Shown here piece after piece: positions 1 through 64,000 of a stretch of 64,000 nucleotides of DNA; the first letter of the stretch is position 1, and every line of letters begins with the position of its first letter. The notes under the pieces were generated by a model. That model searched no databases. It was not told the DNA's origin and worked only from the letters and a program-made list of their open reading frames with translations. A program made the translations under genes and the position numbers. Origin of the DNA: Zoroaster sp. YZ-2022 (Eukaryota > Echinodermata > Asteroidea > Forcipulatida > Zoroasteridae); contig CM055819.1 in the NCBI GenBank assembly GCA_029582265.1, positions 9,484,135 through 9,548,134 of the forward strand, given 5' to 3'.

Positions 1-687
1 CATGAAAACAAAATGGCTTCCCTATAGATCCGGCCCCATCACATCAACACTAAAAACGATCAATCCGCCGATGAGGGTTTAATGCGGTTTGCACCGGTTT
101 GCTGCGAGCAGCGTCAGCACGGTCACAGGTCGTAACCCCAAGATACATGACATGAAGTGCGCTGCCAGCGTTGGCTTCCGTGAATCTGCCTAACGGGCCC
201 TACATGTAATTGTTAGAGAAAACATGACTAGCCCTATAGGACACTATCTACAGTGCAATTTCAAAGTACACTTCCGATAGGGTCCTGACCGAGAGTACTT
301 TTCTATCATATACATTGTAATGTTTGCAGCGAATTATCACCTTTCTTTTTGCCTGTTTTCCGGGGTATGGTTTAAAAAAATGGAGACACTATAACTTAAC
401 TGCCTCTCGAAATGATTTTTGATGAAAAATGTCTATAAAAAGAGTGTTTCCCTGACATTTCTCGGAGCAATGGCCAATCTGTGTACAAACTTTTCATGCT
501 GAATAATGTGCATGAGCAAAAACCTTGGTCAGAACTTCGATTGCGCTGCAGAACAAGTCTCTTTAAATCGCTCGCACTGTAAGTAAAGCCCCGTCGCCCT
601 TGTGCAATCGGTGTTCTGACCCCAATGTCATTGCTCAATGTAAAACATGTACTTAACGTTCTCATTGAACCCATTGCACTTTTTCAG
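1..687. other. H3.3 upstream region / 5'UTR intron, no coding gene seen
   Basis: No convincing coding frame is seen here. The right end reads as an intron: a pyrimidine-rich tract runs into an AG at 686-687, ten bases before the histone start codon. H3.3 genes commonly have a 5'UTR intron, so the noncoding first exon and promoter lie either in the left part of this stretch or off the window. I could not place them. Confidence 0.4.
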
Positions 688-697
688 GTGAGAAATC
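688..697 (+). promoter_or_regulatory. H3-3: Start of H3.3 coding exon: 5'UTR leader after acceptor
   Basis: The acceptor TTTTTCAG ends at 687 and is followed by a ten-base leader and then ATGGCT. The start context is good: A at -3 (ATC ATG) and G at +4. Confidence 0.6.
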
Positions 698-1587
<890 letters not shown>

Positions 1588-2570
1588 AGAGCTTGATAAA
1601 TGTTGAATGAAAGACTGCTAAATTGAGTGGTTGTTTAAATATCACTGGCACCAGACATCTTTAAGAGCAGTATGTAAATAGTGTCCTCCCACATGTATTT
1701 CAAAATCTTGGTACTATTTTCTGGGAAACATTTTTACTATAAATATCCCATTTTAATATTAAATCAGTAATATTTCCATCAAAAATTGCTGATATTTCTC
1801 CTCCACTTTCTACATCCAGCAGTAACCCATATATTTTTTAACTATGTCGGTTTTTATTTTCTATAAATGTATTTATGTTTGAGGGCAATTTTTATGTGTT
1901 AATCAAAACATGCATCAACATTGCGTACAAGAATCTTGATTATTTATGATTTTAATTGTTCATACTTTGGACATTGACTCGCCCTACAAAGAAGCTATAC
2001 ACGTAATGATCAAAACTTCAATTGTTTGTTTACAGAGTTCGTGTACATGTTGGTCCAGTTCTTCACTAGATTGTCAAAATCTTCATTCACCTGGTAGCTG
2101 GATCTGTGTCGACTGTACTAGTAGAAATTGCCAGTTTTGATGTTGACACTTTAAATAAACTAGATTTTTATAGTGAACATGGCCTTGTACATTTTTAAAT
2201 GAAAAAGCTGTCCCAGGGCATGTTTCCTTGAGCAAGTCGACTTAATAATAGTGTTATCGTAGACATTGGCAGGCCTGATACTATCTATTGGTAGGGGCAA
2301 GGCAATTTAAGCTAGGTTAAGGGCACCTCTGAGGAAAATGTAAATTTCTATTAGAACACTTCAAGGGGCACCAAGGCAGTTGCCTCCGTGTAATATCAGG
2401 CCTGCATTGGATGTAAAGCTGACGACTGAAATCAAAGTTATTCGTGTTCAATGTACTGTCTGAAGTGTTCTATTTTGTAAATAGGTGTAATAGTATTGTA
2501 TTTCATGTTTTTTCACAAGATGGAAGGCAATATTTTTGAAGCCCACTTGAGAATAAACTGACTAACAATC
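1588..2570 (+). other. H3-3: H3.3 3'UTR with two poly(A) signals
   Basis: AT-rich noncoding sequence after the stop codon. AATAAA hexamers occur at 2154-2159 and 2552-2557, either of which could end the transcript. No other gene is seen. Confidence 0.55.
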
Positions 2571-3239
2571 AAGATGAGTTTCAAGTTATTTCAATAATTG
2601 ATTTACTTTAAAAGTTAAATCGGAGTTTACCACCTAGGCAGCACTTTCTGATAAAGTACATTTGAAAAATGATTTTGGATCTACAAATGAAAATGTTTCA
2701 AACACCTTTGACAACAGTGTTCATGTACAGTACCTTAAAACCTGACTACATGGAATCCATGTACTGTGCATGAACATTTTTTTCCCCAACACACCTGGAG
2801 GTGACGGCAAGTGTCCAAAATAAGTTGTCCCAAGAATGATAAATACGTACATGTATCAATTTACGATGCATTCATTTCTGTACATATGGTGAATTTAACA
2901 TGAAAAGGAAGGTCCCCCAGCTCAAGATTTGAACTCATTTTATGTACATGGATTAGGTTCCAAGGAAGATCACGCATAAATTCTTGGTTGTTCCCTTATT
3001 TTATTCACTTGATAAGCAACACCACAAATTGACCCAAGTGAACAGGTTATTTAATAAGCCACATGGAAAAATGTTTTATTTGGGTTATCGAATCTTGGTC
3101 CAATCATCATGGAAGATCCCAATATGTTGGAATACATGTATTGGGATAAATTGTCTGTATACACGTACAATATTTATTTGGTTAGCTTTAATGTAACATT
3201 ACTGAATATTGGAGGTTTTGTATCGGCCCAAAATCTATC
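2571..3239. other. Intergenic, nothing recognised
   Basis: AT-rich sequence with scattered ACATGTA-type words; no gene, RNA or clear repeat was found. Confidence 0.4.
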
Positions 3240-3705
3240 ACAATGTGGTACTTGGATTGCTTTACACATGGTCATCAGGCCAATCGATATCATTGCTACC
3301 GAACACATCTTTACCCTTATGGGTTTCCATTTTTACTTCTGGGTGGAGAGAAACTACTATGGCAAAGTGTCTTGCTTAACCCTAACCCCCTAGGCTCATT
3401 TTCTAGAAACCTTCCAAAATCAACCGGTGTATTTTGTGTGGTGCCCACTGCCTAAATCCTACAAAATCAACCGGTGTTCTATTTTGCATGGTGCCTGGCT
3501 TCGCAGGTGGCATAGTACCACAGTGATAATCAACCTCGAAAAATTTTCTAACCTGCCAAAATCAACCAAAACCTCCGGTTGATTTTGGTTGAATTTGGAA
3601 GGTTAGGGTTAAAGGACACAAGTGACACCCATGTTCTGACAACTCGGCTGTCGGAACGCGAGTCGATGCTCTAAATCACTTGCCCATGGCATGCCACGTT
3701 ATCCA
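3240..3705 (-). repeat. tRNA-derived SINE remnant, split by a TTAA element
   Basis: The flanks read like the SINE body at 62112-62428 (a GGGTGGAGAG block, CAAAGTGTCTTGC and GGACACAAGTGAC). They are interrupted at TTAA by the element at 3380-3608. The right end corresponds to the tRNA-like head and is badly decayed. Confidence 0.6.
3380..3608. mobile_element. TTAA-flanked MITE (piggyBac-like ends), CCCTAAC termini
   Basis: The element begins CCCTAACC and ends GGTTAGGG, and is bracketed by TTAA at 3376-3379 and 3609-3612. It sits inside a SINE at the sequence CTTGC-TTAA-GGACAC. The related SINE at 12340-12576 shows the uninterrupted form of that site. TTAA duplication is the hallmark of piggyBac-type transposition; no transposase is encoded. 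Confidence 0.75.
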
Positions 3706-4268
3706 TATTATTTGCTTAACCTAGGTGGGGTTAAATTAATTCTGTGAAAATGTGATATTGTATGAAATGTCCAAACTTTCGGGTCTATATGATTGGTAAA
3801 TTACCAAACCAGGTCAAATTTTAATTTAAAAGTTGAGGATGGTACATGTATCATCTTCACTAGAAATGTCTGGAGTGCTTTAATTTTCAAGAAAAGTTAA
3901 ATACATGTAATTACTTATTCTTTCCTAAATTGCAGCAGCACAACAGAATGAATCCAACAAATCTTAATTTTTTCTTATGAATTGGTGAATGATTATGTAA
4001 TAAACTTAAATTTTGTTGCTTACTGTATTACAGTCGACTCAATACGAGGTCCGCTGGACGGACACGAATTTCTCGTGTTAGCCGGAACCTCGTAATCGTT
4101 GGGCAATATTTTCTTACAAAACCATACAAACGCACGCACGTGTACCGTGCAGTACATGTAAAGGGAAATGTATGCTAAACGTATAGGCCAAAAAATATAC
4201 ACTGTAAAGATTGACACTTTATTGAAGATGTTTAGACGTATTTTACTTCATTAAAATTGTTGTTGTCA
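3706..4268. other. Intergenic, nothing recognised
   Basis: AT-rich sequence with no gene or clear repeat family identified. Confidence 0.35.
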
Positions 4269-6480
4269 CAGTGTTCTAGCCAGGCATACAATAGCGTGTC
4301 GGGCCGATACGCTATAATTTATTCCATGGAGAAAAAAAAAACGCCCCAAAATTTCCTTTGTTCAGTTCGAGAACTAATTGTGAACAACAATAATTTGTTG
4401 CCACTGAGGGATTTATTTCATCTTGTAGGAAGCTTTATTGATACATTGTAATTGGCCGGCAACTTTGTTTCTTTTCAAGAGAATGTGTTTGATGCGCCGC
4501 ATTTGCAACTATGCGGCCGCCCGCGATCTATTTATGGCATTCAACCCTAAACACATTGACACTGGTTCCGCTACCACACTGCTTAGATGAGCGGGGTACC
4601 CACGTGCCAGGCAAACGCCGCAAAAGTGAAGTCTATAAAAAGTGTCTGTCGTGAGTTACTATAAATGATCATGCTATGACATTTTTTCTCAAATAATTAT
4701 TTCTGAAACAAAATCTACTGTCAGAAATTTGTTTTGAGTGAAAGTTAAAAAAACAAAAAAAAACCGGCAAACGGTAGTTGTTGAACATCTTATGTCCGCC
4801 AGGCGCCGGCTGATGTTCGACCCATGGAAACAGTTGTCTTCACGGCATCAAAACATTTGTAAATCTCATTCCAATATCATTTCCCTGCCACCATTTTGTC
4901 ACCAAGCTGATATATTTTTGTTTTGTAAATTAAGAATTAATAAATTAAGAAAAATTATTTAAAAAAAAAAAAATCGGAAATGCACGGCTATTCCCGGTCC
5001 CCAGGATACGTTCTGTAGGCGGGCGTAATGCACCCTGCAAACAGGCCTCCATTTACTTTTAAATCAGGAGTAATGGTAAACGCTTTCTAAAACTGTTTTT
5101 CTTCTTAATTTACATACCCGACCAATATTTATTTAATGCCGAAAGCATTATTTATGAGCTGAGATTCTCCGCCACAGGTATAATCCACAGAATTTAATTC
5201 CACAAAACAAAACATGTCAGATTTCTGAAACTTTTCCGAGGTAAAAAAAAAATCACCAGTAGTTTGCTCTCAGTCGAATAAATAGATGTCACCATTCTGC
5301 TCCAACCAGTCATAATTTTTTTTTAAGTAGGTCTAGATTTATTGCTTTAAATTTTAGGCTTTGAAACAACTGATTAAAAGACGCATTTCTGCCGACAGTC
5401 GGATCGCTCGCTGGCGCTACTTAGCCTTGGGAGAATGTATACTGGTATCCTGTATCCTGGGATGTTGTTTCATACATGTATAGTTATATAGCTTGGAAAC
5501 CAGCTAAGAATCAGGTCCCAGAGGTTGATGTCACCTGGTCTAGAAGTGTAAAACCACAACTTGTCAGTCATTGTCAAGTGAACAATAGCCCCAACTCTTG
5601 TCTTGGCTCTAATCCCAAATTGATACATTCAACATTCCAAAGTCGGCAGACAGTTCTTTGATGTGAACTTGTGACCCAGAAATTGTGTCTTTTTGGTTGC
5701 CGTTGTCTTGTTTCTTTTTCTTTTAAAATATTTTGAACAGACTGGAGCCAGGATAATTCTAAGGGGTCTTTACAGCTGGCCTATGTTTTTTAAAAACTTC
5801 GCTGAGTTTTTTTTTATTTACTCAATAACTGTGGACTTAGAATATAGAGCTCTTACCTGCTGTCTAATAAAATACTTTATGAAACTATTTGGGTGAAGTT
5901 TGCACAGCAGGGTTTTGTTTGTAAGAACCATTTTATTTATAGTTTTGTCAAGTTTAATTTAAAGTAGGCATAAGTCAAGGCATACATTGTAATGTATTGT
6001 ATGGAATTTTTTTTGATCATATCTGGCTTTGAATTATTGATAAAAACGATTAACTTTAGTCACACGTTTAAAGCTACAATTACTAACAACAATCCAATGT
6101 AAAGTGCATAAAACAATAATTAAAACAATAACAGGAGTCCTGTAGGCCCTACTCCATATTAAATTTAAAAATGGGTTTGATATTAGTTGAGAAAAATGTG
6201 ACAGAATTACATGTGCACATGTAAACATGTTAAAACCTTCCAATTGAAAAGCAAGAAATATTTTTATGTCTAAAAATATATGGTTTTGTGTGACATTATA
6301 TTATGCAATATGCCCCAAAATAGCCTCAGATTGCACCAGAGAGCATCTACAACCTAAAAGTTTCCCAAGAATCCCAGGGCCCTTAAGCGGGCCCTGGACC
6401 CACGTCGTTGTGGCTTCGCGCTACGCGCTCGCAGATTCGTGTCGTACAAATGCCCCTACGCTATAATTTCATCCTGGCTA
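4269..6480 (+). mobile_element. 2.2-kb nonautonomous DNA element, copy A
   Basis: Starts CAGTGTTCTAGCCAGG and ends with the partly matching inverted CATCCTGGCTA. The same sequence recurs in reverse orientation at 37733-40808, where it has acquired two further insertions. Short open frames inside resemble no known transposase. The termini look like a DNA transposon, but the right end lacks the last bases of the inverted repeat, so the superfamily is not assigned. Confidence 0.6.
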
Positions 6481-6747
6481 CTTGTTGATGGGAGATAAAT
6501 AAATGACTACTGCAGACCAGAAACTCACAAACTGATCTGTCAAACCTGCCGTTGATCCACGTAAGTACATAGCATTAACGCTGCACAAATTGTGTAGTGC
6601 GTCATTGTTGGTGTCCGCATTCACAATGCAACAATGTCATTTACAAAACGGGAAACCAGTTAGTTTTTCATTGATTCGCTATAGAAATGATGTTTGTTTC
6701 ACAAACTAGTAATTGCCACTTTCTATTTTTTCCTCCATGCTTTAACA
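6481..6747. other. Intergenic, nothing recognised
   Basis: Short unassigned stretch between two mobile elements. Confidence 0.3.
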
Positions 6748-7046
6748 GGACAATATCGTCATGATTAGAGCAGACTTTCAACAAGGCATGGAACCAGTGT
6801 CCAAGTTTAAGATGAACACAGTGACTGAAAATTACTGGCTCATATGCAACAGTAATATGACCTTTTCACGTGGGGTGTCAGTGGCGTAGCCAGGATTTTC
6901 AGAGTATGTGGGCAAACATTTTTGAGGGGGTAAATTTACTGACACAAAGCTGACAGAATGCCCCAACCCCCCTTTGGCTACGCCATTGTGGGGTATTATT
7001 TTCAGTCACCGATTCCATACCCTGTTGATCGTGATGATATTGTCCC
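6748..7046. mobile_element. GGACAATAT-family MITE, with a nested hAT-like MITE
   Basis: Inverted termini resemble GGGACAATATTGTC, followed by a shared subterminal block (AGCAGACTTTCAACA...GGCATGGAA). Related copies lie at 9640-9967, 51060-51202, 53438-53563, 60761-60977 and 62717-62973. This copy is interrupted at 6879-6988. Confidence 0.65.
6879..6988. mobile_element. 110-bp hAT-like MITE (CAGTGGCGTAGCC ends)
   Basis: Inverted termini are CAGTGGCGTAGCC and GGCTACGCCATTG. The flanking 8-mers TGGGGTGT (6871-6878) and TGGGGTAT (6989-6996) match at 7 of 8. The uninterrupted target, ATGTGGGGTATTATTT, is present in the sibling host copies at 51060-51202 and 53438-53563. Confidence 0.8.
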
Positions 7047-7463
7047 TTTAAAGGTATGGTAATGTTGGCAAAACTGCTTTTAAAAGTATTTTTTCTTTCT
7101 TTGAATCAAGATAAAAATTAAACAACCAACCTGTGGAAGTTTCACACATTTGGGATTAAATTTGAAACATCCACTTCAAATTTTCACAACACTAGTCAAT
7201 AGAGGGCAGTATTCACTCCCATACTGGAGAATACAGAATAAAAACTTAAAAGTGGGCAACAACTTCACTTTTCTAAATAAAAAAAATTCTGAACCTCGGA
7301 ATAGTTTTAGAGGTTGATACGTGTACTACCATCAGCTTTAAACCAAGTATATTTTACATTATAATTCAACATTTTGGAATTACCACTTCACTATACATTC
7401 TCTTTAATCAAATTACAATGTAAGTATATAAGTACATAAAAACAATTTCAATGAAATATGCAG
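7047..7463 (-). other. Probable 3'UTR / downstream flank of the UQCC4-like gene
   Basis: No coding frame. On the - strand an ATTAAA-type signal (TTTAAT on +, 7403-7408) lies about 60 bases beyond the stop codon and could serve polyadenylation. Confidence 0.35.
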
Positions 7464-7872
7464 TTACTCCTTGGATAAACTGTCAATATCTTCATCATTT
7501 AATGAAACATCGTATGTGACAGCAACTTCAAGACTTTCAGCAGGGGCCTTGAAGAGATGTGGCAAGCGTTCATGTAAATGCTTCTCCAACTCTCGATCAA
7601 TATCTGTCTCCTCTCGTAAAAATGCCCAGGCTAAGAAAATAGTCAGCGTTATACTCAGGGGTGCAACTTTGTACCATGGACGCTTTTTGTGCCTACCAAA
7701 GCTGTTGTATACTGACCAGTTGCGTGCCTTGCTGGAGGTATATGGGATAGGTGCATCCTCATTATTGACCTCACCTGTTGAGGTTTTAGTACTAGTAGAT
7801 GACTGTGAGGTACATCTGTGTTGATGACTGCATGGATGGTGTACAGGTTGTGTGCAAGATACTGCCGTGTAC
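7464..7872 (-). CDS. UQCC4: UQCC4 / CCSMST1-family mitochondrial protein, last exon
   Basis: Likely the mitochondrial inner-membrane assembly factor of respiratory complex III formerly called CCSMST1/C16orf91. The frame ends in TAA at 7464-7466. Family marks are a PIPYTSSKA motif, then a W...G..KKRPW(Y)KV block, directly followed by one hydrophobic segment (VAPLSITLTIFLAWAFL) and the charged run REETDIDRELEK. The tail is acidic. The - strand sequence TTGGTAACAG ending at 7873 is a plausible acceptor, so the N-terminal presequence should lie in an upstream exon at higher coordinates. A possible short first exon is 8125-8100 (ATG...ATAAG|GTACCC): its phase fits and would give a basic N-terminus, but the donor is poor. 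The gene converges on H3.3 and diverges from TOP3A. Family assignment rests on recalled motifs. Confidence 0.72.
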
Positions 7873-8670
7873 CTGTTACCAAGGTTAATGAATAAGGTCA
7901 ATGGATAAGTTAGTTACAAACTGCTTCCCAATCAAAAAGACTTATAATGTAATAGTGGAAAATAGTAGCCAAATGTTTTGACTCGAGCAGGCAGTATCAT
8001 TTGGAAATAGACATCCCATTTTGATATGTTTAATTTACAAAACAGGATGTCCAAATACATGTATTGAACTTGCAACACTTCATGTGTAAAACTGGGTACC
8101 TTATAAAGTTATATAAACATGACATCTGAAACAAGCAGACATTGTTGGCTAACATAATACTAGCAGGAACTTTTGAGTCAAATGGTTTTATTTTTCAGCC
8201 AAATTGGTCACCCCGGACACAAAACAGCTTAATCTTACGCCCCCAAAAAATGTCTCTAGTTTCTGGTCTCCGCGCGCATCCCCTCAGACCTGCGCATCGG
8301 TATTTTTAGTTTTCTTTTTTGTTTTTGCTATGAAACAACGTCCAATTGCAGCAAAAATTGCTGGATCGATTGGAATTCTGCCGTGCTGTTTTTTAAACAC
8401 CTTTTTTCACGTGTGGGGTATGAACATTTTTGTGACGTCTCTCCCTTTTTGTGAGGCCTCTCTTAGCCACCATACATTGTGTATAGGAAATCTGGTCTGT
8501 TCCAATAACCGCATGTATCACATATTTCACTGGGGGATTGGCACTCCAGACATTATTGATGGGTTGCCTTTGATTACTCTTCAAGATTCAACATTTTACA
8601 TGAGAAACAAACTGCAACACCAAATATCTCATTTATAATTAGTAACTGACTAGTTGAAGGGACAAGGTTT
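7873..8670. other. UQCC4 upstream region, first exon not resolved
   Basis: Contains a CpG-richer patch (about 8262-8300, GCGCGC and TGCGCATCGG) that could mark a promoter on the - strand. A 144-codon open frame on + here looks like chance: its composition is uneven and it matches no family I know. Confidence 0.3.
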
Positions 8671-9011
8671 CCAGTCATTATGCCCCATCGCCATTACACC
8701 CCATTGCAAAAATGCCCCATCGCCATTACACCCCATTGCAAAAATGCCCCATCACCATTACGCCTCACTATAGGATTTCCCCGTTAACAAACAAAAACAT
8801 GCACTGACATCAGTGTTACATCGTGAATAATTCATTACAAAAGTATTTATTAATTTAAGTATTACTCATTAATTTAAAATATTCATGCAAAAAATGTTTT
8901 CAAAGTCTGGGCTTTTATGATCAAACATAAAAATCAAACTTCCAAGAGAAAAACAAGCTTCCATCACAAAGGTATATTTTTGAGAAAACACTACATGTAT
9001 TCACCATCATT

Positions 9012-9168
9012 AGTCTGAATGCTTCTTCCATTCACAGTCTCCTATTTTCAGAATAATTATGTAATTTGTCGTTGTGAGCATCAGAAAATGGCTCCTACCC
9101 CTCACAGCGACAAATTACATAATTATTCTAAAAATAGGAGACTGTGAACGGAAGAAGCATTCGGACTA
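9012..9168. repeat. Inverted repeat, 67-bp arms, 22-bp loop
   Basis: Arms 9012-9078 and 9101-9168 are reverse complements with a handful of mismatches (TAGTCtGAATGCTTCTTCC against its inverse). Probably a small foldback element nested in the larger one. Confidence 0.75.
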
Positions 9169-9400
9169 CATCATCATCATCATCCTTTGGCTGCAGAGCA
9201 GGTGACCACAATCTTCCTCCATGCACTGTGATCTCTGGCAAGTGCGTCCTCAATCTGGTCCTCCTGTAGCATGCCCTCCCCATCCCCCAGCAAATGGGAG
9301 GCAGACCAAGGATATGCCCAAGGAACCTCAACTGACGAGACCTCACGCAATGAATTAGAGGGTCGGAGCCAGCCATGGCATATACTTGTATTTGGGACAT
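9169..9400 (-). pseudogene. Non-LTR retrotransposon RT C-terminal remnant
   Basis: On the - strand the frame reads RSRQLRFLGHILGLP, the motif found near the C-terminus of many non-LTR reverse transcriptases, and then runs into low-complexity sequence. Only this tail is present; no RT catalytic motif is seen. Confidence 0.55.
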
Positions 9401-9639
9401 GATCTATGCGCTCGAAACAATAAAAGCTAACATAATAGAGAGGTTACACATAAAATTATTTTTTATGGCATTGTGTGAGCCTGACAAATATTTAAAACAA
9501 ATTAAATTGTGATGGGACGTAACAGCGATGGGGCATAATGGCAATAGGGCATAATGGCATAACAGCAATGGGGTATAATGTCGATGGGGCGTTATGGTGA
9601 TGGGGTGTCATGGCGATAGGGCATAACGACTGGATACCT

Positions 9640-9967
9640 GGGACAATATAGTCCCGTCAGAGCAGACTTTTGGCAGGGCATGGAATCTGTACACTTTTTT
9701 TTTTTAGAGTGATTGAAAATACCCCACAAGCACACACTGGCCTAGATAACAGAGCACGATAAGATCATTATTATTGTGGCTGCTGTATAATGTTAAATAT
9801 CATTATTAATATTATTATGTAACAGCCATGGTTTTAATGATATCATGCCCTGTCTAGTGTAGGCCATGTGCGCGCTCATGGGGGCATTTAATCACTGATC
9901 AAATTCACTGGACACCGATGCACTACCATTACCAAAAGTCTGCTTTGAGTGTGACAATATTGTCCCT
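9640..9967. mobile_element. GGACAATAT-family MITE
   Basis: Starts GGGACAATATAGTCCCG and ends GACAATATTGTCCC. The interior block GGCCTAGATAACAG is shared with the copy at 62717-62973. Confidence 0.65.
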
Positions 9968-11704
9968 TTTATTTAGTCTTTATTATATATTTATAATATT
10001 AGGTGCTTCAAACTAACGTTAGGTAAACGGGGGAAACATGACAAAACTAACGTTTTACGTTACCATTCCAAAAACTAACTTTTGCCAGTTTTGGTGTCAA
10101 AATATTTAACGTTAGTTTTTTATTTATTTACCTATGATTTCGCCAATATCTTGATTGAACGATGAGTCTCAAAGCACGATTCCCGCTTAGCGAATTCATG
10201 ACAAAAATAACTAGGATGGCACGAAATAATTATTACAGACACAATCAATGGCAGGAATCAGGATCGACTCGACAGTATACGAATTCACGTGTTATAAGCA
10301 TGCACAACGCGAATGTAATTTGTAAAGCCCATTTGGCAATATCGGTATTTTTGTTTATTTGTGACGTACAGTTTGTGTGCGTACGTATACGCGGCTTAAT
10401 TTTTCAACTTGTGCAAGTCGCCGCTAGACCCATAGTATTGGCTGTTATTGTGTGACTTCCAACGTGTGAACGTTTCGGCTCCGTCATTGCACTATAGTGA
10501 AATACATTCAGAATTTGTTGTAGTATTAATTCTAATGTGGAATTAAGGAATTGGAACTAAATTTTAACTGGAAATTATTCCTCTTTTTTAAACTGGAATT
10601 GGAAAGCTCCGCAGAAGGCCCACCATTTTTTTAAATTACGTGGCAATAGGCATCCTATACTTGACTTCATTTATTAACCACTCATGCTGAAAATCATATT
10701 GCATTAATTGAAGTCTTGCGGCGGGATAATGAACAAATGATTAAAATGTTTGCCCTTCAGCTACGGTACTGCATTTACACTCAGTGTTTTTCGAGAAAAG
10801 GGTCTGTATGCAATTGTATGTAAATACTTTACCAAATATATCCATGCTTCTGGACAGTTAACCAAAATGTTTAATCTATTTTTGATAAGTGAAGATTGAA
10901 GCTACTTTAATTGTATTTCAATGTTAATACTTATTCTTAACACATATGATGCTATTGTACGATCACGTAGTGAACAAGAGTGAGCAGCCCGGCGGCGCAC
11001 ACATGCACAAAAGATCATCAAAACCTCAACTTAAAAAGCAAAACTACCTCAAGAAACCGACACACACTGATCTTATGAAAAGATAAATTCAGTCAACCGT
11101 GCTTTTTCGCACAAACCAATGTTGGATATGCAGTGATTTTGGTGATGGGCTCATGAAAAATCAATGATTCAATATGCTCACCAGATTTCCTTGTACCAAA
11201 AAGTAAACAAAACACCAAAAATTGACAATTATTAGGTAAAAAGTGATGTCAGCATAGATATCGAGTTATAAGTTGCGCATAAAGTTTTCAAATGTTTTTA
11301 TCTAGTATTTATTCAGAGTGTCTGTCTTTCCAGAGAGAATAAAACAATCGAGACTAGGCAAAATTCTTAATTGGTCATCATCATCTTGACTCAAGAATTC
11401 CATTGATCAATAAATGCAAATGGCAGCACCCGATCTATATGATTTTCTGCCAGGCTCTCGTCATCGGGTAAGCTCGGTGGAGAGGTTATAAGACGTAAGC
11501 AGTGCATGGTAAGCAGGAAGTTTTTTACTGCAGATGCTCGAAAGTATTGAGTATATACATGTAGTACTCCATAGATAATTTGGTGAAGGGCACCGATCAA
11601 TTGTTAAAATTATAGTGTACACAAATGAAAACCAACATAGGCCCATAATAGAACAACTAATAAAAAGTGTACATAGTGCAACTCTATTTTCACAATATAC
11701 TCGT
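9968..11704. other. Intergenic, no gene supported
   Basis: Several short open frames on both strands lack homology or splice support. The frames at 11391-11646 on - were considered for the UQCC4 first exon but show no good donor. Confidence 0.35.
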
Positions 11705-11763
11705 TATTTAATAATGTTCTATGTTAAACAGCGCCCTCAAAGTTATGCTTGTTTTATTTCGTG

Positions 11764-11774
11764 AAAATGGCGGC
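11764..11774 (+). promoter_or_regulatory. YY1-type motif AAAATGGCGGC upstream of TOP3A
   Basis: AAAATGGCGGC matches the YY1 consensus, which is common just downstream of metazoan transcription starts. If transcription begins before it, the enclosed ATG opens a nine-codon uORF (11767-11796). The TOP3A start site is not otherwise marked. Confidence 0.4.
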
Positions 11775-11898
11775 TTACTTGAGTGGCGTATCGTGAACAT
11801 TTTTTGAAGAATGTTAATATCTGAAAATGTGAATATTACATTATCTTTTGAGTTTGATCAAAGGGAACTTCCGTTTTTCAGATGTATTTTAAAGTTTA

Positions 11899-12057
11899 AT
11901 GTTATTTTCTAGCCAAGTCAGAAGTTTACTTTGGCATGGTGGTCTTGTTGGAGTTGGAAAGTTAAGTAACGTTAAAGTTTCACTTTCATTCAGTCTAAAA
12001 TTAAAAACGTTACTGTGTCATGAGAGTCAGACTCGGTGTTGGAATACACGACACATT
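11899..12057 (+). CDS. TOP3A: TOP3A N-terminal extension, probable mitochondrial presequence
   Basis: Fifty-three codons open in frame with the nuclear-type start. Residues are rich in Ser, Leu, Lys and Arg (seven Lys/Arg against one Glu), which suits a matrix-targeting peptide. The ATG at 11899 has a weak context (T at -3, T at +4), while the downstream ATG at 12058 has A at -3 and G at +4. Leaky scanning could thus give mitochondrial and nuclear forms from one mRNA, as described for vertebrate TOP3A. Confidence 0.65.
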
Positions 12058-15000
12058 ATGGCGAGAGGTCTGCGAGTGCTCAATGTTGCTGAGAAGAATG
12101 ATGCAGCCAAGTCACTGGCGGATCTGATGTCCAGAGGGAGATTTAGAAGGGTAAGTATGATTAGCTCTAGTCATTACTACTAGTACTACTACTACTACTA
12201 CTACTAGCTAGGATGATCCTATCAACTTATGACTGTTAATTGTTATTCACATAACCTTCTGAACCTTCTGAAGTTGTAGTCAGCAGGGCGAATCTAGTCC
12301 GCATGTCGCTAACTTTAACGGTATATATTGGCATATACGGGCCTGCCAGAAACACCGGGGAAAACCCCTTCTCTTAGCGATAAGTGTACTGGGTTCTTTT
12401 TACGTGCGTTGATAGTTTTTAATACAACACACGGGACCTACGGCTTTATGTCCCATCTGAAGGACGAAGCAATAATGGTTAAGTGTCTTGCTTAAGGACA
12501 CAAGTGTCACGACCGGGACTCGAACCCACACTCTGCTGATCAAAAACACCAGAGCATAAGCGCTAGGTCAAGAGTGTACAAAAAAACGTGTAGGGGGCCT
12601 AGGCCTATTGCATGTTTCACGAAAAAATAAACTTATTGCTCTGTAACACCTTAAATACTATGTAGGCCTATCTAGTATACTGTATTGTTATTACGACTTA
12701 CGTGTATGCCTTTGATAATAAAAAATATTGAAACTTACAGCCAATTCTTGCCTTGTTTTGGTCTTCTCTGCGGTTCGATTCTTTCCACACGATGTGATCA
12801 TGTATTTTACACCTACTGTTCCATCCGTTTCACGGTCCTAGTGCAATTAATGGAGCGGAGCGGCAAACACCGGTTGATTTTGTAGGATTTAGGCAGTGGG
12901 CACCACGCAAAATAGAAAACTGGTTGATTTTGGAGGATTTTGGAAGGTTTCTAGAAAATGAGCCTAGGGGGTTAGGGTTAATTTATTGCAGTATGATACA
13001 AATAATACTGTACAGAACTTTACTGATATGCTATCTTCACAATCCTTTTACCCTACCATAAATAAACCTACTAGAATTACTGAGAGTAGTGCAACTTTAA
13101 TTGATAACATTCTAACTAATGACTTACATAATCATACTGCTGGTGTTTTAATAAGTGATATAAGTGATCACTTACCAGTATTTTTAATTATTGACAGTTT
13201 TAGAGAGAAGGCCCATGATGAACGAAGATGCAGTAAAAAAAAACGTGATTTTAATGGTAATAACATTGAACACTTTGTAAATGATTTAAATTCAACTGAT
13301 TGGTCTTTTATGACATCACTGAATGATATTCGTGATATGTATAGCTCTTTTTTAGACCATGTTCTTAAACTTTATGATAAATAGTTACCACTACAAGAGG
13401 TAAAATGTCGATATAATAAACATAAGTCACCTTGGCTATCAGATGGTATCTATCATAATATAAGGAGAAAAAATTATCTCTACAAAATATTTCTGAGAAA
13501 TCCTACTTCACAAAATAAATCAATTTATACTCTGTATAAAAACAAGTTAAATAATTTAATTGAAATATCAAAGAAAAACTATTTTTGTACAAAATTTAAC
13601 CAGGAAAAGGGCAATATCAAAGGAACATGGAATATCATAAATACTGTATTAAACAAGGGACAGCGGAAACGCAACCCCTCTTACTTTGTTCAAGATGGTA
13701 TAACAATTGACAGTGACAAAGAAATTGCTGATGTATTTAATGAGTATTTTGCTAATGTTGGCACTAGACTTGCCAGTAATCTACCATTATGTAATACCAC
13801 ATTTGAATCCTTTCTCCACGATCGAGAGGTAAATTCTCTTTTCTTAAATCCTACAACGCAAGAAGAAATTGTAGACATTCTTAACAAAATTTCTAATGGA
13901 ATTGGAAAGGCCCCTGGCTTTGATGGTCTAAATGCTCTTGTTAGCAAACAGGCAAAGTACATCTTAGCAAAGCCACTTGCTTATATCTTTAATGAGTCTC
14001 AAATTACAGGCATTTTGCCCTAAACTGGTTCAAAGGTTACTTATATAATCGAAAACAACTTGTTTCGTATAACTCTGTAAATTCAAATGAGCAAGCTATA
14101 TGTTGTGGAGTTCCACAGGGTTCTATATTAGGTCCTCTATTATTCATTATTTATATTAATGACATTTCGTATACATCTGATATCATATCTTTCTGCTTAT
14201 TTGCAGATGACACAAGTTTGGTGTATAGCCATAACAATGTGGATCAGCTATTCGGATTTTTAATATAGAACTTGAAAAAATAAGTACATGGCTTATAGCA
14301 AACAAATTGTGTATTAATTTACTTAAATCAAACTATATGATATTTTGTTCCAGACAACAGAAATGTACCCAATCTGTTCCACTAGTTTTGAATGGTGTCA
14401 ATTTATATCGTGTAACAATTACCAAATTTCTAGGTGTGAAAATTGATGAAAATCTTACTTGGAAGAGTCGCATTAATTAGTGATGTCACAAACAAAATAT
14501 CCAAAACTATTAGTATAATGAATCGTTTAAAATGCTTAATCCCAAGCGACATTTTAGTTATTCTTTATAATTCTTTTGTTCTCCTGTATTTAAATTATTC
14601 AGTTTTAACCTGGGGTAGTTCATCAGTAAATTGTGACAGACTTCTTTTGTTGCAAAAGCGAGCTGTTCGCATTATTTCCAATGCTGGTCACCGTGATCAT
14701 ACTGCTAACTTATTTGCAAATTTAAAACTGTTATGATTTAAAGACCTTTACTACTTAAATTTAGGAAAATTTATGTATAAGTACATGAACAATGCATTAC
14801 ACTGTACCTGGTTGTTTTAGCTCGTGTTTTACGTTAACCACAAACATACATTCATACAATACTCAAAGTGCTTCCAAAAAATATCCATGTCTGTTACAGT
14901 CAAACCTCATTGTTTAAAAATAGTCTTATTCAGCGTGGTGTTAATTACTGGAACAGGTCTTAGTGAATCTATAAAAACGTCACCCTCTCTATTTGTCAAA

Positions 15001-18000
15001 AAACTATAAAAAAAACTTCTTGATGCATATTCATGACTTCCAACTTTTAATTTATTTCGTATTGTTTATGTCTTAGCACCTGCATGCACAATCGTATGTT
15101 GTTGTAGTCCTTTGTCCTGTTTGTCTCCTTGTCTGTCCCTAGGTTAGGGCACAAATGCATTTTTGCCTCACCCAAACCTAAATGTTGTCATTTGTTTAAT
15201 AATTTGATATATATTTAATATACCTGTAATACTGTATTTCAACTTATTACAAACAATGTATATTTCGTTTTCCAAGGACAGCATTGAAATAAATGTATTA
15301 TCAATCATTGAAATAAATGTATTATCAATCAATGTATAGTACATGTATAGTACTGTACATGATGTACATTGTATGTGTTGAGCGCAATCTAGGGATTTGC
15401 GCAATCTGCAGATTTCCAGCTTCGTTTTCGCCGACCTAGATTGCGCGCTCAACCTCGAGATTGTCCCTGACTTTTAACACGCGAAAATTATGGACTTCGG
15501 CACGGCGACTACTAATAGTACACTGCAGTTAGAATGAGTTATTGATGCTTGTGTATAAACCAGTTCACTCACTTTTATATGTAAGGTGTTTCAATCAAAA
15601 TTGTACATTGGAACTCCCAAAGTCAGGCAGTGTATTAATTCACAGAGCGTTATTTTAAAAAATTTGCCCTAAAATTGAAGTGGTTTATTATTACTCCAAT
15701 TTATTGTTTTGGGCTAAAATAAACAGAGCTTGTTTTGTTACAGCATCTGTCATTTGTTGTGTGGAAACATATTTGATCACCACTTTAACTTTTGGCTGTC
15801 CCCTTTACCTTTTTCAGTGTTGACTTATTGTGTATTTATTTTGTTTATATGGTAAACACAAAACACCTTAAAACACAGAATTCTACCATAAATGTGGAAA
15901 TACAGACCATGCAAGGACATGTTTCAAATGTATACATTACATGTAGTTCACTGTAAACCTTTTCTATACTGAAGTACTCACTCCAATACATAATTAGCTG
16001 CAAGTGAATCTTTTTTGGAAGGATGTACATGTAGGTCTTCCCTATTGCCATCAATGGGGTGGCTGATGTCAACACATCCAAAACATCAATTTCAAAGAAA
16101 AGTCTTGATTAGCAGGGCCATGTGGGTGCAAGAAGTTTACCTTAACAAGTCAGCTTTCTAGCTTGGTTCCAAGAACACAACTTAACCACCAAAAGCCATC
16201 ATACTCTGCTGTGTTATAGCCACTAATGTCTTTTTGCATAGTAACCTGTGGTTACATATTCTTGTCGGATGGTATGGCTAGTGGCTACTAGAGAATTCAC
16301 AGACCTCAACACATTCTTTTGACACTGGTTTGTAGGCATGTATTTTCTTAGTTCCTAGGATAGTGTGTGTGCATTTTCAAAGCGATATTTCAAGAGATTT
16401 CCTTCTTTGTTGTGCTACTCAGTTGTTGTGAAGCAAACATGCATTCTTTAATTTCTTTGCATGCAAATTTGTACAGTTGTCTAGGTGTGATTATTTGATT
16501 GTCATAAGGCTGGCTTTGAAGGTTTTGCTCTTGAGACAAGATGTTATAGGTTACCTGAAACACCATCACTTGCTATTTTCCCATGAGAAGTTGAGAAGAG
16601 GTGCCACTCTGCTGAAACTCAGAAATCAGCAACAGGGAGGACCTACACTCTTCCCCAAAAATTTACTTCAGAACAGAAAAGGCTTACAGTAAACCATGAG
16701 TGAACTGCATGTAATGTACTGAATATATATTTGTGACATGTTCTTGCATGGTCTGCATATATACACTTTTATGGTAGAATTCTGTGTTTACCATATTATT
16801 CCTTAGGGTACATACCGAGTTATATTGAGAAAAAAAATATTTGGAAAATGATGGTACATGTAGTGTACTTGATCACAGAATATCCCAGAATCACTCAGTA
16901 CAATAGAAGTAAAGTAATTATTTAAGTGATTATGGAAGTGTACACACTGCATGACACCCCTGCACTTCCCCCCCCCCCCTTCCCCGGACCCGGACCAAGG
17001 TCTGTTCCCCCCAAGTAAATCATCGGTCCCCTACTCACACTGCTGAACCAACCCCAGTCACACTGCTGAGTGTAGCTATACATCAAATGATGCATACAAT
17101 GTACATCATGTACTGTACATATTGTTACGAATCTTACCCTTTGATTTTGATTAGGGCTGTGCTGGATATCCGGGTATCCGGATACCCGACCGAAACGGTC
17201 ATTACCCGGTTCCATTTTTCACTTCCAATTACCCATAAACGACTTTTTAAAATTCGAACTTAACATTTGAGTTGTTGGAACAGAAATCTGTGACTCTTGA
17301 ACAATGTAATGTTTACACTTTACACAGACAATTATCTTTAAATTCAAGAGATTGCACTCCAATAAAGAAAAGATCGATTTAAATATGGTATCCTAGATGT
17401 ATTATAAAAGTCAATTTGTTACCATTTACAGTACATGTATTTGTACACCACCGGAGGAATGTTTTCAACAAAAATGAAAACGGGTATCCGGGTATCCGAA
17501 GTTTCCTGATTTCGGGTATCCGGTTCCAAAAATATCCGAAAACGCACGCCCCTAATTTTGATAAATATTAGCGCCCTCTATTTCACTTCTTTCACTTCCA
17601 ATATTTTGCTTATGATGCAATTTCTAGCACTCTAAGTCCCAGGGTTTGTTTCCCCGGACCCTCGATTGTCCGTTATGAATATGCAATCCATACAAGGCCG
17701 CTACTTTTGCTCATGCATATCCAGCGCCAACGCAATGCATAATGCAACTCCAGCGAGAGCCTTGTGTGCGTGCCACACCCTCCCGCCACGTGGCTTGGAG
17801 CCGTCCTTTGGACTTGGTCTATTTTTCGCATACTTTCCTCGGAGTCCACCCTTTCTTTCACCGTGATTGACCCGCTCCGTCATAGGCCTTGGTCCGTGTG
17901 CCGTGCTCCCATACACAACCGCTGCTCCACTCATGCAATAGCTTAGCACCACAGTAAGCATTGTCCCCTTGAACACGCCCTCCTTTCTGAGTTGTCACTC

Positions 18001-21000
18001 ACTTTGCTTTCGTCAAATACCTTTCCTTATATGGAACAAGGACCTGTTGTATAACCTGATTTTGCACACGTTTCTACCCTTAGACGCAGAAAGCAAGCTT
18101 CTCATTGGCTAAGATGCTAAACTAGGCTAATGTTTTATTCATTCCTAGGCCCCAGATTCCTATATAAACCCAGAGATTTCCTGATCTCGGGGAAGTGCGG
18201 TTCCTAATGATATCTGTGCGATTCGATCCGATCCATGACAGTGCGATATACCGAACTATGACAGTCCAGTGCCTTGTTCGTTGAACCAACGGTGCAGTGC
18301 GTCGATATGAACATTGGTTCGCCTAGCTAGTGCGGTCTGATACACACTCTGGCCCCGTCCAGACACCCCGTGTAGTCAAACCCTGGTGGTCCCCAGTGAA
18401 AGATTTCCCCTGTATCGCATCGCATAATGCGATGTAATTTGGACAATCTGCGATGTAATTTCAAACAATACATTGGCAAATTTTGCGATACAAGTTGCGA
18501 CAGATTTTTTCGCTATTGTGGTTTAATAATAAACATTTTTGACAAACCTTTATTCACAAACCTTTCCCGAAATAACGTTTACATGTGTATTTCCGACCGA
18601 AAACATCAAGGGATCCGTCCCGACTGGGTTTGCTTCCGTGTGTCCAGACCACGCTGGGGGTACATCCCGAAATTCCCGAAATTGAAAACACGCAACAACC
18701 GCCCATTTTTAATTTTTTTTTTTTTTTTTGGCTTCGCACGTGTTTATTTTTTCTTCTCCTGAGTTTGGGGGTTGGAACATTAAGCAATTGAGCTACCCCC
18801 CTGTACACAATAGTACCGTGTTCAGTTCACATGTGTGCTTTCATACGATAACTACGGCCATATTCAACAAAGGAACTCTAGAAACGCTATACTAACTTCG
18901 TTTTATAATAAAAGTTTTTGAAAATTAACAAAATGAGCATGCATTTATATATGTAGTGGTGAGATTTAGAATCATTTCGGCACACAATATGATCGCACTT
19001 TCAACCACGGTGAGCCACTCATTTTCCGGCAAATTTTTAATAATCAAAATCAAGCTTGATCATACCACAAAGTAACGTTACACTTGGCGAAATCACTTTG
19101 AAAAGCACCCGAACATGTCGCAGCCGGTAATTTATTTTTGTGATATTGCCTCGGTTTTAGTGATCGATATAATAATGTAAACAAAAAAGGAAATAGACAG
19201 AGGACTAACTTTCATGAATGACTGCAATTTGGCGAAAATAATTAAGAAATTGGCCTAGAAAAAAGAAACACATGAATTTTGTTTCCCACCTGTGGCTCAA
19301 TTTCCGGACACTAAAGATGATTATTTCTGGTAAAATTTGGACATTTATATTATGAACCAAACAACAGTAAAGTCTTGAAAAACAACACCTTTACCTATGC
19401 ACACTACATATTGTAATTTTAAGCATTTTAAATTTGCTACACAAAATTCATAGCTATACAAAAATTATTTTATATCGTTTCGGTTTGCGGTAACACCATG
19501 GTGTTACCGCAAACCGAAACGATATAAAATAATTTTTGTATAGCTATGAATTTTGTGTAGCAAATTTAAAATGCTTAAAATTACAATATGTAGTGTGCAT
19601 AGGTAAAGGTGTTGTTTTTCAAGACTTTACTGTTGTTTGGCTCAACTAACGCGAAGCTGAGGTACAGGTTCTGAAAAGAACCTTATCGCACAACTCGTAT
19701 CTCAACCTTCGTTAAGTAAGAAAGGTTCAAGGGAGAACCAATTTCGGGCAACTCGTATTTTTCTCTACTGTCGCTAAGTGAGAAATATGGTTCAGGGAGA
19801 ACCATGGGGACTTCACGGGTTAATATGGTTCAGGGAGAACCATGGGGACTTCACGGGTTATTCTCAACATTTCGATTAGCCTGCTCTAATCTTCGTAAGG
19901 AGAATGAAGAGGTTTGCCGATGCAGCTCCTTAAGTAGTATTTGCTGGGATTATGTGTAGAATGGGAAGTGTTCTGATTGGTGCCACTGTTGCGTGATGTT
20001 TTGTGATTGGCTGCCACAGTGGCATTGTTCTTGTTGTGTGTGTTTCCTGCTGTGTGTGAGTTGCCTGCTCGCTGAGGCATATGTCAGTTGACTGTGGGGT
20101 GTGAGTGCTGATGGATGGTAGGATTGAATGCCAAATGTTGCTGATGAAAAAGAAGGTAAGACGCCCCACCATGTACCCAATTCAGCAGGGTTTATCAACA
20201 TCATAAAGGGAACCATACTGCAACCTTCTGATATGCTCATGAGTTTTGACGTCAAGTCATTATTCACCAATGTACCGACAGACGAGGCTATCCTCGTGAC
20301 CAAGTCATACACACCATACGGAACTCGTATATGTAAAGTACAAGACAAGTATTAAGTCTAATTATTTAACTACGCTACCACTCTTTTTATACATGTCATT
20401 AGTGCCTTTTATTATTGTTGAGTAGAGAGAATGATAATAAACCAACCCCAACCCCAACCGATATTGTCACAACAAAGTTTGTGTCCGCCCTATTATTTTG
20501 TTAATCCACAATAGTGGGAATGCAACACTATGTACTATGCATACATAATATACACTGTACATCAGCATTGGAGTGCCCTGCCCATCTTTAAAAGTACACC
20601 CTACCTTAATTACTTGAGAGCCCATTTTTATATTTGGTATACACAATGAGTATACTTTGGGCCTTTGTTTGACAGAATTTCATGAATTTTAATTTTGCGG
20701 CCCACGTGGGGTCAAAGGTCAAAGTTGTGATGATAAGAGCTTTCATTTAGCATAAAAATCACTTTCTTACCGGAGTTACAGATTTTCAAAGTTGTAGAGG
20801 TCAAACGAAAGGTAAAAAGTTCAACGACCTGGAACTCACATACCACATGACCAAAAACACTCAAATTTCAGTTTTGAAGTTTTCTCATACAACTAAACAA
20901 ACCTAGAAAGTAAAAAAAATCTGTGAGATTGACCTCGGAAAGTGATTTGACGTGGAATGACCCAATTATTACAATCTAAAACTTTGTAGTTAGGTAAGCT

Positions 21001-24000
21001 TGCCCAAGCAGACACTTTTGGCCAAAAGTTCACTGTTGTGAGATCGGTAATTTTAGTGAAATTTTAATTTTATTATTTTTGTTTTTGAAATTTCAAAAAT
21101 GTTTCGAAAATTTCATGAAAGTGAGCAATTCCAGAATAATGGATTTTATGTCATCAAAATAACGACACTATTTGGCCTGTGCATGGACCGAATTTCAACC
21201 GAATTTCAAAAGTTAATACCCGACTCATTCAGCAAAAAGATAAATTTAAATTCATAAGTTGCACATTCTATCGCCATTTAACCCAACTCAACTCAGCGCG
21301 TTGTCAATTTGACTGCATCAACCCTCCCAAAAAAAGGGGGTTGAGTTGTCACAAAGGTTGAGTTGTCTCGTAGGTAGAGTTGTCACAAGGGTCGAGTTGT
21401 CACAAGGGTTGAGTTGTCACAAGAGTTGAGTTGTCTCGTAGGTAGTGTTGTCACAAGGGTCAAGTTTTTGTAGGTCGAGTTTTTTGTGGGTCGAGTTTTT
21501 TGTGGGTCGAGTTGTCCATGTCGAGTTGTCACAATGGTCGAGATGTCTTATGACTGCTCTAACTAACATTACACAAACCACTTTCAAACACAGTCTTGGA
21601 AAACTTGTTGAATCTTCCCCCAAAAACGGGGGAAACCACTACGCATGTGTCAATTTCATTTTGATATGCTAGAGCAGCCCACATATTTGGAAAAACAAAT
21701 TAAATGGTTGTTTATAAGCATTTTTTGGGGGAGATTCAACAAGTTTCCCAAGACTATCAGATGATAGTGGTTTGTGTAGAGATAAGCCCTTTTCACACGA
21801 GCACCGATAACAAAGGTCCTTGGTAATGGGCGCCAGTTGTCTGTCGCCTCGGTCGTTTGCGATTTTTTTAACAAACTTTTACACGACTCACGCCAAAACT
21901 AACGTCCCTCGTTTTCCATGGAGGGTCAAAGGTCATGATTGTGCAATCCAATATTTCACTGGTAACTCGCGCAGAGCTTTTTCACTGAACGCTTTCTTCT
22001 ACGTTACCAGTGGTTTTCCCGAAGATATACGTGTTGTGCTAAGTCAAGCGTTACTTCTCCACATCTTGTTTTCATTTCCTTCCCATTTCCGACAATTTTA
22101 TTCTCGTTTTATTATGGATATCGAATCAAGTATACTTGCAACAATTCCGACGGATTCACAGAGCCAGATTTCTAACGTAAGACCATCCAACGTGTCCGTG
22201 TCCGGGCCAAGAAAGTCTCTTGGAGTTACGATGAAACCATTTCATTCACTGATCAGCATTGACGTGATGGGGACGTACAAGTTGTTTACCAACACACATC
22301 GGGATTATTGCAAGCTGATGTAGTGATGCGTTCTGCGCATGCGAAATGATACCGTAAACAAGGGTCCCCTGTTTGGGCGCCGAGCGTTCACGACCTATGG
22401 TGGCGATTTTAACATCGATGCGATTTTTTGGAGGAGGTCGCGATCTCTGTTATAAATAACGAGGGTCCGTGGTAAATATTTAACAAGGATAGCTTTCACA
22501 CGACTGGGATTTGCTATTTTTTAACATGGATGCGATTTTTAGTCAAGGTGCCTTGTTAAAACGGTCTCGTGTGAAAGGGCCTATAGTGCCCTCCTGCAGC
22601 ATACAGTGATGGTAAGTAAGACTAATTGCGGTGACACCATGTGGAATCTCAATTGAGTAGTAATTAGTTCTGAAAAGAACTGGGGGTACAACTCGACGTT
22701 TCGATCAGTATGCTCTGATCGTCCTCAGGAGAATGCCGGACTCTGGAAAATGCTGCTGCTTAAGTAGACTGCTGGAGGATCATCCCCTGAATGGATGCTG
22801 GAGGATTAGTTACGTTGAGGCGCGAAGCGGAAACTGAGACTATGAGACTAGGATCCTAGGGGTTGGGGAAGAGGTGTGCTCACTGAACTGAATCAGTTGT
22901 TAACAAGCACAGGGGAAGGAGGGTGGTTGACTTAGGATATAGGGGATCCCTCAGTCTGGGGTGGGTTATGGACTTTGGCTATAGAAGATCCTTCAGTCGG
23001 TGGTATAGGTCGCCAAATGTCGCTGATGAAGAAACCGGCGTCCTGTGGCACAGTGTCGTGTTTGACGATCTCGATGGCCTCTGATGCGTCTGGGGTGCTA
23101 TGCGTCGATGGGTGTGATGAGTTGGGCTGCCTGCCAGTCGATTTGGTGGTCCTTGATGTGCGAGTGCTTGACGATGGCGGACTTCTCGAAATCTCCTCTG
23201 CGGCCGTGTGCTCGGTGTTCCTTCAATCTGATGGGGAGGTTGCGTTTTGTTTCCCGATGTACACCTTACCGCACTCACAGGGGATCCGGTAGACTCCGCT
23301 CTGTTGTTTGGGTCCGGTTTGTCCTTGTGGGTATGTAGAAGTCCTTGAGTTTGCTGGGGCTGAGTGGAACACACGATGCCTGCTTGACCGGGAGGATGCG
23401 TTGTAGTTTGTGAGGCGCCGAACCTAGATAGGGAGACAAGCAGAGAGGTTAGATCACTTACCTTGCTTTTGGAGTTTGGAACCCGGCTTCGCTGTGCTGA
23501 TCTTGTTGGGATTGTAACCGTATGCGTTTGAGGGTAGTTCGGATGTGCAGTAGTTCCTTGGGAAGCTGTCCTTGTCACAAATGTTGTAGGCGCGTTATGC
23601 GAGCGTCTGTTGACCGATGACTTGATGCTTGGATGATGGAAGGAGCGCTGGTTCAGGTACCGATCTGTGTCGTGGGCTTTCTGTAGGCGTTGTGGTGTGG
23701 GGAGCCGTCTGGGTTTCTGGAAATCCCAACATCAAGGAACGCCTTGATCTTGTCATCTTCTTCCGTTTCCATGGTGAACTTGATGCTTGGGTGTTGCTGG
23801 TTTAGATGTTGTAGAAAATCCTGGAGTGTGTCTCTGCCGTGTGGCCAAACCACAAAGGTGTCATCCACGTATCGGAGCCACAGCTTGGGTTGGAGGTCGG
23901 CGGTGTTGAGGGAAGAGTTTTCAAACTCTTCCATGAAAATGTCAGCAAGGACCGGGGATAAAGGAGATCCCATGGAGGTCCCAGCTGTCTGCTCGTAGAA

Positions 24001-27000
24001 CTTGCCCTGAAACTGAAAACAACTTGAAGAGACACATGTTAGTAGCAAATCATGAATTTGGTCCGGGGTGAGTGATGTGCGATCATCAAGAGAAAGATCT
24101 TGTACGAGTCTGTCCTTCACCAGGAGGCATGTCTCTGTAGTTGGGACATTGGTGAATAGGGAGACAACATCAAAACTAACCAAGATGTATCAAAAACATA
24201 CAAACACAGTCTTGAACCAATACTAAACTCTACCTAAAGGGAAGTCCCATGTTACATGATAATGACTGTTGAGTTACAATAAATGCAACTAATGTCTTTT
24301 AATGACTTTTTTTTCTCAAGCACTGTTCACATACAAATAGGCTGGCCCATGGGGAGGAGGGTTGAACCCCCTGAACCATCTGTGGTTACGTCACTGGTGC
24401 ACAACCAATCAGAGTCCCATGGCTATCATAAAGATGACACCCACACGGACAATGAAACAAACATACAATAAATATTTAAACAAACCAAATTTCCCCCTTT
24501 TTTGCATGAATTAGTCACTTATTAAAATTTTTACATCATGAAAAATGGGGGGGGGGAGCATGATCCTTTGGACTGTCCACCCGGGCCAAAAAGATCAATG
24601 AAAATGCATGGTACATTTATGAAGATAAGGGCATGTTTCCAAAAGTGCACTGGAGGATTTTGAAGGATTCAGGAAGATTACTAGCCAGAATACCTAGGGG
24701 TTAGGGTTAATCAAACACCATTACCATCTCTGCCCTAACAGGTCCCCATTTATACTCCTGGGTGAAGAGAAGCAATTATAGGCCAGGATTCAAACCCACA
24801 TTCTGACGACTCTGCCATCAGAACACAATTTTGCTCGAACACTAAACCGCTTGGCCGTGGCACCCCATAATAAGCTGAAAGATTTCAAAGACATTGTCGT
24901 ATTTTTAAAAAGTTTTTATCAATGATATGTATGATCTATTGAAAATGGTGATAAAGCATACTCATATATCATACAGTACATTTTGTAAAAATATAAAATA
25001 AACATTTGTTTAATTCACTTATCTGTAATACAGACAGAATAATAGTACAGGATTATTAGAACCTTCAACAACTTGTAATCAAGGAAGCTTTTAGATAATA
25101 ATTACCAATAGTTAGCAATGTTACACCTTCCCTTTAATATCAACATTTCTGTGTTTGACATTCTTACTGATGTTATTTCTCTGTATTGATGGTTTCAGAG
25201 TGAAGGATTCTCCAAATATAACAAGATCTATGAATATGACTACAATCTATTCAACCAGGACTGTAGTATGACGATGACATCAGTGTCTGGTCATTTACTC
25301 AATTATGAATTTGTCTCTGCATTCAAGAAGTGGTAAATATTTACAACTATGTTTTGTTTCATGAAAGAGATTTATGGCTTGCTGGAAATGTATGCATGTT
25401 TTATAGATAACTATTTAAAACCAGCTTAAACATTTAGGCCCGTATTCATAAAGGACTACTAAACCAATTTTAGCCTAGTGATAGTTTAAATCCACCCTAG
25501 TGGCAATTTTAAATTAAAATTGAATTCATAAAGGTTCACTAGTCTTAAACTGCCACTAACTTACACTAAACTAGTCTCACTAACTAGAGGAGCCCTGGGG
25601 GTACTTTAACTTCTCACTAAGTGGAATACATGTGCCATTTCTGAGCTGTTCTCTTGCAGTCATGGATGCTATTATTGCTCTACGCGATATCCAAAGGCAG
25701 CAGGGTGGTGCACTCCGCCGCGAGAGGATTTTCAGGGACAGACTGAATCCAAAATCTCCCGGCAAAATGTCATGAATTTGTTCAGAGATACCTGTGGGTT
25801 TTTTCGGCTCGGGCCCCCCACCTGTCTTCTTTCTCTCTTTTTCATATTTACTGTAGTCCTGTTTAGCCTTCAGTTTTATCCTGCCCCACTGTTCCTTTAG
25901 CCGCTTTTTATCGCGTCTCTGCCCGTACCTTGCACTGAATTTGTTTACGATTTCTTCCCATGCCTTCTCTTTCCTCTTAGTTGAATCAGCATCAATACGC
26001 GTGTCTTCTATGATTTTCACTTTTTCCTGGCATAGTTCTAGCAAAAAGATATTTTCCATGTAATCCCAATTCTCACCTCTTTCCCTTTTTGCAGCCATGT
26101 CTATGTAAGGCCTGTGCATGCACACTCAGTCAACCTTTCCTAAGGGCATTCTCCTATTAGCATAACAATCAATTCCAGGAAACGATTCAGGGTTCATTGT
26201 ACTTGAAGAAGTAAATCAGTTTTAAAATGCTATACCAAGTTAGTGAGACATTTTAGTATCTACTAATTAGTGGCAGTTTTATAAATACCAAATTAACTTA
26301 GTGGGCAATTCCTCAGTAACTAATTGGAGATTAACTTGGTAACAGTTTAAATTAGTGACTCTTTATGAATACGGGCCTTAATGTCTGTAAATTCATCCTT
26401 AATTTTTAAGAATCAAGAAATATTTTTAAAAACCAACCTGTGAGTGAAAGTTTTGTCTTATCTTTTGTTATTTTACCGGTAATTTCTGAACATTTTTGTT
26501 TTCATTGGATCATTGATTTTATCCTTTTAGAAATCTGTCATGGAATAAGATTAGTATGTATTTTTTGTCCTATTTTCTTGCAGGCATAGTTGTAATCCTG
26601 CAGCCTTATTTAATGCTGAAGTTTTCAAAGGATGCCCCGATAACTTCAAAGACATCAAGGTACTGGGGCCGATTTCACAAAGAGCTAAGATTGATCTTAA
26701 CTGTGTATCAATCTTAATTGCTTAGCAAAGTGTGATGTCACAATACAAATCACTATGGTAATACTAACAACTCATCTTAAGATGAATCTTAGTGCTTTGT
26801 GAAATCGAGCCCTGTAAACCCAAACAAATGTTGAATCTCACATTTTCTTTATGTCAGGTCTTTGTTAACCACAGATGATGCAGATACCACAGCCCAGTAC
26901 CAATCTACCAAAACTTGGATGAAATGTTACCAAGATATGGATCACTTCAGATGTTACCTCATGATATATCTTTCCCATTGTACTCCTAGGCACTCAATAT

Positions 27001-30000
27001 ATATTTTTATACCATTACACTTAAAAGACAGTTAATATTTGTTTCTGTTATTCTGCATGTCTAGTTGCCACTCCTTTGACTTCTCGGTACGTAGTCATGT
27101 TTTTTTATATTCATGACATTTCATATGACAGATAATATGTTTGTTTATCAGAGGACATTAGAGAGAGAGGCCAGAAAGAATGATGTTCTGGTTATCTGGA
27201 CGGATGGAGACAGAGAAGGTGAAAATATTGGCTTTGAAATCATTCAGGTCTGTAAAGCAGGTATGTAAATAATCTCACTTATAACTATCATTAAGACGAG
27301 ATTAGACTACAATGGTAATTAATTGTAATTAGCATACAGCACTTCACAGATACGTTGTTGTAGGATTTTCTTGCCGCTGGAGTCAGCCGTTGTCCAGTTA
27401 TGAATTTTATTTTATTTTAATTATATATACAGAAGGCATCTTTTGTACACAACCTATGAGGACCATGTGCAATTTTATAAATAGATGCAGCTTCCAAACC
27501 CGGAGGTCCAGGGCCCCAAACCCGCCAATACTGGTATAACTCTTTAGGGCCAGCCCCGAATGATTATAGTTAATGTTGTAGACCAGATTAAGGTCATTCC
27601 ACAAGTGTTATATAATTGGTTATATACTGAACAGCAAAAGAAACGTCGTATGAATACAAGATAACAACAGGTATATTTTGTAACGTACACTTTGAAAACC
27701 ATTCAAGTCGCATTCCATCCCGAAAACATATTTCCTGAAAACGATACATGTAAAACTCTTGTGGTTGAGTTATGTCAACGATTTAAAATCACAACGTTTC
27801 TTTTGCTTTTCAGTATAGTTAGGCTTGGGCGGTTTTCAATTTTTAGCTAGCCAGTATACAGGCATGCAACTTTTCAGCTGATCAGCTGATTTCCTCTTTT
27901 TTTGGTTACTCAGCTGTGCCATTGAAAACTGAAAAACAAACTACAAAGTCTGGCTGTGCCTGGCACTTTAATCTCTTTTGGACAAACTCCAGTTGCATGC
28001 CTGGGTTTACTGCCAGGAAAAAATGTGATTTTCGGTTTTACCATGAATTTTTCTTTTGAAGAAAAGAAAAATAATTAAAAACTGATTACTGATGTTACTG
28101 ATATTTTTTCACCGTATAATCAGAGGGCAATACAAATCCACTATTTTTATCTGCTATATTATTATTTATTGCACTGTTGCTTAGTAATTTGTATGAATAA
28201 AAAAAATTCTATATGTTTTTTTGTTTAAAAATATATATCAGGGTTCGACATATTACGGTAGTCAAATGCCAGTTAAAATAGCGGCGGATAGGTTAAAACG
28301 CCTTTCAAAGTAGTCCGATGGGCTAGTCAAAGTCATAATGAGTGTACTAAATCGTAGGCCTACTTATTTTTACTTTTTATTTACAAGTCTTATTCCACTT
28401 GGCCATAATTCTTCATTTTTAAATATAGAATCAGTAAATTCAACTCACAAAGATTTATAAACACGAAAAAAATTGAAAGGGAATTCCCCACAGAAAACGC
28501 AATACACATTACGTGTACATGTATAGTATATTTACATACATGTACCATGTGCGACCATGGTGTGTTTTAAATAACAATTTATCCATCGGGGTTCCCAATG
28601 ATCACAGAAAATGCGTTGCTTCAATAATCATCGCAGAAGAACAAGGATACAATGAGGACCAGTAATAATAAGCCTCGACTGTCGGGATAAATTGCCCCGC
28701 TCTGGGGCTAAAAAACGGATGATTTCATAAAACCGCGTTTAACAAAAAATGTGACTACTCGGTTTTACCGAAAAACCGCCCAAGCCTAGTTAAAGTTGTA
28801 TACCTCTTTAGGGCTGGCATTGAGGGATGACATTTGAACGTCTGGAGAAATACAGAATAACACATCGAATGGTTTCTGTTTTCAAAAATGATTTGAACTT
28901 TAACCCTAACCCTGCCAGACGCAGCACAGTGCATCAGGTGGAAAAGTTTGTTGCACTTTGATGCATTCAGCTGTCAACACCAGTGCATAAGCAGCCAAGG
29001 CTGAGGCTATTGAGAGCTGGTCCCATTGAACAATGCCAGAGTTGTATCCTGCTGCATTGGGTGACCACAGACTCTGAGGCAGTTCGGCCTTGAGATTTGT
29101 GACCAGATGGATCTTGCTGCACTCTGCAGCCAAGTCACTTTGACAAACGATGCAATCTGATGCGTCTGGCAGGGTTTCTAGCCAAAATACCCTGGAGGGT
29201 TAGGGTTAATAAATCTAATACATCAGCAACAACAAACACCTACACCAAGAACTCCAACATGTCAAGCAAGTTCTCAAACAAAATCACAAGAAACACCACA
29301 AAAACAAGAAAGCAAGCAAGACACGGCAAACAACGCCATTGCTGTCCTCCCATGCATTGGCCCGACATCATTGTCTTCAAACACACAAGGACAGACAAGA
29401 CCCTGTCAGCCAACCTGGTGTATACCGCATTCCCTGTGAATGTGGTAAAATATACATCGGAGAGACTGGCAGAGACCTTCCAACAAGACTCAAGGAACAC
29501 AAAGCCCATGGGAGAAGAGGGGAAATAGCCATCATCAAACACGCATACGAGAACCACACCATCCAATGGGACAACACCACACTCATCACTCCAGTCAAGA
29601 ATTGGTACCACCAAGCCATAGAAATCAACAAGCACAACACAGTACCTCAAGACATCGGTTTCAACATCAGTAGCATCTGGCAAACAACACTCCAACAGAG
29701 CCAACCATCTACCATGAACACCAGCACAACAATTGACACACTCCACTGAACATCACCCACAGAAAGCCGACACACTTCACTGAGCACCAATCACAGCAGC
29801 TCCCACCCACAGCAAGATTGTCCAACACAAGATAAAAGCTACTGCACTCTCCACTTTTCTTCAGTCTCCTCACAATGACTAATCAAAACCAACCAGCTCT
29901 TCACTATTTCCAAAAAGAGATCATTACATGGTGTACCCGAAAGAACTCAATAACATGGGGTGTCGTGGCCGAGCGGTCTTGCTTACCGGATTCAAGTTCT

Positions 30001-33000
30001 GGTGTTAGCAACATAATGTGGGTTCGAATCACGGCCGTGACACTTGTGTCCTTGAGCAAGACACTTAATCATAATTGCTTCTCTCCACCCAGGGGTTAAA
30101 TGGGTACCTGTGAAGGCAGAGTTGGTTTGCTCTATATGCGCTAGAAATGGCAGCAATTGAGTTGTATACTCCCCAGGGAGCTGAGATGGTTTCAGGAATG
30201 ATTTATGAGCCTTATGAGCCTTATGAGCAGGGATAATAATATAATGCGCCTTGAGCACCACTTAGCTGGTGGATACGTGCGCTATATAAATCCACACATT
30301 ATTATTATTATTATTATCTCTACCAGACAAAGCCTCAAATCCTACAGCAACAACTTTGTCATTGGTTCCAAAAAGTGCAAACTTTAATTCTCATTCCTTC
30401 TTTGACAATCTGCTGGGCAAAGAAAACCTTACACTTGCTTCTTCAACAAATGTTATTTAAATCATAAACATGTGACTGCATTCAAGATATATTTCCTTAC
30501 GTATTTGAAATAGCCATTTTTTTCCCCCCAATTTTCTCTAGCAAGTTTCATCTTAATCCATATTTTTAGAGGACATATGATCCTATACACTTTCAAAATT
30601 ATCTACAATATATCGCCCATGTTTGGCTCAAAAGACCCCCAAAATAGAATTTAAAAAGCGAACAAATTTTTAAAGATAATATTGTTGATAAACAAACAAA
30701 TAAAAATTATGAAATTCAGATGTCGGAAACTGTAAAAAAGTGATTGCGCTTGATTTTGATTGACAGCCACGCTGGCCAAATGGAAGACTGCATATGTCCT
30801 TGTGCAAGCTGAGGAATAAAACAGTGACCCAGCATTTTATTAATTAATGTCTCAAATGAAAAATTATAACTTCCCGAACCCCAGAAAAATAGCAATTCAA
30901 CATTTAAAGACATACAAAATGGTAAATATTTTCAACCCTATTTTAAAACGAAAGTAATTCTAAGTAGGAATAACCAAAAATAAGACTTCCATTATTTTGT
31001 TTTAATCCCTTCAAAAAACCTATGAAAATGTACTTCGCCACTACCGCAAATGGCAGGAAATGAAACAAAAGCCGTCGGGGACACTTTCACTTAGCCTATT
31101 TTGATGACGTACATTTACGGGAGGGCGAACGCAGTACGTTTACTGCGGTACGTTTTGTACACAAAGCATATTACATCACGTACAGTTGCAAAAATAAGTT
31201 TACCAACTACGACTTCCGAAAGTGTTTTTGAAGAAGTTTCCAAAAGTAGTACTGACCAATTGTGTTGTTCATTATCGTCATTTGATGGAGATTATACTGA
31301 TGCCAAAGTTGGTGAAATAAGTGACATAAAATCGTATCAATTTAAGCCCAGAATGGACAAAATCCAGGCGAAAATGGCGAAGCCGAAGGAAGGTCTCGAG
31401 TCCGGCATAAGCGCACATAATGGTACCGTACTTTTCTTGCTTTTTACAAACAAATATTCTAAGAGCAACCGAAGTTTTGAATGTCCAGTATTTGATTCGT
31501 TGAATTTTGTTATCAGGAAAGTTAATCTCACTGCAAAATGTGTCCAAATTGTTCTTGTTGTGTGCCGATAAAAAGTAATCCTTTGGTGATCTTGTCGGTG
31601 CTGTCAACCAGACTAATAGTTTGACAATGACCCGGTCCCACGTACGTATCCACACTGCACTGGAAACATACTTGCATGGACGCACACACAATACATGAGT
31701 TGTATGTCAAGGGGAATCCTGGCCCATACACACATGTAAAAGTACAGCCACAGACAACGCGGGGGCAGCCAGACTGTAAGACGGCTCCTTTCGAGCTCCC
31801 GTAAAAGTACGTCATAAAAACAGGAAAAATGTTTGCTGCTGCCACAGGTCGCAAATGTTCAACAGATGTTGCAGATTTCAACCGCTGGAATTTTGGCTGA
31901 AAAAAATGAATTTTTTCAGCAATTTCTGATTTGTTTTAATGTTTTTTGGAATAGCATATAAAAAACTATACATACTGAACAATTTTGAGTAAAATAATCA
32001 AGGCACTTTGTATGGACTTTAAATTTATTTTAAACACAGGCGATATATCTTTAAACAGATTTGACAGATTTTTTTGTGAATGTTTTTTTTCAGTGAAACC
32101 TCAGTTGGATGTTTACAGAGCAAGATTTTCAGAGATAACTCCACAGTAAGTTGAGACTTAAAAACTGTGTTTTACATGTTAGCAGTTATAACTTCCAAGT
32201 TACAACATTTGTAATGGTAGTGTTGGCAAACTGCTTCTACGAGTATGCTTACTTTCTCTGTTTAATACAGGCAACTTGTGAACGTTTCAGCTTATTATGT
32301 TGTGTCATTAAAGAGATAATAGTGAAAATGCATTGAGATTTGTCATATGAGTTTCTGTTGAACTTTTTGCAAATTTAACATTACAATTCTTGTTGTCTTC
32401 AGGTTTTCTTTAATTCACTATTTAATATTTCTTGAAGATTGTTCTGATCAGTTCTGATCAGTTATGAATTTTATGAATTGTGCAGGTTTTTTTACCCCCC
32501 AACAGATCCATTGCCAATACCTGTCGTAACCTAGGACGGCCAGATGAGAGAGTAACCAATGCAGTAGATGTCAGGCAACAGCTTGACCTTAGAATAGGTA
32601 GGTTTCAATAATACATCAATAGTCTCATCAGCTCATGTCTCAATAGCAGTATATACACCATACAGAGGTTGGATATGTCACAGTCCCAAAGGGCACCCTC
32701 ACTGAGGTCAAAAGAATGTCTCTCATTGGCTCAAGTACATATGCCAAGTGTACACATAAGTTTGTTCTGGTTGTTTGACCTCAAATATGGTGGCAAATAT
32801 TCTTTGGTTATAGGCGATGATGGAGATATAAAGTATATACTTGCTATAAAGCCGGTATACACATTTGGTAAAATGTCCATTAATGCGTTCATACTTTATA
32901 AGAATCAAGATATATGTATAAAAACCAACCTGCGTAAATAGTGAAATTGCATTCATATTTGTCATATTCATTCTTTCATTGAGCCATCAATATATCAGAC

Positions 33001-36000
33001 AGAATAACTTCTCATGTTTGGAACCATTATCATCTTACAAAAAGGTGAACTTTCAGATAAATAGAGAATCAGCTGTTGCAAAGTGCTTACCAACCTAAAG
33101 GACCTGTAGTATAAATGCAAAATAGTAGTTATTGGCCTTACATTTCAAACCTAGCAGGTTCTTTCTCAAAGGCCTTTGAGAAAGAACCTGCTGGTTTCAA
33201 AACATAAGGCCAGTAACTACTATTTTGCATTTAAACTTTTAGATAATAACTCACCAGGTTTTTAAAGCCGGGCCCTTAAAAGCGTGGTATACTTTTGGTA
33301 AAATGTCTGTGCACTATCAAATATGTAAGTCTCCCAAGCAGATATTGCTGGTACCCAGGTACACAATTGTACTCTTGCTTGGAGAGACACAATTATATAT
33401 TATAAGCACCATGATATGAAAATTGAATAGACAAGGTAGGTACCAGGCTGCCTCACATAGCGGTTACTTATTAATGCTCACAGTGTAGACCAGCCAATGA
33501 CCTTACAGTTACTTGATTGATTGTGATAACATTTTGGTATAATCAATCAATCATATGACTTCCTATTTTCAACATTTACTAAAAAATAAAAAACATTTCA
33601 GTTGAATTTGTGTAGAACTTGTTGTTCTACTTTAAGCCATGTGTATCTGGTACTTTGATATAGCATATCACCCACTAAATTAGTTCCTTTAATGTATTTG
33701 AATAATCTATGTCCTCTTCTTACAGGTGCAGCATTTACTCGATTCCAAACCTTACGTTTGTGTAAAGTATTTCCTAATGTCCTAGAAGGTCAGTTGATTA
33801 GCTTTGGTAGTTGTCAGTTCCCTACACTGGGATTTGTCGTAGAGAGGTACAAGCAAGTAGAGGCATTCATACCAGAGATGTTCTATAAGATCAAAGGTGA
33901 GTGGAATTAATGGACAGAGAGTCTACATGAAAATAATGACCAAAACGAAAATACGTGCAGAATGCTATTTGTGAATAAGATTAAGTGAAACTTTTTGCGG
34001 TGACGCCATGTAGAAATTCTGTTTTGAGTAGTAGATAGTTTTGAAAAGAACCAGTTGGTTACTCAACGTTTCGATCAGTATGCTCTGACCTCGAATAAGA
34101 TTGTTGGAATGCTTCCCTCAGTTGGCCACAACCAGATACCCAAAGTTTTGCCTTTAAAATCTTTCATTCCAAGTTGATATCGATTAAGTAGAAATGAGTT
34201 TTAAAAAATTCCTTCTTATAAAATGTTAAATTCCAGTTTAGCATGAATTCCAAGTTCTTGTTCACCAATTGAAAATATGTGAATATATTTTTAAAAAAAT
34301 TCTTGTAAACGACACAATTTAACAAGCTGAAAGTTTCATAGAAAAATTCATGTTTATCCTGATTTTTGAAAAAAGGTAAGCTTACTCACATAGGCAATTT
34401 TTTTGTACAGGACCAATGTTATTCTTTCCCTTTGAATTTTTACAATTATTTAGTAAGATATTTCATTTTAAACTATTGTTTTCCTTTTTTCAGGGAAAAT
34501 CATAAAATTCTGATTAATTAATAAGTGTGGAACACCTTCCATTTATTTATGAATATTTGGTTAATAATTAAAACAGAAAGAATAAAATAATGAAATTGAA
34601 AGTCACCAAATGCATACTTATGTATTGAATGTTCTCAGTTACTCATGAAGTGGATGACATAAAGGTAGAGTTTAACTGGAAGAGGCATAGATTGTTCCAT
34701 CAGTTGGCATGTGAGGTACTTCTACAAGTCTGTTTGGATGACCCAATGGCAACAGTAACTGATGTAAGCAGTAAAAGTAAGAGTAAATGGAGACCTTTGC
34801 CTATGGATACAGTGGTGAGTAATATAATATAGTGTGCAAGAAAACTATTGAGAGTTTGTGTGAATACAGAACAATCTACTTAAAAACAATTTCTAAGCAA
34901 GTAAACAAAACAATTAGATGATGTCAATTATGCTACATTCTGTACACTCTGCTTTCTGTCAACTTGCTCCCCACTGCTATGTAGGATTCTAGCCAATCAA
35001 TCATCATCGAGCAAGCTTGGTTAAGACATCTGCACTACTAGTACTAGGCAGGAGGTCATGGGTTTGAATCCCGCCCGAGTCACCTGTGGAGTTTTTTTCA
35101 CAGACACTCAGAAAGCATCGAGTGTGCAGTGCTTCATACATTATGTCGGTTTAAGGGCATAAATCAAATAAATTGATTATCACCCGATGCAAGCATGTCA
35201 TCATTTGTCATCTTGGTGGTCGAGTAAGCAGGAGGTAGTTGGTTCAAATCCCTCTGAGTCGCCTTTTTCAGTATACAGGGCTTCATACATTGCTTCATAT
35301 ATTATGTCTGTGAAAGGTGATTATCGGCCGACACAACCATTTCATTAATCTATAAATTGCTTCCTTGTCTTTCCTAATAGGCCAAACATATTTATGAGTT
35401 TAGTTTTTCTTGTAGGAACTAGAGAAGTTATCATCTCGTAAGCTAAGAATCACTGCTAAGGAGACTATGAAGATTGCAGAGAAGCTGTACACCAAAGGGT
35501 ATGGTTTATTCCAGGAAAGGACTGATTTCAAACATTTAAAGGGATTTTTCTTATATTGAGCTCGCAGGCTACAGAAATAACCTGACAATGAATAGAATTG
35601 TACAATCCAATCTGTAGTCAAACTTACTTTTACTCTGTGTTGCTGGTCCTTTAAAGAAATGTATAATCTATAAGCTGTAGATTGTAGGCACCTGTACGTT
35701 GTGTTACACTAGTCACTTTAGGTGTTCACTTTAGAATGTAAATTCTTTTTTGAAATATATAGACTTTATAAAACCCCTAGGAAAGTAAGGAAATAATAAC
35801 AATCAAGGGTAAAGCTGTGATAGTTTCTCTTGAAAACAAAATGACCTATGACGCAGACTTGGACTTCAGTCCGGCCCATTTTTAGTGACTTGAACTCAGA
35901 TTTTGACTCAGACTTGAATCACCATGTACTATGACTCGGCTCTTGGGACTTGGAATCTGGGTTTGTGACTGAAGGAAAAATATCTTGATAAGTTTTATTG

Positions 36001-39000
36001 TGTACAGGACTTGTGAATTGAAACTTGGACGAGGAATCAACACCAAGGAAGGACTCGGACTGAATGTTTGCGTCTGCAAACATAAATTTAGGTAATTTTG
36101 CTTGAATAAAAGGTGAAAGAATATCAAGATTCTGTTAACTCTAATATTTGTTGTGTTTAGATTCATTAGTTATCCACGTACTGAAACCAACATGTTCCCT
36201 AAGGACCTAAACTTACATGATCTGATTCAAGAACAAACACAGGATCCAAGATGGGGACGTAAGTAGCACTTCTGTTGTTACACATGACATCACATGTTTA
36301 CTGTGACAGCACCTTCTATCGAACAGTAATAGGCCAAACAAGTAATGCTGTAAATGTATCACAATTTTAAGTTTGGCACTTTATCTCAAATCCTATTTAT
36401 TGTCAACTTCTATAAGATGTTGCTGTTATAATGTATTGGTGTGTACAGTATAAAAACAAATCTTGATGATTAAATTGTAAATTTTGTGTCACATTTTGCT
36501 GTGTGCAATTTAAGTGAAATTGTTTGATGTCAGAGAACAAAAATAGAAGTAAAAACAATTAAACAAACACCTGTGACTGCCATTAAATGCATGATACTCA
36601 AAGCATGCTTGAATAAATTCATATGCATCATGTTCTGTTAGATCTTTTAAAAGTTTTTTATTTATAATTTGTCAACAAAAACAATATATGAGTGAGCAGT
36701 GCATGCAGAAAGTAATACTTTATCTTAATTCTATATTCTTCTCTAATCTCTTGTTTTATATGTATGATTTTCTTTGTTATTGATAATGTTTTGGATTGTA
36801 ATAATGGAGTAAGACTATTATGAGAGAATAAATGAGTTATTGTTCCAATGAAATATCATTTTCTTTTCTCCATACATGTACCTGACATATGCTCAGACAT
36901 GCTCTTGAACTATATATTTCACTATTCCTTAACACAGTAATTATTTTGTTGATGTATTTATAGCCTTTGCGGCAGGTATCTTACAAGAAGGTCCCACCCC
37001 TCGCCAAGGTAACAAGACAGACAACGCCCATCCACCTATCCATCCTCTTAAGTATATAGACACACTACAGGGTAATGACCAGAAGGTGTTTGAACTCATT
37101 GTAAGACACTTCTTAGCTTGTTGCTCAAAGGTAAATGATTTCAATCTCAATCTTTGTATTCTCATCATTGTTGTGTTTGAATATGTACATTGTTCTTTAG
37201 ATAAATAAGAGGGAAGTTGATAAAGAGTAATTAAGAAAATGTTTAATTAATTTATGATAAATTCATAACTGGGCAATTAATGGCAGTTCTGTATGGTTCA
37301 ACAATGCTTATTTCAATTATTTTTATGAAATGTCGCATTTGAAAGTAATTTATTTAATAATACAAATCTTTAATATTTGTATAGTGCATTTCACATAATA
37401 TCTCAGTGTTATTTACATAATTACCCTGGTCACTGGGCTAATATCCCTGTAATCTTTCTCAGTTCCCTAGGGAGTATATAACCCCAAGTAATTGTAGCCC
37501 GTTGGAGGCTTTTTCAAACAACACAATATGAATCTCTATCATTTCTTCCTTTCTACAAGGAAAATAGGAGTGTACCAATTAAAAATAACAAGTAGAAAAG
37601 CAAATATTTGTGAAAAATTCAACAAAATAATTTTCTAAGTAACAATTTTGACTTTGGAAAGTCATGACATTTTCTTATAAACATGACAAGAAAATCCATA
37701 AATGTTTTCAATGGATTTATATACATCGTTAACAGTGTTCTAGCCAGGATGAAATTATAGCATAGGGGCATTTGTACGACACGAACCCCACAACGACGTG
37801 GGGTTCGGGGCCCGCTTAAGGGCCCTGGGAAACTTAGGTTGTAGATGCTCTGTTTACATGTTTACATGTGCACATGTAATTCTGTCACATATTTCTAAAC
37901 TAATATCAAACCCATTTTTAAATTTAAAATGGAGTAGGGCCTACAGGACTCATGTTATTATTGTTTTAATTATTGTTTTAATTATTGTTTTAATTATTGT
38001 TTTAATTATTGTTTTATTCACTTTACATTGGATTGTTGTTAGTAATTGTAGCTTTAAACGTGTGAGTAAAGTTAATCGTTTTTATCAATAATTCAAAGCC
38101 AGATATGATCAAAAAAATTCCACACAATACATTACAATGTATGCCTTGACTTGACAAAACTATAAATAAAATGGTTCTTACAAACGAAACCCTGCAGTGC
38201 AAGCTTCACCCAGGTAAATAGATTCATAAAGTATTTTATTGGACAGCTGGTAAGAGCTCTATTCTAAGTCCACAGTTATTGCGTAAATAAAAAAAAGCTC
38301 AGCGAAGTTTTTAAAAAACAGGCCAGCTGTAAAGACGCCTTATGCCCTTTTCACACGACAAACGCAAACTAGGGTCCTTGGTCTCGGGCGCCAGTTGTAT
38401 TGACCACGGACGTTGGTCAAACTCGGATACGACCTTTCACACGGCGAAGAAACCAACGTCCCATGTCACATAGCCTTCGTCTTTTGGGGTGTCAAAGGTC
38501 AACATTGTTTATAGTGCAGTTAACTGGTATCCGCACAGTTAGCGTGGAATCGCTATTGCATGTATTGATTACCATTCATTTTCCCGCGCTATTGATTTAA
38601 AGGCATCCTGGGAAATTTTCTTCTTGCGCGCATGCGTGGTAGCTCTCGCGAAACAATGGTCCTTGGTCTCTGTGCGGTTTGTTCATTCACACGGCCTATC
38701 GTGGTGAACTTTCACAACGGTGTGTTTTTTTGTTGCTGGTCTCGAACGTGGTCAGGAAAAGACTACGGACCTGCGTTTGTGCAGAGCAGAGGTACATTTC
38801 ACACGAAGTGTATTTGACAACTTTGTGTTCTTAGGACCATGGACCCCCTGCTTATTTCCCTTGTGTGAAAAGGGCTTTTGAATTATCCTGGCTCCAGTCT
38901 GTTCAAAGTAAAAAGAAACAAGACAACCGACAACCAAAAAGACACAATTTCTGGGTCACAAGTTCACATCAAAGAACTGTCTGCCGACTTTGGAATGTTG

Positions 39001-42000
39001 AATGTATCAATTTGGGATTAGAGCCAAGATAAGAGTTGGGGCTATTGTTCACTTGACAATGACTGACAGGTTGTGGTTTTACACTCCCAGACCAGGTGAC
39101 ATTAACCTCTGGGACCTGGTTCTTGGCTGGTTTCCAAGCTATATAACTATACATGTATGAAACAACATCCCAGGATACAGGATACCAGTATAAATTCTCC
39201 CAAGGCTAAGTAGCTTGAGTGAGTGATCCGACTGTCGGCAGAAATGCGTCTTTTAATCAGTTGTTTCAAAGCCTAAAATTTAAAACAATAAATCTAGACC
39301 TACTTAAAAATTATGACTGGTTGGAGCAGAATGGTGACATCTATTTATTCGACTGAGAGCAAACTATTGGTGAATTTTTTACCTCTGAAAAGCTTCATAA
39401 ATCTTTGACATGTTTTGTTTTGTGGAATTAAATTCTGTGGATTAATACCTGTGGCGGAAAATCTCAGCTCAGAAATAATGCTTTTGGCATTAAATAAATA
39501 GCGGTCGGGTATGCAAATTAAGAAGAAAAACATTTTTAGAAATTGTTTACCTTTACTCCTGATTTAAAAGTAAATGGAGGCCTGTTTGCAGGGTGCAATT
39601 GTTCTATACGCCCACCTACTGAACATATCCTGGGGACCGGGAAAAGCCGATCAAGTCTTGTATTTCCGATTTTCGTTTTTTAAATTTTTCACGTCAATAA
39701 CATCTTCTTAATTTATTTCTTCTTAATTTACAAAACAAAAATATATCAGCTTGGTGACAAAGTGGTAGCAGGGAAATGATACTGGAATGAGATTTACAAA
39801 TGTTTTGATGCCGTGAAGACAATTGTTTCCATAGGTCAAACTTCTGCTGGCGGCCGGCGGACATCAGATGTTCAACAACTACCGTTTGCCGGTGGTTGTT
39901 GTTTTTGTTGTTGTTTTTTAACTTTCACTCAAAACAAATTTCCGACAGTAGATTTTATTTCAGAAATAATTATTTCAGAAAGCATGTCATAGCATGATCA
40001 TTCATATTAGTAACTCACGACAGACACTTTTTATAGACTTCACTCTTGCGGTGTTTGTCCCGACTCTGCCTGGCACGCGGGTATCCCGCTCATCTGGTTT
40101 TTGCCTAAGCAGTGTGGTAGGGAACCAGTGTCAATGTGTTTAACGTTGAATGTCATAAATAGATCATGGCAGGCCGCATAGTTGCAAATGCGGCGCATCA
40201 AAAACATTCTCTTGAAAAGAAACAAAGTTGCCGGCCAATTAAAATGTATCAATAAAGCTTCCTACAAGATGAAATAAATCCCTCAGTGGCAACAAATTAT
40301 TGTTGTTCACAAGTCACAAGTAGTTCTCGAACTGAACAAAGGAAATTTTGGGGTGTTTTTGTTTCACCATGGAATAAATTATAGCGTATCGATAATAATA
40401 ATAATAATGTGTGGACTTATATAGCGCACGTATCCACCAACTAAGTGGTGCTCAAGGCGCATTATATCATTACCCCTGCTCATAAGGCTCATAAATCATT
40501 CCTGAAACCATCTCAGCTCCCTGGGGAGTATACAGCTCAATTGCTGCCATTACAGCGCATATAGGGCTAATCAACCAACTCTGCCCTCATCACAGGTACC
40601 CATTTAACCCCTGGGTGGAGAGAAGCAATTATGGTTAAGTGTCTTGCTCAAGGACACAAGTGTCACGGCCGGGATTCGAACCCACATTCTGCTGCTAACA
40701 CCAGAACTTGAGTCCGGTAAGCTAGACCGCTCGGCCACGACACTCGATAGCGTATCGGCATTTTTTTTATAGCGTATCGGCCCGATATACGCTATTGTAT
40801 GCCTGGCTTGTTGTATTATAGATCTTCCAGCCTTATATATTTCATCCTTTGAAACCACAGTTACTGAATATCACCATATCACACTCTATACAACCCTGTG
40901 TGTACTGCACACTCTATACAACCCTGTGTGTACTGCACACTCTATACAACCCTGTGTGTACTGCACACTCTATACAACCCTGTGTGTACTGCACACTCTA
41001 TACAACCCTGTGTGTACTGTAAAATCATATAACCTTGGGGGATAAGATTATTTAAAAAAAAAAAAAAATTCCTGAAAACTGTGACCAACCAATCCTATGA
41101 GTGGCCATTCTGCCTGTAAATTGGATAATTTAATTTGTAAAAGTTTGTTGGTGGTATCATGGTGGTTTTACTGAAATGTTTCAATCTCTTTTATCTTTCT
41201 CCAGGATGCTCAAGGTTTTGAGACAACGGTTGTAATCCAGATTGCAAGTGAAGAGTTTTCAGCTCAAGGCTTAATGATTGTTGCAAGGAATTACTTAGAT
41301 GTATATCCATATGATAAATGGAATGCTAAGGTGATTCCAGTATTCCAACAAGGCGAAACATTCCAGCCAAGATCCATTCAGGTAAATATACCAGTGTTGT
41401 AGTTGATTACTTTCATTCGAGCAATTGAGGTTGTTGAGTATAATTACTAATTCTTTCATGTCTGAGTTTTTTTAATTCAAGTTTGAGTACTTAGACTTCA
41501 AATACGAGTGCAATTCGAGTACTTTGACAAAAAGTACTCAAGAAGTAGTAATGAGTGGTACCAACAATGTGAGTATGTGAGTACCGTGAGTACCATTCGA
41601 GTTTGGTAGAATTCTAATTGCTGTTTGAATTGGAATAAGAAGCTCAAAATACAAACATTGATGACATCATTTATAAAATAAAATAAATCTAACATTAATG
41701 AACAGATGGTTGATGGGGAGACCAGTCCACCACCCTTACTGACTGAAGCTGATTTGATTGCACTCATGGATAAACATGGCATTGGTAAGACATTCTTGCT
41801 TCAAATGGATTTGGTTGACAACTGTTCAAATAAGCAGATTTGGTTGACTACTATTCAAATAAGCAGATTTGGTTGACTACTATTCAAATAAGCAGATTTG
41901 GTTGACTATTATTCAGATAAGCAGATTTAGTTGACTACTATTCAGATAAGCAGATTTGGTTGACTACTATTCAAACAAGCCGATTTGGTTGACTATGTAT

Positions 42001-45000
42001 TCAAACAAGCCGATATGGTTGACTACTATTCAAATAAGCAGATTTGGTTGACAACTATTCAGATAAGCAGATTTGGTTGACTACTATTCAGATAAGCAGA
42101 TTTGGTTGACTACTATTCAGATAAGCAGATTTGGTTGACTACTATTCAGATAAGCAGATTTGGTTGACTACTATTCAAACAAGCCGATTTGGTTGACTAT
42201 GTATTCAAACAAGCAGATTTGGTTGACTACTATTCAAATAAGCAGATTTGGTTGACTACTATTCAGATAAGCAGATTTGGTTGACAGCTATTCATATAAG
42301 CAGATTTGGTTGACTGCTATTCAGATAAGCAGATTTGGTTGACTACGTATTCAAACAAGTAGATTCGGTTGACTATGATTCCCCTCTCTGTCCACTTTGT
42401 TGTTGAACTTTTTAGGCATCTCCCATTTTATTTGCTTTACAAACAATAACCGCCAACCGAGGACCCATTGTTCCCTTTTGTTATAATTTATCGGTTTACA
42501 CCAAAAACAAACCCACACCTCTTAATACTCCCTGTCCACCATTGTTGACCAACTCTTCATGATATGTTTGTTCCACATAACCAGGCACAGATGCTACTCA
42601 TGCTGACCATATTGAGACTATTAAGTCTCGTTTGTATGTTGGTGTACGGCCAGATGGCAGGTTTGTTCCTGGTGAACTAGGCATGGGTCTAGTAGAAGGA
42701 TATGACAACATGGGATATGCACTATCTAAGCCAGACTTAAGAGCTGAACTAGAGGCAGATCTTAAAAGGTACTGATGGTCTGTCTATAAAGTACTTAGTA
42801 TTCTCATGTGCATGCATGTTCTTGTGTTCTTAAATATATGATTAAAACAGTATGTGTTTTGTGTTTATTTGTGTTGCACCAAAAAAATAAATAAATTTGG
42901 ATATCTTGACAGGAGGGCATTTATGGTAATAAAAGCTCAATGATTGGGATGTGACCACAAGCGATAAAAGAATGTCTGATCAGTATTTTATCACCTGTGG
43001 CCACGACCCCAAAGGTACAAAGATCAAGTATCCGGCAAATTATTCCATCTGGAGTGCTTTTAAATTGTCAAATTTACAAAGAATTTCGATCTGGCAACTT
43101 TATGTAAAACTTATAAAACTAGTTTTTTTATTAAAAGGTTTTTGTTGTTTTCCCAAAAACAAGAGAATCTATTATGAAACTTTCACAGGTTAGTTTTATG
43201 ATATATATCTTTAAAATGAGTGGGCAAAGTGAAAGTATGTTTCCAATATACAAATATACACTCTCTGAACATTCACCATAGACTATACTGACTTCATGAA
43301 AATCCTGTACAAGGAGATTAAGACCATTCATAATGGTCCAGACAGTTTAGACATTCTAATTGATTTAGACATTCTGATTGGTTGAGAACTGGTCGTGTGG
43401 GTGTTTAAGATCAGTCTTGACTAGTAGATGTTGTTTAAGACTGATCTTGACACGCTAGCTTACCCATCTTGCTAGACAGGCAATTTTTAGCCAATCAGAG
43501 TTTAAGTAAAACTTGTAGCTTTTCATGGTGAGTAGGATAAGTAAATACTAATTGCAGTGAAACCATGTGCTCTCCCATTGGCCAGTCTGCAAGGGGTGTG
43601 GACCATGTGCACTCCCATTGGCCAGTCTGCAAGGGGTGTGGACCATGTGCACTCCCATTGGCCAGTCTGCAAGGGGTGTGGACCATGTGCACTCCCATTG
43701 GCCAGTCTGCAAGGGGTGTGGACCATGTGCACTCCCATTGGCCAGTCTGCAAGGGGTGTGGACCATGTGCACTCCCTTTATTGATTACCTTGCATATAAT
43801 TTTACCATATATATTTTGGTGTGATCCTTTTTTCCTTGAGACCCTCGATCCATCTCTGAAAAGCAGTTGTGTCCTCAAATACATGAAAACACCTAAGTTT
43901 TGAAACTATTACTAGGGCAATTATGAATGGGAATAAAAACTTCAGGCTTGGTCTTTACCATATGATAAAGACCTCTATGTTGTTGCCATTGATCTTTATC
44001 CTGTGGTAAATTTCCTGGAGTCAAACTTTAGTTCTTGTATTGAAAAGTGATTACAACAGACAATAGAGCCCTGTGGTCAAGAGATTATAGGATTAGATCA
44101 ATTGGATGACAGTTTTTTTAGGCTATTATGATCAGGGGATTAATCATTACCAGGAAGTCTCTTTGGGATTAACTGGGAGATAAGTGGTCTATTTGTTTAA
44201 CCACTAGATAATGAGCTTATTATAGACCATGTGACTTGTTTACACTTTGCTTGACTTTTAGAGTAAAGGAGTGATTTCCTGCCCGGCAAAAGTGTGTTTA
44301 TTTTTATGCAGACATTTTGTACTTCTTCTCATAACATCAAAAATTGTTTGAATTTTCAGATGAATACGATTTCAGATGTAATGTTAGTGCGTTATTATAA
44401 ATGAATATTCTGCTTAAAGCTTGAAATATCAAATTTTATGGTTTCTTGTTATAGACCAGTGTACATTTTGTGGGGTTCTTTCGTAAACATGTGATGTCAC
44501 TGGTCACATTGTCTATAGAGGAGGGAATTGTAACCCAAGAGAACCGGTGGAAAACAGTGAGATATTTAAAGGTTGTGGGAAGATGGCCTTCCTTATAGGG
44601 GGATATGAGTGTGATTTTTATGAGTTGATTGTAATTGGATTATTTCTTCATCTCTAGGATATGTGATGGAGTGAAGGACCCAGATGAGGTTCTTAGAGAA
44701 CAGATAGAGAAATACAGACAAGTCTTTATAGAAGCAGCCGCAAATGTAAGAACTGTTTGTATAGTATATTACCACAGACATCATTTCATTAGTGATCACT
44801 CTACACATTTACATTATTTCCCCAACACATGAGTGTTCTATTTTAAAGATAACTCAAAAGGCTCCTTTTTAAAGCCCACAAAATTAATAATTTTTGCAGA
44901 AGGAAATATTGTCCCTACTACCCCCCACTCCACCCTGACCCACCCAAACCAGATCACAATTGACCAATCATGACCTTATCATATGGAAACACCTAAAGCG

Positions 45001-48000
45001 CCAAATCTGATCAATTTAACTTAAACATGCAATGCGCAAAAAACTGAGACATAAAAAAATACTGCACAAACTTCCAAATGGGTTATTGTAGGGGTGTGAC
45101 CATACCTCCATGGTGTGACTAAGTCACAAACAGGTCAATGACTAATAAATTAGGTCAATGACTAATAAATAATGAATGTATATATTTGTCACTCACGTCA
45201 TACTTGTAGGCTAACATGTTGGATCAAGCTCTATCTGGTTATCTTGGTCAACAACCTGAGACATATGTACCAGACGGTAAGATACATACCTCTATCTCAT
45301 CTGCATGTATATTGCATTATATTCATTATCCACACCCATCCCCACTCTAAGTTCTAAATTGGCAATCAGTATAATGTACATCCCCCCCTCGTACATAAGA
45401 ATGCTTAAGTGGCCTATGAAATGTATATGTAGAGACATATTTTAGCAAATATCCATGAATTTGGTCAGTTTAAACAAAATGGGAAGTTTTTTGACATAAA
45501 GTGAAGATTTTAAATATTTTCATGCTTATCTTTGACACACGAGGGAACTGTTTTGTGAGAACATAGGAGTGACTGTTGCAGCAGCACTGAAAGTGCACAT
45601 AATCTAAACCTCAAACCTTGCCCAAGAAAATAGTTGTTACCTAAAAAGAAGTTTACTGATTGGTAACCAAAAACTCTGTTAACAAGACAACACAAACAAA
45701 CAATAGAATTGACTTTTGAAAAGGTGTGGAATTCAGTCAACTTGTATGCACAAATTAACTATGATGTTGCATCTGATCTTATTGAGACTTAATTGATCTG
45801 CTCATGAATATGAACAATTATGTAGCATGAAGACAAAAACAGTGCTAGAAATCACCCACAAATTGCTTATTAACCCTCCTATGGTTTGACCTTTCAAAAC
45901 CTTTCAAAATCTGCTTACGGGCCAAAATGGCTATCAATTATTATGAACCCTTTAAAACCCTCCAGAATTTGTTGCTACTGAACAACCACACCTTTCAATA
46001 CCCTTTGAAAGGTATTGAAACATTTCAACACCAGTTTGTTCAGAGAGTTGTTACACCTTTCGAAACCTTTCATAGGTCCCTTTTGTCAGACAGTTTTCTC
46101 ACCTTTCAAAACCCTTCAGTACAGCAAACTTGAAAGGTTTTGAAAGGTTTTGAAAGGTCTGACAATTCTATGGCAACTGCACTGTATATAGGAGGGTTAA
46201 AAGGTAGAAAAATGATTTCAATGTGTTTACAGAGTTGAGCATAATTTTTTTCAAGTTAAAAACATTTCTCTTTCCTAGGCCCCTTTAATAGACCATATCA
46301 TACACAATTTTTCCCGAAACATGCCAAGCTCCCACAAAGACGTCCCACATTGTTGGTAGTCAAATATAACACAAGTTGTAACAGATAGTTCAAGTCAATG
46401 ACAATACAATACAATTGCCAATAAGCACATACTAAGTAAGATTTGTAGCTTTGCATGGTAAAAAGGATAATGGTTTGCGGAAAAATTCTCTGTTTTGAGT
46501 AGTAAATAGTTCTGAAAAAAACCAGTTGGTTACAACTCGACGTTACGATCAGTATGCTCTGATCATACAAATCTTCCTGCCAATCCCTCAGCAGTCTACG
46601 TAAGCAGCAGCATCTCCCAGAGTCCTGAAGACGATCAGAGCATACATGTCTTGATCCAGCATTAACAAGTTTTGCACAAATCATTCTGTCATGTCTGACA
46701 AACTGCTATCACTTTCATGAACAACACTAGGGGGTTAAGCTTTCCTGAATGATCATCCTTTTAATAAAATGCCCTTCATGTATTGATTGATTCTGTCTAT
46801 GATTTCAGTGACTGAATTGACCAACATCACACCAGTTCGTTCCTGCCCAAGATGCAATCAATCCATGATCCTTAAAGAGAAAAAAGATGGTGGCTGGATG
46901 GTCAGCTGTACTGGCTACCCAGCATGCAAAGCAGCAGTCTGGTTCCCGGCAGCTGTACAAGAGGCATCTGTGTCTGATGAAGTTTGCCAGACTGTAAGAT
47001 AATTTAGCTATTATGATTGGATCAAAGATGTTCATAAATGTGTTAGATCCATACAGGGCTGACTGCTTGATCATTGAATGTAAGACTGGTGTCATTACTG
47101 CGGTGATTCCACATTGCACACGCACGTCACACTCACAGAAATTCTTAAATACACTGTAAACTGGTGTTTCATCAAATAGAATGTACAGCATCTGTCAAAG
47201 AAGCACTGGACTGCGTTGAAAATGAATGCTTCAATTATCATAATTCTTATTTGAAGCTATGGTATACATTAACAGTTACAGTAGTCATCTTACACCCATG
47301 AAATTGGCTGTTCTACATACACTTTGGTATATCAAAGGTAGCACAGAGTGGCATATGATCTTAACACAGCATCGACCATTTTAGTTTGATGATACACGCC
47401 TTAAGGGTGAGATAAATGAAAATCTCTAATACAATGTCATTTTTATTATTTGTGTTTTGTTCAGTGTCAACCAGGACCGGTGAAGAAAATCAAGTTTAAA
47501 TTGAAGAGAGGATCTGTACCACCAATGATGCCCTCAGAGTATGTATACATATAATTTACTCTCTTATTTTCAAGTTCATAGTTATCAAGTTTCAGATGAC
47601 TTATTTGGAACATTAGTACTCAGATATCTGTGCTTAACTCATGGAACAATAGAATCAACATTCCTTTTTTATAATGAATATAATGTTTCTTAACCCTCCT
47701 ATGGTTTGACCTTTCAAAACCTTTCAAAATCTGCTTACGGGCCAAAATGGCTATCAATTATTATGAACCCTTTAAAACTCTCCAGAATTTGTTGCTACTG
47801 AACTACCACACCTTTCAATACCCTTTGAAAGGTATTGAAACATTTCAACACCAGTTTGTTCAGAGAGTTGTTACACCTTTCTAAACCTTTCATAGGTCCC
47901 TTTTGTCAGACAGTTTTCTCACCTTTCAAAACCCTTCAGTACAGCAAACTTGAAAGGTTTTGAAAGGTCTGACAATTCTATGGCAAACTGCACTGTACAT

Positions 48001-51000
48001 AGGAGGGTTAATGTATTTTCAATATTTTCTTGTAAATGCCACAACGTTATGTGCTGAAACTTTCACAAGATAGTTGTTTTATATCTTCATTCACAGCAGA
48101 ATGGAAGTTTACCGATGTTATATTTTCCCTTTAAGAACCTCAGCTGAGCAGCAAAAATGCCAACAACTAATTGGCAGCCTTGTACAATTTCTCACTGTTT
48201 AGCTCAGTTGGCTGGGAAAAATCGATAAATTGATGATATTGCGTTGAGTTAAGCGTTATTGCAGAAGATGTGCATCATTACACAAGAGATCATGTGTATG
48301 TGAATGTAGAGTGCACAGTAAATGTTCAGGCAACCTCACATGTAGCCCAAAGATCTGACATCACGCTTAGAGGCTCGCGAAAGATGCCAGATACCGGCCT
48401 CTCAGTTTTGGGGAGATTCAACTTTGACCTTGGTTGGTACATGTAGCTAGCCCATACAACATCCAATGAAATTCCTTGAATGGTACAGCCAAGGCCTGTC
48501 TTTATTCTTGATAGAATAAAGACAGAGGACCAGTCTACCTCACTTGATGCAAAAGTGCCCTACCATCAAGGCATTGGGTACTTTTTCACCACTAGATGTT
48601 GTATTTTTCTCCTAGGTATATTGGATGTATAGGTGGTTGTGATGCAATGCTAAGGGAAGCTCTAGATCTGAATATGACATATCTTAAGACTCCATCTCAA
48701 ACACAAGGTTAGTTCAGATTCCTTTAATGCCGGCTCATAATTCACGTTTCAAACATTATTCCACTGCGAATGATTCACACAAGTTGAAGTTTCTGCAAAT
48801 TGTTTGCACAATTCTCAATTTTTTGACATCACAATTTGCCTTTTGTTCCAGTAAAGTATTAACTGTCCTTTAGTTGGACCATCTTTATATACATTACTTC
48901 AATATAAAGTGTAAAGCCTTGTACCACTTTCAATCTTTCTTTTTGATTAATCTGTATGATATTCCTACCACCAGTACCAACAACAAATGCAAGAAATGAT
49001 AGAGGAAGGGGCAGAGCTCGAGGAGGAGGTGGCAGAGGAGGTGGCAGAGGAGGTGGCGGAGGAGGTGGCGGTGGTAGTGGAAGAGGTGGAACAGGAGGCA
49101 GTGGAGGAGGTGGTGGTGGTGGTGGAAGAGGAGGCAGTGGAGGAGGTGGTGGTGGTGGTGGAAGAGGAGGCAGTGGAGGAGGTGGTGGTGGTGGTGGTGG
49201 TAGAGGATGGGGAGGAGGGGGTGATGGCAGCGGAGGAGGGGAAGGGGCATTTGGGGCGCCATCAGGTGGAGGTATAGGTGGATTTGGAGGACCAAACCAA
49301 GGCAGGAGCAGAGCTTTCTCTTCTAACCATTCACAGCCCAGGCAACCCTTGAATCAAGTTCCCATTGGGTAAGAAACTCGGGGTTTCCAATAAGAGAGAA
49401 AATGTTACAGTGTAACAGTCCTGGAATTTCAATCTTGTACAGACAAAGACACTTTTCCTTAGTAAAGGCCACTATGACTGGAATATCAGAATGTCTATGG
49501 GGAAAATGTTAGGGGATACCAAGACCTGGACAATAGAGGCCATGGCCTTTATAAAATTCCAGGCCTGATGTAAGATGACTTCATTGCAGAGTTAATGTTA
49601 AAGGCCAGTACAATGAGTATGTTGAAAACAAGATCAGGTAATAAAATTTTGTTGTACGGTCTTTACTGCAGGATAAAGACTGAGGGTCGTGGCCACGGAT
49701 GATAAAGGACTGAGCCAAAGGCGAGCTCCTTTGTTCCCATTCATATGTGCACATCTTGATTTCTTGATCCAGTGCCATTTGTATTGAAAAAGAGCTAGAA
49801 AGAATCTGACAAATCCAACGTTTCAGACTGGATGATATTCCAACGTGGCCCTTGTGTCCGCATTAAGCGAATACAAAAATCTACACTCTGATTGGTTCAT
49901 TCCCACATGGCACATACTTGCATACATTTTGTCCAATCAGGTTGTCTTAACTGTCTTGTGCATAGTTTATGAATTCCTTTTATTTCATATCTTATTGCTT
50001 AGTGGGACGTCATATTTTACTGGTACCAATGGTAGTAGTAATAATGCTGTGGTGTGTAACTGTGGAAGTGATGCTTCACGTCTAACAGTCAAGAAAGAAG
50101 GAGCAAATAATGGTATGTCATCATATAGGTATCAAATATTGTAAAGAGACATTGCCTGTGTTATTGTGGGTTGGCTACAGTGATTTGGTCATTATTCTAA
50201 CACTCCATACTGTAATGTGTAAGAACTTGAATAATAAAGATATGTTCATATTGTGTCATAGGTGTGCTTAAGTTTTTGTTCTGTTAACCCTTTCATTACC
50301 ATTGGCGACTTTAGTCGACAACACACATACCCCTTGTTGCTTACCATTCAGTTGACCAAGGTCACCTCACACACAGCACTTAATTGGGAGTATCATGACC
50401 AGCTTTTAAAACAGCTGTATTTTTTCTCCTTCTTCGCAGTCCATACCGATGCTATATATGGTTCGAAAGACTGATTCCTTATCTTTCCAATGGTTTAGCC
50501 CAACCTACATAATAATAGTAATAATAATGTGGACTTATATAGCGCACGTATCCACCAAACTGGTGCTCAATGCACATTACATTATTACCCCTGCTCATCA
50601 GGCGCATAAATCATTCCTGAAACCATCTCAGCTCCCTGGGGAGTATACAGCTCAATTGCTGACATTGCAGCGCATATGGGCTAATCAAACACAACAACCA
50701 ACTCTGATTATAGAAATCAGACATAATACAAGTCAATCCTTTCAATAGCCATTTGTGCTATGGAACGCCATACACTTGTGTACAAAAATAGTAACATTTT
50801 ATATGCAATTCTATTGATTTTGGTAGCATATGAAAGGGAATTCCATGAGCAACAATAATTTCATTGAATATATTTTTCTCCAACAAAGTCTTCATGATGA
50901 AAAATGAGTTAAAAAACAGTGCCTGTAAATGGATGCATACTGTTGTGCAATAATGTGTGAATTCATGCACGACTGGGCAGGGAATTCTGTAACCAGTGGG

Positions 51001-54000
51001 ACATCCCGTTCATACAAATCGGTAATGAAAGGGTTAAGCCCAAAAAATATAAATTGTATTTTGGACAGTACCGTAAAGATCAGACCAGACTTTCAACAGG
51101 GCATGGAATCAGCAGCAACGGTAATATGACCTTATCATGTGGGGTATTATTTTCAGTCACTGAGTTAATCTAAAACTAGCACTCCGATTCCATGCCCTGT
51201 TAATAGATTAGGTGTTAAAACACTGTACTTTGTATTTTGTTTTGCCAAAATATATTTTCAATTGGGAAAATGTGATTTTTGTTGTGGTTTTTTGGCACCC
51301 TGAAAATAGCATCAGCTGCTTTAGTTAATACATCAAAACCTTATTGTTATCCTTGCCTCTGATGTTTCTCAGGAAGCCATTCATATAACACATTAAAATC
51401 AAGGATATCAAATGTTTTTAAAGATAATCCATCAGCATTTCATGTACATTGTAGATATTAGGTAATGTTGGTGGCCAAGTAATTGGTATACCGGCTTACC
51501 AGTCTTATATTACATTTCCATTCAAAAATCTCTTTAAAATATTTTTATCAGAAAGGTAACATTTTGGCTGTGATTGTTTGCCAAAAACTTTCATTCTGAT
51601 TTATACATTGAATGATTTGCAGCATGAATTCCATCATGTTTTGTGATTGAGACTGAGAGTCCATCAGACACCCATCGAATCAAGAATAAGATTCATTTCA
51701 GTGCAGAATTGGAAAAACAGATTTTGACCAAAATAAATCATTTTCACAAGCATAATATTTACGTAATATGTTTTCGTAATATCTAGAGACAATTTGGCTT
51801 CCATATCGTTTCAAGTTGTTATTACTTTAATTTCATCTCTACACGCTTGCAATGTTCTTTGATCACTATTTTTGATGTTATCATTGCAACTCTCGCTAAG
51901 TGAGGTAACAGGTCCTGAAAAGAATCTTATCGCACAACTTGTATCTCAACTGTCGCTAAGTGAGATTATGATTCAGGGGAGAACCAATATCAGGCAACTC
52001 GTTTCTCAGCTATCACAAAGTGAGAATGTGGTTCAGGGAGAACCATGAGGACTTCTCTACATTTTGATTAGCCTGCTCTAATCTTCATCAGGAGAATGAA
52101 GAGGTTTGGAGATGCAGCTCCTTAAGTAGTATTTGCTAGGATTATGTGTAGAATGGAAAGTGTTCTGATTGGTGCCTAGTGGAATGTGTTGGATAATACC
52201 ACTGTTGTGCGATGGGTTATGATTGTGTGTGTGTGTGTGGGTTTCCTGCTGTAAGTGAATCGCCTGCTCGCTGAGGCACATTAGTAGACTGTGGGGTGTG
52301 AGTGTTACTGGATGGTAGGATTGAAATAGCGATAGTTGAGAAACGAATTGCCCGATATTGGTTCTCCCCTGAACCATAATCTCACTTAGCGACAGTCGAG
52401 ATACGAGTTGTGTGATAAGGTTCTTTTCAGAACCTGTTACTTTACTTAGCGATAGTTGAGGTAAACACATATGTGCTACCGCAAACCAAAACGATATCAA
52501 TACTCCACCATGCAAAGCCTTAAATCTTAAGTCATCATTGCAAGTGTATACCTAAGATTCTATAGTTTGGGTTTAGTATAGTGCCCTCAGTTGGTTTTCA
52601 TAATACACATTGAATAGAACACATATATGTGTGGCACTGGAAGTTGAGTGAAGGAAAGATTCTTATTCATGTCTTCATTTCCATTGTTTTCTTTTTCAGG
52701 GCGACAATTCTACAAGTGCAGTACAGGGAACTGTGATTTCTTCCTGTGGGCCGATGAAAACTCAGCACCCTCAAATCCTTCAACTAATTCAAATAATTCT
52801 AGTTGGAATACTGGTGGGAGTTCTGGTTGTAACCACAATGCCAGTGGAAACTCATGGAATAACAATAATACTAACAGCAGCTATAGGAGTAACAGTGGCT
52901 TTGATTCTGGTAATGATTCATCTGATGTGAAGACTAATGTATGGGGAGAAGTCACGTGCCAATGTGGTCAGGCAGCTGTCTTGTAAGTTACACAGTTAGC
53001 TTTATCTGTTACAGAACAAGCTGTCATATTCTGATATTTAATAAATAAATATAAGCTGTTGCACCCTGCTTTAATACCACCCAAGAGGACCTGTGGTATA
53101 AATGCAGAACTGACGGTTAGTAATAATAATAATAATAATGTATAGATTTATATAGCGCACGTATCCACCAACTAAGTGGCGCTAGTGACTTGTTTTGACC
53201 TTAATTCCATGGTATTTCTTAAACAGGCAAAGAGACTGCCTTTGATGCAGATGCTGTTGTTATTATTTTATTTGTTTTTCTTGTTGTTTAGCACAAGCCA
53301 TTTTTGGCTCCTTCACAAAAACGGCATCATCGTGTTTCTTGTTTTTTGGACAGAAATACATTCTTACATATCTTACTAGAATTAGAAAGGGCCGATTAAT
53401 TGATTTGAAACTTTTAAGTCAGAAATCCCATATCAAAGGGACAATATTACTGGCAACAGCAATGGTAATATGACCTTATCATGTGGGGTATTATTTCCAG
53501 TCACTGAGTTAATCTAAAACTAGCACTCTGATTCCATGCCCTGTTGATTGTGACGATATTGTCTCATTTGTTTTCTTCAGACGGACTGTACAGAAAGAAG
53601 GATCTAATAAAGGCAGAGAGTTCTATGTATGTAACAAACCACAAGGCAAACAATGTAAATTTTTTGAATGGACGGATAGTGATAACAAAGGTGGTGCTAG
53701 GACAGGAGGTGAGTTTAATAACCAATCCAGGGGTGAGTTTAATAACCAATCCAGGGGTGAGTTTAATAACCAATCCAGGGGTGAGTTTAATAACCAATCC
53801 AGGGGTGAGTTTAATAACCAATCCAGGGGAGAGTTTAATAACCAATCCAGGGGTGAGTTTAATAACCAATCCAGGGGAGAGTTTAATAACCAATCCAGGG
53901 GAGAGTTTAATAACCAATCCAGGGGTGAGTTTAATAACCAATCCAGGGGTGAGTTTAATAACCAATCCAGGGGTGAGTTTAATAACCAATCCAGGGGTGG

Positions 54001-56758
54001 GTTTAATAACCAATCCAGGGGTGAGTTTAATAACCAATCCAGGGGTGAGTTTAATAACCAATCCAGGGGTGAGTTTAATAACCAATCCAGGGGTGAGTTT
54101 AATAACCAATCCAGGGGAGAGTTTAATAACCAATCCAGGGGAGAGTTTAATAACCAATCCAGGGGTGAGTTTAATAACCAATCCAGGGGTGAGTTTAATA
54201 ACCAATCCAGGGGTGAGTTTAATAACCAATCCAGGGGTGAGTTTAATAACCAATCCAGGGGAGAGTTTAATAACCAATCCAGGGGTGAGTTTAATAACCA
54301 ATCCAGGGGTGAGTTTAAAGTGCAGTGATTGAAGTGTATCATGCCTTGACATTCCCAGGGGAAAAAGTAATACCTTTGGAGGCAGAACAAATGTCCTACT
54401 GAATGGACATTTTGTGTTGGTGATAGGGTAGGGCTGAAGGTGTCGTTAACATACAATGGTTTCCTGATTGGGCTCTATTGGTATCCTTATTGCGAGAATA
54501 GGGTTTCATTCAGGATACAAGTATCTCCCAATCTCCCCCCCCCCCCACCAACCCCCTCAACACAGTTGCTGAAAGTCCACAATTGCAAATACTTTTAGCC
54601 AAAGGACATCGTTTAACAGTGGAAAACCTGTCACATCAAAATACAATTTACAGTCCTGTGATTTCTCAGGATAAGTAAAACTTGCAGCTTTGCATGGTGA
54701 ACAGGATAAGTAAAGACTATTTGCGGTGACACCAATTGAGAATTTCACATGGTGTCACCGCAAATAGTCTTTACTGATTTCTCAGGAGATTTCCTGATTT
54801 CAGGATTTGTTTACTTTTGTCAAGTCACACCCCTGAATTCACTTTCTAAACAAATAGTCAGATTTTTGATCATATACACTTTCTGAAACTTATTGAAATT
54901 TATGTAATATATGAAATTTACCAAAATTTAAATGTTTTAATTTGAGTTTGAGAAACATTCCAAACTGTTTGATGGATGTAACCATAAAAATAATTTGTCT
55001 TCATGATAGGTGGAAGCAGAGGAGGTAATCAAGGAGGGTTTGATAAGAAAGGTGGAGCTAGCTCAGGTTTTGGAAGAGGCAGAGACGATAACAGGAAGAG
55101 AAAGAAACCAACTTGTAGTATCTGCAACCAGGAGGGTAAGCAACGCAATTGTCATCAATTAACAGTTTCCAAACTTATCAGACTTTTATTTTTGTGTTCT
55201 TGTTTTTTTGTACAACTGAGGACTTGTGTTGTGCTCATGTGTACATATCATATTGGAAATTCTCCTCAAAGTTAAAGCCAACTTCAATAAGACAATAAAC
55301 CGTTTAACCCTACTTCACATGGAGGCCACTCAGATCCACTAACTTTCCAATATGTTCTTCACCAAGCTTTAAAGCATACAAGCCACTGCTGTCTTTTCCA
55401 ACTAATCTTACAAAATCAACCCAGTGCCACCCAAGGCCACTGTAAATAAGATCATCTCAATTACATACTCAACACACACTGAAGGCCTTTACAAACCACA
55501 TTCTGTAGTGGTTTTGTATAGGTGTGTTTACAGTCAAAATACATGGTCAGGGCCCAATTTCATGGCACTGCTTACTGCGGAATTCTGCGCTTACGGCGCA
55601 TAGAATCACACGCTTTTTATGGCGCCGTAAGCGCAGAATTCTGTGGTAAGCAGCGCCATGGAATTGGGCCCAGGTTACAGCTGGTTGTTTGAACATATTA
55701 GTATGGCCTGCAGTGTATCAATGGGAGACCACTTTACCCTGCAATCTCAGTGGTGTGACAGTGCACAGAACGGTAACCATATGAGGGTTAAAACAAAATT
55801 TGGTTTCCCGAAATACACCTAACTACCACAGAAATATCCAAAGCTAAAAAGAAACATAATTGGTAACATAGAATTCAAAGCAGTGACAGAACAATGTAGT
55901 GACCATGTCTATAGAATGTATCAGTTTGAGTTGCAAAATCCAGCAAACGTGAGTAAGTAATTTAAGAGATTGACAATTGCTGATCACTCTATGTACATCG
56001 TATCCCTCTGGTGGTAAAATTGCCGCTATTGTCTTGATGATAACTGATTTAGCGTCAAGTGAGCGTTGTCCGTAAACCAATAAACACTTTAAATATTCAA
56101 TGCGTACGCACAACAACTGCAAAATATCCTTAACGCAATGCACTATCATTGCCCAATCGATCAATAGTGATCTAATTATTGGTGTCCTTAACAGGTGCAA
56201 ATGGCAACACCACACTTTGTGAATATAGTTTCTCATACAGGTTGGATTAAATCAAATAAGCTTGAAAATCTGCCATTTATCATGTTGAAAAACACTAGAA
56301 AGTAGGGCTGTGCCGAATAAACCAAATTTTCAAATGTTCAATGGATGGTTCAATATCCAGTTTTGTTTTTTTTCCGGTCGAATATTCAAAGAAAAAAAAT
56401 GCTGCTTCTGCAGAAAATAAAGTTTTTGTTTAATTTTTGTTTTCTTATTGGAGTTTCTATCCACTGTTGAACTGTTTCAAGGTAATTTTGTACAGCACAA
56501 GGTGCTGCGACAATGAACCCGTAAAATGAAGTAACTGACTTCAGAACCTTTTTCTGATACAAAATGTCCAGTGTTTTGAACAGATTGTTTGTTGTTGCTT
56601 TTTACATGATTTTTTATTTTTTTACAAGGACCAATTATACGATATCACCGAGGCATGAGCGGCATTATGTTATGTACGTTTTATCACAAGGCGTAATAAT
56701 TACCAATCGGTGATCTTCGAATATCGAATATTCTATCAAAATAAAAATCCAAATATCC

Positions 56759-56799
<41 letters not shown>

Positions 56800-59700
56800 T
56801 ATGGACTTATATAGCGCACGTATCCACCAACTAAGTGGTGCTCAAGGCGCATTCTTTTTTTTACGTGCATTACACAACACACGGGACCTACGGCTTTACG
56901 TCCCATCCGAAGGACGAAGCAATTATGGTTAAGCACCTTGCTCAAGGACACAAGTGTCACGACCGGGGCTCGAACACACACCCTGCTGCTGGCAACACCA
57001 GAACTTGAGTTCGGTGCGCTAGACCGCTCGGCCACGACACTCCAGTTAACAAATTATTTGAAAACGCACAGCCCTACTTGAAAGACAAACGTCGTGCGGC
57101 CATTTTGCTTACCACTTTTGACAAACTTTTGAGAAGTAGGCTACATGATCAATGTGCAAATTAGGCTTACAAAGATGTGCTATATGAAATGGTCTATACA
57201 GATGAACAATGGAGAGTCCTTAGTCAACCTCAAATGCAAAGATATTTTTGCTTCTCTGAGTTTATGTGCTAATGTGGGCACCCAGGAAGGGACATGTAAT
57301 GTTTGTAACAGCTATTCAGAAGTCCTACCCCTAAATAATAAATAGTGATAGTAAGACAAAATTGTTCTTTGATACCAAATGATACATCATTTTTATTTTT
57401 GCTTGAAGGAATGTGTTTCTACAATCTTGGTCACAGTTAGTTGGACCACTAACCCCCTTGCCACCATACAATGTTTAGAACGTTTTGCAGATTAATTGTT
57501 TGGCGTGAAGAGTCCATTTTTCTCTCATCCAAACTCAGAGCCCAGATTCCACATCTCGGAGCTTAGAGCCCAGATTCCACATCTCGGAGCTTAGAGCCCA
57601 GATTCCACATCTCGGAGCTCAGAGCCCAGATTCCACATCTTGGAGCTTAGAGCCCAGATTGCACATCTCAGAGCTTAGAGCCCAGATTGCACATCTCAGA
57701 GCTTAGAGCCCAGATTGCACATCTCAGAGCTTAGAGCCCAGATTGCACATCTCAGAGCTTAGAGCCCAGATTCCACATCTCAGAGCTTAGAGCCCAGATT
57801 CCACATCTCAGAGCTTAGAGCCTAGATTCCACATCTCAGATTCTACATCCTTTTCAGTGTTTACTAAGGCAGCATGATTTACCTCTAGTAATCCTTTACC
57901 AAACAATGGATTTAATCCACTATCCAAACACACTCACAGGCCTTTTGCCAGAACTACATTTATGCATTCAAGCATGTAAACAGGTCTTTAAACGTAAAAT
58001 AATTATAAAAAATCGGCCTACACTGACGTAGATAAACAGAAAAAAAATAATTGTGGTTGCAATAATGTGGCGTTTTATTTGGATAGCAATTTGCACTGAT
58101 GATTTTTTTATTTAGGTTTGATGCCTTTGGTAGTGGGGGTTGTGGGGTTGTAAACACATCACCAAGTTCTGTGTCCTTATTCTAGACCTTTTGGAAATGT
58201 TCCCACTTCCCCAAAAAATAACAATTATGAAAATAAAGAAATAGATAAATGGTATGAAACATCTTCCTGCTTAATTCGAGTTCCAATTTTGTTCAGTGTA
58301 AAGATTCTAGTTTCTAAAAAATCTTCTTGATTAAAGTTAACTTTACAAAATTATTTCTCAATCATCAGCAAATAATAAATGTCAAAATATTCAAGTTTGT
58401 AAGACATGTCTCTTTATTGCCATACATCTGAAATATGCTTGGCTGGTTTATGGTATCCAAGAAGTCACCAGAATTTGTTTTTGAAACTGATTCCCAACTT
58501 TACCAATTTTTACTTTACCAAAATACTACCAAATTTGGCCTTCAAAAGAACACCACGTTTCTTTCGTCACTAGCTAAAGTCTCTATGAAAATTATATTTC
58601 GAAGTATTTTATTTCAGTAAAATATAAGTTTTTGAGTACCAGGTTTTTGAGTACCCAGAGCGGGGAGATATATCCCGACAATCAAGGCTTACTTCCACTG
58701 ATACGTTCACTGCGTACATACTGCACATCCACTGGTTTGGATTAGGCTCCCCACTTTCAAAATCATTCCCCCACCGATGGACTGAATTAATTCGGCCCCT
58801 TGCCAATCTTCTCAGTAATAACTGGCAGGTGATATCAATCATATGATACAATCAAAATGCTATTAGCAAGCCAGTTACCAAGGGCAACCATTACGTCAAT
58901 TGATAAACAGAAGACCTTACAATAAAAGAGATATATATCAAAATTGAATTCAAACAGTATCCATCATATGATACAACAAAACAATGTTGCTGGGGACTCC
59001 ATTCATTCAGTCTGTTAAAGTTGCCCTTTTGTGATACAAATTGTTTGAGTATAAAAGACATACGTACAAATTGGTATCAACCAGTTTGAACTGGAATGAA
59101 CTAGACACTGAATTAGAATAGTGGTCTAGTACCAAGATACTTAATAATCAGCCTGATACTCTTTGACAGACATGTACATCAGGTGATCAGCCTGTTGAAC
59201 ACTGAAAACACTGAAACTAAATAATGTGAGAATTTAAAGCTCACAAACTATTGTAATATGTCTTATTTAGATTAAACCTTTCATAACCTTATCATGTTTA
59301 ATATCAATCTGCACATAGAATTCACTTAATGTCAGAATTCACTCAATCTTAATAAAATCGACATTATACCAAAAATACTTTCAGAACTGGTAAACCCTTT
59401 GTTTCCATTACCAATAGTGTACAAGGATTGGATATGTTACAATGTACTACAATTCCCCTGATAAATCCTTTCATACAGCATCTTATCCTTGTCACATTCA
59501 TATCCTGTTCATCTCAAAGTCAAATTTGTTATGTTAATATCCCAATGAGTATATTTCCCAATGAGGATACCAGTATGCCCAAATCGTGAAACCCTTGAGT
59601 GACAACGACACCTTCTGATGTATAATGATGTATCCTCATTCATGTGTTAACTAGTGGCTCTTCTAAAATGAAGAAGGGGGGAAAGCCGGGCACTACTGCC

Positions 59701-61075
59701 AGACACTACTGTTTCAAACCCAAATTATTGTTTTATTTTTAATTGTTTATTTTTTGTTCAGTTTGAGGTGGGGTGGGCTTGGGAGACAGTTAGGACAGGC
59801 TAGCGTTCAGGGTCAGTCATTGAAATTTAGAATCGTTCTTCAAAATTTACACCACTGGTGGCTGTCCCATAATTCTCCCCCAAAAGGAAAATTAACCCAA
59901 ACTGGCAGGGCTCATGATTCTTTTGGGGATTACCAATAATGCAATAATCAATCCAATGCATTTTAACAGACTTGTTTAATATTATGCCATATTTTTGCAT
60001 TTTTGCATTTTTGCATTTTTGCATTTTCAACCGTTGACCAAGATAAGAATACTTTATAATTCTCATAATTCATAAAAATATGCATTAAATTGCATCACAG
60101 AGCATCAAGAACACTAAAGCTTCCTGGACCCTTGGGCAGGCCCTGGACCCTTTGCTCTGTCCTGATTCTATTCCCCAATGGATTTTAGCCAAATGTTTTG
60201 CCCACGTATGCTCATGTAACACTGTCAATTCAATAATTATTTTGGAGACTAATTGTGTGGTTAAGATCAAGAAATCATTTTCCAAAATGAACTCAATAAA
60301 ATTTTATTTTAAATTTTCAGTTTCAATTAAATTTATCGGTACTGGCCTGTAATTTTTTTAAACAATAATAAATTGCTGTAACACTGGCTGTGTACATTTT
60401 GATTCAGCATGGAAAACGTCATGGAAACCAATAGCATTGATAGCATTGTCAGCCAACCCTAGTTACAATACCCAAACCAGCCTGAGTGGTATCCCATCTG
60501 AGTATTGACAACATTTACAGTGTTGATATTACACACAGATCTCCCTATAACACCAGACTTGTGTCCATTTATCAAATAGGATGCCCTTGGATGAATTGTG
60601 GGCTATTAAAACAATACAGCTCTTCCATTACATGTAGTTCTCCTCCCTCACCCAAGACACAGTTCCGTTTTTTTTTAAATTCCAAATATTTCATTCCCCG
60701 ATTTCAGTACCCTAACAATTCTAAAGTTCTTAACTGGGCAGTAACATATTTGTAATTACAGGGACACTATTATCACAATCAACAGGGCATGGAATCGGAG
60801 TGCTAATTTTAGATTAACTCAGTGACTACCATAATACTCCACATGATTAAGGTCATATTACCATTGCTGCTGCGTAAATGAGCCAGTAATTTTTCAATCA
60901 CTGTGTTCCTCCTTAAACTAAGACACCAATTCCTTGCCCTGTTGAAAGTCTGCTCTGATCGTGACAATATTGTCCCTTTAAAAGTACACGTACCTTGTAC
61001 TTCTCCAAAATTACAACTTAAAATTGTTTCTCTTATATTTCAGGTCACACAAAGCGCAGTTGTCCAATGAAGTGA
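11899..61075 (+). CDS. TOP3A: DNA topoisomerase III alpha, 25 coding exons
   Basis: Type IA topoisomerase that passes single strands and, with BLM/RMI partners, dissolves double Holliday junctions; animal TOP3A also acts in mitochondria. Exons total 1089 codons from the ATG at 12058. Phases agree through all 24 introns. Domains (numbering from that Met): TOPRIM with Glu12 and the D119-x-D121-x-E123 triad ([10 protein letters not shown]); catalytic Tyr333 in [10 protein letters not shown]; core motifs HPPIHP and [12 protein letters not shown]; Cys4 zinc ribbon (C628, C631, C649, C655); second Cys cluster (C675, C678, C706, C710); Gly/RGG-rich exon (733-863); GRF fingers 882-917 and 987-1025; basic RKRKKP; CCHC knuckle (C1073, C1076, H1081, C1086). 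An in-frame ATG at 11899 adds 53 residues that look like a mitochondrial presequence. The last three exons lie around a minisatellite that supplies alternative donors. Confidence 0.96.
12058..12150 (+). CDS. TOP3A: TOP3A exon 1 (residues 1-31)
   Basis: Encodes [17 protein letters not shown], the first TOPRIM strand and helix with Glu12. Donor AGG|GTAAGT, phase 0. Confidence 0.95.
12179..12207. repeat. ACT trinucleotide microsatellite
   Basis: About nine ACT units just after the exon 1 donor region in intron 1. Confidence 0.8.
12340..12576 (-). repeat. tRNA-derived SINE (uninterrupted target form)
   Basis: In - orientation. A B-box-like GGGTTCGAGTC lies in the head on the right. The body shares GTGTCTTGCTTAAGGACACA and the ACACACGGGACCTACGGC block with the SINE at 56763-57041. 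Confidence 0.65.
12868..12977. mobile_element. Partial TTAA-type MITE, inverse of the 3380-3608 left end
   Basis: About 110 bp matching the first part of the 3380-3608 element in reverse, ending CCTAGGGGGTTAGGG followed by TTAA (12978-12981). The other terminus is missing. It abuts the non-LTR element that follows. Confidence 0.6.
12985..15175 (+). pseudogene. 5'-truncated, frameshifted non-LTR retrotransposon
   Basis: The order is preserved. First comes the C-terminal half of an apurinic-type endonuclease (12986-13384: [20 protein letters not shown], then SDHLP). RT follows, with KAPGFDGLN near 13910, [19 protein letters not shown] near 14107-14163 and FADDT near 14203. A C-terminal region has [16 protein letters not shown] and a later [11 protein letters not shown] motif. 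At least three frameshifts or stops separate these pieces, so it is dead. The motifs suit the Jockey/CR1 group; the clade is not resolved. It lies in TOP3A intron 1, sense strand. Confidence 0.85.
15176..15848. other. Intron 1 filler, nothing recognised
   Basis: Contains a short direct duplication of ATTGAAATAAATGTATTATCAATC (first ~20 bases compared; 15286-15331) and otherwise unassigned AT-rich sequence. Confidence 0.35.
15849..16794. mobile_element. TIR element, about 60-bp inverted ends
   Basis: Left end ATGGTAAACACA and right end TGTGTTTACCAT are complementary. The match continues through GAATTCTACCATAAA and CAGACCATGCAAG, apart from a 17-bp insertion in the left arm. The interior has no recognised protein. 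Confidence 0.65.
16795..17143. other. Intron 1 filler with a poly-C run
   Basis: A run of ten or more C lies at about 16970-16980; nothing else was recognised. Confidence 0.35.
17152..17554. mobile_element. hAT-like MITE, copy in TOP3A intron 1
   Basis: Ends TAGGGCTGTGC and GCACGCCCCTA with a perfect 8-bp duplication ATTTTGAT (17144-17151 and 17555-17562). Inverse orientation to the H3.3 intron copy, with long shared interior stretches such as the GAGATTGCACTCCAATAAAG block. Confidence 0.85.
17563..19356. other. GC-richer intron segment, possible LTR-like remnant
   Basis: Less AT-rich than its surroundings. A TATA-like CCTATATAAACCC at about 18158-18170 is followed by GC-balanced sequence, so a solo LTR or old promoter is conceivable. 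No terminal TG...CA pair with target duplication could be defined. Short frames here have no recognised domain. Confidence 0.25.
19357..19640. repeat. Spacerless 284-bp perfect palindrome
   Basis: Arms 19357-19498 and 19499-19640 are exact reverse complements by direct reading, with the centre at CCA|TGG. The centre is a Penelope-type terminus (GGTTTGCGGTAACACCATG), and the arms run outward about 110 bp into sequence not seen in the other copies. Confidence 0.92.
19641..20120 (-). mobile_element. Penelope-like element terminal region
   Basis: Shares blocks with 51890-52500: GGTACAGGTTCTGAAAAGAA, repeated GGTTCAGGGAGAACCATG units (19790-19850) and a hammerhead-like motif, followed by GCAGCTCCTTAAGTAGTATT. 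No protein is encoded on this strand. Confidence 0.65.
19862..19902 (-). ncRNA. Hammerhead-like motif, mutated CUGANGA box
   Basis: On the - strand: CTC, then CTTACGA in place of CTGANGA, a GATTAG/CTAATC hairpin with an AGCAGG loop, GAAA, TGTT and GAG. The first box has lost its consensus G, so cleavage activity is doubtful. Confidence 0.5.
20128..20355 (+). pseudogene. Penelope-like RT fragment
   Basis: The open frame holds [20 protein letters not shown], the RT motif A region of Penelope-like elements (compare [16 protein letters not shown] at 24183-24130 on -). It breaks off after about 45 recognisable residues. It is opposite in strand to the neighbouring terminal region, so the locus is rearranged. 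Confidence 0.75.
20356..21340. other. Intron 1 filler with a DR1 motif
   Basis: No gene. GGGTCAAAGGTCA at 20709-20721 is a direct repeat of two nuclear-receptor half-sites with one spacer base. Confidence 0.35.
21345..21545. repeat. Imperfect GAGTTGTCACAAGGGT tandem repeat
   Basis: About ten variable units of 14-17 bp built on GAGTTGTCACAAGGGTC or GAGTTTTTTGTGGGTC. Confidence 0.7.
21571..21776. repeat. Inverted repeat with about 55-bp arms
   Basis: ACACAAACCACT...AACTTGTTGAATCTTCCCCC (21571-21626) is complementary to 21721-21776 with some mismatches and a short insertion; likely a foldback element. Confidence 0.65.
21786..22580. mobile_element. GCCCTTTTCACACGA TIR element, copy 1
   Basis: Left end GCCCTTTTCACACGA, right end TCGTGTGAAAGGGC, next to TA dinucleotides. 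Another copy lies at 38344-38875. It holds an open frame (21820-22323, +) without recognisable domains, probably coincidental, and a DR1 motif at 21923-21935. Confidence 0.7.
22625..24185 (-). pseudogene. Penelope-like retroelement: RT, linker, GIY-YIG, hammerhead
   Basis: The best preserved Penelope copy. The - strand frame 24183-23653 is RT with [32 protein letters not shown] and the catalytic WLRYVDDTF. Downstream lies a GIY-YIG endonuclease region whose [15 protein letters not shown] motif is at about 23299-23255 and is then broken by a one-base deletion; the remaining text continues in the next frame. A frameshift also separates RT from the linker. The 3' part has a hammerhead-like motif and ends at TTGCGGTGACACCATG (22637). 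It is cut off on the right at about 24185. Markedly more GC-rich than its surroundings, which suggests a fairly young insertion in TOP3A intron 1, antisense. Confidence 0.9.
22692..22731 (-). ncRNA. Hammerhead-like ribozyme motif
   Basis: On -: CTC, CTGAGGA, a C, the hairpin GATCAG-AGCATA-CTGATC, GAAA, CGTC, GAG. The CUGANGA and GAAA boxes and a GUC cleavage-type triplet are all present, and CTC/GAG can form stem I. Stem III would be a single C-G pair, so a dimer may be needed. Penelope-like elements are known to carry hammerhead motifs in their terminal regions. Confidence 0.65.
24186..24640. other. Intron 1 filler, nothing recognised
   Basis: AT-rich sequence with a G10 run near 24550; no gene. 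Confidence 0.35.
24641..24696. mobile_element. TTAA-type MITE end fragment
   Basis: The GGAGGATTTTGAAGGATT block and terminal CCTAGGGGTTAGGG followed by TTAA match the end of the 12868-12977 fragment. Confidence 0.5.
24705..24868 (-). repeat. tRNA-derived SINE fragment (62112-type)
   Basis: CCCCATTTATACTCCTGGG and ACCCACATTCTGACGACTC are shared with 62112-62428; the B-box side is GGGTTTGAATCC on -. Confidence 0.65.
25199..25332 (+). CDS. TOP3A: TOP3A exon 2 (residues 32-76)
   Basis: [17 protein letters not shown] then [18 protein letters not shown]. Acceptor TTTCAG, donor TG|GTAAAT splitting Trp76. Confidence 0.95.
25437..26377. mobile_element. PIF/Harbinger-type element with Myb-like ORF
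   Basis: Inverted ends GGCCCGTATTCATAAAG and CTTTATGAATACGGGCC with a 3-bp TTA duplication (25434-25436 and 26378-26380), typical of PIF/Harbinger. It encodes only the Myb/SANT-like partner (25580-26125, -); the DDE transposase is absent. Confidence 0.85.
25580..26125 (-). CDS. Harbinger Myb/SANT-like DNA-binding protein
   Basis: An open frame of up to 181 codons; [20 protein letters not shown] is a natural start at the eleventh codon. Residues read like a trihelix/Myb-like domain: [15 protein letters not shown], then [19 protein letters not shown], then [19 protein letters not shown] with spaced Trp residues. In Harbinger elements this protein binds the termini and brings in the transposase. 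A Ser/Leu-rich C-terminal part follows. The frame is uninterrupted although the element lacks its transposase, which argues for recent insertion or use of the protein by other copies. It lies in TOP3A intron 2, antisense. Confidence 0.75.
   Translation of the reverse strand: MCMHRPYIDMAAKRERGENWDYMENIFLLELCQEKVKIIEDTRIDADSTKRKEKAWEEIVNKFSARYGQRRDKKRLKEQWGRIKLKAKQDYSKYEKERKKTGGGPEPKKPTGISEQIHDILPGDFGFSLSLKILSRRSAPPCCLWISRRAIIASMTAREQLRNGTCIPLSEKLKYPQGSSS
26584..26659 (+). CDS. TOP3A: TOP3A exon 3 (residues 76-101)
   Basis: [20 protein letters not shown], phase 0 at the donor AAG|GTACTG. Confidence 0.93.
26666..26811. mobile_element. 146-bp MITE directly after exon 3 donor
   Basis: Ends GGGCCGATTTCACAAAG and CTTTGTGAAATCGAGCC with a 3-bp CTG duplication (26663-26665 and 26812-26814). 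The left duplicate is part of the exon 3 donor context GTACTG. Confidence 0.75.
27152..27260 (+). CDS. TOP3A: TOP3A exon 4 (residues 102-138)
   Basis: Carries the acidic TOPRIM triad in [16 protein letters not shown]. Donor GCAG|GTATGT, phase 1. Confidence 0.96.
27407..27604 (-). other. Open frame of unknown origin in intron 4
   Basis: The 65-codon - frame ([20 protein letters not shown]) could be a decayed retroelement tail, but nothing firm supports this. Confidence 0.2.
27627..27813. mobile_element. 187-bp mariner-like MITE
   Basis: Ends CTGAACAGCAAAAGAAACG and CGTTTCTTTTGCTTTTCAG between TA dinucleotides (TA TSD), as in Tc1/mariner derivatives. Confidence 0.8.
27820..28793. mobile_element. 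TIR element (AGGCTTGGGCGGTTTT ends) with nested MITE
   Basis: Left AGGCTTGGGCGGTTTT and right AAAACCGCCCAAGCCT are complementary apart from one inserted A. No clear target duplication. A smaller element with CAGGCATGCAAC and GTTGCATGCCTG ends is nested at 27859-28003. Confidence 0.65.
27859..28003. mobile_element. 145-bp MITE (CAGGCATGCAAC ends), nested
   Basis: Twelve-base perfect terminal inverted repeats; hAT-like start CAGG, target duplication not clear. Confidence 0.6.
28904..29205. mobile_element. TTAA-flanked MITE, CCCTAACCCTGCC termini
   Basis: Begins CCCTAACCCTGCCAGACGCA and ends GAGGGTTAGGG between TTAA at 28900-28903 and 29206-29209. Inside the right end, TGCGTCTGGCAGGG inverts the left end, so the TIR is about 20 bp interrupted by a 30-bp insert. 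Confidence 0.75.
29212..29760 (+). pseudogene. Penelope-like element fragment, GIY-YIG domain intact
   Basis: The frame 29339-29749 has [19 protein letters not shown], then [23 protein letters not shown] and a tail, which is the GIY-YIG nuclease end of a Penelope-like polyprotein. Its RT part is missing; the fragment starts right after the TTAA MITE. It lies in intron 4, sense strand. Confidence 0.85.
29960..30317 (+). repeat. tRNA-derived SINE, full length
   Basis: Head TGTCGTGGCCGAGCGGTC (A box) and GGTTCGAATCA (B box, 30021-30031), about 75 bases like a Ser/Leu tRNA. The body has the CACTTGTGTCCTTGAGCAAG block, and the 3' end is GCGCTATATAAATCCACACA followed by (ATT)n. Five other copies of this family are in - orientation in the window. 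Confidence 0.9.
30318..31100. other. Intron 4 filler, nothing recognised
   Basis: AT-rich noncoding sequence. Confidence 0.35.
31101..31571 (+). other. Unassigned 156-codon open frame in intron 4
   Basis: Balanced, partly acidic composition ([30 protein letters not shown]), unlike the AT-rich filler. After residue 107 the text becomes intron-like, and a GTACCG donor-like site sits there. It may be an exon-like piece of a transposon protein; no family is recognised. Confidence 0.3.
32094..32145 (+). CDS. TOP3A: TOP3A exon 5 (residues 138-155)
   Basis: [17 protein letters not shown]; acceptor T8CAG, donor CA|GTAAGT. Confidence 0.95.
32506..32597 (+). CDS. TOP3A: TOP3A exon 6 (residues 155-186)
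   Basis: [20 protein letters not shown], domain II entry. Donor ATAG|GTAGGT, phase 1. Confidence 0.95.
33115..33230. repeat. Foldback MITE-like palindrome in intron 6
   Basis: TGCAAAATAGTAGTTATTGG on the left pairs with its inverse ending at 33229. The centre is AAAGGCCTTTGAG. A few mismatches only. Confidence 0.75.
33726..33896 (+). CDS. TOP3A: TOP3A exon 7 (residues 186-243)
   Basis: [12 protein letters not shown] and [20 protein letters not shown], topo IA core. Donor AAAG|GTGAGT, phase 1. Confidence 0.96.
33985..34095 (-). repeat. Penelope terminal fragment with partial hammerhead
   Basis: TGCGGTGACGCCATGTAG, the GAAAAGAACCAG block and CAACGTTTCGATCAGTATGC match 22625-22735; the CUGANGA half is lost. 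Confidence 0.6.
34639..34814 (+). CDS. TOP3A: TOP3A exon 8 (residues 243-301)
   Basis: [20 protein letters not shown] and [19 protein letters not shown]. Donor GTG|GTGAGT, phase 0. Confidence 0.96.
34995..35345 (+). repeat. Second tRNA-derived SINE family, two head-like units
   Basis: Two B-box-like motifs, GGTTTGAATCC (35061-35071) and GGTTCAAATCC (35241-35251), each followed by a CAGTGCTTCATACAT or GGCTTCATACATT tail. This looks like a dimeric or duplicated SINE. Confidence 0.55.
35416..35498 (+). CDS. TOP3A: TOP3A exon 9 (residues 302-329)
   Basis: [20 protein letters not shown] then AEKLYTKG. Donor AAAGG|GTATGG, phase 2. Confidence 0.95.
35845..36075. repeat. Degenerate GACTTGGACTCAG-like low complexity
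   Basis: Repeated GACTTG/GACTC words in intron 9; no gene. Confidence 0.45.
36161..36258 (+). CDS. TOP3A: TOP3A exon 10 with catalytic Tyr333
   Basis: Residues 329-362. [10 protein letters not shown] holds the nucleophile Tyr333 (TAT 36171-36173) that forms the 5'-phosphotyrosyl intermediate. Donor GGAC|GTAAGT, phase 1. Confidence 0.97.
36964..37130 (+). CDS. TOP3A: TOP3A exon 11 (residues 362-417)
   Basis: [20 protein letters not shown], then [16 protein letters not shown] text. Donor AAG|GTAAAT, phase 0. Confidence 0.96.
38344..38875. mobile_element. GCCCTTTTCACACGA TIR element, copy 2, nested
   Basis: Inverted ends GCCCTTTTCACACGA and TGTGTGAAAAGGGC. Copy A of the host (5755-5763) shows the empty site CTTAGAATTATCC (on -). 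A DR1-like GTGTCAAAGGTCA lies at 38489-38501. Confidence 0.75.
40393..40744 (-). repeat. tRNA-derived SINE, nested in copy B
   Basis: Full length in - orientation, bounded by an 11-bp duplication ATAGCGTATCG on each side, as expected for LINE-mediated insertion. Confidence 0.88.
40880..41019. repeat. 28-bp minisatellite, five units, intron 11
   Basis: Unit CACACTCTATACAACCCTGT plus GTGTACTG; five identical copies. Confidence 0.95.
41205..41381 (+). CDS. TOP3A: TOP3A exon 12 (residues 418-476)
   Basis: [18 protein letters not shown] and FQPRSIQ; 177 nt, phase 0 at both ends. Confidence 0.96.
41706..41784 (+). CDS. TOP3A: TOP3A exon 13 (residues 477-503)
   Basis: [20 protein letters not shown] then MDKHGIG. 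Donor ATTG|GTAAGA, phase 1. Confidence 0.96.
41801..42380. repeat. 29-bp minisatellite, about 20 units, intron 13
   Basis: Unit near AGCAGATTTGGTTGACTACT plus ATTCAAATA, with CAGATA and CAAACA variants arranged in runs, so local duplication is evident. Confidence 0.92.
42585..42768 (+). CDS. TOP3A: TOP3A exon 14 (residues 503-564)
   Basis: [20 protein letters not shown] and [20 protein letters not shown], core domain. Donor AAAAG|GTACTG, phase 2. Confidence 0.96.
42769..43560. other. Intron 14 left part, nothing recognised
   Basis: AT-rich noncoding sequence. At 43520-43565 a Penelope-terminus-like GGATAAGTAAATACTAATTG precedes the minisatellite. Confidence 0.35.
43561..43776. repeat. 40-bp minisatellite, five units plus partial, intron 14
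   Basis: Unit GACCATGTGCACTCCCATTG plus GCCAGTCTGCAAGGGGTGTG. Nearly identical copies. Open frames across it on both strands are artefacts of the repeat. Confidence 0.95.
43777..44657. other. Intron 14 right part, nothing recognised
   Basis: Noncoding up to the exon 15 acceptor. Confidence 0.35.
44658..44745 (+). CDS. TOP3A: TOP3A exon 15 (residues 564-593)
   Basis: [20 protein letters not shown] then VFIEAAAN; acceptor CTCTAG, phase 0 at the donor. Confidence 0.95.
45210..45276 (+). CDS. TOP3A: TOP3A exon 16 (residues 594-616)
   Basis: [20 protein letters not shown]; donor GACG|GTAAGA, phase 1. Confidence 0.93.
45874..46196. mobile_element. TTAA-flanked MITE, CCCTCCTATGG family, copy 1 (intron 16)
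   Basis: Between TTAA at 45870-45873 and 46197-46200; ends CCCTCCTAT and ATAGGAGGG. Built of CCTTTCAAAA words. A direct-orientation twin is at 47694-48007. Confidence 0.85.
46455..46650. repeat. Penelope terminal fragments, head to head
   Basis: 46463-46570 resembles 22625-22720 on -, with GTAA in place of GAAA. 46605-46645 carries the opposite half, CCTGAAGACGATCAGAGCAT, on +. The hammerhead is disrupted on both sides. Confidence 0.55.
46809..46993 (+). CDS. TOP3A: TOP3A exon 17: Cys4 zinc ribbon
   Basis: Residues 616-677. C628-x2-C631 and C649-x5-C655 form the topo IA type zinc ribbon, followed by AAVWFP. Donor ACT|GTAAGA, phase 0. Confidence 0.96.
47465..47538 (+). CDS. TOP3A: TOP3A exon 18 (residues 678-702)
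   Basis: [21 protein letters not shown]678 pairs with C675 of exon 17. Donor CAGA|GTATGT, phase 2. Confidence 0.94.
47694..48007. mobile_element. TTAA-flanked MITE, CCCTCCTATGG family, copy 2 (intron 18)
   Basis: Between TTAA at 47690-47693 and 48008-48011. Nearly identical to copy 1, which has one extra TGAAAGGTTTT unit. Confidence 0.87.
48008..48615. other. Intron 18 right part, nothing recognised
   Basis: Noncoding up to the CCTAG acceptor. Confidence 0.35.
48616..48707 (+). CDS. TOP3A: TOP3A exon 19 (residues 702-733)
   Basis: [19 protein letters not shown] with C706 and C710. Donor CAAG|GTTAGT, phase 1. Confidence 0.94.
48975..49368 (+). CDS. TOP3A: TOP3A exon 20: Gly/RGG-rich linker
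   Basis: Residues 733-864. Starts [20 protein letters not shown] and continues with three near-repeats of a GRGGSGGGG type before a Gly/Ser/Gln tail ([18 protein letters not shown]). The codons are GGA/GGT runs, so slippage probably expanded it. Frame and phases agree with both neighbours. RGG motifs are better known from TOP3B, where they bind RNA. The antisense Leu/His-rich frame here is a shadow. Confidence 0.88.
50003..50112 (+). CDS. TOP3A: TOP3A exon 21: GRF finger 1, first half
   Basis: Residues 864-901; [18 protein letters not shown] with C882 and C884. Donor AATG|GTATGT, phase 1. Confidence 0.94.
50509..50707 (-). repeat. tRNA-derived SINE, head missing
   Basis: (ATT)n-type tail and TATATAGCGCACGTATCCAC at the left. 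The copy stops after GCGCATATGGGCTAATCAAA, so the tRNA-like end is lost. Confidence 0.75.
51060..51202. mobile_element. GGACAATAT-family MITE, internally deleted
   Basis: GACTTTCAACAGGGCATGGA at the left and CCATGCCCTGTTAATAG at the right; shows the uninterrupted ATGTGGGGTATTATTT. Confidence 0.6.
51203..51889. other. Intron 21 filler, nothing recognised
   Basis: AT-rich noncoding sequence. Confidence 0.35.
51890..52500 (-). mobile_element. Penelope terminal regions as an inverted pair
   Basis: 51895-52020 and 52325-52470 are inverted copies of a block with GTCGCTAAGTGAGATTATG and GGGAGAACCAATATC. Between them lie a hammerhead-like motif and the GCAGCTCCTTAAGTAGTATT segment. It ends ACCGCAAACCAAAACGATAT. 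No intact protein. Confidence 0.7.
52054..52093 (-). ncRNA. Hammerhead-like motif, intact CUGAUGA box, altered GAAA
   Basis: On -: CTC, CTGATGA, GATTAG/CTAATC hairpin, AAAA in place of GAAA, TGTA, GAG. Loss of G12 and of the cleavage-site triplet makes it probably inactive. Confidence 0.5.
52700..52982 (+). CDS. TOP3A: TOP3A exon 22: end of GRF 1, start of GRF 2
   Basis: Residues 901-995. [20 protein letters not shown] completes finger 1 (C907, C912). A Ser/Asn-rich linker follows, then [11 protein letters not shown] opens finger 2 (C987, C989). Donor TT|GTAAGT, phase 2. Confidence 0.95.
53121..53183 (-). repeat. tRNA-derived SINE, 3' tip only
   Basis: (TAA)n, then TATATAGCGCACGTATCCAC and ACTAAGTGGCGCT. 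Confidence 0.7.
53438..53563. mobile_element. GGACAATAT-family MITE abutting exon 23 acceptor
   Basis: GGGACAATATTACTGG to GATTGTGACGATATTGTCTC. Its right end lies about 17 bases before exon 23, so it forms most of the branch-point region. Confidence 0.65.
53581..53708 (+). CDS. TOP3A: TOP3A exon 23: GRF finger 2 (to first donor)
   Basis: Residues 995-1038. [17 protein letters not shown] and [10 protein letters not shown] complete finger 2 (C1012, C1020). The first donor is GGAG|GTGAGT at 53709, phase 1, compatible with exon 24. The frame also stays open through the adjoining minisatellite to TGA at 54326-54328. Confidence 0.92.
53708..54316 (+). repeat. 24-bp in-frame minisatellite at exon 23/intron 23 border
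   Basis: Twenty-five full units of 24 bp plus a partial one. In the TOP3A frame each unit reads GEFNNQSR. Eighteen full units and the terminal partial carry GTGAGT, one has GTGGGT, and six (units 6, 8, 9, 18, 19, 24) read GGAGAG, which removes the donor but is synonymous for Gly. After the last unit the frame ends FKVQ-stop. Frames on the other strand and in other phases across this block are artefacts. Confidence 0.95.
54708..54776. repeat. Penelope-terminus hairpin, intron 23
   Basis: AGTAAAGACTATTTGCGGTG and ACACCA are followed after a short loop by the exact inverse. Confidence 0.8.
55010..55135 (+). CDS. TOP3A: TOP3A exon 24: basic Gly-rich stretch and zinc knuckle start
   Basis: Residues 1038-1080. 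[19 protein letters not shown], then the basic RKRKKP (possible NLS) and CSICNQE. Donor GAGG|GTAAGC, phase 1. Confidence 0.94.
55551..55670. mobile_element. 120-bp foldback MITE, CAG duplication, intron 24
   Basis: Near-palindromic: GGCCCAATTTCATGGC ... GCCATGGAATTGGGCC, with CGCTTACGGCGC inside. CAG duplicates at 55548-55550 and 55671-55673. Confidence 0.85.
56303..57076. mobile_element. hAT-like MITE with nested SINE, intron 24
   Basis: Ends TAGGGCTGTGC and GCACAGCCCTA; flanks CTAGAAAG (56295-56302) and CTTGAAAG (57077-57084) match at 7 of 8. Same terminal signature as 1065-1398 and 17152-17554. A SINE occupies 56763-57041. Confidence 0.8.
56763..57041 (-). repeat. tRNA-derived SINE nested in the hAT-like MITE
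   Basis: Long (TAA)n at the left and a tRNA-like head at the right; TCCAGTTAA is duplicated on both sides. The middle matches the 12340-12576 type, so this copy is a mosaic of two subfamilies. Confidence 0.85.
57536..57847. repeat. 28-bp minisatellite, 11 units, intron 24
   Basis: Unit AGAGCCCAGATTCCACATCT plus CGGAGCTT, with a block of GATTGCAC variants in the middle. Confidence 0.93.
57848..59990. other. Intron 24 filler, nothing recognised
   Basis: AT-rich noncoding sequence; short frames lack recognisable domains. Confidence 0.35.
59992..60026. repeat. Short TTTTTGCA tandem
   Basis: Four units of an 8-bp repeat. Confidence 0.8.
60761..60977. mobile_element. GGACAATAT-family MITE, intron 24
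   Basis: GGGACACTATTATCAC at the left and GTGACAATATTGTCCC at the right, about 65 bp before the last exon. Confidence 0.7.
61044..61075 (+). CDS. TOP3A: TOP3A exon 25: end of CCHC knuckle and stop
   Basis: [10 protein letters not shown] and TGA (61073-61075). With exon 24 it completes C-x2-C-x4-H-x4-C (C1073, C1076, H1081, C1086), the same C-terminal knuckle as other animal TOP3A. Confidence 0.94.
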
Positions 61076-61280
61076 GGGATGTCTTTTTAAAACATCAAAC
61101 AACTTACTAATGTTCAAAGCCTTTGAACCGCATCCAGGTAGATGGTTCATTGGTAACTGTATGGCCTTTTTATTGCAATATGTTGTATGTACCAGAAGTA
61201 TATACACTGCACATACTGTGCCAATTAAGCTTCGGTGATAACACCATAATATTGAATATCGTCATTCCTTTTTTATTTGA
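61076..61280 (+). other. TOP3A: TOP3A 3'UTR start
   Basis: Noncoding. No AATAAA is seen before the SINE; the nearest found downstream is at 63472-63477, so the transcript end is not located. Confidence 0.4.
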
Positions 61281-61630
61281 TAATAATAATAATAATGTGT
61301 GGACTTATATAGCGCACGTATCCACCAACTGAGTGGTGCTCAAGGCACATTATATTATTACCCCTGCTCATAAGGCTCATAAATCATTCCTGAAACCATC
61401 TCAGCTCCCTGGGGAGTATACAGCTCAATTGCTGCCATTACAGCGCATATAGGGCTAATCAACCAACTCTGCCCTCACAGGTACCCATTTAACCCCTGGG
61501 TGGAAAGAAGCAATTATGGTTAAGTGTCTTGCTCAAGGACACAAGTGTCACGGCCGGGATTCGAACCCACATTCTGCTGCTAACACCAGAACTTGAGTCC
61601 GGTAAGCTAGACTGCTCGACCACGACACTC
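61281..61630 (-). repeat. tRNA-derived SINE, full length, downstream of TOP3A
   Basis: Same family and orientation as 40393-40744; head ends GACCACGACACTC. Confidence 0.88.
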
Positions 61631-62111
61631 CACATTTGAGTACGATATCGATATCAAAAATTGCAATTGTGAGTCGAGTTAGAAATTCCATGGAAACAAA
61701 ATTAGGCCAGTCTTTTCAGCTTTTGGAAGTGAGAAACAGAAGCAAACTACTTCAGTGGTTAGCCAACTGTCGGATCACAAAGGAGTACATACACTATGCA
61801 AATGAATCAGCCAATGTCCATGGTACACTCGCGATTGGCGCAATTGTAGGTGTCTCTCAGCTAAACGGTGGTGATTTATTGTTATACTTGTAGAGGGATA
61901 CATACCTGTGGTTATTGGCTAATAATAATAAAATAATTGTGATACTATCGAAAATCACAATATATGTTTGACAATATATCATGGATGGAAAAAAATTGAT
62001 ATCACCCAAGCCTAGTGCCAATTGTGTAATAACTTCATCAATGGCATTGTCTCCAGAAACAATGGATTTGGGCCATTCTAATGACCCACATTTTAGGTCT
62101 TCCGCCAAGTT

Positions 62112-62428
62112 TGACGCTCATGGCGCATGAACATTATTACCCCTGTCATCTGGCAAGTTATATCATTCCTAGAACCATCTCAACTCCCCGGGGAGTATGC
62201 AACCCATGCTGCCAAATATGTAGCGCAACGAGCTTAATCAAACACAATTACGACCTCTGCCCTCAAAGGTCCCCATTTATACTCCTGGGTGAAGAGAAGC
62301 AATTATACTTAAGTGTCTTGCTCAGGGACACAAGTACCACGGTCGCCGCCAGGATTCAAACCCACATTCTGACGACTCGGCCATCAGAACACAAGTCTGA
62401 TGCACTAAACTGCTCAGCCATGGCACCC
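62112..62428 (-). repeat. tRNA-derived SINE, second subfamily
   Basis: Body close to the first family but diverged; head has GGGTTTGAATCC (B box) and GGTGCCATGGCTGAGCAGT (A box) on -. No (ATT)n tail. Confidence 0.75.
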
Positions 62429-62716
62429 CATAGCAGTGCATTCTGGGCCACACAAAAAAAACGATCATTAACCTGCAGTAAAGACCAAGTACCAAACTTG
62501 TATTACCATTCATAAATTCCTGTATCGATTGCATTATTACAGTTTGTTGTTCATGAGAAAAAGGTGAAAAAGCATGGACAATTTTTGATCGGCAAACACA
62601 AACTTGGTGTTCATTCCAACAGAAATTTGATCTTATTAAGTCATTAATTCAATTGGGCAAATATTTTACTCATTTTACTTTTAAAGGGAGAGTATCTTCA
62701 TATGTACTCAGTGATT

Positions 62717-62973
62717 GACAATAATACCTCATGAGCCTGCGCTGGCCTAGATAACAGGGCGTGATAAGATTTTTTTACCATGGCTGATGCAAAAATAATG
62801 AGCCAGTGGCTGCATAATAATATGTATGCAGCAGTCACAGTAATATGTATCATGCCAGGTTTTCTAGGCTAGCCCACACTCGTGGGGTATTATTTTTAAC
62901 TTCATCTTAAACTAGGACACAGATTCCATGCCCTGTCGTAAGTTTGCTCTGATCATGACAGTATTGTTCCTTT
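62717..62973. mobile_element. GGACAATAT-family MITE, eroded left end
   Basis: GGCCTAGATAACAGGGCGTG inside and CATGACAGTATTGTTCC at the right. Confidence 0.55.
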
Positions 62974-63131
62974 AAACAATAGCACCTCAGACAGAAAGAA
63001 TTCAAGGGATATTTGATACCATCATCAACATTACACCTAGTATTCTACAACTTTTGTTAAACAGTGATCAAAGGTTTTTTGATAACATTTTTCACAATAT
63101 AAGTTTTGAGGCTTTGCATGGTGGAATATCG

Positions 63132-63328
63132 ATATCGTTTCGGTTTGCGGTAACACCATGTGTTTATCTCAACTAACGTGAAGCGGAGGTACAGGTTCTG
63201 AAAAGAACCGTATCGTACAACGAAGGTTGAGATACGAGTTGTACGATACGGTTCTTTTCAGAACCTGTACCTCCGCTTCACGTTAGTTGAGATAAACACA
63301 TGGTGTTACCGCAAACCGAAACGATATT
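63132..63328. repeat. Penelope-terminus inverted pair, about 90-bp arms
   Basis: ATATCGTTTCGGTTTGCGGT...GGTTCTGAAAAGAACC on the left pairs with its inverse on the right around a loop GAAGGTTGAGATACGA. Arms differ only at a base or two. Confidence 0.85.
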
Positions 63329-64000
63329 TTTCACAATGTTTATAATCTCTTAATTATTCATATTATTCACACCAAGTAAGTTTTATATAAAATTGTAATC
63401 ATTTATGTTTTTTAAGAATACCAGTGTTGTACCTTCCCTTTAAATATTTAATGTCAACATAATCATTAAGAAATAAAACTTGACAGGTTTGACTTTTGAA
63501 TAGGATTCTTCTATTCTTATTCTTAGATATTTAGTTTTGAGACATATATATACATGTATGTACTGTTGGTAAAAATCTCATTACATGCATTTATAAAAGA
63601 ATATTATTATAAATGTACATGTACCTGTTGAACATTTTATTGGTAATTTTGTGTCATACTCTGAATGAGTAAAAAACAACACTATACCACCATGTATAAA
63701 TTATTGTATATTCATTTACGCAAATAATTAAAAATATAATTTTAAATTCTTCCAACCATAAGTTCTGGTTCAATCATGTGACGTCATTCATACTTTTTTT
63801 TTCAATTTTTCCACATAATATGGGTGTCAATTGTGCCAAATTTAGTAAAATTCTGTCTAATGTTTTCTCAAGATAGCAAAAGGTGACTTTTTAAACCTGC
63901 TGCTAGAGGGCGCTGTTAAGAGCGATGACATCACCAAAAAAAAATTTGAAAAGAGCAGACCCCACTTAACATATAAACCCAGAATGCTTTTTTTTAATAC
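63329..64000. other. Downstream flank, nothing recognised
   Basis: AT-rich sequence with AATAAA at 63472-63477; no gene. Confidence 0.35.

Follow-up and report, generated by a model that had tools for sequence, protein, structure and literature searches.

The window analysed here, a stretch of 64,000 nucleotides from the sea star Zoroaster sp. YZ-2022, contains nearly all of one TOP3A gene, which codes for a topoisomerase of DNA repair. A gene model was built on the basis of open reading frames, splice signals and phase. It comprises exons 2–25, extends from 25199 to 61075 on the forward strand and encodes 1058 amino acids; an extra first coding exon at 12088 was left unjoined to it. Pfam searches with single exons identified the topoisomerase core, the Top1 zinc ribbon and pieces of two GRF fingers, while the terminal zinc knuckle was recognised by motif. 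The protein thus possesses the type IA core, the Top1 zinc ribbon, the two GRF fingers and the terminal zinc knuckle of TOP3A. It matched the chain of the solved human TOP3A structure (4cgy) with 1098.5 bits. Among the best 120 of 4871 significant proteins, the two highest matches were TOP3A proteins of sea stars, with 89% identity for Patiria miniata and 87% for Acanthaster planci, each over 67% of the query.

Exon 23 (53581–53708, forward strand, 128 nt) is entered in phase 2 and, in the gene model, is left in phase 1 at its first donor. It encodes most of GRF finger 2 (Pfam Zn_ribbon_GRF, 4.6e–13, profile positions 10–44 of 45) and the start of the linker that follows. Exon 24 (55010–55135, forward strand, 126 bp, phase 1 at both ends) continues the linker and supplies the first half of the zinc knuckle (CSIC), the end of which is encoded, together with the TGA stop, by the coding part of exon 25 (61044–61075, forward strand). 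Intron 22 is 598 nt long and intron 23, measured from the first donor, is 1301 nt. All 23 introns in the model (intron 1 left out) exceed 250 nt.

An array of a 24-bp unit, GGTGAGTTTAATAACCAATCCAGG, occupies the start of intron 23 on the forward strand. Its first unit starts on the last base of exon 23 (53708), and 25 full units (53708–54307) are followed by a partial unit of 11 bases (54308–54318); the rest of the intron runs from 54319 to 55009. In the frame of TOP3A each full unit reads as the octapeptide GEFNNQSR. The array agrees almost exactly with what a preliminary description of this DNA had given. When the window was searched on both strands for the unit with up to three mismatches, 25 matches were found, all of them within the array, and none were obtained in 100 shuffles. 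Folding of the array gave no sign of a stable RNA structure (z-score 0.13, equalled by 10 of 20 shuffles).

The units are nearly identical. Eighteen of the 25 match the consensus; the seven others carry one change each, at two variable sites in total, namely T to A at position 3 (six units) and A to G at position 5 (one unit). The variants follow one another irregularly, and blocks as long as six units recur. Minisatellites in this size range tend toward instability, so it might be supposed that the true copy number is much smaller through an assembly error, or that the expansion is peculiar to the animal sequenced. Haplotypes of an amphioxus globin gene, for example, are reported to differ in this way, with 6 versus 3 units (PMC3087553, in the excerpted text). 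Such an explanation is nevertheless extremely improbable for the present array, given the irregular order of its seven internal variants and a length, some 0.6 kb, that long reads can span.

Twenty live donors are present in the array. Nineteen are GTGAGT, counting the first donor and that of the partial unit (54309), and one is GTGGGT (53997). In six units GAGAGT stands in place of the donor (53829, 53877, 53901, 54117, 54141 and 54261). Every one of the 20 live donors, when joined to exons 24 and 25, holds the frame to the stop codon, as the preliminary description had proposed from the same 19 GTGAGT and one GTGGGT sites. The protein end FKVQ that it gave for a retained intron was also recovered: the frame remains open past the partial unit as far as TGA at 54326–54328, and the translation ends in ...GEFKVQ. 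Its suggestion that TOP3A could be made with 0 to 25 extra octapeptides requires modification. The in-frame potential is real, but the dead donors make six of these numbers impossible, and only 20 values of k, the number of units included, can be obtained (0–4, 6, 9–16, 19–22, 24 and 25).

The common phase of the donors results from the divisibility of the 24-bp period by three, whatever that phase may be, and a unit free of stop codons arises frequently by chance (of 20000 units shuffled with their donor intact, 9881 were open). Read-through is open over 24 nt at 9 of the 23 modelled boundaries of TOP3A, that of exon 23 included, and the array is open in four of the six frames. It follows that the in-frame property alone is no evidence for use, since period and open frame are sufficient to explain it.

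Donor strengths were compared with a small matrix derived from the 22 other donors of TOP3A, and by pairing with the 5′ end of U1. The first donor (GAG/GTGAGT, 53709–53714, forward strand), which is expected to be the main one, scored 8.80 bits and –10.8 kcal/mol. The corresponding values were 8.24 bits and –10.4 kcal/mol for the repeat donors, 5.45 bits and –9.6 kcal/mol for GTGGGT, and 3.06 bits and –7.2 kcal/mol for GAGAGT. The first donor is therefore the strongest of the array on both measures, as had been claimed for its fit to the consensus, with a slight margin over the repeat donors. By the matrix, 8 of 23 TOP3A donors score above the first donor and 12 of 23 above the repeat donors. 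The latter, near the middle of the gene's donors, are not weak, and their pairing with U1 exceeds that of 19 of the 22 other TOP3A donors, so that use of later donors is not implausible.

The six GGT to GGA changes had been put forward as synonymous losses of the donor. The six GAGAGT units are indeed present, but they represent one and the same change and in a homogenised array may reflect a single event spread by duplication, rather than independent ones. The argument drawn from them is weak because the same site has changed in the same way in all six. Selection on codons is no more accessible: the two variable sites, with a single nonsynonymous change and a synonymous one present six times, are too few for a test.

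By exact match, the exonic part of the unit amounts to one base; a near-match extends from 53703. The unit showed no significant similarity to exon 22, the end of exon 23, exon 24 or the intron beyond the array; shuffles reached the observed similarity in 335, 272, 90 and 202 of 500 cases, respectively. Minisatellite arrays are commonplace in this gene, since four others with at least five copies are situated in its introns (at 40880, 41808, 43562 and 57537, with periods of 28, 29, 40 and 28 bp, respectively); of these arrays, only that at 53708 sits at a donor. The array at 41808 begins 23 nt past the donor of exon 13.

The protein product was considered in terms of the linker between GRF finger 2 and the zinc knuckle. 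Both motifs were found in 114 of the best 120 (of 4871) homologues, the other six being dropped, and in these 114 the linker measures 30–70 aa, with a median of 48. In the TOP3A studied here it measures 47 aa with no units and, by arithmetic, 55 aa with one, 71 aa with three and 247 aa with 25. The linker without units thus lies inside the range of the 114 homologues, and at least three units place it outside. The linkers of the two other sea stars, at 56 and 58 aa, come closer to the length with one unit (55) than to that without (47). Addition of one unit changed the alignment score from 284 to 299 against Patiria and from 275 to 272 against Acanthaster. Out of 3000 permuted units, 312 reached the real score for Patiria, 799 for Acanthaster and 372 when the two scores were added. 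A common origin of the unit and the linker of other sea stars, which NQS in the Patiria sequence 'ARNQSTWGG' suggests by eye, is accordingly unproven. The likeness of NNQSRG to RNQSTWG, found at about the corresponding point of the Patiria protein, is a lead only. Two more protein searches (24 and 26 matches) returned no further sea-star TOP3A so named, most of the matches being without a species name.

A different part of the same protein offers a precedent for repeats in coding sequence. Exon 20 encodes a glycine-rich repeat, and the linker that bears it, 157 aa long in this species, 184 aa in Patiria and 110 aa in Acanthaster, tolerates length change. By this precedent, the array at the exon 23 boundary could itself be coding, with the last donor (54309) functional, an exon of 728 nt and 25 octapeptides. 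The frame is open throughout, the G/N/S/R/Q composition resembles that of neighbouring linkers (by eye), and the G+C content of the unit (0.417) is close to that of the exons (0.422, exon 20 left out), as compared with 0.374 for the gene span. A linker of 247 aa would, however, far exceed the maximum of 70 aa in the 114 homologues, about one in two shuffled units is open by chance, and, in the excerpts of a study of human genes, shorter exons and the upstream of equal donors are preferred (PMC9225289). This proposal is very unlikely, and large-scale coding use of the array is unsupported.

Another possibility is that many of the 20 donors are in use, giving graded TOP3A isoforms with 0 to 25 octapeptides. 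The donors are live, in frame and, in the repeats, of ordinary strength, and among human repeats at exon–intron boundaries, 66% of intron modifications are reported to be accompanied by a repeat-keeping transcript as well (PMC2812944, as excerpted). Set against this are the range of linker lengths, which would be left on inclusion of at least three units, and the absence of NNQSRG from 155 listed proteins (the best 120 of 4871, all 24 and all 26), none of which is known to derive from this species. In addition, the variable-number tandem repeat (VNTR) of human ABCA7, which has the same layout, is reported with retention of one unit only, in 2 ± 1% of transcripts (PMC5954066, excerpted text). 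Use of many donors is thus unlikely. It is quite unlikely that choice among 20 similar donors, with six more silenced synonymously, produces a measurable ladder of proteins differing by octapeptides in the linker, with rungs that depend on how many units each allele carries.

The most probable interpretation is that the array is a donor-anchored minisatellite of the mirage type, built like the ABCA7 VNTR and placed where exon 23 of sea-star TOP3A meets intron 23, and that the transcript is spliced mainly at 53708 with a minor form containing one octapeptide. A 24-bp stretch from the boundary would have been duplicated and then expanded by slippage or unequal exchange, the donor being copied along with it. 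The donor at 53709, defined across the 128-nt exon, would be the source of most mRNA. Binding of U1 to donor 2 would give the minor form, in which the linker after GRF finger 2 gains a single octapeptide in frame, and longer inclusions would be rare and tolerated because they are in frame. The array may so persist without selection for it.

Several considerations lead to the expectation that the first donor predominates. It is the upstream-most donor, slightly the strongest, and gives the shorter exon. Introns of 598 and 1301 nt fall in the size range of exon definition, and in exon-defined human minigenes with two strong donors of equal quality, splicing took only the upstream one (PMC9225289, in the text excerpted). 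In natural human pairs of near-equal donors, the same excerpts give an upstream preference in 60%. The retention of a single unit in ABCA7 (PMC5954066, in part) and the reported lack of disturbance of regular splicing by lancelet mirages (PMC3087553; PMC3902484, both in part) lead to the same expectation, as does the 47-aa linker without units, which fits the 30–70 aa found in 114 of the best 120 homologues. By analogy, the published behaviour of similar layouts points mostly to the first donor, with retention of at most about one unit. Other observations count against splicing mainly at the first donor. When human 5′ splice-site competition events are taken together, about 60% favour the downstream donor, whatever the intron class, and upstream preference appears only after a filter for near-equal strength (PMC9225289, excerpts); repeat-keeping transcripts accompany 66% of the human boundary modifications (PMC2812944, excerpts); the ABCA7 figure of 2% is a lower limit; the repeat donors pair well with U1; and the linkers of the two other sea stars are closer in length to one unit than to none. 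A minor in-frame form of TOP3A with eight additional residues is likely. The preliminary description had suggested that isoforms with varying numbers of octapeptides could be made and had offered a neutral repeat born at the boundary as the alternative. The in-frame potential that it recognised stands, but as the main interpretation the neutral boundary repeat is to be preferred, and a little in-frame inclusion would then be a by-product of it.

The TOP3A array constitutes a natural test of donor choice, in that it offers 20 live and nearly identical donors, spaced by 24 nt or a multiple of it and sharing one frame. Every choice of donor could be translated and should escape nonsense-mediated decay, unlike retention of the frame-shifting ABCA7 unit. 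If only k = 0 and 1 were found in sea-star cDNA, a rule of exon proximity would be supported in an echinoderm; if a ladder were found, it would represent a rare length-graded protein series.

Of the systems compared, the VNTR in intron 18 of human ABCA7 is the closest, with a similar number of units and the same layout. Its unit is 25 bp long, the reference contains 23.7 units, and exon 18 has the first GT in the array as its canonical donor (PMC5954066, as excerpted); here, the first GT is likewise the donor, canonical by the gene model. The only later donor described in those excerpts is the next one, and its 2 ± 1% is a floor, because retention of one unit puts the transcript out of frame and exposes it to nonsense-mediated decay. 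The same excerpts report skipping of exon 19 at 12–45% according to tissue, rising with array length, and alternative forms that together can exceed the canonical form in brain. In TOP3A, the analogous skipping of exon 24 would keep the frame and cost the protein half of its zinc knuckle. The two arrays differ in that the 25-bp unit shifts the frame when retained whereas the 24-bp unit of TOP3A keeps it, and in that length polymorphism and exon skipping have been measured for ABCA7, while the TOP3A array is known from the sequence of one haplotype.

Human segmental duplications also contain internal tandem repeats at exon–intron boundaries, on average 4 units of 30 bp; for units under 40 bp in coding sequence, Table 2 of that report lists three in-frame and no out-of-frame intron modifications (PMC2812944, in the parts excerpted). 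These too are minisatellite units at a boundary that are kept or spliced out; in contrast to TOP3A, their hosts are recently duplicated primate genes. Splice signals are copied as well in intron gain by tandem duplication (PMC4974935, as excerpted), where a new intron results; in TOP3A, it is the donor of an existing intron that was copied. Earthworm metallothionein and chicken MUC2 were rejected as comparable systems, as the subject of the excerpts concerned is not donor arrays. No paper treating minisatellites, sea stars and splicing together was found in the one open-licence library searched.

The mirages of amphioxus are minisatellite repeats at exon–intron boundaries with copied splice signals, and the authors, while reporting undisturbed splicing, note that cryptic sites could be used (PMC3087553; PMC3902484, excerpted text). 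Like them, the TOP3A array adjoins the boundary, copies the donor and occurs in an invertebrate deuterostome; unlike them, it has a single exonic base by exact match rather than a unit spanning the boundary, and its host is a sea star. As far as the open-licence searches go, donor-anchored minisatellites were already known in amphioxus and man and are undescribed in sea stars or in TOP3A. Within the literature searched, the present array extends them to a sea star, and it is unusual mainly because any copy that entered the message would lengthen the protein without breaking it.

Skipping of exon 24 of TOP3A (126 bp, 55010-55135) is predicted to preserve the reading frame, because the exon is in phase 1 at both its entry and its exit. 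According to the gene model, loss of this exon would delete the first half of the terminal zinc knuckle (CSIC). Within the preceding intron, intron 23, a hairpin with arms of 34 nt (91% complementary) and a loop of 5 nt is situated at 54706-54778, and is like a small inverted-repeat element. A minisatellite with a period of 29 bp (19.5 copies, 41808-42375) begins 23 nt downstream of the exon 13 donor, and is the second array in TOP3A to start shortly after a donor.

Other elements were observed in the window. An open frame encoding a Myb/SANT-like domain (25583-26125; Pfam Myb_DNA-bind_5, 8.8e-13) is nested in TOP3A intron 2, on the opposite (-) strand to that of the gene. A reverse transcriptase fragment (Pfam RVT_1, 3.2e-10) was found at 23656-24189 on the - strand. 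The + strand open frame at 29219-29746, for which a Pfam search returned no match, looks by eye like the GIY-YIG tail of a Penelope-type element. ARAGORN reported three matches to tRNA-Leu(CAA) (29962-30043, 40660-40741 and 61545-61626), none of which reached the Rfam gathering score; these are perhaps copies of a tRNA-derived SINE.

At 48975-49368, exon 20 of TOP3A contains a coding glycine-rich repeat (GGGGRGGSG), which in the protein separates the Top1 zinc ribbon from GRF finger 1. The linker bearing this repeat is variable in length among the three sea stars, with 157 aa in Zoroaster sp., 184 in Patiria and 110 in Acanthaster.
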